The position numbers and the translations under genes are program-made. Positions 1 through 64,000 of a stretch of DNA of 64,000 nucleotides are shown piece after piece. The stretch comes from Quercus robur (lineage: Eukaryota > Streptophyta > Magnoliopsida > Fagales > Fagaceae), in NCBI RefSeq assembly GCF_932294415.1, contig NC_065535.1, positions 86,077,862 to 86,141,861 on the forward strand. The letters are read 5' to 3'. How positions within the stretch are numbered: position 1 is the first letter of the stretch; every line of letters begins with the position of its first letter. The notes beneath the pieces are model-generated. The model searched no databases. It was given only the letters and a program-made list of their open reading frames with translations, and was not told the DNA's origin.

Positions 1-470
1 ATTGTAAGGAATAATAATTAAAGTTCACTTAATAATAATAATTAGTAACTTTATTATAATATGAGACAATAGATGATTTCTAAGATTTAATTTTAGCAAC
101 ACTAATCTTCAATATGTTGAGAAATAGTATGCTCAATGAACTTATAATTTATCCTTTATTCTCTTGCTTTACTATGGATAAATTTTTGATAAAGGAATCA
201 CATATACTGCAAGATTCATCTTCTACTTAAGATTTATTAACTAAAAAAACTTGCATTGACTTGAATAATATTACTTCAAATTATAGTTGTGAAAGATCTT
301 ATCTTATTATCCTAATGATCAAGATGAAATAAGAAAATATTATTACAAAGAGGTCTTTGCCAACCTCTTTTACATGAATTTGAATGGCTCCCCTAAACAA
401 TATTCTTGAAGCCACCACTGTCACCAATTGTTAATATGTTTCAATTTATTTACAAATAATTTTTAATTAA

Positions 471-610
471 GGATCCGTTTGGTAATGTTGTTCTAATAAC
501 ATTATTGATATTTTTTGGAAATATATGTGGGTAAAAAAGTGTATGAAAATATATGTACTATTGTTTAGACACTAAAAACTATTATTTAAACAACAATAAC
601 AAATGGGCCC
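471..610. mobile_element. hAT-like MITE (about 140 bp)
   Basis: The ends form imperfect inverted repeats. The left end starts GGATCCGTTTGGTAATGTTG and the right end, read in reverse complement, starts GGGCCCATTTGTTATTGTTG. The GTTTGG-type terminus is typical of small non-autonomous hAT elements in plants. I could not define a clean 8 bp target duplication, so the superfamily call is tentative. Confidence 0.45.
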
Positions 611-2416
611 TAATTTCATGCATTGCATGAGTATGATACTTAAACCATTCCCTACATAATGCATGCATGGGTGAGCCTTTATTAAATAATTTGGTATGAA
701 TAAATCCAAAACACACACACAACACCAAATGGATTTGTATAGTAAGTCAATGAATCATAATTTGTGCATTACACTACAGCTCATAATTAAGAATTTATGA
801 ATCCTTTACCTCTATCCTTAGGACACACATTAACCATACCCAAACCAATCACTACCTAAGAGTGCAACCTAATAATAATTTTCAAAATAAACTAATGACG
901 TACACGCAACTCGTACCGGATATTGGTTAGTATTAAGAAAAAGAGACACACATACGACCTACATTAAATAATTTGTTCTCACCCAACTTATACCAATAGA
1001 CTGCTACAGAAAATACCCCCCTACTTTTTCTTTATAAAAAAACAAATGTAACAGCTAATAATTGATTATTTAATATTCCTTAACTTGTTATATATCTAAG
1101 TTAAATAATTAATATTTATTCCAACATTTAAACCTTAAATAATCTTTTTTTAGGAGATTAAACCTTAACAAATTTATATATGTGTGTGTATATATATATA
1201 GTTTAAGACCTTATGTGGAAAGCATGAGATTCTATCAAGTAGCACATTTTTTGCAAAGAGAATTGAAATATTCTTAAGTGCTACATCAGATTTAAGAACA
1301 AATTAAATATTAACCTTTTGTTTCATTTGAGTTGGCTACAACCAAGGAGGGAGGCTTGCATTTTATATTGAGTGATAGCGGCAATTATGATTTTGATGTT
1401 AAGGTTTGACATTGTAGACTTGTCGGTTTTGTAAAGGTTGTGATTGACTGTAAGTGTTAGGAATGCAGAGATGGAGCTATAGTTTGACCTTGGGGACAAT
1501 GGCTTAACCCTGATTTGGAAAAAAAAATTTATATATATAATAGAATTGAATTAAAATTTAGGCCCAAGAAAAATTAAACCTACCCCCTTTCCAAAATCTT
1601 GGCCCTTTAAACCAAAAAAAATACTCAAACAACACAGATTTGCCCCAAACTCAACCTTAAAATGACCCAAACAACAAAACTGTAATGAATTTATATCTTT
1701 AGAAAAGTAAAAAATTTAAAATTAATGTGTTATGCATATTGTTCAAATTCTTATATTCATCTTTACTTAGTAATTAACTAATTATAATTACTCGTTCTGT
1801 GGGATTCAATCATTGGTATTTTTTAGATTTGAAAGAATTTCTAGTTCCCTTTTCATATATGATTAAAATATAATGTATAAGAATTGATAATTTTATTTAT
1901 TAATACTAAATAGATGGTTATTTGGATTTTAATTTTTAATTTTTTTTTGGTTTAAACTTATGCCCCCCTAACTAGGAATCTTGGCTTTGTCCCTATTGGG
2001 ATGTGTATTTTGTTTAAAATTAATGAGAGAAAGACACATTTTATATCAACCTTTATTCTATAATATTCCTCCAAAAGTTTTTTTTTTTATTTCTCATTAA
2101 TTACTTGAACGGAATAATTATAATGGATATGTGTGTAATTTATAATTTCTTTTTATGATGAACTCATTACTAACAAAGTTTTATAACAATTATGTCATAA
2201 TATATTCTCCAAAATTATTTTATATAAAATATTAAAACATTATCTGTGCATTGTAAGGACAACTTACTAATTACTAGCAAAAGTATGCTTTAGGTATTGC
2301 TGATTTTGTAACTTAGATGGAGGAAAATCTAATTTTCATAAAATATGTGTCATCTCATGATGTATTTTCTCCTCTCTCCCCTTGTGTGTGTGTGTTAAAA
2401 TACTTAGTATTCTCAA

Positions 2417-2455
<39 letters not shown>

Positions 2456-2504
2456 TATTTTCTATATATAAAAAAATAAAAACCATTAACAATGCTTTTG
2501 GTTA

Positions 2505-2684
2505 GAGAAATGTTATGTCTACAATATTTTCACAACACTTTTACAAAAAATCATAGTTGGCAGGTTGTTACTCGTTTTAATTTGAATCTCATCACTAAAA
2601 TTTCTTTCTTGTTCACCGGTAACAAAAAGTAGCAACACACTACTTAGAATTTTTTATAAATTTATTATGAATCTAACATTTCTT
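2505..2684. mobile_element. MULE-type MITE, GAGAAATG family, copy 1
   Basis: A 180 bp element whose left end starts GAGAAATGTTATGTCTACAA. The right end in reverse complement starts AAGAAATGTTAG. It is flanked by a perfect 9 bp direct repeat, TTTTGGTTA, at 2496-2504 and 2685-2693. A 9 bp target duplication points to the Mutator superfamily. Related copies lie at 33121-33289 and about 52487-52671. Confidence 0.75.
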
Positions 2685-4420
2685 TTTTGGTTAATAGTTA
2701 AAGATATAGTAATACTTTCCATAATTTTATTTTTTGACAGTTATCTAATTTGTGCTTTAAAAAATTTGTGGTATGAAAATTCTAATAAGACAGAGGATGA
2801 TGATTGATGACACTCCCAAATCCCAATCTGATTAATCGTTGACATTTCTGTGTGTCCACCACCGATCCTTGAACCACGGATCTCTAGGCTAGCATGGGTG
2901 AGTCAAACACTCAATCCATATTAACCATTGACTTGTAGCATATACTGATAATACAATCGAAGTTCGAAACCCACACACAAAGTTAAAAGAATTTGTTGCC
3001 TGAATAGGATTAGGATAATGTCATTGACTTATTCATCCCTCCCCCCCAAAAGAAAGGCTTTATCCAAGTAGTAAATAAAAATAATCAAATGTGACTCATG
3101 AGAAATCCTAAATACAGCTAAAAAATATATTTATATAAATAATCACATCACTTTACTTAGCAAAAAATACCACATGGGAAAAACAGATTCAGTTGTGTCA
3201 AAATTCATTCATTATCTTCTCATAAAGATTCTCCAAAAAAAAAAATATATCTTCTCATAAAAATAGAAAAAAAAAATACATTCATTATCTCCTTTTTTTA
3301 CCTCATCTAATTATCTTCTCTAAAAAAAAAATATCTTCCAATTTAAATGACAAACGTATGCTGTAAGTGAGGAGATAGAGCCAGCTTTTTTAGCTATTGA
3401 TAGAGCCAACTATTGGACTATTATGTGCCACTAATTATATAAGATAGCAATACATAAAACTTTACAATTTTTATCACAACTCTCTTAGGTAACAGATTGT
3501 AATTAGTTATATGTTACTTTCATATGGACTTACTACTTTTTTTATCACTTATAATCTGCCATATGGATAGTCATAGCCAAAGTTGTGATATATAATGTAT
3601 GTTTAACATGATTAATTTTATCAATTTATTTTACTATTCAGTTTATTTTTAGTACTATTTATGAGTCTCACTGCACTTTAGGTCTCACTATACAATTTCA
3701 GTTAACTTTTACCTTTATTTACAATACTTTCAATAAAAAAATTTCAGTTTCAATAAAATAAACAGATCCAAACAAACCCATAATATAGTCTTAAAATTTT
3801 TGCTAATTATATACCCCTCGTGGTGATTGCTGTCAATGGGATGTGGCGTTTCGGAATTTCCAGATGGCTCACTTTTTGAAAAAGTTCGGTCAAAAAACAA
3901 AACAAAGTAAAGTGGTGTGTCATTTTCCATATTTGTCGAAGTTTCCAAAAGTTAAAAGTGAAACCCATGTAAATCTAACCAAAAATACTATGTAAAGGGA
4001 TGTCCATCTGTATATTGGATGCCTACTGTTTGTTTTATCCTGCAAGGATGCGAATTTATTTGCATAATAGATATTAGTGAATATTCTCGATTTAAGAAAG
4101 GGAAATCCCTTTTTCTTTTCTTTTTTTGATAATCAAGCAATTATTATTGCAGCACAACAAACATCCCACCGTGCCTAATATTAGTGGCAATTTGAGAGAT
4201 TTTACACTCCTAAATTCCTAATACTAATGCTCTGAGGGGTGAAATACAACAAAATTATAATCCTGTACATGTCCAAACTCCAAAAAGAACCAAAGCAAAG
4301 AGAAATAAGTTTAGGTTGAGAATATTTAATTACTAGCTGTTTCTTACCAAATTTTCATTTTACTATAATAAATCTCATTTTACCTTCTTAGACAAAGAAA
4401 ATGATCGAACTTGTGTATGA

Positions 4421-4422
4421 TA

Positions 4423-4445
<23 letters not shown>
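4421..4445. repeat. TA dinucleotide microsatellite
   Basis: About twelve uninterrupted TA units followed by a T-run. Confidence 0.95.
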
Positions 4446-4457
<12 letters not shown>

Positions 4458-4560
4458 ATATGTTTACACCCAACCACCCAATTCAGCTTCTTTTTTTTTT
4501 TTTACCGGAAAGTATGACCTTTTTGCAATTTAAAAAACGTACAATGAATTAAATAAAAGA

Positions 4561-4952
4561 AGGTAAATTATACAAATCTCTCTTGAAATTTGAGATAATG
4601 AAACTTCAGCCCAAAGCTTAAGGAATATGACCTTCCTCCCTTGAAGTTTGAGGAAATCAACAAATTAGCTTTTTCCTTAATAACAGTAACATAATATTCT
4701 AAAATTTGAAAATATTTCATTGACCAAACTTTAACCATAGTTAGTTTTTTTTTTTTTTTGGGTTAAATATTGTTACTTGTCACCAAACCATGGTTAAGGT
4801 TTAATCAATGGAATCTTTTTAAAATTTAAATTTTCTTATTATTATTAATGGAAGGACTAATATGATAATTTCCTCGAATCTCGAGAAAATTATATCCCTT
4901 TAGAATGAAGTATTATTTCCTAAAATTTCAAGAGAGATTTGTGTAATTTACC
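4561..4952. mobile_element. MULE-type MITE (392 bp)
   Basis: Long imperfect terminal inverted repeats. The left end reads GGTAAATTATACAAATCTCT and the right end in reverse complement reads GGTAAATTACACAAATCTCT, with similarity continuing for roughly 45 bp. A perfect 9 bp direct repeat, AATAAAAGA, flanks it at 4552-4560 and 4953-4961. There is no coding capacity. Confidence 0.8.
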
Positions 4953-6272
4953 AATAAAAGATAATGAATAATATAAATTTATATACTTCTCTCAAGAGTT
5001 GTCCCTAACCTCCCAAAAAAATGACAATTCTCTCTGTCCCGTCCATGAAGGGAACACACCCATCTTTCCCTTTCTCCCTCGTAAGATTCAAATAAGAGAG
5101 AATAAGGAGGAAAGAGAGACACACATTAAGACAATATGAAGAAGGACGAGAGAGAAGATTATTGAGGTATGTAAAAAAAAAATTCCTAAATGTGATCTTA
5201 AATCAAATTGCATTTATTTGATCATTTAACCAACAAAGATTACATGTTTATAGCATCCATTGACTTACTTTTTTTTCTTTTGTTTTTTTATATGAGATAA
5301 AATTCTACTTTAGCCTAATCTAAGTGCATGTGCGTGAAACTCTTTCTTGGAAACTTAAACCTCGGCTCTTATCTCACCCACCTCACAAGAACTTCTATTT
5401 GTGAAATGACCATATTTTGTTGATACATAATTAGAGTAAGGGTTTGAATTCTAAATGTCTCAAATGGAAACACCAAAAAGTGCCAATTGAGTTTTAAAAC
5501 CCTTTGCAACTTACTTATTTATATTGAATATTATAATAATTTAGAAACTTTCACTCAAAAAATATATTTTAATTAAAATTAATAACTTATTATAGAGAAC
5601 TAAAATTGATCATTTAAAAAAAATTAATGAAATTCAAGGTCCAAAGATTAACAAGCTCAGTTAAGTTCTATAATAAATCATACGGAATTTATATTAGGCT
5701 GTTCCTTTAAGAAAAGCATAATTTTATATGCATTCTTAAAAAATATTGCGGTTGATTAAATTTTTTTTTTTTTAAGACACCTCTTGCGCTAGAACTAATA
5801 GTAATATTATTGAGCAAAATTATTAACAGTAAAAGCATATCGAAGTTACCATGGAAAATCTTCCTATAAATCTTGAGTTACAATTAAAAATATTGGTCGA
5901 ATTTTTATTTTAATAATTTGCACCCACCACTAGGAGAAATTCCTGACTCGAGTTATTTACAACTTGAGTTGGCCAAGAAACTAAAATTTCCATTCTCAAT
6001 TAGTGTGCATAATTGATATTTGTTATATGACATTGAAATTAGTATATTAACTTGTTTTTTTGCCTTGGTGAGGAACTTGATATTTATTAACGAAATTAAA
6101 ACTTCATCTGAAAATATATTAATAGAACTTATCTTGTAATAATGGTTTGCAACTTGTTGGTTCATTTTAAGAAAAGTATTGTCCTTATCCATTAAAAATA
6201 AAAAATAAAAAACTTATCCATACATATATATGTTCTTACAAAATTATCATTCGTTTGCATGTTTGCCATCTC

Positions 6273-6530
6273 CTCTAAATTTCCTAAGGTACTCTATCAA
6301 TAGATTTCCTTAAATCCTAACCATTCTTTTATGATTTAAAAGTCTAGATTTTGCCATATTAGGATTCCACTAACAATACTTTTAAAATAATATAATGTTA
6401 TTGCAAACAAAACAATTAAAATTATTGTTAGGAGAATGCTAACATTGCAAAATCTAGACCCTTGAATCATTAAAGAATTGTTAAAATTTAAGGAAATCTA
6501 TTTAGTAAAGTACCCTAGAAAATCTAGAGA
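6273..6530. mobile_element. MITE private to unit 1, upstream of STP7-like copy 1
   Basis: An inverted-repeat element of about 258 bp. The left arm contains GTACTCTATCAATAGATTTC and the right arm in reverse complement contains GTACTTTACTAAATAGATTT, with arms of about 45 bp. The corresponding site in unit 2 (about 24751) runs straight from GTTTGCCATC into the shared sequence, so the element is an insertion specific to unit 1. It ends about 0.8 kb upstream of the transporter ATG. The exact target duplication is not clear. Confidence 0.7.
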
Positions 6531-7345
6531 ATCTGAATCCATTTTTCTCACCCAAGTTAAAGCACTTGCCAATATTCTTTTTTTTTTTTTTTTTTTTTTA
6601 GAGAGATGCCAAGATTCATTTATTGTAGACTAAATGACATTTTCTCCCTCATAATGACATTCCATATGGGGTATGAGTTCCTTTATCAAATAAATAAAAA
6701 TGTTTCAACTTTCAGGTACTATCTTCAAGGGGGTGTGAATCATATTGGTATACTTTAGCAATATCCACCCAAATGTTATCTATGCTAAACCAAGTTTAAT
6801 GCTAAAAGTTTTTTTCCTTTTTTTTTTTTTTTTTTTTTTTGTAGTTGCTATATATTAATTGGAAAATTCTTAATTACTTTCAAAGCACGAAAAAATGGTA
6901 CTCATTTTTCTTACATCCATGATAAACCCTACCATGAATTTAATAAATAAATCTCATCATGAATATAAGAGAAGAGAGTACTACCTAAATATTACTCATA
7001 TTAATTTATGTATACTTCCTAACATGTTTTTTTTTTTAATATGGTGTACTTACTTAATAATCTAATAATAATACCTTTCTTTTTAAGCACTAAATAGTTT
7101 AATACTTTTCTCCTCCTTTAGGCATTGGAAAAGAGGCACTTAACATGGTCCTTTTATTGACAGGGTTTCAGTAGGGGGGTTGTTTGTGTCTAACCCAACT
7201 GCAAGCTCCTTTATTGTAAGAACTGAAGCAGAGTTTGGCAAATACTTATTCTCGAAGAGAGTGAAGGGTTGGTTTGTGTTAAGTTATCTCTTACCTATAA
7301 TATTTTGTGAGGTCTGAAACTGAGAGGAAGAGAAGGTCTTCTAAG

Positions 7346-10300
7346 ATGGCAGGTGGATCTTTTGGCCCGGCCGGTGTGGCCAAAGAGAGAGCACAACAGT
7401 ACAAAGGCAGACTCACCTCTTATGTGATCATTGCCTGCACTGTTGCTGCTGTTGGTGGCTCAATTTTTGGCTATGATATTGGAATTTCAGGTACTTCACT
7501 TTCATGAATCCGAATCTTCACTTGTTTATTATTATAGTTCTGGCTTTTTCGATGATTACTGTGGTGGAGAATCTACCAAATATAATAATAGTAACAACTT
7601 CTTGGGTATCTGAAAATGATGAGCTAAAAAGTGCACAGTGAAAAGTTCAGATGTCACACGGACTTTGCATGTGTGCATATATGGACAGAACAGAATCAGA
7701 ATTGCCAAGAGGAAGTGAAATTCTGTTTGGTACCATACAAGTAGGAGTTAGACCTTTTCTATGACTATGATGAAATTATGAAACAAAGTGCAAATAAATT
7801 AGTAGTCTTTCCAATTCATACCTGAAATCTCTTCTAATGCATCAGCCAACATAAAGGCTCTGACATCTTCAAGAAATACTGAATCCTATAGTTAATTATC
7901 TCAACACACCAGTGGTCTTCCAATTTTCCTTCCTCTGTATTTTTATTATTATTATTATTTGTCCATTGAAAATTTGGAACCCAAGTAAATTCAGTAAACC
8001 AGTGAAAAATTTCTTAAGCCTCTACTTCATCCATTATTTGGTGCTACGAGGAAAATTATATCATAAAATTGTCGCAGAAAAAGGGGAAGTCTTCATGTTG
8101 CTTCTTTTTCAGAAAATCAATGAACTAACTATCCAAATCTTAATCTTCTGATCAATTTGAGACAAGAAAAAAATAATCTTGGAATCTAATTCTATACTTT
8201 GCCTAATAGTATAGATCACAGCCATGGTTTATCTCTAACTGAATTTAGTGATGAGTGCTCTCTTTTTTAATATAAAATTGAACAGATTTTACCAAAAAAA
8301 AAAAAAACACACAACCAACATAAAGTGCAGGATGCTATGAAAGAAAGAGGTATTTGGTATACAAAACATCAAATTTTGAAAGTAATTTATTTCATAAGTG
8401 TGGAAATCTGCTGTGACACGGTGAAAATTGATAAATTAACATTCCTCCGATGATGCACTTGTGCTTGTCATGCATACATGTCTGAGGCATAGAGAGAGCA
8501 TTCTTGGTTTTACCAGTTACTAAATGCTGCTTTTTGATTAATAGGAGGAGTGACATCCATGGATACATTTCTTGAAAAATTCTTCCCTACTGTTTTTGTA
8601 AAGAAGTCGCAAGCACATGAAAGCAATTATTGCAAGTATGATAACCAAGGGCTTGCAGCATTTACATCTTCTTTATACCTTGCCGGTTTGGTTGCTTCTC
8701 TGATGGCTTCTCCTGTTACAAGAAAGTTTGGACGCCGAACAAGTATAATCTGTGGTGGGCTAAGTTTTCTTACTGGGGCAACACTAAATGCTGCTGCCAT
8801 GAATATGGCAATGCTTCTTTTGGGTCGGATTATGCTTGGTGTTGGCATTGGATTTGGAAATCAGGTATATCCCATTTCACGTACCTTTTCAAGTGTTAGA
8901 TAAATCAGGATATGATCAATTATATTTTTTCTATATTTAAGAACACATGACTTAATCTTCCTTCTTGTTTGTTTTAAAGGCAGTTCCACTATATTTATCA
9001 GAGATAGCGCCAACACATCTTCGAGGTGGTCTTAACATGATGTTTCAGGTAGCAACTACATTTGGCATCTTTATAGCAAACATGATCAACTTTGGAACAC
9101 AAAAGCTTAATTGGGGATGGAGGCTCTCTCTGGGATTGGCTGCTGCTCCAGCTTTGTTAATGACAGTGGGAGGAATACTTCTCCCTGAGACACCTAACAG
9201 CTTAATTGAGCAAGGAAAAAAAGAGAAAGGGAGAGAAATCCTTGAAAAGCTCAGAGGAACCAAAAATGTTGATGCAGAGTTTGAAGACATGATCGAAGCA
9301 AGTGAGCTTTCAAACTTAATAAAGAATCCCTTTCGAAACATCCTTGAGAAGAGGAACAGACCAGAATTAGTAATGGCAATCTGCATGCCAATGTTCCAGA
9401 TACTCACAGGCATAAATTCAATTCTCTTCTATGCTCCTGTACTGTTTCAAAGTATGGGGTTTGGTGGCAATGCTTCTCTCTACTCCTCAGCTTTGACTGG
9501 AGCAGTTCTTGCTTCATCTACATTCATTTCTATTGCAACAGTTGATAAATTGGGTCGAAGGGCTTTACTTATAAGTGGCGGGATTCAAATGATTACATGC
9601 CAGGTAAAAACTTCAACACTAAATCAGGTTGTGACATAATAATACTTCCAGGAGAAGTAAAATCAAAACTAATACCATAGATTCTAAGCGCAATCATATT
9701 TATGTTACTTCACTGAACACGGAATTTGCAACATTCCCCTAAAGTTTGTAATATGCTTTAATTCAGCAGCTCTAGTGAGAGAAGCAAAAGCCCTTTCTTA
9801 ACACCAAAAAAGATCTTGTTTTCCTGGAAATACACTATAACTTAATGAAATAATGACACCAATTCACAAATTATCCAAAAAGTAATACCATAGTTGATGT
9901 CTGGGTTCTGGAGTTCCTTGATTCTATCAAATTAATCATTCTTTGTGTATCTGAAACAGGTTATAGTTGCTATAATCTTGGGGGTAAAGTTTGGCAACCA
10001 GCAAGAACTATCAAAAGGTTTCTCAATTTTGGTGGTGATCATGATTTGCCTCTTTGTTCTAGCTTTTGGATGGTCATGGGGTCCCCTTGGCTGGACAGTG
10101 CCAAGTGAGATATTCCCGTTAGAAATTCGATCAGCTGGACAAAGCATTACAGTAGCTGTTAACCTTCTATTCACGTTCATAATAGCCCAGGCTTTCCTTG
10201 CCCTTCTTTGTGCATTCAAGTTTGGAATCTTCCTCTTCTTCGCTGGCTGGATTACCATCATGACCATTTTTGTTTCTTTCTTCCTACCAGAAACGAAGGG

Positions 10301-10427
10301 AGTTCCCATTGAAGAGATGATATTCATATGGAAGAAGCACTGGTTCTGGAAGAAGTTAGTGCCTACCAAAGGGGAAAGCGAAATAAGTAATTCAGTGGAG
10401 CTAGATGAGAACGTTACAGAGCCATAA
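7346..10427 (+). CDS. STP7: STP7-like monosaccharide/H+ symporter, copy 1 (four exons, 518 aa)
   Basis: Exons 7346-7490, 8545-8864, 8980-9603 and 9960-10427, all with GT-AG introns, join to 519 codons including the stop. The product is a plasma-membrane sugar transporter of the major facilitator superfamily. The N-terminus MAGGSFGPAGVAKERAQQY is the STP7 type. The proton-coupling Asp is D44 in FGYD, the RKFGRR loop is at 108-113, PETPNSL at about 224-230 and PETKG at about 473-477. Cys78 and Cys447 sit where STPs form the lid disulfide. The sugar-binding motif reads FQILTGIN (about 295-302) where hexose STPs have FQQLTGIN. Arabidopsis STP7 is known to prefer L-arabinose and D-xylose, so pentose uptake from wall turnover is a reasonable inference. 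A TATA-like CTATAATATT lies about 45 bp before the ATG, with the promoter otherwise undefined. Copy 2 lies about 18.1 kb downstream. Confidence 0.95.
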
Positions 10428-10668
10428 GCTGAATGGATATAAGCAGCTGGGATATACAAGTGCGTGTAGTGCCTCAGCCAGATTGGGGGTGTTAATTGGC
10501 AAAAGTATTTGAACCTAATTATCCAAAAAAATGAAACAAGGCAATGCCTACAAAGGCTCTCGCGAGCATGCTGTAATTGATGTAACTCTGTAATTTATGA
10601 CAAAAGTTTGACTTGTTACAGGCTAAGGTCACTTTTTTTTAAAACCAGTGAATCATCGTTGGAACTGT

Positions 10669-10935
10669 ATGTTCAACTATAGGAAGGTGTTATCTCAGCC
10701 CCCACAAGACCATAAATTGATGACTTTACTCAAGCTGAGGCCATAACCTCATGTTCAACCATAGGAAGGTGTTATCTCAGCCCCCACAAGGCCATAAAGG
10801 CATATAATATAAATTGATGACTTTGCTCAAGCTGAGGCTATAACCGCATGTTCAACTATAGGAAGGTGTTTTGACCCAAAAAAAAACTATAGGAAGGTGT
10901 TATCTCAGGCCCCATAAGGCCGAAAATTGATGGGT
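10669..10935. repeat. three tandem repeats of about 82-98 bp behind STP7-like copy 1
   Basis: Three imperfect copies each begin with TGTTCAACTATAGGAAGGTG or a close variant, starting near 10670, 10751 and 10849. Most carry the words TTATCTCAGCCCCCACAAG and TCAAGCTGAGG. Unit 2 has only a short related trace near 28785 (GATGTTCAACTATAAGAC). The array is therefore either expanded in unit 1 or deleted from unit 2. Confidence 0.75.
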
Positions 10936-11080
10936 CATTACACATCACTGGGTCTTGACTTATTCTATAAATTAGGTTGCATACATTTTTGCAAAGCCCA
11001 GGCCGGCTTCAGCATATAGGCATGCCCCAAATAAAGAAAAGCCTCCTCTTGTAACTAATACTACTATAATATAATATATT

Positions 11081-11689
11081 GGCAAAAATGGCCCATTACC
11101 ATCAATTTTGGAAATAATTTGCCCAGAAACACTGTTTCTGAACTATATAGCAATGTACCACTTTTTCTGGTACTCGAGCTTGGTGAGCTCGAGTACCATG
11201 TTTTTTTAATCCACTGTCGCCCCATACTCAAGGAGCCCTATAGTGGCGTTTTTAACCCCTATAGTGGCGTTTTCGGGCCCTATAGTGATGTTTTCGGGCC
11301 CTATAGCGGCGTTTTCAGGCCCTATAGCGGCGTTTTCCTGCAAAAAAATTTTATAAGTTCCCATAACAGGTTCAAGGGGCCCTATAGTGGCGTTTTTAAG
11401 CCCTATAGTGACGTTTTTAGGCCCTATAGCGGCGTTTTCTTGCAAAAAAAATTTTATAAGTCCCCATAACAGGTTCAAGGGGCCCTATAGTGGCGTTTTT
11501 AAGCCCTATAGTGACGTTTGCGGGCCCTATAGCGGCGTTTTTTTTTAGAAGATGTTTGACCAATGAAAAGATGGTACTCAAGCTCACCAAGCTCGAGTAC
11601 CAGAAAAAGTGGCACATTGCTATATAGTTCAGAAACAGTGTTTCTGGGCAAATTATTTCCAAAATTGATGGTAATGGGCCATTTTTGCC
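11081..11689. mobile_element. Mutator-type MITE (609 bp) filled with nested tandem repeats
   Basis: Terminal inverted repeats of about 118 bp start GGCAAAAATGGCCCATTACC at both ends with very few mismatches. A perfect 9 bp target duplication TAATATATT occupies 11072-11080 and 11690-11698. The core (about 11218-11545) is built of units of about 21 bp around CCCTATAGTGGCGTTTT, arranged in a higher-order repeat of about 115 bp that also contains TTTTATAAG and CCCATAACAGGTTCAAGG. Unit 2 at about 32205-32225 keeps the uninterrupted target. There is no transposase. The open frame over the repeats (7-residue period around PYSGVF) is a by-product of the period being divisible by three. Confidence 0.9.
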
Positions 11690-11866
11690 TAATATATTTA
11701 TGTGTATATTTTAATTAAGGCCCCTTTGCCCAAGAAAAAATAATAATAGGGCCCTTTTTGTTCGCTAAAAGAATGCATTGTATTTTTTTTTTTTAAATCC
11801 TACATTTACTATCGGTCATTTTGAAATTTGAAATTTATCTACAATCAACTTACGCGCCTACAAAAC

Positions 11867-12712
11867 TCCCAAAATTGTTTTCTTAATGGAAACAAAACTT
11901 GAGAAAACTTCAATGGAGAGAATTGGTCATAGGATGCAATTTCATAAAATTTTTTGGTTCCACGGGTTAACAGAGGAGGTGGTTTAGCTTTGTTGTGGAG
12001 AGATGATATCTCTTTGGATGTCCAAACATATTCTGATCGGCATATTGATTCTTTCATAAACCATGGAGTTGATGACGCCTGGCAGTTTACAGGTTTCTAC
12101 GGAGACCCTGACACCGCCAACCAGGAAGACTCCTGGTCCTTGCTTAGAGTTTTGAGTCAAAGAAGTAATTACCCATGGGTGGTTCTGGGGGACTTTAGTG
12201 AAATATTGTTGGCAGAGGAGAAACAAGGAGGATTGGACCGATCTGAACAACAGATGCAAAACTTTAGAGATGCTTTGGATTTCTGTAGACTGAAGGACTT
12301 GGGGTTTCATGGCTTTCCCTTCACATAGTGTAATAGGAGACCGGGTAATCAGAATGTTTGGATTCGGCTTTACAGGGGGGTTGCTACTGTTGATTGGATT
12401 CTTCGTTTTCCCACTATCAGAGCCCACCATTTGGATTGTTTTCATTCAGATCACAAACCCATCTTTCTAGGTTTGGATTCTGATTTGAATCGTTTCTATA
12501 GGAAGGGGCGTCCCTTTCAATTTGAAGCCATGTGGCTTAAGGATAGTTCCTGTGAGGGTATTATTCAAAATTCATGGAAGAAGATTGAGGGTCGGCCTTG
12601 GTGGGGAATTTTAACCGGAACATTATTTTGTGTCAGGAAGGGCTTAAGGTGTGGAACCATAACACTTTTGGGCATGCTAAGAACACTTTGCAGCGCGGCC
12701 TCAAAGAGTTGA
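11867..12712 (+). pseudogene. LINE endonuclease fragment
   Basis: An APE-type endonuclease fragment. Visible motifs are FLMETKL near the start, GLALLWRDDI, FTGFYGDP, WVVLGDFSEIL and the catalytic SDHKPIFL at about 12449-12472. A TAG at 12326-12328 interrupts the frame where the family normally has Trp in FTWCN. The frame then shifts near 12610, so sequence up to 12712 is out of register with the following reverse transcriptase. The N-terminal third of the domain is absent because the element is truncated at its 5' end. It cannot encode an active enzyme. Confidence 0.85.
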
Positions 12713-12718
12713 AACATG

Positions 12719-13710
12719 CTGAGGAGTCTGATGGGTACCACACTAATCCTAGGCTTATTCAGGATCTCTGATCTCGTATTGAGAAATTTAAAAAGAGGGA
12801 AGAATGCATGTGGAAGCAAAGATCCAAAACTGATTGGTTGAAAGAGGGGAACCAAAACACAAAGTATTTCTATTGTAGAGCTAACCAACATAATAAAAGA
12901 AATTTTATTGCAGGTTTGGAGGATCATACAGGTGCATGGTTTGAGGAGGAAGGCCAAATGGCAAAACTAATTGAGGAGTACTTCGGTGCTTTGTTCACTT
13001 CATCAAATCCTTTAGGCTTTGATGAAATTTTATGTGGAATTCAACCATCGGTCACTAATGACATGAACGAGGACCTTACCCAGGAGTTTACTACAAAGGA
13101 AGTACATCAGGCATTGAAACAGATGGCCCCCACCACTGCTCCCTGGCCTGATGGTATGTCACCTATATTCTATAAATCTTTTTGGCATATTGAGGGTAAT
13201 GATGTCACCAGTATTGTCCTTAATGCTCTTAATTCTGGGGTTGTTCATGAATCTCTTAATTCCACTTTTATTTCCCTCATTCCTAAGGTTAAAAGTCCAA
13301 AAAAGGTTTCTAATTTCAAACCTATTAGTCTTTGCAATGTGATTTATAAACTTATTTCAAAGGTTTTGGTCAATCGTCTGAAACTTGTGCTCCCCAATAT
13401 TGTCTCTGATTCTCAAAGTGTCTTCTTATCGGGGAGGTTAATTACAGACAATGTGCTAGTAGCTTTTGAGACCCTCCATTACCTTAAAAGAAAGACCCAA
13501 GGGAAACTAGGTTTTATGGCTTTTAACCTTGATATGAGTAAAGCTTATGACCGGGTGGAATGGATTTTTTTGGAGAAAGTTATGAAGCATTTGGTGTTTG
13601 CTGACAGATTGATTAAAATAATTAGGTCATGTATGTCTTCAGTCTCTTATGCTGTCCTTTTGAATGGTCAACCAGTGGGTAGCATTTGGGGTGTGGCGTA
13701 TGATAAATAA
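12719..13710 (+). pseudogene. LINE reverse transcriptase, catalytic core deleted
   Basis: The readable frame is 12808-13710, preceded by a related segment broken by a TGA at about 12769. Motifs include WLKEGNQNTKYFY, APWPDGMSPIFYK, FISLIPKVKSPKKVSNFKPI and FNLDMSKAYDRVEW, all characteristic of plant L1-like reverse transcriptases. After LLNGQPVGSI the sequence jumps to an unrelated frame and stops. The conserved QGDPLSP and FADD segments are absent. That loss removes the polymerase active site, so the copy cannot mobilise itself. Neighbouring segments are in the same orientation and belong to the same element. Confidence 0.85.
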
Positions 13711-13730
13711 TCCTAATTCTCTATGCCATC

Positions 13731-15163
13731 GTGTGTTCAAAGCTCCTTTTTTTCCCAGATTGCTCTATTTTAGAGGCTAAAGATTCAACTGTTGGCTCCT
13801 ACGCTTGGAAGAGTATCCTTAGTGCTAGGGATGTGATCCGTAAGGGTATGGCATGGAGGATAGGGAATGGACAATCAATGAGAATTAAAGAAGATAACTG
13901 GCTTCCAGTTAAAGCTAATAGCAAGGTGATTTCCCCCCTCACAACTGTCCAACCCGAGACTAAGGTGGGCTCTTTGATAAACCATGAGCTTGGAGTGTGG
14001 AAAACAGAGATGGTGGAAAGGCTTTTCCTCCCTCATGAAGTAGCCATGATTTTAGGAATTCCTTTGAGTAATAGGTTGCCACATGACAGTATTAGTTGGG
14101 GCCTAACTCCAAATGGTGATTTTTCAACCAAAAGTGCATACAAACTGATTGTTGCCTTGGATAATAATGGTGTTGTAGGAAGCTCTAATTCTGACTCTTA
14201 GTGCAATTTTTGGAAGAAGTTATGGAGCTTAAGGGTGCCAAAAAAAGTGAAACACTTCGCTTGGCATGCATGCAACAATGCTCTCCCCACCATGGCTAAT
14301 CTTGCTCACAGGAACATTAGCCCATCTGATGTTTGCGAGCTGTGCAAGACAGCCCCTGAGGACACTCTTCATGCTCTGTGGGCGTGTAGTAAGCTCAAAG
14401 TTGTCTAGAACATGCTGTCCTAGACACAAGTTGCCACTCATGCTCGCCCACTGAGCTTTAACGATTTATTGGACTGTTTCTTGCAGGTACAGGAGGACTT
14501 CAGGAAGGAAATTTTCATAATGGTGGTCTGGACTATCTGGAATCGCCAAAATGCTGTGAAGTTTGGCCACCCGACGTTTTCAATGGACACATCGTCCCAA
14601 GAGCTAGAGCTCTACTTCAGGAGTTCTTGGCTGCTCAAGACAGACCGACCGAGGTCCCCACAGTTGCTGTTTATCACCAATGGCATCCTCCGGAGTTCCC
14701 GTACTACAAAGCCAATTTCGATGCAGCAGTTTTCAGACAAAGCTCCTCGGCAGGGATTGGTGTAATCATTCACGACAACAGGAGCGAAGCTGTTGGTGCA
14801 TTATCTATGCCAATCCCTCTATCCAATTCAGTTGCTGTCTTGGAAGCGTTAGCTTGCCGTAGAGCTCTCCTCTTTGCCAAAGAAATCGGTCTGAGACAAG
14901 TGGTCTTCGAAGGTGATTCTGCCATGGTCATTCAAGCCGTTACCCATGGCAACTCAGAACTAGCAGAGTATGGACACATCGTTGAAGACATCAAGATAAT
15001 AGTTGCAGATTTTGATTTTATTCAGTTTAGTCATGTTAAACGCAATTGTAATGTTGTTGCGGATGCCCTCGCTAAGAAAGCTAAAAACTCTCGAAGCTTA
15101 GCTGTTTGGCTCGAAGAGGTGCCAGAGGACATTGCCCCTCTTCTTTTGTTTGATATTTCTTAA
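13731..15163 (+). pseudogene. LINE C-terminal part: zinc-binding RVT domain and RNase H
   Basis: First come linker and zinc-binding sequences: WRIGNGQSMRIKEDNWLP, then WKKLWSLRVPKKVKHFAWHA and CELCKTAPEDTLHALWAC, read through a TAG at 14199-14201 and another at about 14406. A frameshift near 14690 leads into an RNase H domain at about 14627-15163. Its acidic residues sit in NFDAAVFRQ, EALACRRAL, FEGDSAMV and VVADALAKKA. A C-terminal RNase H of this type is a known feature of a plant L1 lineage. The fragment ends about 50 bp before the A-run tail. Confidence 0.85.
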
Positions 15164-15452
15164 GTAATGGTTATTTCTCCCCCGGCCATTTTGGTCTGGG
15201 TTCTCAAAAAAAAAACTTACACGCCTACATACAGATGTCTAAAGTCTAGTGTGTACCCTTTTTTAACTAACATTAGACTATTAGTCTTGCATCCATTAAT
15301 TGAGCATTTGCATCAGACGATGCAAAATAAAATAATATTAATCCTAATAATAATAATAATAATAAATGCTCAATTCTACACGGTAGTGTATAAATTTGTA
15401 AAGTTGATGCAGTTTTACATGATTACTATAGTTTTACTTTTATATATCATTA

Positions 15453-15456
<4 letters not shown>

Positions 15457-15501
<45 letters not shown>
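15457..15501. repeat. CT microsatellite
   Basis: About 22 CT units. The orthologous place in unit 2 (32628-32660) also has a shorter CT tract, so it predates the duplication. Confidence 0.95.
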
Positions 15502-15503
<2 letters not shown>

Positions 15504-16016
15504 AAGATAATAATAAACAAAGAATATAAAATGATTATTTTAATAAAACAGAATCTAGAATAAATAATTTAATGTGGGTATTTTTTAAAAATTGTTGTAT
15601 AAAATAGAAAAAATAAGATCTTATACTAAATATACAAGAATTTTGAGCTAGTCGAATGCTCTAATGTCATTGTAGGTACTCAAGAATTCTTGGCTTTGGC
15701 TTTGGCTTTTTGGCTTGATTGCCTTGCCTTGCCTTGCCTTGAATCCTTTTTGTCCCATATTGGAAAGATAGCTTTCCTCTCTCTACCTTATAAGGCATGA
15801 ACCAATGAGAAAGAGTACCACTAGTTTGGTTAAAATGATCACATCATTTAGTAAAGTTGCAATCTTGTTTTTGATAAATCATGTTCTATTGTTTTATACT
15901 TTCAATTTTATAATATTTAAAGTATAATTTTTTATTATAAATCATGTTTCATTTATTTAGAAATATTTATCAATTATAAATGTGTACTAGAAAATGTCCA
16001 ACTGGATATGAAAAAC

Positions 16017-16019
<3 letters not shown>

Positions 16020-16059
<40 letters not shown>
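16020..16059. repeat. GA microsatellite
   Basis: About 20 GA units. Unit 2 has an interrupted and shorter GA-rich counterpart near 33446-33464. Confidence 0.95.
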
Positions 16060-16063
<4 letters not shown>

Positions 16064-16759
16064 TTTAATCTCCAAAAGAATCCATGGATAAAGTTGTTAC
16101 TAGTATTAAGCAAAACGCAATAAAAATATGAGGGAAAATATAATAAATGAACAAGAAATTCATCAAAAAGAGTTAGAAGATAGCGAAATTATACAACAAA
16201 AAGATAATAATGAAAATAGTTATAATAATGTTCAATCGAATAAGAAATGTTAGCGAACTTTGAATACAAAAACTTAATTAGTAATTTTGCATTTCAAAAG
16301 GTAAAAATATTTTTTAAAATAAATAAATATTATTTAATTAATATTTAAATAAGTAAAGGCCACCTAAACCTTTCATCTTAGGCTACAAAATTTGTTTGAG
16401 TGCATATCCTATAGCAATATCTTGAGGATAAGGACCGATTTTTATGGGGGAGGAATGTAATGCCAAATACAATTTTGTGCCTTCTCAAAAAAATAAAAAA
16501 AATACAATTTTGTGGATTAGCAATAAGCCAATAACACGTCTAGTGTCAAACACACTAGTGTTTAAGTCCTTGGAAAACTTAAATGAAAAGTGTTAAAAGT
16601 AGGAGTAAATAAAACTTGTAAATTGATGTGGCAATGTGTTATGATTCGGAATGAAAATTTGTTATTTGAATTAAAAGTATTTAAATTTAAGCTTAGCGAT
16701 AGATCTTTATCTAAATAAGGTAGCAGTAGATTAGTATTGTTATTTGCTAAATTCAAATT

Positions 16760-16913
16760 TGTTAACGTGTATTAGGGTATGTGGGCTTTAGGTCCACCTT
16801 GTTTACTTGTATAGTACATTTACTTGTACTGCACACTCTGCCTCCTATATAAAGGCACTTATGTATATTCTATTACTTAAGAAATACAATACAATCATTC
16901 AGTATTTCTAACA
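16760..16913 (+). repeat. Copia 5' LTR
   Basis: 154 bp, starting TGTTAACGTG and ending TTTCTAACA. It contains a TATA-like CCTATATAAAGG at about 16851-16862, followed by a short R/U5 region. Confidence 0.95.
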
Positions 16914-16925
16914 TGGTATCAGAGT
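16914..16925 (+). promoter_or_regulatory. Copia primer-binding site
   Basis: TGGTATCAGAGT directly follows the 5' LTR. It matches the initiator tRNA-Met type primer site (TGGTATCAGAGC) used by many plant Copia elements, with one mismatch at the last base. Confidence 0.9.
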
Positions 16926-17439
16926 CATTGCTCTAATTTTCTTGTGTCTTGCAGTCCTGTCTTCGTTGGTATTTTCCGCTGCCTCGACTTCATCGGTCAG
17001 TAAACCTTTTCTGTGCCCTCTCCTAACTGTTCCATCATCGTCAGAGGTGCAAAGGTTGAATCTTCACCGCCAGAAGCTCGATCACCGCCACCAAGATCAC
17101 TGCTTCCATCGGATCTTCCACACCGGATCTCCGATTAAGACATAAGACCTATCATCGGGTAGATCTTCAACCGATCTACACAAGGCCACCAAAATCACCA
17201 CCATCTGACCATTCACGCGCTTCCACGCGCCGGACAAAGATTCCGCAACTTGTCCACGTGCCTCACGTGCCACCAGTGTTGCTCTGATCAACTCACCGTC
17301 GCCTTCATCGGAATCGTCTTTCTCCGATCTACATAACCGAAGAAAAATCGGCCTGATCGGAATCCTCACGCGCTCTCACGCGCCGACCAAAGTTCTGGTC
17401 AAATTGACTCACGCGCTTCACGCGCCGTTGTGCAGCTAC

Positions 17440-17576
17440 TGACGTCATCGCTGACGTCATCATCCACGTCAGCCCTAGCTGAGGTCTTCAGCTTACGTCA
17501 TCCTGCTGACGTCATCATAGTAGTTGACCGTTGACTTTGACTTTGACCTTGACCGTTGACTTTTCTCAAGGTTGAC
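17440..17576 (+). promoter_or_regulatory. dense cluster of TGACGTCA and TTGAC[C/T] boxes in the Copia leader
   Basis: Three perfect TGACGTCA palindromes lie at 17440-17447, 17452-17459 and 17507-17514, with extra ACGTCA half sites near 17466 and 17494. Seven W-box words TTGAC[C/T] start at 17524, 17531, 17537, 17543, 17549, 17556 and 17572. TGACG is the core bound by TGA-type bZIP factors and TTGAC[C/T] is the WRKY core, both tied to defence and stress transcription. Function in this position is inferred. Confidence 0.6.
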
Positions 17577-20500
17577 TTTTTGCAGTCCAGGTGCTCCTTA
17601 CCCAATTTTTCGCGTAGATTTCATTTTTGCAGTCCATTTCTGCATATTTTGCTTCGAAATGAAAAATAAGGACAGGTCTTCTTCTTATTGCAATAATCGT
17701 CGCCGACAATCCAGCAAATGTTTTTGCAATTTTTGCAAACGTTTTGGCCACAATATTGAGACTTGCTATCATCGCAACAAATCAGTTGTGTCAATTTCCA
17801 CTGCTACTGTTGCTAACACTGAGAGTGTCCAACCAATGGCTCCTATCTCTGCACAGTCTAAGTCTTCAGGACGCACTTTCACCATGTCCACAGATGACCT
17901 TAAAAATATTATCGCCAATGTCATTCGTATGGTTGGTAATGCATCTTATTCCTCTTCTCTCTCAGCTTTATCTGGTATGTCTCCTTCCTCTTGGCTTATG
18001 GATTCTGCTTATTGTAATCACATGACTCCTCACTCGTCCTTATTTTCTGAACTTAAACCTACACCACACCCTCTTAATATTCACATAGCAAATGGTTCCA
18101 CTATGTCTGGTCATAATATAGGTTCTATTTCGACCTCCAATCTCTCGGTTCCTGGTGTCTTTAATGTTCCTGACCTTTCTTACAATTTATTTTCTGTGGG
18201 ACAATTAGCTGAGTTAGGTTATCGCGTTATCTTTGATTATTCTGGGTGTATTGTGCAGGATCCAAGGACGGGACAGGAGCTTGGGACCGGTCCTAGAGTT
18301 GGGCGTATGTTTCCCGTGGACAACCTTCATCTTCCACTTGTTGCTCCTGTTTCTGTTGTTGTAGCTACTGCAGTTTCTTCTACTTCTTCCCTTGCACTTT
18401 GGCATGCTCGACTTGGTCATGCATCTTCCTCTTGAGTACAACAATTGGCTTCTAGAGGTTTGTTAGGTTCAGTGTCTACATAAAATTTTGATTGTGTTTC
18501 ATGTCAGTTAGGAAAACAACCAGCTTTGCCTTTCAATACTAGTGAATCAATATCCATTGATATCTTTGACCTTATTCATTCTGATGTTTGGGGGCCTTCC
18601 TCTGTCTCTAGTATTGGTGGATCTCGATATTTTGTTGTCTTTGTTGATGATTACTCTCGCTATAGCTGGATTTTTAATATGAAACATCGTTCTGAGTTAT
18701 TGCAAGTATATTCTAATTTTGCAAAAATGGTTGAAACTCAATTTTCCAAACGTATCAAAATTTTTCGATCTGATAATGCTCTTGAGTACACTCAATATGC
18801 TTTTCAAGCTGTTTTGCATTCCTATGGCACTGTTCATCAACTAACTTGTCCAGGTACCTCTCAGCAAAATGGTAGAGCTGAACGAAAACTTCGTCATATT
18901 CTTGACACTGTTCGTGCTCTTCTTCTCTCTGCCAAAGTCCCTGCTCCTTTTTGGGGTGAAGCTGCCCTTCATGCTATTCATGCTATTAATCGCATTCCAA
19001 GTCCTGTTATTCAAAATCAAACTTCATATGAGCGCCTTTTTGGGTCACCTCTAGACTATCACCACCTTCGCTCCTTCGATTCTGCTTGTTTCGTTCTTCT
19101 TCAGCCACATGAGCATAACAAACTTGAGCCTCAGTCAAGACTTTGTTGTTTTCTTGGCTACGGCGAAACTCAAAAGGAGTATCGGTGTTATAATCCTATC
19201 TCTCATCGTCTTCGTATCTCCCGCAATGTTGTCTTTTGGGAACATCGCTCCTTTGTCAAGCTCTCTCACTTCCGTGCCTCCCTATCTTCCTCCTCTGTTT
19301 TAGATCTTTTTCCAGATGAGGCACATATTCCTTCTGTAACTGCTCCTAATCCTCCTGTAGTTGCTCCTGATCCTCCTATAGACTTTTCTGTCCAACCACC
19401 AGATACCTTTGATCCCTTTCCTAGTTCACCTTTTAATGAACAGGTGGAAGATGCACAGGTTGAAGACGAGCTACCCAACCCTGAGCTTGGGTCCCCTGCT
19501 CCTGCTCCGCCTGAAGATCTTGCACAAGAAATTCCACCTCGTCACTCAACTTGGATAAGATCCATTCCTACACATTTACTTGATTATCATTGTTACACTA
19601 CTCTTGCTACACTGCATGAGTCTCACACCTATCGTGAGACTTCCACTGACCCTTTGTGGCAGATTGCAATGAAAGAGGAACTTGATGCATTATCTAAAAA
19701 TCATACTTGAGATTTGGTGACTCTCCCCCCTGGGAAATCTGTGGTTAGTTATAAGTGGATCTACAGGATTAAGACTCGCTCTGATGGGTCCATTGAGCGC
19801 TACAAAGCTCGTCTTGTTGCAAAAGGTTTTACACTAGAGTATGGGATTGATTATGAAGAGACCTTTGCTCCGGTTGCTCATATCTCATCTGTTCGAGCTC
19901 TCTTAGCTGTTGCTGCTGCCAGAAAATGGGACCTTTTTCAGATGGATGTCAAAAATGCATTCCTTAATGGGGATTTAAGTGAAGAAGTTTATATGCAACC
20001 TCCTCCTAGTCTCTCTGTTGAATCAAATAAGGTTTGTTACCTTCGGCGTGCTCTTTATGGCCTTAAACAAGCTCCACGAGCTTGGTTTGCCAAATTCAGC
20101 TCTACCATCTCTCGCTTAGGTTACATGGCCAGTCATTATGATTCTGCCTTATTTCTTCATCGCACTGACAAAGGTACTATTTTATTTCTCCTGTATGTGG
20201 ATGATATGATCATAACGGGTGATGACCTTAGTGGCATTCAAGAACTCCAGGGTTTTCTCAATCAGCAGTTTGAGATGAAAGATCTTGGACATCTCAGCTA
20301 CTTCTTGGGTCTTGAAATCACTCATTCTACAGATGGACTTTATATTACTCAAGCCAAGTATGCCTCTGAACTCTTGTCTCGAGCTGGACTCACTGATAGC
20401 AAGACTGTTGACACTCCAGTTGAGCTTAATGCGCATCTGACTCCGTCAGGGGGAAAACCGTTGTCTAATCCCTCTCTTTACAAACACTTGGTTGGCAGCC

Positions 20501-21144
20501 TAGTTTATCTCACTGTTACTCGTCCAGACATTTCCTATGCTGTTCACCAGGTGAGTCAGTATCTGTCTGCTCCATGATCGACTCACTATGCTGTTGTTCT
20601 GCGCATACTTCGATACCTAAAGGGCACTCTCTTCCATGGTCTTTTCTACTCTGCTCGGTCTCCTCTTGTTCTCCGTGCATTTTCTGATGCTGATTGGGCA
20701 GGAGATCCCACTGATCGCAGGTCCACCACTGGCTATTGCTTTCTTCTTGGTTCTTCTCTAATTTCTTGGCGAAGTAAGAAACAAACTCATGTGGCCCGCT
20801 CCAATACTGAAGCAGAATATCGTGCCCTTGCTGATACCACATCTGAGCTCCTTTGACTACGGTGGCTTCTCAAAGACTTAAGTGTATCCACATCCTTTGC
20901 TACTCCTCTATATTGTGACAACCAGAGTGCCATTCATATTGCTCACAATGATGTCTTCCATGAACGGACTAAACACATCAAGATCGATTGTCATTTTATC
21001 TGTTATCATCTTGTCCATGGTGCTCTCAAGCTGATCTCAGTTTCTTCTAAAGATCAACTTGCAGATATCTTCACCAAGTCACATCCTAAAGGACGTCTTC
21101 GCACTTTGGTTGACAACCTCAAGTTGATCTCACATCCACCTTGA
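17572..21144 (+). pseudogene. Copia polyprotein, one frame with five stop codons
   Basis: A single frame runs from 17572 to the final stop at 21142-21144 without a frameshift. In order: Gag zinc knuckle CNFCKRFGHNIETC; protease region with DSAYCNHM in place of the usual DSGA; LWHARLGHAS; integrase with HSDVWGP, FRSDNALEY and QQNGRAERK; reverse transcriptase with MDVKNAFLNGDL and YVDDMIITGDD; and RNase H with DADWAGDPTDRRST. Premature stops are at 18433, 18481, 19708, 20575 and 20854. Those at 19708 and 20854 sit where Trp is expected and 20575 where Arg is expected, so they look like G-to-A or C-to-T changes. Most of Gag before the zinc knuckle is absent. The element is not autonomous. Confidence 0.92.
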
Positions 21145-21146
21145 GT

Positions 21147-21157
21147 TTGAGGGGGGC
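21147..21157 (+). promoter_or_regulatory. Copia polypurine tract
   Basis: TTGAGGGGGGC immediately upstream of the 3' LTR, just after the polyprotein stop. This is the expected place for plus-strand priming. Confidence 0.85.
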
Positions 21158-21311
21158 TGTTAACGTGTATTAGGGTATGTGGGCTTTAGGCCCACCTTGT
21201 TTACTTGTATAGCACACTTACTTGTACTGCACACTCTGCCTCCTATATAAAGGCACTTATGTATATTCTATTATTTGAGAAATACAATACAACCATTCAG
21301 TATTTCTAACA
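21158..21311 (+). repeat. Copia 3' LTR
   Basis: 154 bp, the same length as the 5' LTR, with six substitutions between them and no indel. Confidence 0.95.
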
Positions 21312-22282
21312 AAATTGATTCCTATGTTTTAGTATAAGATTACTAGATTAGTTCCTATGTTTTAGGATTTGTTGATGAGATTGTCTCATTTTAGTTTTTA
21401 TATGTAAGTTGAACGCATAATGACTAATGAGATTCAAGCAAAAAATTAACCAAAAATATCTATTTTCCCAACTTGTGGATTTCAACTACCATCATAATTA
21501 ACGTGTAGCTATAACCCACATTTGAAGAAAGCAACTCTCACCCTAACATGAGAACGGGATTTTTTTAGAGATGATACATCCCCTCAAATGTTTCACATAA
21601 TAATTGGATCACATTTGCAAGATGTTACCAAACCACATCTACCTATCAAGAGCGTCAATCCCAACAAATAAAGAATAGAGAGCATGTCGAAGATTGTCAA
21701 CCAAATCTTAGATATTACCAAGGACATGTCCAAAACAATAGTAAGGATGAAAGATTCATGGTTTCAAATGATAGAGGTCTTAGATAAATAATGCAATAAA
21801 ATTTTGGAGATCAAAAACAATCATAAGTACAAGTATCCTATGAAATTTCAAAAAATCATAATGTCCTACACGAGGAATCACCAACAATTTCATTGAGTAA
21901 TATGTTGGAGGGTGCAGTTGAAAAGACAAATCAAAAAGATCTTCTCATGAATTCAAATAAGCCTACCCTAATTTCATGCATTGAATTTGTCATTCCTGAT
22001 AAGTTCAAGGATGTGGTAAACAAGACTTTTTTGTTTCTAGCGCTTATAGAAGTGGTTGAAGAACTAGTGTAAATATCCATGATCAAAATCCTTATCCATC
22101 AACACTGCAAAATTTTAGGATGAGTATTCTCAGATCGAAGGAGAAAGTTACGGAGTGAGCAAGCATGGATTTCCATGTCTTGGAATCGTGAGGACAAGAT
22201 TCATCTTGAAAAGAGATATATTGTTATTTAAATTAATTTAAAAGTATTTATATTTAAGCTTAGTTAAATTTTTATTTGAATT

Positions 22283-22907
22283 TGTACGGCACCTAGCGTC
22301 CAAGTTCATTTGGGCCTTGGGCCATGAATTAATGATATGGGCCGAGGGTCCAACCTTCTCACCAACAAAAGCCCCGGCCCAAACCCACAATAATTACTAG
22401 TCTAAACTGGGTGTTGTCCGAATACTTGGAAGGCGGACAGCGGACACCTCGCTCGCATGCTGCCTGGAAAATCATTTCCGAGCTCTATACACGTGCCCAG
22501 TCACATCGCCATTTAAGTGCTTGGCAAAACCTTAGGAAACTCCACTGCCGAACACATTTGTTGCAGTGGGAACCGTTCCCAAAGCCACTCGTACCTAAAA
22601 ATCCGCTTAAGTTTATCGACATTGGACCTTTCTTTGCACTAAAGGAGAAGATAATGATGATCACCCCATTAACAAGGGCTATAAATAGGAGAAACGAATG
22701 AATGGGAAGGGGATGGAATTTTGGGAAAAGAAAGGAGAGAGAAAGAGAGGGTTTGAGTAGAAGAAAACTTAGAGAAAGAGAGGGAAGTGCTCCCATTGGG
22801 TCCCTAAGCCTAGAACAACCCAAGGTAGGATACTTAGACCCACCACACAAATAGATTGTGAGCCCAAAATAATGGTTTGGCCCAACAAGCCGTCTTTGGA
22901 GCCTACA
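22283..22907. mobile_element. solo LTR (625 bp)
   Basis: The segment starts TGTACGGCACC and ends GGAGCCTACA, so it has TG...CA ends. It is flanked by a perfect 5 bp duplication GAATT (22278-22282 and 22908-22912). It contains a TATA-like CTATAAATAG at about 22679. Unit 2 near 46100 runs from TTATTTGAATT straight into AATTTGAAAG, which is the empty site. No internal retroelement sequence is present, so this is the remnant of LTR-LTR recombination or a very short non-autonomous element. Confidence 0.88.
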
Positions 22908-24427
22908 GAATTAATTTGAAAGTATTTAAATTTAGACTTAATAATAGATCTTTATTTGAATAAAATTCTAGTAGATAAGTATTGTTACTTGCTTGTATTC
23001 AATTTGAATCCTATGTTTTAGGATAGGATTAGTTCTTATGTTTTAGGATTTGCTGATGAGATTTTTTCATTTTAGTTTTTTTATGTAAGGTGAACCTATA
23101 ATGAAATTCCAGCATAAAATTAACCAAAAATATCAACTTTCTTGACCTGTGGATTTCAACTTCCATCGTAATTGGATCACATTTGCAAGATATCACAGCT
23201 AAAATAACGACGAACATATAGGACTAGTCTATCTTGTAGGCTAGAAGAAGCCAGACATCCAACACCAACGATAAGGGTATTAAAGTACACCACTGGATTG
23301 AACTTTCTTTAAGAAGAGGAGATCTAGGATTGATAATTTATAGTGTTCGATTTTAATAGTTTTTTTTTTTTTTTTTTCATTAACACTAAATCAAGTTATT
23401 TTATCATTGTATGCAATTGAGTGAGCCAAAAGATTCTTTAGTATACATTTTGTACCGTAAGTCTGTAACCCATAAAGCCTTTTCTAGTTGACTAAACTAA
23501 CAAAGTACATGTCCTAAACACCCATATATTATGTTATGTATAATTTCTCCATCTCATGATATCAGGTATCTGGCTAATTGGCAAATTACGTACTCAACTT
23601 GTTCTTTTCCTAATGATTTGTGCATCAGACTGCTCAGTCGTGCAAATTTATAACAGGATGCGGGAAAAAAAATCAAAAGATCACATATCATGTCTAACAG
23701 GAATTTCATTGAATCAAAATATCACATATCACGTCTAACAGGAATTTCATTGACCATATGGTATTCAAAAACAAGAAGTGATAATAATAATAAAATAACA
23801 CATATAGAACACTGCAAATTTCTTGTCCTACTCTGAATTAGAATTAGCAGGTGAAATCAAAGCCACCCAACATGCTTTCTTCAGAAGAAAAACTCCCCTA
23901 TTTGTGATAGACATACCCATTATCAGAAAGGCTGGGATTTGGAGTAACACGATTCGAATTGATGGAGAGAGGCTGAGTTGAAGGGGGATGGATGACAATT
24001 AAGACGGGATAACATTCTGCAAACAGAGGGAAAGAAAAGAGGGAAACAGAGAGGAGTGACAAGATTTCATGAGTCCGAAGAAAGAAAGGAAGAAATTAAT
24101 AAAATTCATTCTCAACACCTAGCCAATTAGGTTGTTCCTTTAAGAAAAGCATAATTTTTATATGCATTCTTAAAAAATATTGCGGTTGATTAAATTTTTT
24201 TTTTTTAAGACACCTCTTGCGCTAGAACTAATAGTAATATTATTGAGCAAAATTGTTAACAGTAAAACCATATCGAAGTTACCATGGAAAATCTTCCTAT
24301 AAATCTTGAGTTACAATTCAAAATATTGGTAGAATTTTTATTAGTGTGCATAATTGATAGTTTTTATATAACATTGAAATTACTAGTATATTAACTTGTT
24401 TTTTTGCCTTGGTGAGGAACTTGATGT

Positions 24428-24550
24428 TTGGTTGTAGCTTAAATGGTACCTCTAATGTTTCCAACAACTATTGAGAGTTCGAATCCTCGCCCCCTGTTGT
24501 AACTATTAGAATACTAAAGATTCTCATTATAAGAAGAAGTAGAGTAGACA
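24428..24550 (+). mobile_element. tRNA-derived SINE private to unit 2
   Basis: The segment has an A-box-like TAGCTTAAATGG and a B-box-like AGTTCGAATCC about 45 bp apart, the spacing of a tRNA-derived promoter. Unit 1 near 6079 passes directly from GAGGAACTTGAT to TTATTAACG, so this is an insertion. It lies about 0.9 kb upstream of STP7-like copy 2. The exact edges and target duplication are uncertain. Confidence 0.65.
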
Positions 24551-25431
24551 GACTTATTAACGAAATTTAAATTTCATCTGAAAATATATTAATAGAACTT
24601 ATCTTGTAATAATGGTTTGCAACTTGTCGGTTCATTTTAAGAAAAAGTACAGTCCTTATCCATTAAAAAAAAAAAAAATCAAACTTATCCATAGTACATA
24701 TGTACATACGTGTTCTTACAAAATTATCATTCGTTTGCATGTTTGCCATCCAATACAAAGATATTTTTCTCACCCAAGTTAAAGCACTTGCCAAGATTTT
24801 TTTTTTTTTTTTTAGAGAGATGCCAAGATTCATTTACTGTAGACTGAATGATATTTTCTCCCTCATAATGACATTCCGAATGGAGTATGAATTCCTTTAT
24901 CAAATAAATAAAAATGCTTCAACATTCAAATACTATCTTGTAGGGGGTGTGAAACATATTGGTATACTTTGGCAATATCAAAGTTCCTTTTTTTTCCTTC
25001 TTTTTGTCGGTCACCCAAATGTTATCTATGCTGCACCAAGTTTAATGCTAAAAGTTTTTTCCCTTTTTTGTGGTAGTTGCCATATATTAATTCATGTATT
25101 CTTACTAACACGTTTTTTTTTTTAGATATGGTGTACTTACTTAATAGTCTAATAATACTTTTTTTTTTTAAAGCATTAAATAGTTTAATACTTTTCTCCT
25201 TAACGTGGTCCTTTTATTGGAAAAGAAGCAGTGGTCTTTTTATTGACAGAGTTAAAGTAGGGAGGTTGTTTGTGTCCCACCCAGTTGCAAGCTCCTTTAT
25301 TGTAAGAACTGAAGCAGAGTTTGGCAAATACTTATTCTTGAAGAGAGAGAAGGGTTGGTTTGTGTTAAGTTATCTCTTACCCATAATATTTTGTGAGGCC
25401 TGAAACTGAGAGGAAGAGAAGGTCTTTGAAG

Positions 25432-28400
25432 ATGGCAGGTGGATCTTTTGGCCCGGCAGGTGTGGCCAAAGAGAGAGCACAACAGTACAAAGGAAGACTC
25501 ACCTCTTATGTGATCATTGCCTGCACTGTTGCTGCTGTTGGCGGCGCAATTTTTGGCTATGATGTTGGAATTTCAGGTACTTCACTTTCATGAATCCGAA
25601 TCTTCACATGTTTATTATTATAGTTCTGGCTTTTTCGATGATTACTGTGGTGAAGAATCTACCAAATATTGTCATAAAAAAAATAATAATAGTAACAACT
25701 TTTTTGGTATCTGGAAATGATGAGCTAAAAAGTGAACAGTGAAAAGTTCAGACGTCACATGGACTTTGCATGTGTGCATATATGGACAGAACAGAATCAG
25801 AATTTCCAAGAGGAAGGGAAATTCTGTTTTGTACAAGTAGGAGTTAGACCTTTTCTATGACTATGATGAAATTATGAAACAAAGTGCAAATAAATTAGTA
25901 GTCTTTCCAATTCATACCTGAAATCTCTTCTAATGCACCAGCCAACATAAAGGCTCTGACATCTTCAAGAAATACTGAATCCTGTAGTTAATTATCTCAA
26001 AACACCAGTGGTCTTCCAATTTTCCTTCCTCTGTATTTGTATTATTATTATTTGTCCATTGAAATTTGGAACCCAACTTAAATTCAGTATACCAATGAAA
26101 AATTTCTCAAGCGTCTACTTCATCCTTTATTTGGTGCTACGAGGAAAATTATATCATAAAATTGTCGCAGAAAAAGGGGAGGTCTTCGTGTTGCTTCTTT
26201 TTCAGAAAATCAATGAACTAACTATCCAAATCTTAATCTTCTGGTCAATTTGAGACAAGAAAAAAAATAATCTTGGAATCTAATTCTATACTTTGCCTAA
26301 TAGTACAGATCACAGCCATGGTTTATCTCTAACTGAATTTAATGATGAGTGCTCTCCTTTTTTAAGATATGAATTGAACAGATTTTACACAAAAAAAAAA
26401 ATACAACCAACATAAAGTGCAGGATGCTATGAAACAAAGAGGTATTCGGTATCCAAAAGATCAGATTTTGAAAGCACTCTATTTCATAATTGTGGAAATC
26501 CGCTGTGACACGGTGAAAATTGATAAATTAACATTAGTCCGAAAAGTTTAAAGAGTTAGGAAATAGTGAATGTAACCATTATTCTAATACTTTTTTGTTA
26601 GTCAGATGATGCACTTGTGCTTGTCATGCATACATGTCTGAGGCATAGAGAGAGCATTCATGTTTTTACAAGTTACTAAATGCTGCTTTTTGATTAATAG
26701 GAGGAGTGACATCCATGGATACATTTCTTGAAAAATTCTTCCCTGCTGTTTTTGTAAAGAAGACGCAAGCACGTGAAAGCAATTATTGCAAGTACGAAAA
26801 CCAAGGGCTTGCAGCATTTACATCTTCTTTATACCTTGCTGGTTTGGTTGCTTCTCTGATGGCTTCTCCTGTTACAAGAAAGTTTGGACGTCGAACAAGT
26901 ATAATCTGTGGTGGGCTAAGTTTTCTTACTGGGGCAACAATAAATGCTTCTGCCATGAATATGGCAATGCTTCTTTTGGGTCGGATCATGCTTGGTGTTG
27001 GCATTGGATTTGCAAATCAGGTATATCCCGTTTCGCGTACCTTTTCAAGTGTTAGATAAATCAGGATATGATCCATTATAGTTTTTCTATATTTAAGAAC
27101 ACATGACTTAATCTTCCCTCTTGTTTGTTTTAAAGGCAGTTCCACTATATTTATCAGAGATAGCGCCAACACATCTTCGAGGTGGTCTTAACATGATGTT
27201 TCAGGTAGCAACTACATTTGGTATCTTTATAGCAAACATGATCAACTTTGGAACACAAAAGCTTAATTGGGGATGGAGGCTCTCTCTAGGATTGGCTGCT
27301 GTTCCAGCTTTGTTAATGACAGTGGGAGGAATACTTCTTCCTGAGACACCTAACAGCTTAATTGAGCAAGGAAAAAAAGAGAAAGGGAGAGAAATCCTTG
27401 AAAAGCTCAGAGGAACCAAAAATGTTGATGCAGAGTTTGAAGACATGGTGGATGCAAGTGAGCTTTCAAACTTAGTAAAGAATCCCTTTCGAAACATCCT
27501 TGAGAAGAGGAACAGACCAGAATTAGTAATGGCAATCTGCATGCCAATGTTCCAGATACTCACAGGCATAAATTCAATTCTCTTCTATGCTCCTGTACTG
27601 TTTCAAAGTATGGGGTTTGGTGGCAATGCCTCTCTCTACGCCTCAGCTTTGACTGGAGCAGTTCTTGCTTCATCTACATTCATCTCTATTGCAACAGTTG
27701 ATAAATTGGGTCGAAGGGCTTTACTTATAAGTGGCGGGATTCAAATGATTACATGCCAGGTAAAAACTTCAACACTAAATTAGGTTGTGACATAATAATA
27801 CTTCCAGGAGAAGTAAAATTGAAACTAGTACCGTAGATTCTAAGCACAGTCATACTTATGTTACTTCACAGAACACGGAATTTGCAACATTCCCCTAAAG
27901 TTTGTAATATGCTTTAATTCAGCAGCTCTAGTGAGAGAAGCTAAAGCCCTTTCTTAACACCAAAAAAGATTTGTTTTCCTGGAAATACACTAAAACTTAA
28001 TGAAATAATTACACCAATTCACAAAGTATCCAAAAAGTAATACCATAGTTGATGTCTGAGTTCTGGAGTTCCTTGATTCTATCAAATTAATCATTCTTTG
28101 TGTATCTGAAACAGGTCATAGTTGCTATAATCTTGGGGGTAAAGTTTGGCAACCAGCAAGAACTATCAAAAGGTTACTCAGTATTGGTGGTGGTCATGAT
28201 TTGCCTCTTTGTTCTAGCTTTTGGATGGTCATGGGGTCCCCTTGGCTGGACAGTGCCAAGTGAGATATTCCCGTTAGAAATTCGATCAGCTGGACAAAGC
28301 ATAACAGTAGCTGTAAACCTTCTATTCACGTTCATAATAGCCCAGGCTTTCCTTGCCATTCTTTGTGCATTCAAGTTTGGAATCTTCCTCTTCTTTGCTG

Positions 28401-28582
28401 GCTGGATTACCATCATGACCATTTTTGTTTATTTCTTCCTACCGGAAACGAAGGGAGTTCCCATTGAAGAGATGAAATTCATATGGAAGAAGCACTGGTT
28501 CTGGAAGAAGTTAGTGCCTACCAAAGGGGAAGGCGAAATAAGCAATTCAGTGGAGCTAGATGAGAACGTTACAGAGCCATAA
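25432..28582 (+). CDS. STP7: STP7-like monosaccharide/H+ symporter, copy 2 (four exons, 518 aa)
   Basis: Exons 25432-25576, 26701-27020, 27136-27759 and 28115-28582 have the same lengths and splice phases as copy 1 and also give 518 residues with no break. By hand count the protein differs from copy 1 at about 21 positions (about 96% identity). Differences include Ser to Ala and Ile to Val around FGYD, Thr/Ser/His to Ala/Thr/Arg in the extracellular lid, Gly to Ala just before the exon 2 end, and Ser to Tyr and Ile to Lys near the C-terminus. The proton-coupling Asp44, lid cysteines 78 and 447, FQILTGIN and PETKG are kept, so function is likely retained: plasma-membrane sugar uptake, probably of the STP7 pentose-preferring type (inference). 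The TATA-like word upstream of copy 1 reads CCATAATATT here. Confidence 0.95.
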
Positions 28583-30013
28583 GCCGTATGGATATAAGCA
28601 GCCGGGATGCATGTAGTGCCTCAGCCACATTTATCCATACAGAGCCATAAGCTGTATGGATATTGCGTTCTAAAGAATTAAACATAGCATATAAAAATAT
28701 AATATTATTCTATTACATATTATGATTTGGATAATTTGGTATTTATTATATTACATAGCATGATTTTTTTTAGTGCTCAATTTAGATGTTCAACTATAAG
28801 ACTTTACTAATTTTTGTTAATTTTTTAATCATTTGTGGTGGATAAAGTATTTTTAATAGTTGTATTAGAAGTACTCCATAATGCCATTTATTTAGAGAAA
28901 AGTAAAGGTTAGCTAAACAAAAATAATCAAATAGGTGATATTGAGGGGAAAATTGATGCCTTTGAATAAAATATGGGAAAGTCAAGCTGAAACTCAACGA
29001 TGGGCTCTTGAGATGATGCCCAAAGGTTTTCAGTGTGGTGATAAGCCTATCCAAGCAAGAAATAAAGGCTGCACCTTGACAAAACAGCAACAAAACCCAA
29101 TAAAAATACTTCACAATAATTAATTAGTACATTAGTGGTCTTGTTTTGATAATACAAGAAAAATAAATTCTCTAGCAGTAGGATGAAATTAAACCTAAGT
29201 TTTGCAGTCAATTATTAAATAGATTTAAGAAAGTGTTCACTTTTGGAAGTCCTTGTGTGTCCTGGTCAGAGAGGTCTATTGTACTTTCAGCCATCATTAC
29301 ATCAATACGAGGGAAGAATTTCATTGTTACAAATACATTATATCCTTCAATAGTAAAACAAAAAGTAAAAATTAATGGTTCCATGGTGAGAAGAAAGGGG
29401 TTATTTGGCATGGTGTGAAGGGAGAGAGAGATTCCAGCTCAGTGCAGCAAATATTGAACTAAGATTCTTGGAATATATATGTGAGGCGTGAATGGGGTAG
29501 TATAGGCTGTTTTGAATGAGTGAGTATGTAAACTTGTGATAGTATGATAGAGTTAATGCTGAAACTAAGTCTTTAATGAGTAAAGGGTTGTTTATAACTG
29601 ATTAGGAAGCATTTGTGGGCTTAGAATGTGAAGAAAAGGAAAGGGAATGTCTGAGGCTAAGAGAGTCCGGGCTAAGAGGAATGATTTATGAGTTGGGGAG
29701 AGTTAAACTGCAAGCAAAGTGACAAGAATAACAGAAATTTCAGAGAGGTTGGTGTGTGTTTTGTGGGCTGATGTGCTTATCCTTTTATAATGGAGTTTAG
29801 GGAAGCATTAATTAGCAAAAGTCCAAAACATAAGACTGATCAAATGACAAGAATAACAGAAATTTCAAAGGGGTTGGTGTGTGTTTTGTGGGTTAAGGGA
29901 AAGAAAAGAGAGAAACAGAGAGGAGTGATAAATTTAAGATAGAGATAGTCAATAGTGATTTTTGGTTCACAAAAATAGACTAAACCAAAAATGTTTAGAG
30001 ACATAACAAAATA

Positions 30014-30288
30014 GAGACTAAATTCTATAAGGACATGGTGTAAAACCCATGTTTTACCCCTCTAATCCCAACATGTCATATCATCTTATCACATATTTAA
30101 GAATAAACACAATCACACTTAATCAATTCTAATACCCATATATAAAACCAACCAAATTGGGAATCTATCAAGATGCTATTAGGTGTGGTTGGACGTATTA
30201 AATTTTAAGTAAAATGCTGACGTGACAATCACTTATTGGATGATGTAAAACATGAGTTTTACACTCCATCCTTATAGAATTTAATCTC
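30014..30288. mobile_element. MULE-type MITE (275 bp)
   Basis: The left end reads GAGACTAAATTCTATAAGGA and the right end in reverse complement reads GAGATTAAATTCTATAAGGA. Similarity continues through GTGTAAAAC[C/T]CATGTTTTAC. A perfect 9 bp target duplication AACAAAATA lies at 30005-30013 and 30289-30297. Confidence 0.85.
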
Positions 30289-31061
30289 AACAAAATATCA
30301 TAATATTTTTATAATAACTGTATTTTATTTTGACTTATAAAGAACTTACACTTTAACAATTATGGAAATATTGTTATAACAACAAAATGTCACATTTTCA
30401 CAATACCTTTAATTTAAGTTGTAGTAGGTCCTAGTATAATATTTTATTATTTTATTCTTGATTTATAAGCAACTATAACTCCACAATTGTGAAAATATTG
30501 TGATAATAACAAAACTATCATCCACTTTCTTCCTTCATTCTCGAAAAAGAAATAATAAAAACTGAAATTCACAACAACAATGCCTATGTATATTTGCACA
30601 AGTACTACAATAAATGCATAAGTTAACGTGGATGATTTTTGGTGTTAAATGGCAAAATAGTCTCTTATATCATTTTGCATGAGCTAATACGAATGCTCTA
30701 TGAAACTTAAGTTGTTCACAAGTTTCATACACCTAATTGTAAAAATACTATAACAACAAAATGTCACATTTTCACAATACATTTATTTTAAGTTGATCAC
30801 ATCTTAGTATGATATTGTGACGACACCAAAATGTCATAATTTTTTAACAGGAATTTTATTTTTAGTTGTGATTGGACTTAGTATGATTTATTTTGACCTA
30901 TAAAGAATTGACACCTTGAAAATTGTAAAAATATTATACTCCTCAATTAAAACACTGTATCACTGCTATAAATATTTAAACAAAAAAAAAAAAACAAAAA
31001 ACAAAAAACAAAAAACAAAAACGAACCGAACTCAAAGGTGATTTGTAGCACTACACATATA

Positions 31062-31322
31062 CTCCCTCCGTCTCACTTTGTTTGTCCTCTATTCCATTTT
31101 GGGATAACCCAAAATATTGTCCTGTTTCTAAAAATAAAAATCATTAATTTACTAATGTTCCTATTATATCCCTATTTTATTAATAATTTAATTTTTTGAT
31201 AAATTTATTTAAGGGTAGTTTTGGAAACTTATACATTTTTAAAAGGTAGGCAAAACAATAAATGATGTTCCCTTAAAAAGTTTGATTTTTCAAACAGGAC
31301 AAACAAAATGAGACGGAGGGAG
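31062..31322. mobile_element. Stowaway MITE (261 bp)
   Basis: Terminal inverted repeats start CTCCCTCCGTCTCA at both ends and extend for over 20 bp. TA duplications flank it at 31060-31061 and 31323-31324. CTCCCTCCGT is the classic Stowaway (Tc1/Mariner-related) terminus. Confidence 0.92.
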
Positions 31323-31571
31323 TAGGTGTTAAAAAAAATAATAAAATAAAATAAAAAAGAGGCCAGATGTCATGAAACTGAGTTTTTTCTCACCAAATTG
31401 ACCGAGCCAAAAACACTAAAGGCATGTCTCAGTACATCAAGTTTTGTTTGGGTCTATCACTGAAAATGAGACTCTTGCTTTTTCTCAACACTTGAAATTA
31501 CTCCAATTTGATTGCATCCAATTACTAAAGAAACTGCAACATAACAAACAATTGAGAACAATGAGTTACTT

Positions 31572-31702
31572 GGCCCCGTTTGGTATGCGAATCCAAATAC
31601 ATGTTTTCAGTTTTTAAGCATTATACATATTTTTATATGCTTTTTCACTTACGAATATTTAAAAAAAAAATTAAAAACTATTGTTTAAACACACAAACGG
31701 CC
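31572..31702. mobile_element. hAT-like MITE (about 131 bp)
   Basis: The left end reads GGCCCCGTTTGGTATG and the right end in reverse complement reads GGCCGTTTGTGTGTTT. Size and the GTTTGG-type end fit a small hAT derivative. No clear 8 bp duplication was found, so the call is tentative. Confidence 0.45.
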
Positions 31703-32623
31703 TTCAGAGAGGTTGCCGAAATAGGACGGGATCCAGTAATTTTTTCTTTCTTTTTCTTATCTCTATCCCTCTCACCGTCTGCTGTGTTTGTGTTTATCAA
31801 TAGAATGAAGATAAAGTCAAAAGTGCCTGGGATTACTCCTGATTTGAAGAGGAAAAGACCAAAAAGGGCTCCAAATTTGTTTAGCTCAGACATACCTTTA
31901 GGAGCAACAAAGTAATTCAAGCCCTCTTGAGTTGTACATGTCTGGCAACACCATTAAGATAACAACAAAAGGACTAAAAAGGCCCATTTTTATTTAGTTC
32001 ACAAATGAAGTTAGGACCAATTAAGTAATTTCAATCAAACGTGGATGTTTCTAGAGTTTCAAAGAATCTGCTGGGCTTCAAACTTTTTGTTGCTAGGCTT
32101 CAAACTACTTCTTGCCGTTTTACCATTTCAAAAGCCGTTTTGTCAAACAACTATCCCAACTGTCCTTTTTTATATAAAATATAGATATTGATATAGATAC
32201 TATAATATAATATATTTATGTGTATATTTTAATTAAGGCTCCTTTGCCCAGAAAAAAATAAATAAATAAATAATAGGGCCCATTTTTGTTGGCTAAAAGA
32301 ATGTATTGTATATTAAAAAGACCCCACATTTACTATCTATCATTTTGAAATTTGAACAAAACCTATTAATTTATCTACCGTCAACTTACACACATATTGA
32401 CACACACACCTCTAGTATAGCCTATACCCTTTTTAAACTAATATTAGACTATAATAGTCTTGCATATGTTGATTGAACATTTGCATCAGACAATACAAAA
32501 TATTAAAAAAAAGTATTTAATTTTACACGTTTAATAAGTCAAGCTAATGTATAAATTTGCAAATTTACTTCAGTTTTACATGGTTACTGTAGTTTTTTTT
32601 TTTTCTCTCATCACTTGTCTTAT

Positions 32624-32627
<4 letters not shown>

Positions 32628-32660
<33 letters not shown>
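32628..32660. repeat. CT microsatellite (unit 2 counterpart)
   Basis: About 16 CT units at the position that matches 15457-15501 in unit 1. Confidence 0.95.
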
Positions 32661-32663
<3 letters not shown>

Positions 32664-33120
32664 ATAATAATAAACAAAGAATAAAAAATAATTATTTTAA
32701 TAAAATAAAATATATAATAAATAATTTGATATGAGTATTTTTGAAAATTAATTATATAAAATAGAAAAAATAAGTTCTTATACTAAATAGACACGATTTT
32801 TCACAAAAGCGAGTGCGAATACTCTTATATCATTATCACATCACATCAACTGATTTGTTACTTTGTTAAAAAAAAATAATAATAATTAGTTTGACTTTTC
32901 CCATCTCGTTGCTTCCCTTTTTACTCTTTTTTTTTTTAATATTTCCAATTATTTATTTAATTTTTTTAGGTATATTTTTATTAGTTATCCTTTTATAATA
33001 ATTTGCTTTGTATTCGTACTAATTTCTTGAGTTATGTGATGAATAAATTTTTCTTTGTGCAAATTTAGAATATAAAATGATCAAATCATTTAGTAAAGTT
33101 GTAATCTTATTTTTGATAAA

Positions 33121-33289
33121 GAGAAATGATATGTCCACAACATTTTTACAACAAATCCTATGTGGCAGGTTGTTACTGGTTGTTATTGTTGGGGCAAAAA
33201 AGTAATTTTAGTGTTAAGTTCAAATTTGAACCAATAACAACTAACCACTTATGATTTGTTATAAAAATGCTATGAACGTAGCACCTCTC
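33121..33289. mobile_element. MULE-type MITE, GAGAAATG family, copy 2
   Basis: A 169 bp element starting GAGAAATGATATGTCCACAA and ending, in reverse complement, GAGAGGTGCTACGTTCATAG. A 10 bp direct repeat TTTTGATAAA flanks it at 33111-33120 and 33290-33299. Unit 1 near 15870-15882 has a single TTTTTGATAAATCATG, the empty site. Confidence 0.88.
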
Positions 33290-33508
33290 TTTTGATAAAT
33301 CATGTTCTATTGTTTTATACTTTAAATTTTATTTATTTAAATTATAATTTTTTATTAAAAATCATGTTTCGTTTATTTAGAAATATTTATCAATTATAAA
33401 ATGTGTATTAGAAAATGTCCAACTGAATATGAAAATGAAAAACTAAGAGAGAGGGAGAGAGAGAAAAATTTAATCACAAAAAGATCAATGGATAAAGTTG
33501 TTACTAGT

Positions 33509-34186
33509 TGTAGTTGCACGATTTTCCTGGCCCAAACCCTATTGAGCAGGCCCTGGCCCAAGGCGCAACACACAATAAATACTTGTAGAGGATGGGTCAA
33601 AGAACTTAGCCTCAGTGAGCTTAGTTGGTCTGAGGTATGGAAAATGTTGTTGCAAGAATAAAGACACCAGAATGGATACTCCACAGAAGATTCTATTTCC
33701 TGAGTGCTGAATACATTTTTTCCATCCCCTTTCTTTGAGGGACTCCCTTACATTATATAGTTCTCTCATTCTTATCTGAACCTTACACTTGTTGATCATC
33801 TAAGCCCCCACTTGAGCACCTGTCCTATCAGACACCTTTATCACTCCCTTGTGAGTTGCAATGGCCAAGGTAATACTGTTCAGGGTCTTTTCCTCATTAA
33901 TGCGGTCAAAAGGGCGGTTGTGATACATTTAATGTGGTGGTAGCAGCTTTCCGTGAGATATTTTGGGTCTTATTCTTTTTTATATGATTGGAGGATGAGC
34001 TGCAGTGGTTGGGGCGAGTTTTTTGATCTGGACTTAGTGGTGTCCGAGGAGGTGTTACTCCTCGGACAGGTTTCTTTTACCACAGTTGGGCTTGAATAAT
34101 ATTTTGGCTATAACTTCTCCTCGGACACGATGCTTCTTGGACGGGCCTGTATTTAACTAGCCCATTATTTTGGGCCGGGCCCCACA
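33509..34186 (-). repeat. Tat-clade element 3' LTR
   Basis: 678 bp. On the plus strand it starts TGTAGTTGCACG and ends GGGCCCCACA. The element is transcribed on the minus strand, so this is the downstream LTR. Confidence 0.93.
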
Positions 34187-34200
34187 ATAGCCCCTCAAAA
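34187..34200 (-). promoter_or_regulatory. Tat-clade element polypurine tract
   Basis: On the minus strand TTTTGAGGGGCTAT lies directly before the 3' LTR. The related element at 59656 carries the same ATAGCCCCTCAAAA word at 60250-60263 on the plus strand. Confidence 0.8.
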
Positions 34201-34444
34201 CTCCGGTTTTTATCTCCTTCCGAGAAGAAAAGCGGGGTTTTGATGTCAGTGAGAGGATGGAAGTAAGGAAGGCTTGGGGCGCGCGTGCGGGCAGTTACTT
34301 TGGACACGCTACAATTTACGAAGCGCGGCCATTTACTTCCGGAGGCTTCTTGTCCCCTTCATCCAACGGTGAGACGTGGATCGAACGGCCATCATTATTT
34401 CTCGACTTTTTAGGCAAGGTCGATCTTTTCTCTCTCTTCCCGGC

Positions 34445-34452
34445 TATATAAG
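34445..34452 (+). promoter_or_regulatory. TATA box of the antisense gene
   Basis: TATATAAG in a GC-richer context (CGGCTATATAAGACGTC) lies about 270 bp upstream of the antisense ATG and outside the LTR. The placement fits an independent plus-strand promoter internal to the element. Confidence 0.65.
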
Positions 34453-34722
34453 ACGTCAGACAGGCTCCCTTTTTCTTTTTTTATCCGCACATCAGAATAG
34501 AGACCTCCAGAGAACTCCAGCGCCCAGAAATCCTTGAGCACATCCTTCCTTCAGATCTTCATAGTCATTTCTGCGAGGCACCCTTCATAGAAGAGCTTTC
34601 CGATTTCCTCATCGGTCATTTGAGAAGATACCTGTAAGTTCCGTTCGCTTTGTCGCTTCGACTTCCTCCTCGGACTTTGTTTTTCCCTTGGTCTTTATTT
34701 TCATTCTTCCAGTACAGCTCAG

Positions 34723-37137
34723 ATGGGTAGATTCGAAAAATTAGTAAATACTCCGGCCGCTATGGAGGCCTTTAGGGCAAAATACCACATTCCCCCGGGT
34801 GTGGGGCTGCAGTATTGTCCTCTTGAAGGAGTATTGACAAATAGAGGCGAGGAAGAAGTTGTTATCCCCATGATTGCTTTCATAGAGGGAGGGATGACAC
34901 TTCCCATGCGTAGGATTACAAGGGAGTACCTGTTCAACCATAAGTTGATGCCGCATCAGTGTGCCCCAAATATGTTCAAGATACTAGGCTGTGTAGATGT
35001 CTTAGATGAACGGATGAATCTAGGTCTTACTTGGCACGACGTGGCTTATCTGTATGAGTGTCACCGCCTCGAGAGTGGAGGGTATTATCTTAAATCCCGA
35101 TCCGAGGTTGTTAGATTGATCTCTTGTCTTCCAGTATCCAATAAGACCGTGAAGAATGATTTTCTTATTGCTTCGGGGGAGTGGTTCGATGGTATTCATT
35201 GTCCGACTCGGGCAGGAATCCCAGGTGCGGCGTCTTTAGGGCCAATCCTTTTGGGGAAAGGGTTTAGCATTGGGGGGTTATTTTTCTTGCTTTCCTTACA
35301 CTTGGAGAATTTCATGAACTAATCCCACTTTTCTTGGATGTTTGTAGATAAAGTTCACGTCGCTCCTCGGCTAAACTTCGTGAATGTGCCGGCGCTGAAC
35401 TACCTTCTGAGGTCGGAAATTTACGTTGCTGAGGACGGACAGCTACGTGTGGCTCATCTGGTTCTGGGCTATCAACCTCTAAGCCGCTCTTTCCAAGCTA
35501 TTGGTCACGCCATAAGGGCTGGCAGTCCGAGGTTGGCTAGGATTGACGTGTCCAAGATCGGGTTCCTAGCTCAACGTGATCTTCCACCGGTCGTACTACC
35601 CGGCGTTCAGCATCTCTATATAGCAGAGCAACTACCTCCGCCAGAAGAGCCTGGTGTTGCTGTTCCAGTTGAGGGGCAAATCGAATCATCTCGTCTTTCC
35701 CTGAAGGAAGAAATAGACGAGTTTTATTTTGAGGAGGAAGTTCAGCAAAACCCCGTGGTTGAGCTTTCTGATCCTGAAGGAGAGCAGGACCGCAACTCCG
35801 TGGCTGGTGGTCCAATCATAATAACCTGCTCAGACGACTCCTCGGACGGAGAAGGAGGTGATATGGGAAAGTCTCTGCTAGAGTTGATGTCCAGCCGAGG
35901 CAAGGGTCAGTCCTCGAAGGCGCCTGCCAAGGCACAAACCCAGGACCCACCTCCAATTGCCCCTCAGGTCCCTACTGATCCTGGCCTCAAGGCTATCCCC
36001 GACCTAAAAAAGAAAAGGCAGGCTGACATTCCTGAGGAGGGTGAGCTGGTTACCCGACCTTCTAAGCAGCAAAAGGCCACAAAGGGGCAGAGGAGTAAGA
36101 GGACAAACTCCTCTAAGAGCAGGGACGAGGAGAACCGTGCTGAGGTGCGCGCTACCCCGCGTACGTGGAGCCCTAAGTTGAAGTTGGATGGGGTTGCTAT
36201 CCCTTACAACTTGTCAATCCAAGAGTACAACCGGGGCCGAGCAGGGTACGTGGCTGATGCCTTAGAGCAACCCCTACTGCTTCCTCGGGATATGGAGGCC
36301 TATAGGCGGTTCTCTCAGCCCGAGATTTTCCTATCTCTTAAAAGGGATCTTGCGATGGTAAGTAATCCTTTTACTGTTTTATTAATTTATTTAACCCTGT
36401 TAAATTCTGAACCGATTTTGTTTCGTTTGCAGATTACTCAGCAGGTATTTGTGGCTGAGGAATTTTGTCGTGATAATCGAAGTCGGGCTGAGGCTGAGGC
36501 TGAGGCTCAGTCTCAGACAGAGATGGAGAAAGCCTTGGGGTCCCTCAAGCACGATCACCTTGAACTCACTGAGAAGTTCAAGGAGTCGGAGAAACGGCGC
36601 AAAAGTGCTGAGGCTGGTCTGAAGAGTGCCGAGACCCAGGCGGAGGACCAGCGCAAAGAGCTATATTCAACCCAGATCAACCTCGCCACCAAGAAGCAGG
36701 CAGTGCTGGATCTCAAGACTGCTCTACAAAAAGTCGAGGGTGAGCTGCGGCGGGTCAAAGAGGAGGCTCAGCTGATCCGAGAGGCTACGGAGGCTGAAAA
36801 GAATGCTGCTCGCCAGCTTGGGGTCCAAGAAACGGAGGCCAGGCTATCCGAGGAGATCCCCGAGGTGTGCAGGGACTACTGCAGCATCTCATGGGCTCAG
36901 GCCCTTGATGCTGCAGGAGTTCCTGCAGATTCGGTGCTAAGACTGCCTGAGAACGTCTTCTACCCTCAGGAGATCCGAGAGAATCCTGACGGCGTCCAAG
37001 CAGCTTCTGAGCAGGATTTGACGGTGCCAGATGCCGTCCCCATGCCTGACAACTCGAAGGATCCGGCTGCGGACCCTACCATCGAGGTTCCTCCTCCTCA
37101 GTCAGAGCAGAAAGAAGACCCTCCTGTCGAGGCTTAG
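34723..37137 (+). CDS. antisense gene carried by the Tat-clade element (738 aa, two introns)
   Basis: Joining 34723-35224, 35348-36357 and 36433-37137 gives 739 codons with no internal stop. Intron 1 (35225-35347, GT...AG) is required because the first frame ends at 35322. Intron 2 (36358-36432, GTAAGT...TTTGCAG) is 75 bp and in frame, so retention is also possible. Residues 1 to about 230 form a globular region (MPHQCAPNMFKILGCVDVLD, LTWHDVAYLYECHRLESGG) that resembles the plant 'putative gypsy-type transposon' domain (PF04195, tentative). A basic, disordered middle contains KKKRQ and KGQRSKRTNSSK. A coiled coil rich in Glu, Lys and Ala covers about residues 490-640. No catalytic motif was recognised. 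It runs opposite to gag-pol and is much better preserved than it. Function is unknown. Confidence 0.75.
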
Positions 37138-37454
37138 CTTTTAGGCTTTTTAATTTTTATATTTCCTTCCTCTCTTTATTATTATTATTTTTTTTTTTTT
37201 TTGAACGAGAGTCGTCCTGCTTTTGCGCTCTTTTGTAAGGACCTCTCTTTTTGTATTGATCTCGGAATATTAATATAGAATGTTTCCTTCATTTTCATGG
37301 ATTTATGTTAGCACCATCCCTTTATTTAACGCTGATAACGATATAAACGGTCAAGGTGAAGAGGATGTCTTGTAGCGAATTTGAATGAGGGTTGCAACGG
37401 TGCTAGACTGCGCGCACGCCTTAAAATGATTTCCCTTAGGTAATAGTTTCCCAA

Positions 37455-38346
37455 ATTGTCATGAGTAATAATTTCCCCTAAGTCTGTGGTCCGAGGATCC
37501 ATGCAGGACTTAGGTTCTGTTTAAAACTATGAGTAGTCGTCATAAGTAATAATTTCCCCTAAGTCTGTGGTCCGAGGATCCATGCAGGACTTAGGTTCTG
37601 TTTAAAACTTGTATAAATTGTCATGAGTAATAATTTCCCCTAAGTCTGTGGTCCAAGAAGCCATGCAGGACTTAGGTTCTATTTAAAACTATGAATAGTC
37701 GCCATAAATAATAATTTCCCCTAAGTCTGTGGTCCGAGGATTCATGCAGGACTTAGGTTCTGTTTAAAACTTGTATAAATTTTCATGAGTAATAATTTCC
37801 CCTAAGTCTGTGGTCCGAGGAGCCATGCAGGACTTAGGTTCTGTTTAAAACTATGAATAAATTGTCATGAGTAATAATTTCCCCTAAGTCTGTGGTCCGA
37901 GGATCCATGCAGGACTTAGGTTCTGTTTAAAACTATGAATAAATTGTCATGAGTAATAATTTCCCCTAAGTCTGTGGTCCGAGGAGTCATGCAGGACTTA
38001 GGTTCTGTTTAAAACTTGTATAAATTGTCATAAGTAATAATTTCCCATAAGTCTGTGGTCCGAAGAGCCATGCAGGACTTAGGTTCTGTTTAAAACTATG
38101 AATAAATTGTCATGAGTAATAATTTCCCCTAAGTCTGTGGTCCGAGGATCCATGTAGGACTTAGGTTCTGTTTAAAACTATGAATAAATTGTCATGAGTA
38201 ATAATTTCCCCTAAGTCTGTGGTCCGAGGATCCATGCAGGACTTAGGTTCTGTTTAAAACTATGAATAAATTGTCATGAGTAATAATTTCCCCTAAGTCT
38301 GTGGTCCGAGGAGCCATGCAGGACTTAGGTTCTATTTAAAACTATG
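37455..38346. repeat. eleven tandem repeats of 81 bp in the Tat-clade element
   Basis: Eleven copies each contain TCCCCTAAGTCTGTGGTCCG and GCAGGACTTAGGTTCTGTTT. The distance between the first two starts is 81 bp. Copies differ by a few substitutions and by variable spacers (ATGAATAAATTG, TTGTATAAATTG, ATGAGTAGTCG). The array lies between the antisense gene's 3' end and the integrase end. Tandem repeats at this place are known from Retand-type elements. Confidence 0.93.
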
Positions 38347-38413
38347 AACAGTCGTAAATAGATTAGCAGGCAGAGGATAATCACGAAACAAAACATGGGC
38401 GAAACCATTTTCA

Positions 38414-40342
38414 TTAATAACAATATCTTCTGAGGTTATTTACATTCCATGGTCGAGTTACGGTTTTTTCATCCAGATCTTCTAGGTAGTAAGCGCCTAT
38501 CCCAGCCACGGATGTGACACGGTATGGTCCTTCCCAATTGGGCCCCAACTTGCCCCAAGAGGGGTTTTTCGCGCTGCCGAGAATCTTTCTCATCACGAGA
38601 TCACCTGGACCTAGAGGTCGCAGCTTAACATTGGCATCATACCCTTGTCTCAGCTTCTGGTGATAATAGGCCATATGAATCGTGGCTTTTTCCCTTCTTT
38701 CCTCGGCTAGGTCTAGACTTCTTCCCAATAACTCGTCGTTACCGCTTGGGGTAAACGAGCTAGACCTCAGTGTGGGGAAGTTGTTCTCGATTGGGAGCAC
38801 GGCCTCTACCCCATAAGTCATCGAAAAGGGGGTCTCACCGGTTGAACGTCGCGGCGTTATCCGATAGGTCCATAAGACGTGCGGGAGCTCTTCTACCCAT
38901 CTTCCCTTTGCCTCATCCAGTCTTTTCTTCAGTCCGTTCACTATGACCTTGTTCACGGCCTCGACTTGCCCATTTCCTTGGGGGTATGCGGGGGTGGAAT
39001 ATCGATTAATAATCCCAAACTCGCGGCAATACTCCCTAAAGCTCTTACTGTCGAACTAAAGACCATTGTCGGAAATGAGTGTACGTGGAGTTCCGAAGCG
39101 GGTGATAATGTTCTTCCAGATGAATTTCTGGGCATCCACGTCCCTAATGTTGGCCAAAGGTTCAGCTTCCACCCATTTAGTGAAGTAATCGGTTCCGACT
39201 ATTATGTATCGCTTGTTCCCCACAGCTTTAGGGAAAGATCCGACAATATCAAGACCCCATTATGCGAACGGCCATGGGCTAGAGAATGGGTTGAGAACCC
39301 CTCCGGGTTGGTGGATATTCAGGGCAAATCTTTGGCACTGATCGCACTTTTTAGCGTATTCTTGAGCCTCTCTTTGCATGTTCGGCCACCAATATCCTTG
39401 GGTGAGTGCCCTGTGCGCCAGCGACCTTCCTCCGGTGTGACTTCCGCAAATTCCCTCGTGTAACTCCTCGAGTAGAGACTCGGATTCTTCTGGATGTACG
39501 CAGAGTAGGTACGGTCCAGAGTAGGAGCGCCGATATAGTTTGTGGTCGTTTGATAGCCAGAACCGAGGAGCATTTCTACGTACCTTCTCTGCCTCTAGTT
39601 TTTCTTCCGGTAAGATATCGTCTTGGAGGAATTTCTTTATGGGGTCCATCCAGCTGGGACTCTTTCTGATCTGATGGACTTGGGCCGGGTTTCCGCTGAT
39701 GGGACTCGCCCTGATTAGATCTTCTACAAGGATCATTCGTGGCAGATTACGCGCCGAGGACGTGGCAAGAGTGGCCAGCGAGTCTGCATAAGTGTTTACA
39801 CTTCTGGAAACATGCGTCAGATTGAATGACTCAAAACTCGTCTGCAGGCGTTTAACTTGTCCTAGATACTCTTGCATCCTAGCATCTCTGGCTTCCAGCT
39901 CACCCATCACTTGTCCGACGACCAACCTGGAGTCCGAGAAAGCTTCTATTACTCTTCCGCCCAATTTTTGAACCATTGTCATCCCTTGAAGTAAGGCCTC
40001 GTATTCGGCTTCATTGTTCGTAACCGAAAATCCGAGCCTCAGCGATTTTTCAATGGCAACACCGTTTGGTGATATTAAAACTATCCCAACTCCAGATCCT
40101 CTCTGGTTGGCCGCGCCATTCACGTAGACCTTCCATTGCAAGGTCCCCCCTGCCGAAATTACGCCAACCGATTTTCCATCCATGTCTTTCTTCTCGGTTA
40201 TTGTTTCTATAGAGGGTTCAGCAAACTCTGCTACCAGGTCTGCGAGGACCTGACCTTTAATGGAGGATCTGGGCATATATTTAATATCAAAGGCTCCCAA
40301 AAGCGCACTCCACATGGCGATCCTTCCTGTGTAGTCAGCGCT
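38414..40342 (-). pseudogene. Tat-clade pol: archaeal-type RNase H and integrase
   Basis: The minus-strand frame holds, in order, an archaeal-type RNase H (NNEAEYEALLQGM, SDSRLVVGQVMGE, NTYADSLATLA) and an integrase. The integrase has a zinc-binding HHCC region (ICGSHTGGRSLAHRALTQGY to CDQCQ), WGLDIVGSFPK, SDNG and NGQVEAVNKVI as the D,D,E triad, and a C-terminal GPYRVTSVAGIGAYYLEDL. The first RNase H acidic residue is Asn (VNGAAN, codon 40118-40120) where the family has Asp. Stops at 39260-39262 (TAA) and 39056-39058 (TAG) sit at expected Gln codons. The frame is otherwise continuous. The element's integrase would be truncated. Confidence 0.9.
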
Positions 40343-41733
40343 TCAAAGCACTGCTCGGAGGGGAAGCTGAGTTAGAACGATGACCGTATGCGCCTGAAAA
40401 TAATGAGGGAGCTTCCGGGTGGCCTGTACTACCGCCAGAATTGCCTTTTCTAGAGGTAGGTATCGTACCTCGGCCTCATGTAATGATTTGCTCACATAGT
40501 ACACCGGTCGCTGCACCCCATTATTATCCCGTATCAGTACCAAGCTTACGGCATGGGGAGTTACAGCGATGTACGCAAACAATACCTCGTCTGCCTCAGG
40601 GCTGGACATGATGGGGGGTCGTGACAAATATTCCTTAAGCTGCTGGAAAGCCCGAACACAATCCTCCAACCATTCAAACCCTTTCCACTTATTTATCAGG
40701 AGGTAAAAAAGTCGGCATCGATCCGCTGACCGCGATATGAACCGGTTTAATGCTGCAATCATACCAGTGAGCTTCTGTACTTCCTTCGGGTTCCAAGGAG
40801 CCTGTAGGCTGTTTATTGCTTTGATTTGATCGGGGCTCACTTCTATTCCCCTATGGGTTACCAAGTACCTTAAAAATCTCCCCGACCCGACCCGACCCCG
40901 AATGAACATTTGGAAGCGTTCAACCGCAACCGGTGTTCCCTTAAGATAGCGAAGATTTTTTCGAGGTCTTTCACGTGCTCGGACACCCTTTTACTTTTTA
41001 CAACCATATCGTCTATGTAAACCTCTATGATCTTGCCCAGTTGTGATTCGAACATCCGGGTCATCATCCTTTGGTAGGTTGAGCCTGTGTTCTTCAACCC
41101 AAACGGCATCACCTTATAGTGATAATTTCCGATGGGCGTCATGAAAGCCGTCTTCTCCTGGTCTTCTGGCGCAAGGGGGATCTGATGATAGCCCTGGAAG
41201 GCGTCCAGGAAGCTCATCCGAGGATGACCCACAGTTGCATCCACCAACCTGTCGATTCGGGGTAGGGGGAATGGGTCCTTTGGGCACGCCTTGTTCAGGT
41301 CCGTGAAGTCCACACAGACCCTCCACTTCCCTGTCTTCTTCCTTACCACCACCGTGTTTGCCAACCATTCGGGGTAAAAGACCTCTTTAATAGCCCCTGC
41401 TTTTTTCAGTTTTGCCACCTCGTCTCTCACGGCACTAGCGTGTTCCTTTGAAGGGCGTCGAGGTGGCTGCTTCTTCGGAGTGGAAGAGGGGTTGACATTC
41501 AGGTGGTGACAAATAAGGCTAGGATCAACTCCCGAGGTGTCGTAGGCGTCCCATGCAAACACGTCGACATTTCCTCTGAGAAATCTGACCAGTTCCTCTT
41601 TTTCTTGAGAAGGCAACTCAGAGCCGACCTGAAAAAACTTGTCCAGGTCGTTGTTGACAGCGATCTTATCTAAACTTTCACACCTTATCTCCTCGGCTAG
41701 CCCATCTCCTTGCCCGGCCGAGGAGGCTGGTTG
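40343..41733 (-). pseudogene. Tat-clade pol: reverse transcriptase and first RNase H
   Basis: Reverse transcriptase motifs in order: WLANTVVVRKKTGKWRVCVD, FTDLNKACPKDPFPLP, FLDAFQGYHQI, KVMPFGLKNTGSTYQ and the catalytic YIDDMVVKS. A frameshift at about 40870-40909 coincides with a short repeat of GGTCGG units and duplicates the GVGSGR segment. The frame then continues with FLRYLVTHRGIEVSPDQIKA and a degenerate RNase H (YYVSKSLHEAEVRYLPLEKA). It ends at a TGA (40343-40345) where Arg is expected. Upstream it is separated from gag-protease by a TAG at 41734-41736 in the same frame, which could be a mutation or a readthrough stop. Confidence 0.9.
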
Positions 41734-43895
41734 CTATGAGCTCTGTGGGGCCGAGGACTCGGCAACAGGTCGATGTAAGATGGCGGCAACCATACACTTC
41801 CTGGCTATGGCCTGATCTCCTCGGATTTCTTCTACTTGTCCTCTGGATGGGTATTTTACTTTTTGGTGGAGTGTGGAGGATACGACTTCTAGGGCGTGGA
41901 TCCATGGCCTGGCAACTATTGCGGTGTAGGGGGAGTAAGTGTCGACCACGATAAAATTTACCTCCACCACCTCCGACCCAGTCTGCACGGGTAGCCGGAT
42001 CTGCCCTTTCGGTGTAACAATCCTCCCTTCGAAACTGAGAAGGGGGGAATCATAGGCTGCCAAATCTTCCGGCTTCAGGTTCAGCCCCTTGTATAGATCA
42101 GGGTACATTATTTCTACCGCACTTCCTGAGTCTACTAACACCCTTCTCACATCGAAGCCTCCAATTCTTAACGTAACCACCAAGGCGTCATCGTGAGGTT
42201 GAATAGTTCCCCTCTTATCTTCGTCCGAGAATCCCAGTATCAAAGAGCTTCGCTTTTTCGACCTTTTGGGTTCCCTATTCCTGTCCTCGGAGTGGAGCCG
42301 ATCTACAGCCAGTACCTTGGGGATGGGTGGCCCAGTTCTTCCTGGTGCAGCAAGGATGACATGTATCGTTCCAGTAGGGGATCTTAAGGACACATCCTTT
42401 CGAGACTCTGGTATTGCTTGACCAGGATGTCCGCTCGAGGGGTGCAGAAGGTGACGTAACTTCCCTTCTCGGACCAACTGATTTAGGTGATTCCATAGAT
42501 TCCTGCAATCCTCAGTGGTATGCCCATGGTCCTGATGGTAGTGACAGTATAGGTCCTGGTTACGTTTGGAAGGGTCTCCGGCCATCTAAAATAGGGCTCG
42601 TTCCTTACTTTCTCTAGCATCTGTTGTACTGGCTCCCTAAACACGGCATTCACTGTTTGCGGGTGGCTCTGTCCAGCCTGTCGCGAGAAATCTTTCCTCG
42701 GCTGGCTAGGGTTATACCGTTCCGACCTAAAGTCATTTGCTTTTGGGGGAATGACCTTCTCCTTTCCCCTTCCTTGCAGCTGATCTTCCTCCACCCTTTT
42801 GTACTTGTCGATCCTATCCATCAGCTGATGAACGTCGGCAACTGGTTTACCAGTGAGGGATTTCCTCAAGCCATGCTCGGTGGGGAGGCCGTTTTTGAAC
42901 GTGCTGATAGCAACATCATCATGGTTGTCATCTAAGTCATTATACACCTCTCAATATCTATCCGAATATGCTTTCAAGGTTTCTCCTTCGTGCATGGATA
43001 AGGACAATAATGAACTAAGGGGTCGAGGGACTCTGGTGTTTGTGATAAAACGGGAGCAGAAAGCCTGAGTGAGCTGCTTGTAGGAGCCTATGGAATTTGT
43101 CTTCAAGCTGTTAAACCACCTCATCGCCATTGATCCCAAGCTAGATGGGAAGATTTTGCACATTAGGGCTTCATTTTGGGAGTAGATTGTCATTTTCTGG
43201 TTAAACTGGCTCACATGCTCTACCGGGTCTGCTCGGCCATTATAGATGGCGAACGCCAGTTGGTTGAAGCGCCGAGGCAGCTTAGCCCCTTCAATTCTAT
43301 ACGTGAAAGGTGATCTCGAAACCTGGTCCAGCGCCTTCTTCATAACATCGTTCCCTGAACCCTTACTGGATAGGTTCTCATATTTCCGTACAGGGCGTGG
43401 TTCCCTTTCGTAGGAAAAGGTTTCACTTGGGGGGGTCCTTGACCTCCGTCAGTAACTCGCATCCTCCGCACTAGAAGACTCGTCTGAGTCAGAGGGGGAT
43501 CGTTTTCGCCGCACACGTCGTAACTCCCTTTTCAGGTCGTCTATTTCCCGCTGCATGGCCTGATGACTATTTCGCCTCTGGGACACATGACTACCTGTCT
43601 GAGTGTAACTCTGGCTCGTCCGGATAGTATGCACACTTCCCTCACGATTCCCCCTGCCGCCTGGGTTGGTGGGGTTATTTTGCCTCTGGGACTCGGCGGG
43701 TTGTGTTTGTTGGGAGTTTGCCTGGTGGGAGTTTGCCTGGTGAGGATTCTCCTGGTGTGGGCCTAGTTCTACCATACTCGACCGTTGTGCCGGCTGATGC
43801 TCTAGTTCTTCCCACAGACGGCGCCAATTGTAGTTGCACGATTTTCCTGGCCCAAACCCTATTGAGCAGGCCCTGGCCCAAGGCGCAACACACAA
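41734..43895 (-). pseudogene. Tat-clade gag and protease
   Basis: The frame starts close to the 5' LTR. Segments: an N-terminal low-complexity part rich in His-Gln-Ala-Asn, the gag core (FNQLAFAIYNGRADPVEHVS, MAMRWFNSL), a second gag part (DVAISTFKNGLP), a zinc knuckle of the CHYHQDHGHTTEDC type, and a protease with VDSGSAVEIMYPDLY. Breaks are a TGA at about 43449-43451, a TGA at about 42948-42950 where Trp is expected, and a frameshift near 42585. No full-length Gag can be made from this copy. Confidence 0.88.
43811..43827 (-). promoter_or_regulatory. Tat-clade element primer-binding site
   Basis: On the minus strand, directly after the 5' LTR, the sequence reads ATTGGCGCCGTCTGTGG. TGGCGCCGTCTGTGGG-type sites are common in plant Tat-clade elements. 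Confidence 0.8.
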
Positions 43896-44507
43896 TAAAT
43901 ACTTGTAGAGGATGGGTCAAAGAACTTAGCCTCAGTGAGCTTAGTTGGTCTGAGGTATGGAAAATGTTGTTGCAGGAATAAAGACACCAGAATGGATACT
44001 CCAAAGAAGATTCTATTTCCTGAGTGCTGAATACATTTTTTCCGTCCCCTTTCTTTGAGGGACTCCCTTACATTATATAGCTCTCTCATTCTTATCTGAA
44101 CCTTACACTTGTTGATCATCTAAGCCCCCACTTGAGCACCTGTCCTATCAAACACCTTTATCACTCCCTTGTGAGTTGCAGTGGCCAAGGTAGTACTGTT
44201 CAAGGGTCTTTTCCTCATTAATGCGGCCAAAAGGGTGGTTGTGATACATTTAATGTGGTGGTAGCAGCTTTCCGTGAGATATTTTGGGTTTTATTCTTTT
44301 TTATATGATTGGAGGATGAGCTGCAGTGGTTAGGGCGAGCTTTTTGATCTGGACTTAGTGGTGTCCGAGGAGGTGTTACTCCTCGGACAGGTTTCTTTTA
44401 CCGCAGTTGGGCTTGAATAATATTTTGCCTATGACTTCTCCTCGGACACGATGCTTCTCGGATGGGCCTGTATTTAACTAGCCCATTATTTTGGGCCGGG
44501 CCCCACA
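43828..44507 (-). repeat. Tat-clade element 5' LTR
   Basis: 680 bp, about 97.5% identical to the copy at 33509-34186 by hand count. It is followed on the plus strand by the CTAGT target duplication. Confidence 0.93.
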
Positions 44508-47500
44508 CTAGTATTAAACAAAACACAACAGAAAATATGAGTGAAACTATAATAAATGAACAAGAAATTCATCAAAAAAAGTTAGAAGATAGTGAAATTA
44601 TACAACAAGAAGATAATAATGAAAATAGTCATAATAATGGTCAATCGAAAAAGAAATGTTAGCGAACTTTGAATACAAAAACTTAATTAGTAATTTTGTA
44701 TCTCAAAAGGTAAAAAAAATATAGTTTTTAAATAAAAATTTTTAATAATAAATATTATTTAAATATAAGTAAACGCCACCTAAACCTTTCATCTTAGGCT
44801 ACAAAATTTGTTTGAGACTTTGAGTGCATATCCTATAACAATCTCCTGAGGATAAGGACCGATTTTATGGGGGAGGAATGTTATGCCAAATACTATTTTG
44901 TGGATTAGCAATAACCCATCAAGTGTCAAACACACTAGTGTCTAAGTCCTTTGGAAACTTAAATAAGAAGTGTTACAAGTACTGCATAAAACTTGTAAAT
45001 TGATGTGGCAATGTGTTGACTCAAAATGAAAAATTGTTATTTGAATTAAAAATATTTAAATTTAGGTTTAGCGATAAATCTTTATCTAAATAATGTAGCA
45101 GTAGATTAGTATTGTTATTTGCTATATTCAAATAGATTCCTATGTTTTAGTATAAGATTATTGGATTAGTTCCTGTGTTTTAGGATTTGCTGATGAGATT
45201 CTCTCATTTTAGTTTGTATATGTAAGTTGAATGCATAATGACTAACGAGATTCAAGCATAAAATTAACCAAAAATATCTATTTTCTCAACTTGTGGATTT
45301 CAACTACCATCATAATTAATGTGTAGCTCTAACCCACATTTGAAGAAAGCAACTCTCACCCGAACATAAGAATGGGATTTTTTGGAGATGATACATCCCC
45401 TCAAATGTTTCACATAATAATTGGATCACATTTGCAAGATATTACCAAATCACATCTACCTATCAAGAGCATCAATCCCAACAAATAAAGAATAGAGAGC
45501 ATGTCGAAAATTGTCAACCAAATGTTAGATGTTACCAGGGACATGTCCAAAAGAATAGTAAGGATGCAAGATTCATGGTTTCAAATGATAGAGATCTTAG
45601 ATAAATAATCCAATGAAATTTTAGAGATATAAAACAATTAAAAGTACAAGTATCCTATGAAATTTTGAAAAATCATGTCCTACACCAGGAATCACCAACA
45701 ATTCCATAAAGTAATATGTTAGAGGGTGCAGATGTGACAAAAATTGCATTTAAAGATCAAAGAAAAAATGAAGTTGAAAAAACAGATCAAAAAGATCTTC
45801 TCGTGAATTCAAATAAGCCTGCTCTAATTTCATGCATTGAATTTGTCATTCCCAATAAGTTCAAGGACGTAGAAAACAAGAATTTTTGTTTCTATTGCTC
45901 GTAGAAGTGGTTGAAGAACTGGTGCAAATATCCATGATCTTTTCCTTATCCATCAACAACACTTCAAAAGAGATAAACTGTTATTTCCATGTCTTGGAAT
46001 CTTGAGAACAAGATTCATCTTGAAAATAGATAAACTGTTATTTAAATTTATTTAAAAGTATCTATATTTAAACTTAGTTAAATTGTTATTTGAATTAATT
46101 TGAAAGTATTTAAATTTAGACTTAATAATATATCTTTATTTGAATAAAATACCAACGATAAGTATTGTTATTTACTTGTATTCAATTTGATTCCTATGTT
46201 TTAAGATAAGATTAATTCTTATGTTTTAGGATTTAGGATTTGCTAATAAAGTTTTCTCATTTTAGTTTATTTATGTAAATTAAACCCACAATGAAATTCC
46301 AGCAAAAAATTAACCAAAAATATCTATTTTCTTGACTTGTGGGGTTTAAGTACCATCATAATTAACATGTAGCTCAATTTGAAGAAAGCAATTCTCACCC
46401 TAATATGAGAACTGGATTTTTTGGAGATGATACGTCCCCTCAAATGTTCCACAAAATGTTCCACATAACAATTGGATCACAGCTAAAATAACCACGAACA
46501 TATAGGACTTGTCCATCTTGTGGGCTAGTAGAAGTCAGACATCCAACACAAAGGATAAGGTATTAAAGTACACCACTGGATTGAACTTTCTTTAAGAAGA
46601 GGAGATCTAGGATTGATAATTTATAGTGTTCGATTTTAATAGTTTTTTTTCATTAACGCTAAATCAAATTATTTTATCATTGTATCATTTGTATGCCATT
46701 GAGTGAGTCAAAAGATTCAAGTTTAGTATACATTTTGTACCGTAAATCTGTAACCCATAAAGCCTTTTCTAGTTGACTAAACTAACAAAGTGTATGTCCT
46801 AAACACCCATATGTTATGTATCATCTCTTGATATCAGGTATTTGGCTAATTGGCAAATTAAGTACTCAACTTGTACATTTCAAAGCTTTGCAAATCACTT
46901 CAGATAACTACGCACTTTGCAATTAAATCATTCCTAATCAGACGGCTCAGTCATGCAAATTTATAACAGGATGCGGGAAAAAAAAAAAAAATCAAAAGAT
47001 CACATATCACGTCTAACAGGAATTTCATTGATCATATGGTATTCAAAAACAAGAAGTAATAATAACAAAATAACACACATAGAACACTGCAAATTTCTTA
47101 TCTTACCCTGAATTAGAATTAGCAGGTGAAATCAAAGCCACCCAACATGCTTCTTCAGAAGAAAAACTGCCCTATTTGTGATAGACATACCCATTATCAG
47201 AAAGGCTGGGATTTAGAGTAACACGATTCAAATTGATGGAGAGTGGCTGAGTTGAAGGGAGATCCGGGAAGAGGAGAGGAAGCACAAAGAATCCATACTC
47301 GATGCAAATTGGTTTAAAGGAGAAAGGAAGGACTGAGATAGAGACACGAAATCATATATAAAACTGTTGAAATGTATTATGTTAGTGACTCCCGCAAGGA
47401 ATGTTACACCGTTTCATTTAGCCTTCAATTGAAAGCCTCAAACATTAAGATGGGTGACAATTAAGACGGGACAACATTCTGCAAACAGAGGGAAAGAAAA

Positions 47501-47593
47501 GAGAGAAGCAGAGAGGAGTGACAAGATTTCATGAGTCCGAAGAAAGAAAGGAAGAAATTAATAAAATTCATTCTCAATACCTAGCCAATCAGG
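44508..47593. other. gene-free remainder of unit 2
   Basis: It is collinear with 16110-16759 and 21312-24126 of unit 1 and has no gene. It preserves the uninterrupted target sites of the unit 1 Copia element (near 45135) and solo LTR (near 46105). About 200 bp at 47270-47450 are absent from unit 1 near 23990. The short frames here do not resemble known proteins. Confidence 0.8.
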
Positions 47594-48324
47594 GGATCCC
47601 CAAAATCAATAAAAATAAAGCCGCGGGTTGGGTATCTGAAAATGCACAGATATTAACAACTTCATACATACAACCAGAATCATTCATGTAATGATGTAAC
47701 CATTATGGACCATAATTCTTCTTATGCATTCATGGGTAAAATGCCCACTTCCCAAAATCAAAAAAAGCATGAGTTCACCAACCATGCTATAGAAAAAGTC
47801 ACAACAACAAAATATACATACAAATATAAAGGAAATTGTTTACTACTAATATGATATTTTATTACATAATTTGAAGAGAAACATCAGTATTTAGTACTAC
47901 AAGTACCAACGAACTGATACTACCCCTAATATCACCACCACTTAGATTAACAAGTAAATAGCAAACCTAAACCCCATTTAAGTAAAAAATAAACCCAACC
48001 CAAAACGCACACACCCTTTAATAGAAGAAAATACCACTCTCACAGTCCTCACTCTTTAGCAGGCTAAGTTTATATACAGAAACATAAATTAACCTGTACC
48101 TAAAATTAACAAACAAACATAGACTTACTCTAAACTTAAAAAACTAAATAAGCAATCAACGGCGAAAGGCTTCGTTTTTTTGCTTTTACCCTTTTTTTTT
48201 TTTTTTGCTCGCACTCCAAAGCCATATCCTCCGGTCAAAAATTTCGAGGAAGACTTCATGAGCCAACGCGAAAAATCAAAAGATGAGAGCAAATCTCAGA
48301 AAGTTACTAAATTATGCAGAGGTA
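47594..48324. other. intergenic, downstream side of the PNRC-like gene
   Basis: AT-rich sequence unrelated to the duplication. It presumably contains the 3'UTR of the minus-strand gene that ends at 48325. No other gene or element was recognised. Confidence 0.6.
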
Positions 48325-48900
48325 CTAGTCGAGACCCAACAACCGGCGCAAGTCGCTGGTGGCGGGGCTGTTCTTCCCTAAGAAGCCCGGCACGGGCAGA
48401 GAACTCGGAGGCGGAGACGTTACGAAAGCCGAACCGGCGTAGATTCCGTCGACGGCGTTGAATTCCGCAACCCTAATCTGCTTCTGGACGGTTTCCGGAT
48501 CCGGACCCAAACGGTCCGTGGATCCTAAACCCAGATCCGAAACCACCACATCTCCACCTTTGCTCTTCAATTTCGGCTTCCGATTATCAGCGCCGGCGAG
48601 GGTTAAGCCAAAGTCAGTCTTCGTCTTCGGCTGAGTCAACGCCTCGCCGCGCTTGAGGATCTTGACCTCCCCCATGACGAGGTTTTGGGAGGGAGACTTG
48701 GCCACCATGGACCTCTCACTCCGATCTTTACTCGACTGGATCTTCATCGGACTACGCTTCCGGCGGCTAGAGTTAGCGCCGTTAGGGTTAGGGTTAGGGT
48801 TAGCGTTTCGATGAGTTTTGAAAGTAGGGGTTAGGGTTAGGGCTTCCTTACGAAACCTATCTTGAAGGCAATCGTGGGAGTGAAGGATTTCAGTTCCCAT
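48325..48900 (-). CDS. small plant protein with PNRC-like proline motif (191 aa)
   Basis: A single-exon minus-strand frame. I chose the ATG at 48900 (MGTEILHSHDCLQDRF). The frame stays open 30 codons upstream, but that part looks like 5'UTR and the next ATG there is preceded by the TATA box only about 60 bp away. Visible features are Asn-Pro repeats (NANPNPNPNGA, residues about 33-43), a basic patch (SSRRKRSPMK), KSPSQNLVMGEVKILKRGE, SPPPSSLPVPGFLGKN near residues 167-182 and a C-terminal TSDLRRLLGLD. The SPPPSSLPVP segment resembles the PNRC proline motif, known in animals from nuclear-receptor coactivators and decapping factors. Plant proteins with this motif are little characterised. No catalytic domain, signal peptide or membrane segment is evident. 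Function unknown. Confidence 0.8.
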   Translation of the reverse strand: MGTEILHSHDCLQDRFRKEALTLTPTFKTHRNANPNPNPNGANSSRRKRSPMKIQSSKDRSERSMVAKSPSQNLVMGEVKILKRGEALTQPKTKTDFGLTLAGADNRKPKLKSKGGDVVVSDLGLGSTDRLGPDPETVQKQIRVAEFNAVDGIYAGSAFVTSPPPSSLPVPGFLGKNSPATSDLRRLLGLD

Positions 48901-49046
48901 CTTTCCAGGGAAAACAAATTTCGGAGAGAAAAATAAAAGGAAGGAAAAGGAAAATATATTCTCTTTCTCTATTCGGAGAAACTCTAACACGTTTTCCGAG
49001 GTTGTAACAGCTTGTAATGTGGAGAATATGATGGGAGCAAATGTGC

Positions 49047-49054
49047 ATTTATAG
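49047..49054 (-). promoter_or_regulatory. TATA box of the PNRC-like gene
   Basis: On the minus strand CTATAAAT lies about 147 bp before the chosen ATG, which would put transcription start near 49020 and give a 5'UTR of about 120 nt. Confidence 0.6.
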
Positions 49055-49507
49055 ATGGGGATTTTGCTTTACACGTGAGGATTGGAATTTGGAACGCCCC
49101 TAGAGTGGGGTAAGATAGGATTACGGGCTATGGTGATGGAGTGCGGTCACGGCATGATTTGATTGGACAATTGACCTAGCGTGTGACGCGGTTAATGTGC
49201 TTGTTACGAAGTTGTTGCACTTTGACGTCGGTTTAATTTACGATCTGCGAGAGTGTTCTACAAAGGGGTGTAAGGGGTATGTTGTAATTTTGTGGATGAT
49301 ATGATGGGCAACGATGTAATTGTGAGGGTGCAAGGAAACCTTAATTGTTGTGAAAGATATGGTCCACGCGTCTTGACTTGTATGGGTGTCATTGTTGATC
49401 TTATCGACACGTCATTACTCTGTTTGGGCGGTTTGGTTTCTCAATGATAATGAAACCGAGGAATCCTACTACACGGTTTAATGTTGGCAACTTGGCATCA
49501 ACCGGAC

Positions 49508-50095
49508 GTCGTTAGTGTTAAGACTGTCTCTCGGAAATTCAAAGTAAACGATTTTGACGTTAGTTGGGTGTGTATTGTTTAGAATGTTGTTTTCCAATGA
49601 GAGACAGACAGCCTTCACCACAATTATTTTATGTGTAGCTGTGATTGGTTATTTGCATACTTGTTGTCGTTAGTATTAGGACAGTTTTTCTGAAATTCAA
49701 AGTAAATGACTTTATGTTATTTGGGTGTGTCTAGTGTCTAGAATGTTGTTCTCCAAAGAGAGAATTGGTTATCTGCATACTCATTGTCGTTAATACTTAC
49801 TATTAGGACAGTTTATTTGAAATTCAAAGTAAATGACTTTATGTTATTTGGGTGTGTCTAGTGTCTAGAATGTTGTTCTCCAAAGAGAGAATTTGTTATC
49901 TGCATACTCATTGTCGTTAATACTTACTATTAGGACAGTTTATTTGAAATTCAAAGTAAATGACTTTATGTTATTTGGGTGTATCTAATGTCTAGAATGT
50001 TGTTCTTCAAATAGAGACACGCTTTACCACAATTATTATACGTGATAGCTGTGATTGGTTGTCTGCACACTCATCTATTTTTCATAACTCTCACA
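49508..50095. repeat. about four tandem repeats of 120-160 bp upstream of the PNRC-like gene
   Basis: Starts marked by GTCGTTA lie at about 49508, 49666, 49786 and 49913. The best-conserved interval is 127 bp (49786 to 49913). Each copy carries AAATTCAAAGTAAA and CTAGAATGTTGTT. The last two full copies are nearly identical and the first is the most diverged. Confidence 0.85.
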
Positions 50096-50439
50096 GTTAG
50101 TATAAGTTGGTATCAAAACAGTGTAAGCGTGTTGAAACAGTAACACACAATTATTACAACTCTTTCACGAAACTTTAAGTTTTACAAAAAGAGTAAGCTA
50201 CTTAGCAAAATAATAGAGAAAACTTCTCTAACGAACTTTTATTAATAAACACATCATGATAATATAGGAATAGAATTTATTATACTTATTTTAGGAAAAT
50301 AAATAATAAACCTACTTTTACTTGAGAAAATAAAAACAGATTAACTAGGAAAAGAAAAAAGGTAAAAATCTTAATTCAACTAGGAAAATAATTTTAACTC
50401 AACTTGAAAAAGAAAATAAATTATAATTTCAATAGAATT

Positions 50440-50932
50440 GAGAAAATAACATAAAATATTAAAATATTTTCTTCTCCCTTAAGTAATCTGCAACACTTTT
50501 TGATTTTTTTTTTGGGATACGCCCATTTCAATATTCTTTTTTGAATGCAATTGCAACCAATATCAATATTCTAATCATGTCAATATTCTAATCAGATGAT
50601 AATTGAAAATTGTTTTACTAAAAGTTGAAGTTATGTACTAGAATTTTATTGTAGGCATTCCTTTTAGGCTCAATATTCCAATATAAGTTTGAGAAAATAA
50701 CATAAAATATTAAAATATTTTCTTCTCCCTTAAGTAATCTGCAACACTTTTTGATTTTTTTTTTTTTTTTGGATACGCCCATTTCAATATTCTTTTTTGA
50801 ACGCAATTGCAACCAATATCAATATTCTAATAAGATGATAATTGAAAATTGTTTTACTAAAAGTTGAAGTTATGTACTAGAATTTTATTGTAGGCATTCC
50901 TTTTAGGCTCAATATTCCAATATAAGTTTGAG
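50440..50932. repeat. direct tandem duplication of about 250 bp
   Basis: GAGAAAATAACATAAAATAT starts near 50440 and again at 50691. Both copies continue through CTTCTCCCTTAAGTAATCTG to CAATATTCCAATATAAGTTT. The first copy has an extra 15-20 bp repeat of CAATATTCTAATCA. A short frame at 50618-50812 on the minus strand is not a gene. Confidence 0.9.
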
Positions 50933-51781
50933 GGATGATGTTAAAAAAGTTAAGACCAAACACATCGTATCATTTTAATTAATATTCATTCATTTATCTT
51001 GGTCCAAGTTTGTTATTTTTCAACCTTTGGGCTTGCTGGAAATTGAGGCAAAAACTATGGAAATTGGAGTGCTTTTTTGCTTGGGATGTTGAAAGTGATT
51101 CCAAGACTGTGTCTAATACTCTATTGGGTATATGTATCCCGCCTATGATCATGTCCAATATTATGACCAGTGTAGCCCATAAATTTTAGGTCAGTTCAAG
51201 TCTCCCATGTAAAGTGACAAGGCAATAAACTCGTACATTTATTAGCAAAACATGCCAAAGAAATAGACAACATTGATAGTTATATAACTTGAATAGAGGA
51301 AAATCTACCGCTAATTGAGTTAACTATTACTCATAATGTATTAAATTTATCTTCTTCTTAATAAATTTACAAGTTTTTCATTATAAAAAATAAAATAAAA
51401 AATTGTACTAGAAAATCATAAATCATGATTTCCTTCTAAATTCAAGTGAAAGCTTGAAGAATTTTGCATTATATATACTATAAATCTTAATCTTACTTGA
51501 TGGGTTCTTTGTAACATACAAACTACAAAGAGCTTTGAAACTTTTCGTTATAAAAAGTATACCCTTGTTCTCTCTACTTCTCCATTATATTTTCTTATTC
51601 TAACTTGATATCAAAATTATATCTCACTTTTTCTAATATTTTTTTAAAGCGGAAAAACTGTGAAAATGGAGAGAATGAAGTTTATTAGTTGATGAGTATA
51701 AGATAGCAACAAGGGTTTTGAGCAGCACTTAAGATTTCAAGAGTCTCAATTGTATGTCTTTTTTAGCTTTTACTATTCTAA
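50933..51781. other. intergenic, nothing recognised
   Basis: AT-rich DNA without a supported gene, repeat array or element end. Confidence 0.5.
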
Positions 51782-52864
51782 GAGCATCTTCAACAGTTAC
51801 TGTATCTCTATTTTTACAAGATAAAATGCTACTGTTCACACTCCAGCCAATTCTCCAAACACAAAACTTTTCTAAATTTATTTTGAAGTTGGTACAGTGC
51901 TTCTCTACAAATAAAGAATACTGTAGCAATTACTGTAGCGTCTCTAAACAATATTCCCCCTTAAAATAATGGCCGGTTGAATAAAAAAAAAATTCTTTCT
52001 CTCTCGTGCTTCTCTATCTCAACGGTAATATACCACAATCAAAACAAAAACACAAAACCCAATCGAAAGATTTGAAACACAAAAACAATCTTTCTCATAA
52101 GCCTAATGAAATCTAAACAATAAAATAAAACTAATCAAAAAAAAAAAAAAAAACCATGTAGAACGCCGATCTCCATCTCTGCCGGTGATCTATGTGCGTA
52201 TGAGAGAGAATTTGTTTGTGTGAGATAGAGGGAGAGAGTGTTCTAGAATCAAGTAGAAATAGAAAAAGTAAAAAGAGAGAGAGCTAGAGAAAGAGAGAGA
52301 GAGAGAGAGAGAGATGGGAGATTGCTGAAGAAATGACTAGAAAGAACTAGAAAAAGAAAAGAAGGTAGATAGAGGAAAGAAGTGGGATACGTGTGCGGTG
52401 GAGAAAAAATCAAGAGAAAAAAAAATGTATGGATGACAGATGGTGTGAAGGGAAAAATAATATAAAAAATAAGAAATTACAATTAAAAAATACTATCATA
52501 ATATTTTCACAATAAATTTTAAGTAATAGATTGTTATTAGCTAATATTGGTCAGTAAAAAAATAATTTCAGCAGTGAGTTCAAATTAGAACTAGTAACAA
52601 CTTTTTACATAAGATTTTGATGTGATTCTTGTGAAAGTATTGCGAAAAATATTGTGGATAAAACACTTTTCATTGGAAAAATATAATTGTTGGGAATGAA
52701 TATAGGAAGAATAAATGATTATAAAAAAATAATAATGAATAAATGAAGAAATAATATTTAAATGAGATAGAGAATGTGATAGAAAAAGTAAGTAACTAAA
52801 ATGTAAAAATCACTGTTCATTCTCCAAACAGTACAAAAATTTGAAGAATCTGCTGAAGATGCCC
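51782..52864. mobile_element. PIF/Harbinger-type non-autonomous element (1083 bp)
   Basis: The left end reads GAGCATCTTCAACAG and the right end in reverse complement reads GGGCATCTTCAGCAG. TAA target duplications lie at 51779-51781 and 52865-52867. The TIR sequence and the 3 bp TAA duplication fit PIF/Harbinger (Tourist-like). No transposase is encoded. It contains a GA-rich stretch at 52270-52313 and a nested MITE. Confidence 0.8.
52487..52671. mobile_element. MITE related to the GAGAAATG family, nested
   Basis: Contains TATTTTCACAATA near its left side, GATTGTTATTAGC, a shared TTCAAATTAGAACTAGTAAC segment and AATATTGTGGATAAAAC at the right. This matches the layout of 2505-2684 and 33121-33289. 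The ends are degraded and the edges approximate. Confidence 0.55.
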
Positions 52865-52932
52865 TAACATTGGTATTATGTGGTACCCATGGACTTAAAA
52901 AATCTAACTTGTCTTCTCCCTAAAATGACTAA

Positions 52933-53264
52933 GGGTCCGTTTGGATACAGCTGAAAACTGAAAAACACTATAGCAAAATAATTTTTAAATATGTGAATAG
53001 TACCATGTGATCCATTTTTAATGAAAAAATTGCTGAAAAGTGAAATTTATGAGTCCGTAAATTGTGTACGGTGTGCACTGATTGGTTGAAAATTGTTTGA
53101 CAAGTCAAACTTTGCGGCTACTGTTCATGAACAGTGCATGAATAGTAGTTGTAACAGTAAAATTTGTTCCAAAACGCGTGAAAAAAAAAATAAAAAAAAA
53201 ATAACAAACAAAACAAAACAAAAAAATGCAAATGCAAACGCATCAGTTGGACCCAAACGCACAC
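52933..53264. mobile_element. hAT-like MITE (about 330 bp)
   Basis: Starts GGGTCCGTTTGGATACAGCT and ends TTGGACCCAAACGCAC, so the ends share an inverted GTTTGG core. The interior is A-rich. The target duplication is unclear. Confidence 0.6.
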
Positions 53265-53963
53265 TAATCCTCTGTGGTTTCAATTTTTTTGTTCTTTACA
53301 AATTTTTTTTTTTTTTTTTGGGTATACTTCTTCACAAAATTGGTTAATGATTCATGTATTTTTCAATCAAGATAGATCCTTTGAACTTTTGCTCTTAATG
53401 GAATTCATGTTAACGAGAACAAGTCAACAAACTATACAATGTCCTTGAATTAATCAAAGTAGGGTTGGTAAAAAGTCATTTGCGAACTAGAACTTGACCT
53501 GTTAGGAGATCAGGTGATCGAGGCTTTCCTTTTGGTGCCTAGGACCTGTGGATCAAGAATTAGTATTACTCGAACCAAAACCAACTTGATTTTGTGCTTA
53601 TTATGTAATAATGTATTAAAATTGCTAGGATGTGAATGTGTCAAACACTAATCGAGTCAAGTGCACATGAGTATTGAACCTAATCATTGTCTCATCCAAA
53701 TGCTGCACTAATAGTAAATAAGTTTTATTTTTTTAAAATAAGAATAAAACTAAAAAATAATGTTCACTTAACGGGTGCCTTAGACGTTGGATGATAAATA
53801 TTTTAAGAAAGTTTTGATACATTTTGTGTCAAACAAATTAATTTATTTTTGACATAAACAATTTGTAAGTATTTTCTAAACTGCACTTTTGGATATCGGT
53901 TAACTTTAATATATATGATAAATCTAAAAGGGAAGAAAAAAGAAAAGAAAAGAAAAACCCCAA

Positions 53964-53971
53964 AAACCCTA
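53964..53971 (+). promoter_or_regulatory. telo box near the S6 gene 5' exon
   Basis: AAACCCTA, the plant telo-box word typical of ribosomal-protein gene promoters, lies about 170 bp before the 5'UTR intron donor. This supports the assignment of the downstream gene as ribosomal. Confidence 0.55.
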
Positions 53972-54947
53972 TTCAACCCGCCTCAGTCTCTCTCAACCGA
54001 GCTCATTTCTAAATCTCAAGCTCTCATCTCCACGTCGTCCTCCTTTAGTACACGCAGGATTTCCGGCAGTCAACTTCTCCTCTAGACAACGGAGGAATTG
54101 CTTCACGCCTTGAAAACGAGAATCATCATCAATCTACTGTAAGCTTCTCTTGCAATGCAATTCGTTTGGTCTCTGTTACTTTTTCCCTTCGTTTTCTTGG
54201 CATCCAAACAGAGGAGTATTGTGTGTTTTAATTTTCAAAATCTCCCTCTCTCTAAATTTCTCTCGATTTGACACCTGTTTGATTGCCGAGAAAACTGAGT
54301 AAAAATTTGATAATTGCTTGTATCTGTTTGATGTGGGTTCATTGTGAAATGTGTACGAAAGGTGTTTGTGAAAAGTTCTCTTAGAATTTTTTTTAACAAT
54401 AGGAGCACTCAGCTGAAGAACTAGAAAAGGGTTTGAAAGGTGCCTGTGAAAATTTCAGTTTACGTGCTCTCTATTAGCTTAAGATTAACTGGGAATAATG
54501 GAAAGGAAAACTGTTCCATCCTTGTAGTTATAGGCTTTTAGCTGCATCAATTAGAAACCCAGGGTTTAATTTCAAAGCACTCTAAAACTGATAGGATACT
54601 AATGGAAATGGGAATTTGTAGCATCTTTGAAATGATAGGGTTTAGTTGCAACAATTAGAAACTAAGAAGCAAATATACTTCAAACTAGTAGCCATATCCA
54701 TGTTGGATATGTTTCCAATACGGATGCTCTTAGATACCACATGATATTTCTATAATCTCTCTCTCTCTCTCTGAAGCTAATAGTTTCTTGATTAGATTTA
54801 TTATTAGACATGTTCTGCGCTTTTTTTCATTTTTTGTTTATCCTTTAGAGTAAAAATTAGTGTGATATATAGTTACATACTTGAAATATTTATTTATATA
54901 TTAATCATTTAAAGTGTTTGTGCCATACCGTAACCTAAAATTTTAAG

Positions 54948-55072
54948 CCAGGACCCTTGTAGCTCAGTGGCATTGCCTGCACTCCTTTATGAGGAGACCA
55001 GGGTTCAAATCCCCCCTCCCTTGTTAATGTAACTATCAAATAAAATAAAATAAAATTAAAAAAAAAAAAAAA
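54948..55072 (+). mobile_element. tRNA-derived SINE in the S6 5'UTR intron
   Basis: A-box TAGCTCAGTGGC and B-box GGTTCAAATCC lie in tRNA-like spacing and are followed by an A-rich tail. An imperfect 16 bp target duplication flanks it: AACCTAAAATTTTAAG at 54932-54947 and AACCTAAATTTTCAAG at 55073-55088. Confidence 0.85.
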
Positions 55073-55285
55073 AACCTAAATTTTCAAGAATTAATATATT
55101 GCTATGTCCATATCATATCATATATTTTTCCCATAATAGTATCAGATTATCAGTGCTTCCTAGTTAGATAACCCAGGGTTTAAAACAAGTCTAAAACTTG
55201 GGGGAATTTGTTTAATATGCCCAATTTCTTTTACTTCAAGTTTTACAGATTTGAAGTATTTTAGTCTAAAGTATTTAGGTCTAGC

Positions 55286-55393
55286 CAATGAGCTTGACTG
55301 ACACTTCCCTCTTCCATAATAATGGGATGGAGAGTGAGGTCGTGGGTTCAAGATGTACTAGGCGTGTGAGTAACTTACCAATCAAAATGAAAA
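55286..55393 (+). mobile_element. second SINE in the S6 5'UTR intron
   Basis: About 108 bp with a B-box-like GGGTTCAAG and a short A-run end. An 18 bp target duplication with one mismatch (AAAGTATT[T/A]AGGTCTAGC) lies at 55268-55285 and 55394-55411. Confidence 0.8.
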
Positions 55394-55588
55394 AAAGTAT
55401 TAAGGTCTAGCTTATTATTGCAGCTTCAGTATCTTGTGGGTAAATTTGGTTTTAGTCTATGAAGAATGAAACCATTTTTAAGATGATTCGAATGCAAATT
55501 GAGAGGACTTTTTTATATTTCAAAAAAGTATTCGTCTATTTACATTTAATTTATTACCGGTTCAGGTGCACGAGAGCACAAGAGAAAC

Positions 55589-56195
55589 ATGCCTCTTTAT
55601 GATTGTATGCTTCTGTTGAAGCCCCATGTGAAGAAGGAGGCTTTAATGGAACTGGTTGCCCGAATAGGAAAACACGTTTACAGAAGAAATGGGGTTCTTG
55701 CTGATATGAAGTCATTTGGAATGGTTCAATTGGGTTATGGCATTAAAAAGCTTGATGGGAGATACTACCAGGTGAATTTACACTACTCTGACCTTTTTAT
55801 TGTCTGATTTTTTTTATATGGTGTGGAACTTATGTTCTGTGAACTTAATATTCTAACTGGTTGGACTTCTGAAATGCTAGTTGGTTGGCCCTATAGAGGG
55901 TAAGGGAGCCAATCCTCATGACAAAAGGTTCAAAATTTGTATAGACATTGTCTGGAGCATTTGTAGGTGCTATGAAATATCTGCATCACATGCTTTCCCC
56001 CCAAAAATTATGAAGAATAAACAATGCCCTTCCCAAATCTGAAGGAATGACAACCCTCCAGGGGCTTGATGCACCTTGAAGCTCCAATTCTTTCAAATTA
56101 GCACGACTAACATCTTCTAGGGTTTTTTTATCCTTTTTTTGGTTGGACTTACATTTTCTTCATGTCGAAGCATTTGGTTCTATTTGGGATGTGCA

Positions 56196-56234
<39 letters not shown>

Positions 56235-57706
56235 CTTTTTTCAAAAAATAGAGTATATTTATTGAGTCCTTGACCAAATACAACTAGCAGAACAGATCTG
56301 GGATGTGCATGCTTGGTTGAATGTATGGTTTGTGTTCTATTTCTTTTAAATGTATGGGAACATTGGGAAAAAAGCTTTTAAATTCAGAATCTAGACACAT
56401 TGATTTTCTTTGTTACTGTCGTGTCATTATGATTCTAGATTTCGAGTATACATCTCGTGCATCTTCTTAGGAGTCCTGGAATGGGCTTCCTTACTTTCTC
56501 TTTCAGAAGGTTGAGAAGAAAATATTCTTTGCTAATAATTGAGTTACTGGAGATTTTATTTGCACTTTTTCATGATGTAGGAAAGTTTGTATAGATCATT
56601 GCTGACTAAATTTTTCATGTTAATAAACTAATCTTGAAAGCTATTTTCCAGGACATGGTCTTATAACTCTTATTCTAAGTATTTGACCAGACCTATATTT
56701 ACAAGGTAGACAGACTGGAGTGAAGTTCAAGGACTAAATTGACTAGTCTTGAATCTTTTCAGCTTCGTGAAAAGAAAAACATCAGAATGGATGAAAACTT
56801 GAGTTAATAATTTTGCTGCTTAATTGGCTAAACTCTTTGCCCCTGTTAAGCTGGTTTTGTTTTTTTAAAACACTCTTCTGAGAAATGGTTTAAAGGGAAT
56901 CGATGGCTGTAATCTTTAGCATCTTTCATTAAAATCATTGAGGGGCCATATGTCTTAGAATTACTTCAATGGTATACTCATCTAATCATTATACATTGGT
57001 TGTTTGCACCTTATTCTATAATCTCTTGGAACTTTTGAGCATGATGTTTTTCATGGGGGTGTATCAATGCAGAAATTTTGTTTATATGTTTAGCTAGTTT
57101 TCTTTCTGTACATTTCCCCCATTCTAGGTAGGGGTTTTTGCAATCCATATCTTTATATTCTCAAATGTATCCTTGAACTTTATAGTCCCTTTTTTTAACA
57201 AGGGGAAGATTGTCTAAATTAGAAGCATTTTTTTATTTGATAGTTACAATGGTGGAGGGGGGATTTGAACCTTGAACATCTTTATTAGAAACACTAAGAG
57301 ATGCCAGCTGAGTTACAAGGCTCTTGCCTCTTGGCATCTAAATTAGAATTATTTTATTTATTACCTACCAAAAAAATCAGAACCATTTTTATGAAAAAAC
57401 AATAAACATACTTTGCTTTTCTACATGCTACAGGGCCAATTAATGCAGATGACAATGATGGCTACGCCCAACATCAACAAAGAGCTGCATTACCTAAACA
57501 AGGAAGACAGGTTGCTGCGTTGGCTTTTGGTTAAACACCGAGATACAAAATATGGGCTGGAATTTCTAAGTGAAGATGATGGGAAAGGTGAGCTCAGCAA
57601 ATTTACACGGAGCAGCATATATGATGATGACGACTTTGATGAAGATGACGATGACGACGATGATGATGAATATGATGTGGACCAAGAGGAGAAGAAAGAG
57701 AACTGA
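55589..57706 (+). CDS. bacterial-type (bS6) ribosomal protein S6, mitochondrial-like (two coding exons, 151 aa)
   Basis: Coding exons 55589-55771 and 57434-57706 join in phase 0 to 152 codons including the stop. A 5'UTR intron (donor 54139, acceptor 55565) precedes them. The N-terminal MPLYDCMLLLKPHVKKEAL is the bS6 first strand and helix, followed by VARIGKHVYRRNGVLADMKS and GYGIKKLDGRYYQ. Exon 2 carries INKELHYLNKEDRLLRWLLV, the family's second half. The protein is a small-subunit protein that binds 16S-type rRNA with bS18, and in plants it is assigned to mitochondria. No clear cleavable presequence is visible. The tail after about residue 124 is highly acidic (Asp-rich, then DVDQEEKKEN), a plant extension absent from bacterial S6. 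The coding intron is 1662 bp and contains a C29 tract and a SINE. Confidence 0.93.
56198..56226. repeat. C homopolymer, 29 bp
   Basis: Twenty-nine C residues in a row inside the S6 coding intron. Its length is likely to be unstable in cloning, sequencing and evolution. Confidence 0.9.
57225..57336 (-). mobile_element. antisense tRNA-derived SINE in the S6 coding intron
   Basis: On the minus strand it has an A-box TAACTCAGCTGGC and a B-box GGTTCAAATCCCC, then an A-rich tail. A perfect 12 bp target duplication TCTAAATTAGAA lies at 57213-57224 and 57337-57348. Confidence 0.9.
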
Positions 57707-59655
57707 GGGTATTGGAAATCCATTGGCATTTTGTTTGAACTTCCAGATGCATGTTTTGTTAGAGCATCAGGTAGTAATAATTATGAAACTATTTTTTGGG
57801 TATATCAGCTTGTCAAAATGTATAAGATCCTTCAGGTTTAATGTTTGTATGGGTACTGAATGTATGCTCCTTTCTCCTTTAACTAAGTCGACAAAAATTA
57901 TGTGAGTTAAACTTAAGAACAGAGTTAGGATCAGTTGGGTCATAGACAGGCATAAAGAAGAAAATTTTCCTTATTGTGAGAATGGTTCCCCCACCAGAAA
58001 AGTAAATGGGGGTGGGGGGTTGGGGTCTTGTGAGATCAACACAAATCTTTTCAAATGGTGTGTTTGTAGGGAATATACATGAAATTCCCAGCGCTATGAG
58101 ATGCAAAAATAGAGAAAAATATGCGCCAAAAAAAACAATTACACAAGAAAATATTTATGTTGTTTGGTAGTTTGTCTACATTCACAGAGTTATAGTAATT
58201 TCACTATTCACAAAGAAAATTACAAGATGTAGCAATACAGTATTTTTATCTATTAACATGCTTGAGTCTATTGGCCTAAGCCTCCGTTCTATAGACTAAG
58301 CCTCATAAAAAATCTCATTAAAATCGTAGCATTTTTATATTAGGACGGGTTTTAATTCAGATCAAATACAACTAAACTTCACATGGTCCAATATTGTTAA
58401 CTTAGCAAGATGTAAGAAACTTGAGAGGTCATTCTAGTCATTGAATGACTAGAATATTTTTGCAAGTTTGATTAATCATGTGGGCAAGGTTATTATGCAA
58501 GTTCAGTTTCAGGGTATGGGGTTACTCTTAATCAATATTCTACGATGGAAGGATACATAATACCTTACTTGTCATCTAGGTGACGGTTGCTCTAATATGG
58601 ACACAAGTCTGAAGTGGAATCGTTTAACTTCAAAAGCCAATGATAAAGTAAGATTTTAATGATACTAATAGTACTAGTTAATTGATAAGAGAATGCATCT
58701 TCAATTCTTCAAGTCCATGCATAAATAAATATTTAAAGAACTAGAAAATATATAAATAAATAACAAGACCTTGCATCTCGTACATAATAGAAAAATAAAA
58801 CCAATAAAGTAACTTGACGAATGAGATCTGGAAAAGGGCCCAAAAGTCTAGAGGTGTAACCGTCCAATGAAAACTAAGGCACTGCGAAGCTTTTTCATTT
58901 TTTAACAAGCTAACTTTCTTGCCCAACATGCATTTGAACTAAAAAGACTTGTAACTATTAACTAATGCAGAACCTGTCATGAAAGATGTCTCTTTTTTTG
59001 GTCATCACCTCGTTATCAGCTCAAGAATTTGATTCATTGCTTGTGTTTGCAAATGAATTCTTTGCTGGGATTTTGTTTGTGTTCCAAGATATGTTAATTG
59101 TGTAACTCACAGTTTGGTCTAGTTTTACAAAATGGACCTCGTTTTATAATGCAGAAGGGTCCATCTCTAATTCTCTATCTCAAGTTCTCTATTATCCAAG
59201 ATGGACTGGGCTCGTTTTATATTTTGAGTTTTCCTTATTTTACTTGATTTGCAATTGAGAAAGAGAAATTAAAACGAAAATTAAAGAAGACATCAAAGAA
59301 AGAGAGGTTGCAGTGGCGAAAATCCAAACAAAAGACGGGCCTACAAAATTTTTAAATTTTAATACTTGGCATGGTGTTTATAATTAAGTACTTTAGTAAT
59401 TTCTTTTATAGTAAATATTTACCATGTGAGGATGTTTATCTTATTACATTAATTAATGTGCTTTCCAATATGATGTCAATAGGCCATAGGGTTGGTAAAC
59501 GGTTGAATCATGTGAATTTTGAAAAAAAGTTTTATGAAGAAAAAAAAAAAGGCATGAAGTAAATAGTTGAGTACAAAGTAATGGCTTTATATGGTAACGG
59601 ATTATAAATTTAATTTATTGACATTTTTTATATAAGATATTGTAAGGATACAATT
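57707..59655. other. S6 3'UTR and gene-free intergenic DNA
   Basis: The first few hundred bases are presumably 3'UTR. No gene, repeat array or defined element was recognised in the rest. Confidence 0.55.
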
Positions 59656-61755
59656 TGTAACAACCCCAAGATAATATTGGGTTCGTACGTGAAGAGGCCC
59701 AAACAATATCATTTATAGAGTGTGGGTTTGAAAGGCTAAGCCTTGGTCACTAGACAGTGGTTTGTCGTGGTGTTCATACAGAATTAAATCGTGTTCGCTC
59801 GAGGTGTCTTTCTCCTGGAGGCGGGCTGGGAGGCTCTGGTTTTTGGCCATTTTTCCCAGCTCCCTCTCCCAGATTGCTTGTCCCTTCTTTTATATTAGCC
59901 TGTATTCTTTATCCTTCGTCCACATGTAGGATCGACTTTTCCAAGACTAATACTTGTCCCATCAGCCCATACCCAAAGTGGTTGGGAGTGGTTGTAAAAG
60001 TTGAAGAGCATGGCTCTGTCAGGTGCAGAATGCTTTATTGCAGTTCTGGCAACCTTTTACTTGTGTTGTTCCCGCACTGTGATCACTTTTCCTTTTAGGG
60101 GCATTTATGGCATGCCGAGCAGGAGTTCGTCCTCGGCCATTTCCTTAGGCCGTCCATGACTCTTATGATGCGTACTCGGCCCTGTCATCGGCGCAGGCCT
60201 TGGGCCTTAACATGAAATGGGCTGGGGTCACAAACTCTCTGGCCCCACAATAGCCCCTCAAAATCCTGCTGTCCGACCTCTTGGTCGGAGAGGAGGGTTT
60301 TGGGTGATGCCACGTCTTTATTGCGGTCTGCTTAGATCTGCCCTTCATCAATGTGGGTGACTCTTCATCTATCCAAGAAACACACCGGACCACGAGACAT
60401 TCTTCTGAATTCATTCACGCTGCGTTCCTGCCGTTTCATTATCCGAAACGCGCCTTTAATGATTTCCCTTTACGAGACCATTTAAATTCGACGGTTATTG
60501 ACGGCGTGGGGAAGTGGAGTGGGTATACTCTTGTTTACAGATTTTCTTGGAAATTTGGATAGATTAAATGCCTCCCGTTTTGCTCTTCATATAAGAAGAA
60601 AGGTAAGAGGTTACCTCTCTTATACAAAGGCATTTTAATCCTATTAAAGTCTGAAACCCTTAGCCTCCCCCAGAATTTCCTTTATTTGCTAGTTTACACC
60701 TTGAATTATGATATGTTCGAGATAGGAGCGGGAATGAAGGGACCATACCCTTCCCAAAGATGCCATGTTCTTCTGAAGCTCAAAATGGCTCAGTCAAGGC
60801 AGGGATGGCAGAGACTCAAGATACTTCTCATCCTTCCTTCAGCCAAAATTCGAAGCAGGGGCTCGTCGCGTCAAACTTTTGGTGCGACTGAGCTGGGGTC
60901 ACCCATTATCAGTACCAGCCGCTCTCTTATGAGTACAGCTAACATGACACCAGCGTGTTAGGAGTCAAGACTAACGCAGGGACAAAGTATCCCTGCTTCT
61001 TCCTCTCTTCCTTCACTGGTGCCTCCTTTTGCCTCCCCTTCTTCTTCTTTCCCATCACCAGATTCATCCTGGTGCTTTTCCTTTTTCCTCTTCTTCTCCT
61101 CTTCCACCAAGGAAGGTCCTCCTCTCAATATGGATGCTACTGTGGCAGAATTTGGAAAGACTTGGGAGCAGAGCTTAAAAAGATTTCTGGCTGTTTGTTT
61201 GTTTTGTTTTTTATTGTTTTTGTAATTCGTTTTCTATATAGGCTTGTTTAAGCCCTTCATTGTACGTTGTAATACCTTTTTATATTAATAAAAGTCATCA
61301 TTGCTTTACTTCGTATATTCTATCTCTTCTTTTTGAAATGGTTATGCCGTGAATAAACGTACTACCCTGTGACTTCTTTTTTATTTTTATACTATGAACA
61401 ATACTTAGGGCCGAAATCCCAGTTAATAAAAAGACCTTGCTCTGTGCTTATTGAAACTATCTGGCATAATAATGCAGATTTGAACAAACGATATTTAGGG
61501 CAGAAATCCTTACTAAGAAGAAAAGAAAAAGATATTATGATGAGCTTACTAGAGCTGTCTGGCATAATAACGCCAAACTGAGAAAACAATACTTAGGGTC
61601 GAAATCCCTTACTAAGAAAAAAGATGTTATTATGAACTTATTGGAGGTATCGCGTACAATAAGACCGACCTGAAAATGGGTTGTATACCCCAAACTTGAA
61701 CGAGATGATGGCTAAATGCTCGATGCCGTGTAGGAAGTAATCATCCGAGGATATA
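59656..61755 (-). mobile_element. fragment of a second, diverged Tat-clade-like element
   Basis: An LTR-like block at 59656-60249 begins TGTAACAACC and ends GGCCCCACA. It is followed by ATAGCCCCTCAAAATCC, the same polypurine-tract word as in the 33509 element. Next comes a plus-strand unit with a TATA-like CATATAAG near 60589 and a terminator-like AATAAAAG near 61291. Tandem repeats follow at 61400-61690. gag-pol and the second LTR are not present before 61756. The layout (LTR, polypurine tract, antisense unit, repeats) mirrors the intact element although most of the sequence has diverged. Confidence 0.65.
61400..61690. repeat. about three degenerate tandem repeats of 90-100 bp
   Basis: Copies marked by ATACTTAGGG[C/T]CGAAATCCC or a variant lie near 61401, 61491 and 61590, each followed by TACTAAGAAAA-like and CTGGCATAATAA-like words. 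Confidence 0.75.
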
Positions 61756-64000
61756 TGTAATACCCCAAATTTTGTTTTTATGATTATCACTGTACCTTGT
61801 CAATTTTAATATAGAGTTGAGGTACTATATGTGTGTGCATAGTAAGATGGGAGTAGACAATTTTGTGGTGCTACAAATAGATGAGAAAATTAAAGTTTTA
61901 GTGCATACAATTTAGTGAGGCAATTAAAATAAATAAATAAAAAGAAAAGAGGAAGATGTTTTATGGGCCTCTTGGAGACTAAAGAGATAAGTTTAAGTGG
62001 GTTTTAATCTACAGCCCACTACCCCACTAAGCCCACATCTCATATGCGTCAAATATAAGGTAAATGAAGAGATAAATTAGGGTTTTTCATAGAAAGGATT
62101 TCATCGCTTAGGAAGCTAGGAGGTAGGGGTGTGCAGAAAACCCACCGACCCGCCAAACCCGACCCAACCCAACCCGACCCACCGGGTTGGGTCGGTTTTT
62201 AAGGCTTGGTGGGTTGGGTCGGGTTACCAAAAAAATTATTATAGTGGGTCGGGTTGGGTTTGGGTCATAAAATTACAAACCCGTCAAACCCGACCCGACC
62301 CACCCATATTTAATATATATTTAAAATATATTTTATATTTAATAATTTTTTAAAAAAAAAAAATCAATTGTAGGGCACTTTTATTTATATATATATATAT
62401 ACACATATATATTTAAATATATATTATATATTTAATAATTTGTATTTCCTCAATTCCTTCTACTAATACTAATTTAATATATATATATATATATAATATA
62501 TTATATAATTAATAAATTTTTTTAAATAACCAATTTTTCCTATCCTATATAAAAGCCAATTAGTTTACACAAATTCTAATAAATTCCTATTGTTGTTTAG
62601 TCATTAGTGTTGAGCCTTCAATGAGTTACATTGATACTAATCTTTAGGTTTTTTTAATATATTAATATTTATATTTTTTTTTCTACTCAATTTAATAATA
62701 AATAAAAAATTGTCAAACCCATGGATTCAACCCGACCCAACCCGACCCACGTGGGTTGGGTTGGGTTGGGTTGAATTTATGTGATGGGTTGGGTTGGGTT
62801 GAATTTTTTTTGACCCACCATGGTGGGTTGGGTCAAAAAATTCCCTCAACCCGACCCAACCCGACCCATGCACACCCCTACTAGGAGGTGTACTTTTCCC
62901 TTGGAGTTTAGAGCACATACAATTGAAGAATCAATCAGATTGTTTAAGGTATGATTTCTCACCGTTAGAAACAAGAATTAAAGAGTTAGAATTTTTAATC
63001 ATGGAAAACTTTAGTGATGTGTAGACTGTGAGATTGGTAATTTCTTAGATTACGATTTTTTTACACTGTTTCAATTATTCTTGTATCTTAGAATGCCACT
63101 GTTCGGAGTCTAAAAGAACAGCCGAAATTAATTAAAGCATGAATAAGGCTGCATCATTTTGTATGACTATAAGGGCTTTAAGGTCTATAGAAACTTTTGG
63201 GCTATTGATCTATGCCGTAGGGTTAATTATGAATTGCTGGAGAAATTGCAACCGACCCCACACATGTAATCTCATCTTGTCAAAGTCCAAGTCCTCTTAT
63301 GGATGATTAATGGCCTTGTTAGTTTTTGCCTAAACTTTGACTAGTCCAAACAAAATGAACCAGTCAGTTTCAACACTACTACAATTGTATTGAAGGATAT
63401 TGACAGACTTGATTTTTATCCGAATTGTTATTGCATCCCAAAATATTGTTATATTAAATCCATTAGGGTCAATGATATTAAGTCCATGAACAAAGTCATA
63501 TTAGATTCGGCCCACAGTTTTCGTTGGAGTTATATATTAAATCCTTTAAGTATTGGCTATTGCCTCTTAGTTTTGATAAATATGAGGAAACACACTTTTG
63601 GGTAGAGATGCTTTGCATTAGTACTATCATTTAGTTCAGCAAAGTATTTTACTAGTGAGTCAGTTTGTACAGTTTAATAAGATTTATATTTTATGGAGGA
63701 TATTAAGTAATTTCCATGATTGATTCTAGGTCCTATCTAAGAGTATTTTGAGACAATGGGAGGGTGTTTCAGCTGGACTTTCAGAGAGATTCAAGTGCTG
63801 TAAGTAATTATGCAAAATATGTACAAGTTTTGTCATTTAGGTTCTTAGATGTCAAGGTTTTTCAAAAGTCATATTTTTAAGTTAAAGTTTCCTAAAGTTT
63901 ATTGAAAGCATTTTTATATCATTAAAAGAGAAATTTCGAATTTTAATTAATGTTTTGAATGTCCAAATCTCATTTAAAAGATGATTTCTAAACTAAACTC
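61756..64000 (+). other. possible start of another LTR, interrupted by a hAT element; otherwise gene-free
   Basis: TGTAATACCCCAAATTTTG at 61756 resembles the start of many plant LTRs, and the preceding fragment stops there. No partner LTR or target duplication lies inside the window, so the call is weak. No gene was recognised up to the window end. Confidence 0.3.
62124..62880. mobile_element. non-autonomous hAT element (757 bp)
   Basis: Perfect 12 bp terminal inverted repeats TAGGGGTGTGCA / TGCACACCCCTA, with a perfect 8 bp target duplication CTAGGAGG at 62116-62123 and 62881-62888. Both subterminal regions are packed with GGGTTGGGTCGGGT-type motifs in both orientations. The centre is AT-rich. 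There is no transposase frame. Confidence 0.93.

Follow-up and report, generated by a model that had tools for sequence, protein, structure and literature searches.

The window analysed in this work, a stretch of 64,000 nucleotides from Quercus robur (NC_065535.1), contains an LTR retrotransposon at 33509..44507, recognized through its LTR pair and Pfam domain matches and carrying gag-pol on the minus strand. Comparison of the pair placed the 5' LTR at 43829..44507 and the 3' LTR at 33509..34186, the inner end of the latter being approximate (both minus strand; TG...CA ends read by eye); the two are 97.2% identical, with 18 mismatches and one gap over 684 columns, and the element is flanked by a target-site duplication, CTAGT, at 33504-33508 and 44508-44512, likewise read by eye. 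Pfam domains above cut-off comprise gag, reverse transcriptase (RT), RNase H, a second RNase H and the integrase zinc domain, while an aspartyl protease match falls below its cut-off (21.4 versus 24.3 bits). The gag-pol region occupies 38414..43916 on the minus strand, where the outer limits are those of open frames rather than of proteins, and in the window copy it is broken by six stops (minus-strand codon starts at 43451, 42953, 41736, 40345, 39262 and 39058) and two frame changes, one near 42.5 kb and the other at 40894-40898.

An RT_RNaseH_2 match (4e-18) with a separate RVT_3 match (3e-21) in adjoining frames points to the Tat clade of Ty3-gypsy elements; by our own reading the RVT_3 match is the archaeal-type RNase H (aRH), which is treated as a Tat marker in PMC6317226. 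Furthermore, an LTR of ~679 bp, an internal region of ~9.6 kb and a distance of ~4.2 kb between pol and the 3' LTR (38414 to the LTR) all fall within the ranges published for Retand elements (PMC11963269). We consequently describe the element as Tat-type and putatively Retand-like, with the Retand placement drawn from sizes and an antisense ORF. A tandem array of 11 x 82 bp, to which no strand is assigned, lies at 37453..38348 between the antisense gene and pol; a higher-order unit of ~245 bp can be seen within it, and tandem arrays are known for about half of recently active Retand elements (PMC11963269).

The antisense gene itself (34723-37137, plus strand) is situated between pol and the 3' LTR and consists of three coding exons, which in the window copy join into 738 codons with zero stops. 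Coding exon 1 (34723-35224) specifies residues 1-167, a divergent Transposase_28 (TRP28) domain, and is followed by intron 1 (35225-35347, phase 1, GTGCGG...TTGTAG); exon 2 (35348-36357) holds the end of the N-terminal part and a charged linker; and after intron 2 (36358-36432, phase 0, 75 nt, GTAAGT...TTGCAG), exon 3 (36433-37137) encodes a long helix and an acidic/proline-rich tail ending in a TAG stop, all on the plus strand. The initial annotation had credited the gene with its own TATA box outside the LTR, and a TATATAA is indeed present at 34445-34451 on the plus strand, ~260 bp beyond the LTR end at ~34186. Between this box and the ATG we also noted, by eye, a possible 5'-UTR intron that had previously been missed (GTAAGT...TTCCAG, 34634..34712, plus strand; alternative acceptor 34717 or 34722). 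A single-sequence AlphaFold model of exon 3 presents one helix at residues 2-141 of the exon, with pLDDT >=90 at 116 of 234 residues, in keeping with the coiled-coil protein proposed earlier; this long C-terminal helix is probably of the coiled-coil type. Exon 1 folded as a single sequence reached a pLDDT of 34, so that any DNA binding by this part rests on the published prediction for TRP28 (PMC11963269).

Several other features were seen elsewhere in the window. Two plus-strand repeats, at 8446-10106 and 26602-28261, lie ~18.2 kb apart and are 96% identical in the pieces listed; the second matches Pfam Sugar_tr and the first has a near-identical frame, as of sugar transporter genes. Inverted repeat arms of 124 nt at 11081-11204 and 11566-11689, 98% complementary and 361 nt apart, may belong to a small non-autonomous DNA element. 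By eye, plus-strand frames at 17560-20577 resemble a Copia-type gag-integrase-RT, and one at 12772-13710 (also plus) resembles a LINE-type RT.

Copies of the antisense gene in the same genome

To place the gene in the context of its family we searched the same 786-Mb genome; the 40 copies considered here are the 40 scored among 1581 first-look candidates, picked by similarity to the antisense gene, and the 3' LTR, promoter and gene were compared in the 39 copies besides the window. All 40 scored matches cover the gene fully or nearly so, and in 39 an LTR lies upstream as in the window, the exception being L018, which diverges from the window already within the promoter. The outer flanks of the copies have 32-51% raw identity to those of the window (L047 not being measurable). 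L020 and L021, 216 kb apart on C5, represent one segmental duplication carrying the element, with 260 bp of flank-side sequence at 99.6%; L016 and L022, on different contigs and apart on the tree, have 95 bp of common flank at 99%, perhaps as a result of insertions into the same kind of repeat. Independent insertions thus number at most 38 or 39, a bound obtained from a one-sided comparison of the flanks of 39 copies.

The gene structure is well conserved across these copies. The ATG and the stop codon are kept in 40/40 (38 TAG, 2 TAA), as are the GT donors of both coding introns, while AG acceptors are found in 39/40 copies for intron 1 and 38/40 for intron 2. Upstream, a TATAWA within 34400-34480 is present in 39/40 copies and the GTAA of the UTR donor in 38/40; some YAG occurs in the acceptor stretch of all 40, by what is a loose test. 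The earlier description of an intact antisense gene with two plausible introns is borne out by these counts together with the stop-free joining of the exons. If retained, intron 2 would be in frame and stop-free in 38/40 copies, so the reading frame does not force its removal.

With introns, a promoter-like element and a frame of its own, the gene resembles a host gene, and could in principle be one that was captured, or part of a nested insertion, with its antisense orientation an accident. Against this stand the 40 matches that span the gene or nearly so and the 39 with the LTR upstream, as well as the size of the family, with at least 150 scored places in the genome over the PF04195 cut-off, and the occurrence of such genes in 97% of surveyed Retand clusters (PMC11963269); we therefore regard an accidental passenger as extremely unlikely.

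Relationship of exon 1 to TRP28 genes

A key question in classifying the antisense protein is its proposed link to PF04195, for which the two profile comparisons differ. The Pfam model gives 13.0 bits for the whole protein and 16.2 bits for exon 1, below the cut-off of 26.2 bits, although PF04195 is found at E <=1 in all 14 aligned members; in contrast, exon 1 aligned against a profile of 12 TRP28 loci from the same genome gives an hhalign probability of 82% with an E of 1e-5 over 144 columns, and the proposed link is upheld on that basis. BLAST with exon 1 found 4/6 single loci at 22-25% identity; E ranged from 1.4e-6 to 0.02, the space searched being very small.

The introns correspond as well. 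Of 26 TRP28 loci taken for intron 1, four fall short of that point; among the other 22 the intron is in phase 1 with G|GTG in 20, 17 of them reading G|GTGCG like the window. In these loci it starts two codons and one base past the end of the domain as cut, and in the window one base past the last aligned residue, that is, two codons earlier and in the same phase. Intron 2 of the TRP28 genes is in phase 0 directly before the helical part in 6/6 loci (L073-L078), a correspondence of place that was judged by eye rather than from aligned sequence. Taking profile homology and gene structure together, we classify exon 1 as a divergent TRP28 domain, a member of this superfamily in the wider sense.

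Other observations on the TRP28 loci and on exon 1 can be noted briefly. As judged by eye from their frames, TRP28 genes seem to have extra introns that are absent from the window gene. L076 and others have equal PF04195 scores and long open frames of ~330-380 aa, and such equal-scoring loci suggest that another part of the genome harbours a family with TRP28 that is both young and abundant. Relatives of exon 1 were found neither among solved structures nor in IMG/VR, where 18 pattern matches yielded zero confirmed. A profile search among the structures gave a single match, to AbiA (E 0.3), which was taken as chance. A weak Pfam match to Fn1_2, below its cut-off with E 0.013 over the full protein and 0.0016 over exon 1, was likewise put down to chance.

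Selection on amino acids and the proposed decay of inserted copies

Evidence that the reading frame matters comes from how variants are distributed among the copies. In 38 copies (L018, whose LTR and promoter are unalignable, and the diverged L047 were omitted from codon-position and noncoding-expectation counts), columns with a variant in at least two copies amount to 18.3, 14.7 and 33.0% at codon positions 1, 2 and 3, while singleton-only columns amount to 25, 19 and 21%, with the third-position excess absent. This excess, together with the ATG and donors kept in 40/40 copies, indicates that the open frame is not due to chance. Consistent with this, the ratio of nonsynonymous to synonymous variants (N/S) falls with frequency, from 1.77 for singletons to 1.28 for variants in two copies, 0.94 in 3-5 copies and 0.34 in six or more (singletons versus three or more copies, Fisher P 6e-12). 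When majority letters are left out, N/S falls from 1.38 to 0.24 in the antisense gene and from 0.90 to 0.33 in pol. Relative to a noncoding expectation that takes methylation context into account, the ratio is 0.81 for singletons, 0.58 for two copies, 0.33 for at least three and 0.17 for at least six. Synonymous sites have 1.49 times the noncoding expectation of shared variants at three or more copies, an excess that by itself lowers the context-adjusted ratio; nonsynonymous sites alone still go down to 0.49. The falling trend in N/S persists with transitions only (P 2e-5), and with transversions only, which are too few, the signal is absent (N:S 9:6 versus 2:1). Shared variants have thus passed through strong purifying selection and singletons through little. 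We interpret this as purifying selection acting on the protein in source copies, with nearly neutral decay once a copy has been inserted.

These patterns also bear on the alternative that the antisense RNA is what acts, through dsRNA with the genomic RNA or through interference, and that the frame is a by-product. Regulation by dsRNA has been raised as an alternative or parallel role for antisense transcription in PMC7264820, and the retention of the TATA box in 39/40 copies would suit such a role. Codon-position and N/S patterns are, however, those of selection on amino acids, as is a mean pairwise dN/dS of 0.23, and the coordinates of the gene lie outside gag-pol. An RNA-based role is therefore unlikely as the explanation of the gene, whereas selection on an encoded protein agrees with the variants that copies share.

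In the initial annotation, the contrast between the open antisense gene and a decayed gag-pol was attributed to selection or to recent exchange, the former taken here to mean stronger selection than on pol. We compared the two regions in 26 copies, with pol represented by 40350-42450 only; the pol sample comprises 25 of the 39 other copies, namely those also among 40 scored pol matches, and because of this choice the decay of pol may be understated. The six stops and two frameshifts that had been reported for gag-pol were confirmed. One of these stops, a minus-strand in-frame TAG at 41734..41736 that separates protease from RT, is present in 26/26 copies, so the stop at 41736-41734 is not decay of the window copy.

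Followed by CAA CCA, this universal TAG lies in ATAGCAACCA, which is invariant while its surroundings vary. TAG CAA CCA conforms to UAG CAR YYA, described as the type I readthrough context of plant viruses in PMC3542737; the CAR YYA context is the same as in those viral signals. RT continues in the frame of the TAG, and by eye no nearby in-frame ATG was seen after the stop. Readthrough candidates among rice gypsy-type elements are mentioned in PMC2754532. We consider the universal TAG a candidate leaky stop, with an Ogre-like intron across the stop as a possible alternative. Ogre, which likewise belongs to the Tat clade and has its gag-protease and RT frames separated, carries an intron between them (Neumann 2019, PMC6317226), whereas the window element has one frame with a single TAG in the CAR YYA context.

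Once this codon is set aside, the preservation contrast is not seen in the stop counts of the family. Across the 26 copies the antisense gene holds 46 stops in 737 codons per copy, or 2.40 per 1000 codons, and pol 66 stops in ~695-696 codons per copy, of which 26 are the single universal TAG and the remaining 40 correspond to 2.21 per 1000 codons (46 versus 40, P 0.75). Stop-free copies number 5/26 for the antisense gene and 5/26 for pol without the TAG, not all of them the same copies. Stops as frequent as in pol, an outcome that the initial annotation had itself named as telling against its proposal, are therefore what the family has; dN/dS near 1 across copies, named alongside it, is not, and the value of 0.23 for the antisense gene is close to the 0.21 of pol, which supports the earlier suggestion of selection while giving no sign that it is stronger than on pol. 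Equal stops yet low dN/dS are both accommodated by a gene that is selected in active copies and afterwards decays near-neutrally.

Over all 40 copies the antisense gene carries 74 stops and four frameshifts, with five copies having neither; without L020, 39 copies carry 70 stops and six are stop-free, one of those being frameshifted. At the family rate the probability of zero stops is 0.17, or about one copy in six, and for the window copy alone five stops in gag-pol (~1750 codons) versus none in 738 give a Fisher P of 0.33. Exchange is also unneeded, since the nearest copy to the window is L009 in both regions (97.5% in the antisense gene, 97.3% in pol) and the private changes of the window copy in the antisense gene are ordinary in number (19 versus a mean of 16.5). 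The absence of stops from the window copy can be attributed to luck.

The idea that stronger selection or exchange keeps the gene intact retains two points in its favour: the contrast within the window copy, whose gag-pol has six stops while its 738 antisense codons have none, and the distribution of frame-breaking indels, which occur in 7/26 copies for pol and 0/26 for the antisense gene (P 0.01). All four frameshifted antisense copies, though, lie outside the 26-copy pol sample, and over all copies the comparison becomes 4/40 against 7/26 (P 0.10). Considering also the equal stop densities, the similar dN/dS, the shared nearest copy and the lack of any sign of youth, we think it very unlikely that this idea accounts for the intact frame.

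We further asked whether copies with a dead antisense gene spread. Observed against expected stops are 36/27.6 among singletons, 6/12.6 among variants in two copies, 5/13.8 in three or more and 0/4.1 in six or more. This depletion of stops among shared variants implies that copies with an open gene left more descendants, which in turn means that the protein probably benefits the element encoding it or closely related elements. On the tree, 11 of the 14 codons with a stop in at least two copies require a separate origin for every carrier; of the remaining three, two are explained by the duplicated L020/L021, leaving codon 255 in L023 and L026. Ordinary two-state variants, on the other hand, need a mean of 1.86 changes for two carriers and 2.72 for three, and the copy tree is star-like, with 86% of its length in the tips. 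Given this shape and the similar homoplasy of ordinary variants, the tree alone cannot show that dead copies fail to spread.

A probable element-borne gene and its relation to known systems

Together these analyses make it probable that the locus holds an antisense TRP28-type accessory gene of a Tat/Retand-like element, with its own promoter, spliced and encoding a 738-residue protein. Transcription would start from the TATA promoter, which lies a short way inward of the 3' LTR, and run counter to gag-pol, and the resulting antisense mRNA would be spliced; the introns would not be lost on retrotransposition, since the genomic RNA that is packaged comes from the opposite strand. In the predicted product, a TRP28 domain at the N terminus is followed by a charged linker and then by the long helix, probably a coiled coil, and by analogy with the gene23 of Grande we infer a nuclear role, linked to DNA or nucleoprotein, in the cycle of the element. 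The drop of N/S to the level of pol suggests that the protein matters to how its carrier copies spread, and following insertion a copy would decay near-neutrally, the window copy being one whose antisense gene is still free of stops.

The kinship with antisense ORFs of Grande- and Retand-type elements that the initial annotation had put forward holds up well. Like the window gene, the Retand ORFs (PMC11963269) lie antisense between pol and the 3' LTR, have a TRP28 domain and, in some cases, Smc-like parts, and share their region with tandem repeats; they differ in that the window protein scores under the Pfam cut-off, and in that ORFs of >=600 bp are listed there, whereas in the window a single gene has these open frames as its exons. 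Going by that survey, the 26 TRP28 loci compared for intron 1 would likewise lie antisense within elements. Gene23 of Grande is another accessory gene in antisense orientation whose own promoter precedes it, comparable to the promoter-like TATA of the window; it is reported to be expressed and nuclear (Gomez-Orte 2013, PMC7264820).

Antisense genes are thus already recognized as typical of these transposons; what was not found in print is the exon structure that the window gene and the TRP28 genes have in common. The function of the Retand ORFs is unknown according to Vicient 2025 (PMC11963269), in whose text 'intron' and 'splicing' have 0 occurrences each, and extra ORFs are described as very divergent, with their function questioned, in Neumann 2019 (PMC6317226). 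We found no published report of conserved introns in such genes, a weak negative given that subscription papers were mostly outside the search; a search for antisense and spliced transcripts is urged by Vicient and Casacuberta 2020 (PMC7264820).

In this study, amino-acid selection on such a gene was measured inside one family, where singletons provide the internal control and pol the standard of comparison, and corresponding introns tie a gene missed by the Pfam cut-off to the TRP28 genes. As introns on the opposite strand survive reverse transcription, they offer a ready marker for tracing genes of this kind. It is conceivable, if still a little short of probable, that a single ancient gene of several exons accounts for most of the antisense ORFs called 'heterogeneous' in Retand elements, a gene whose common descent would be shown by corresponding introns of equal phase where similarity in sequence nears its limit and whose product would be needed by the copy that encodes it, in which case published ORF counts may partly be counts of its exons.
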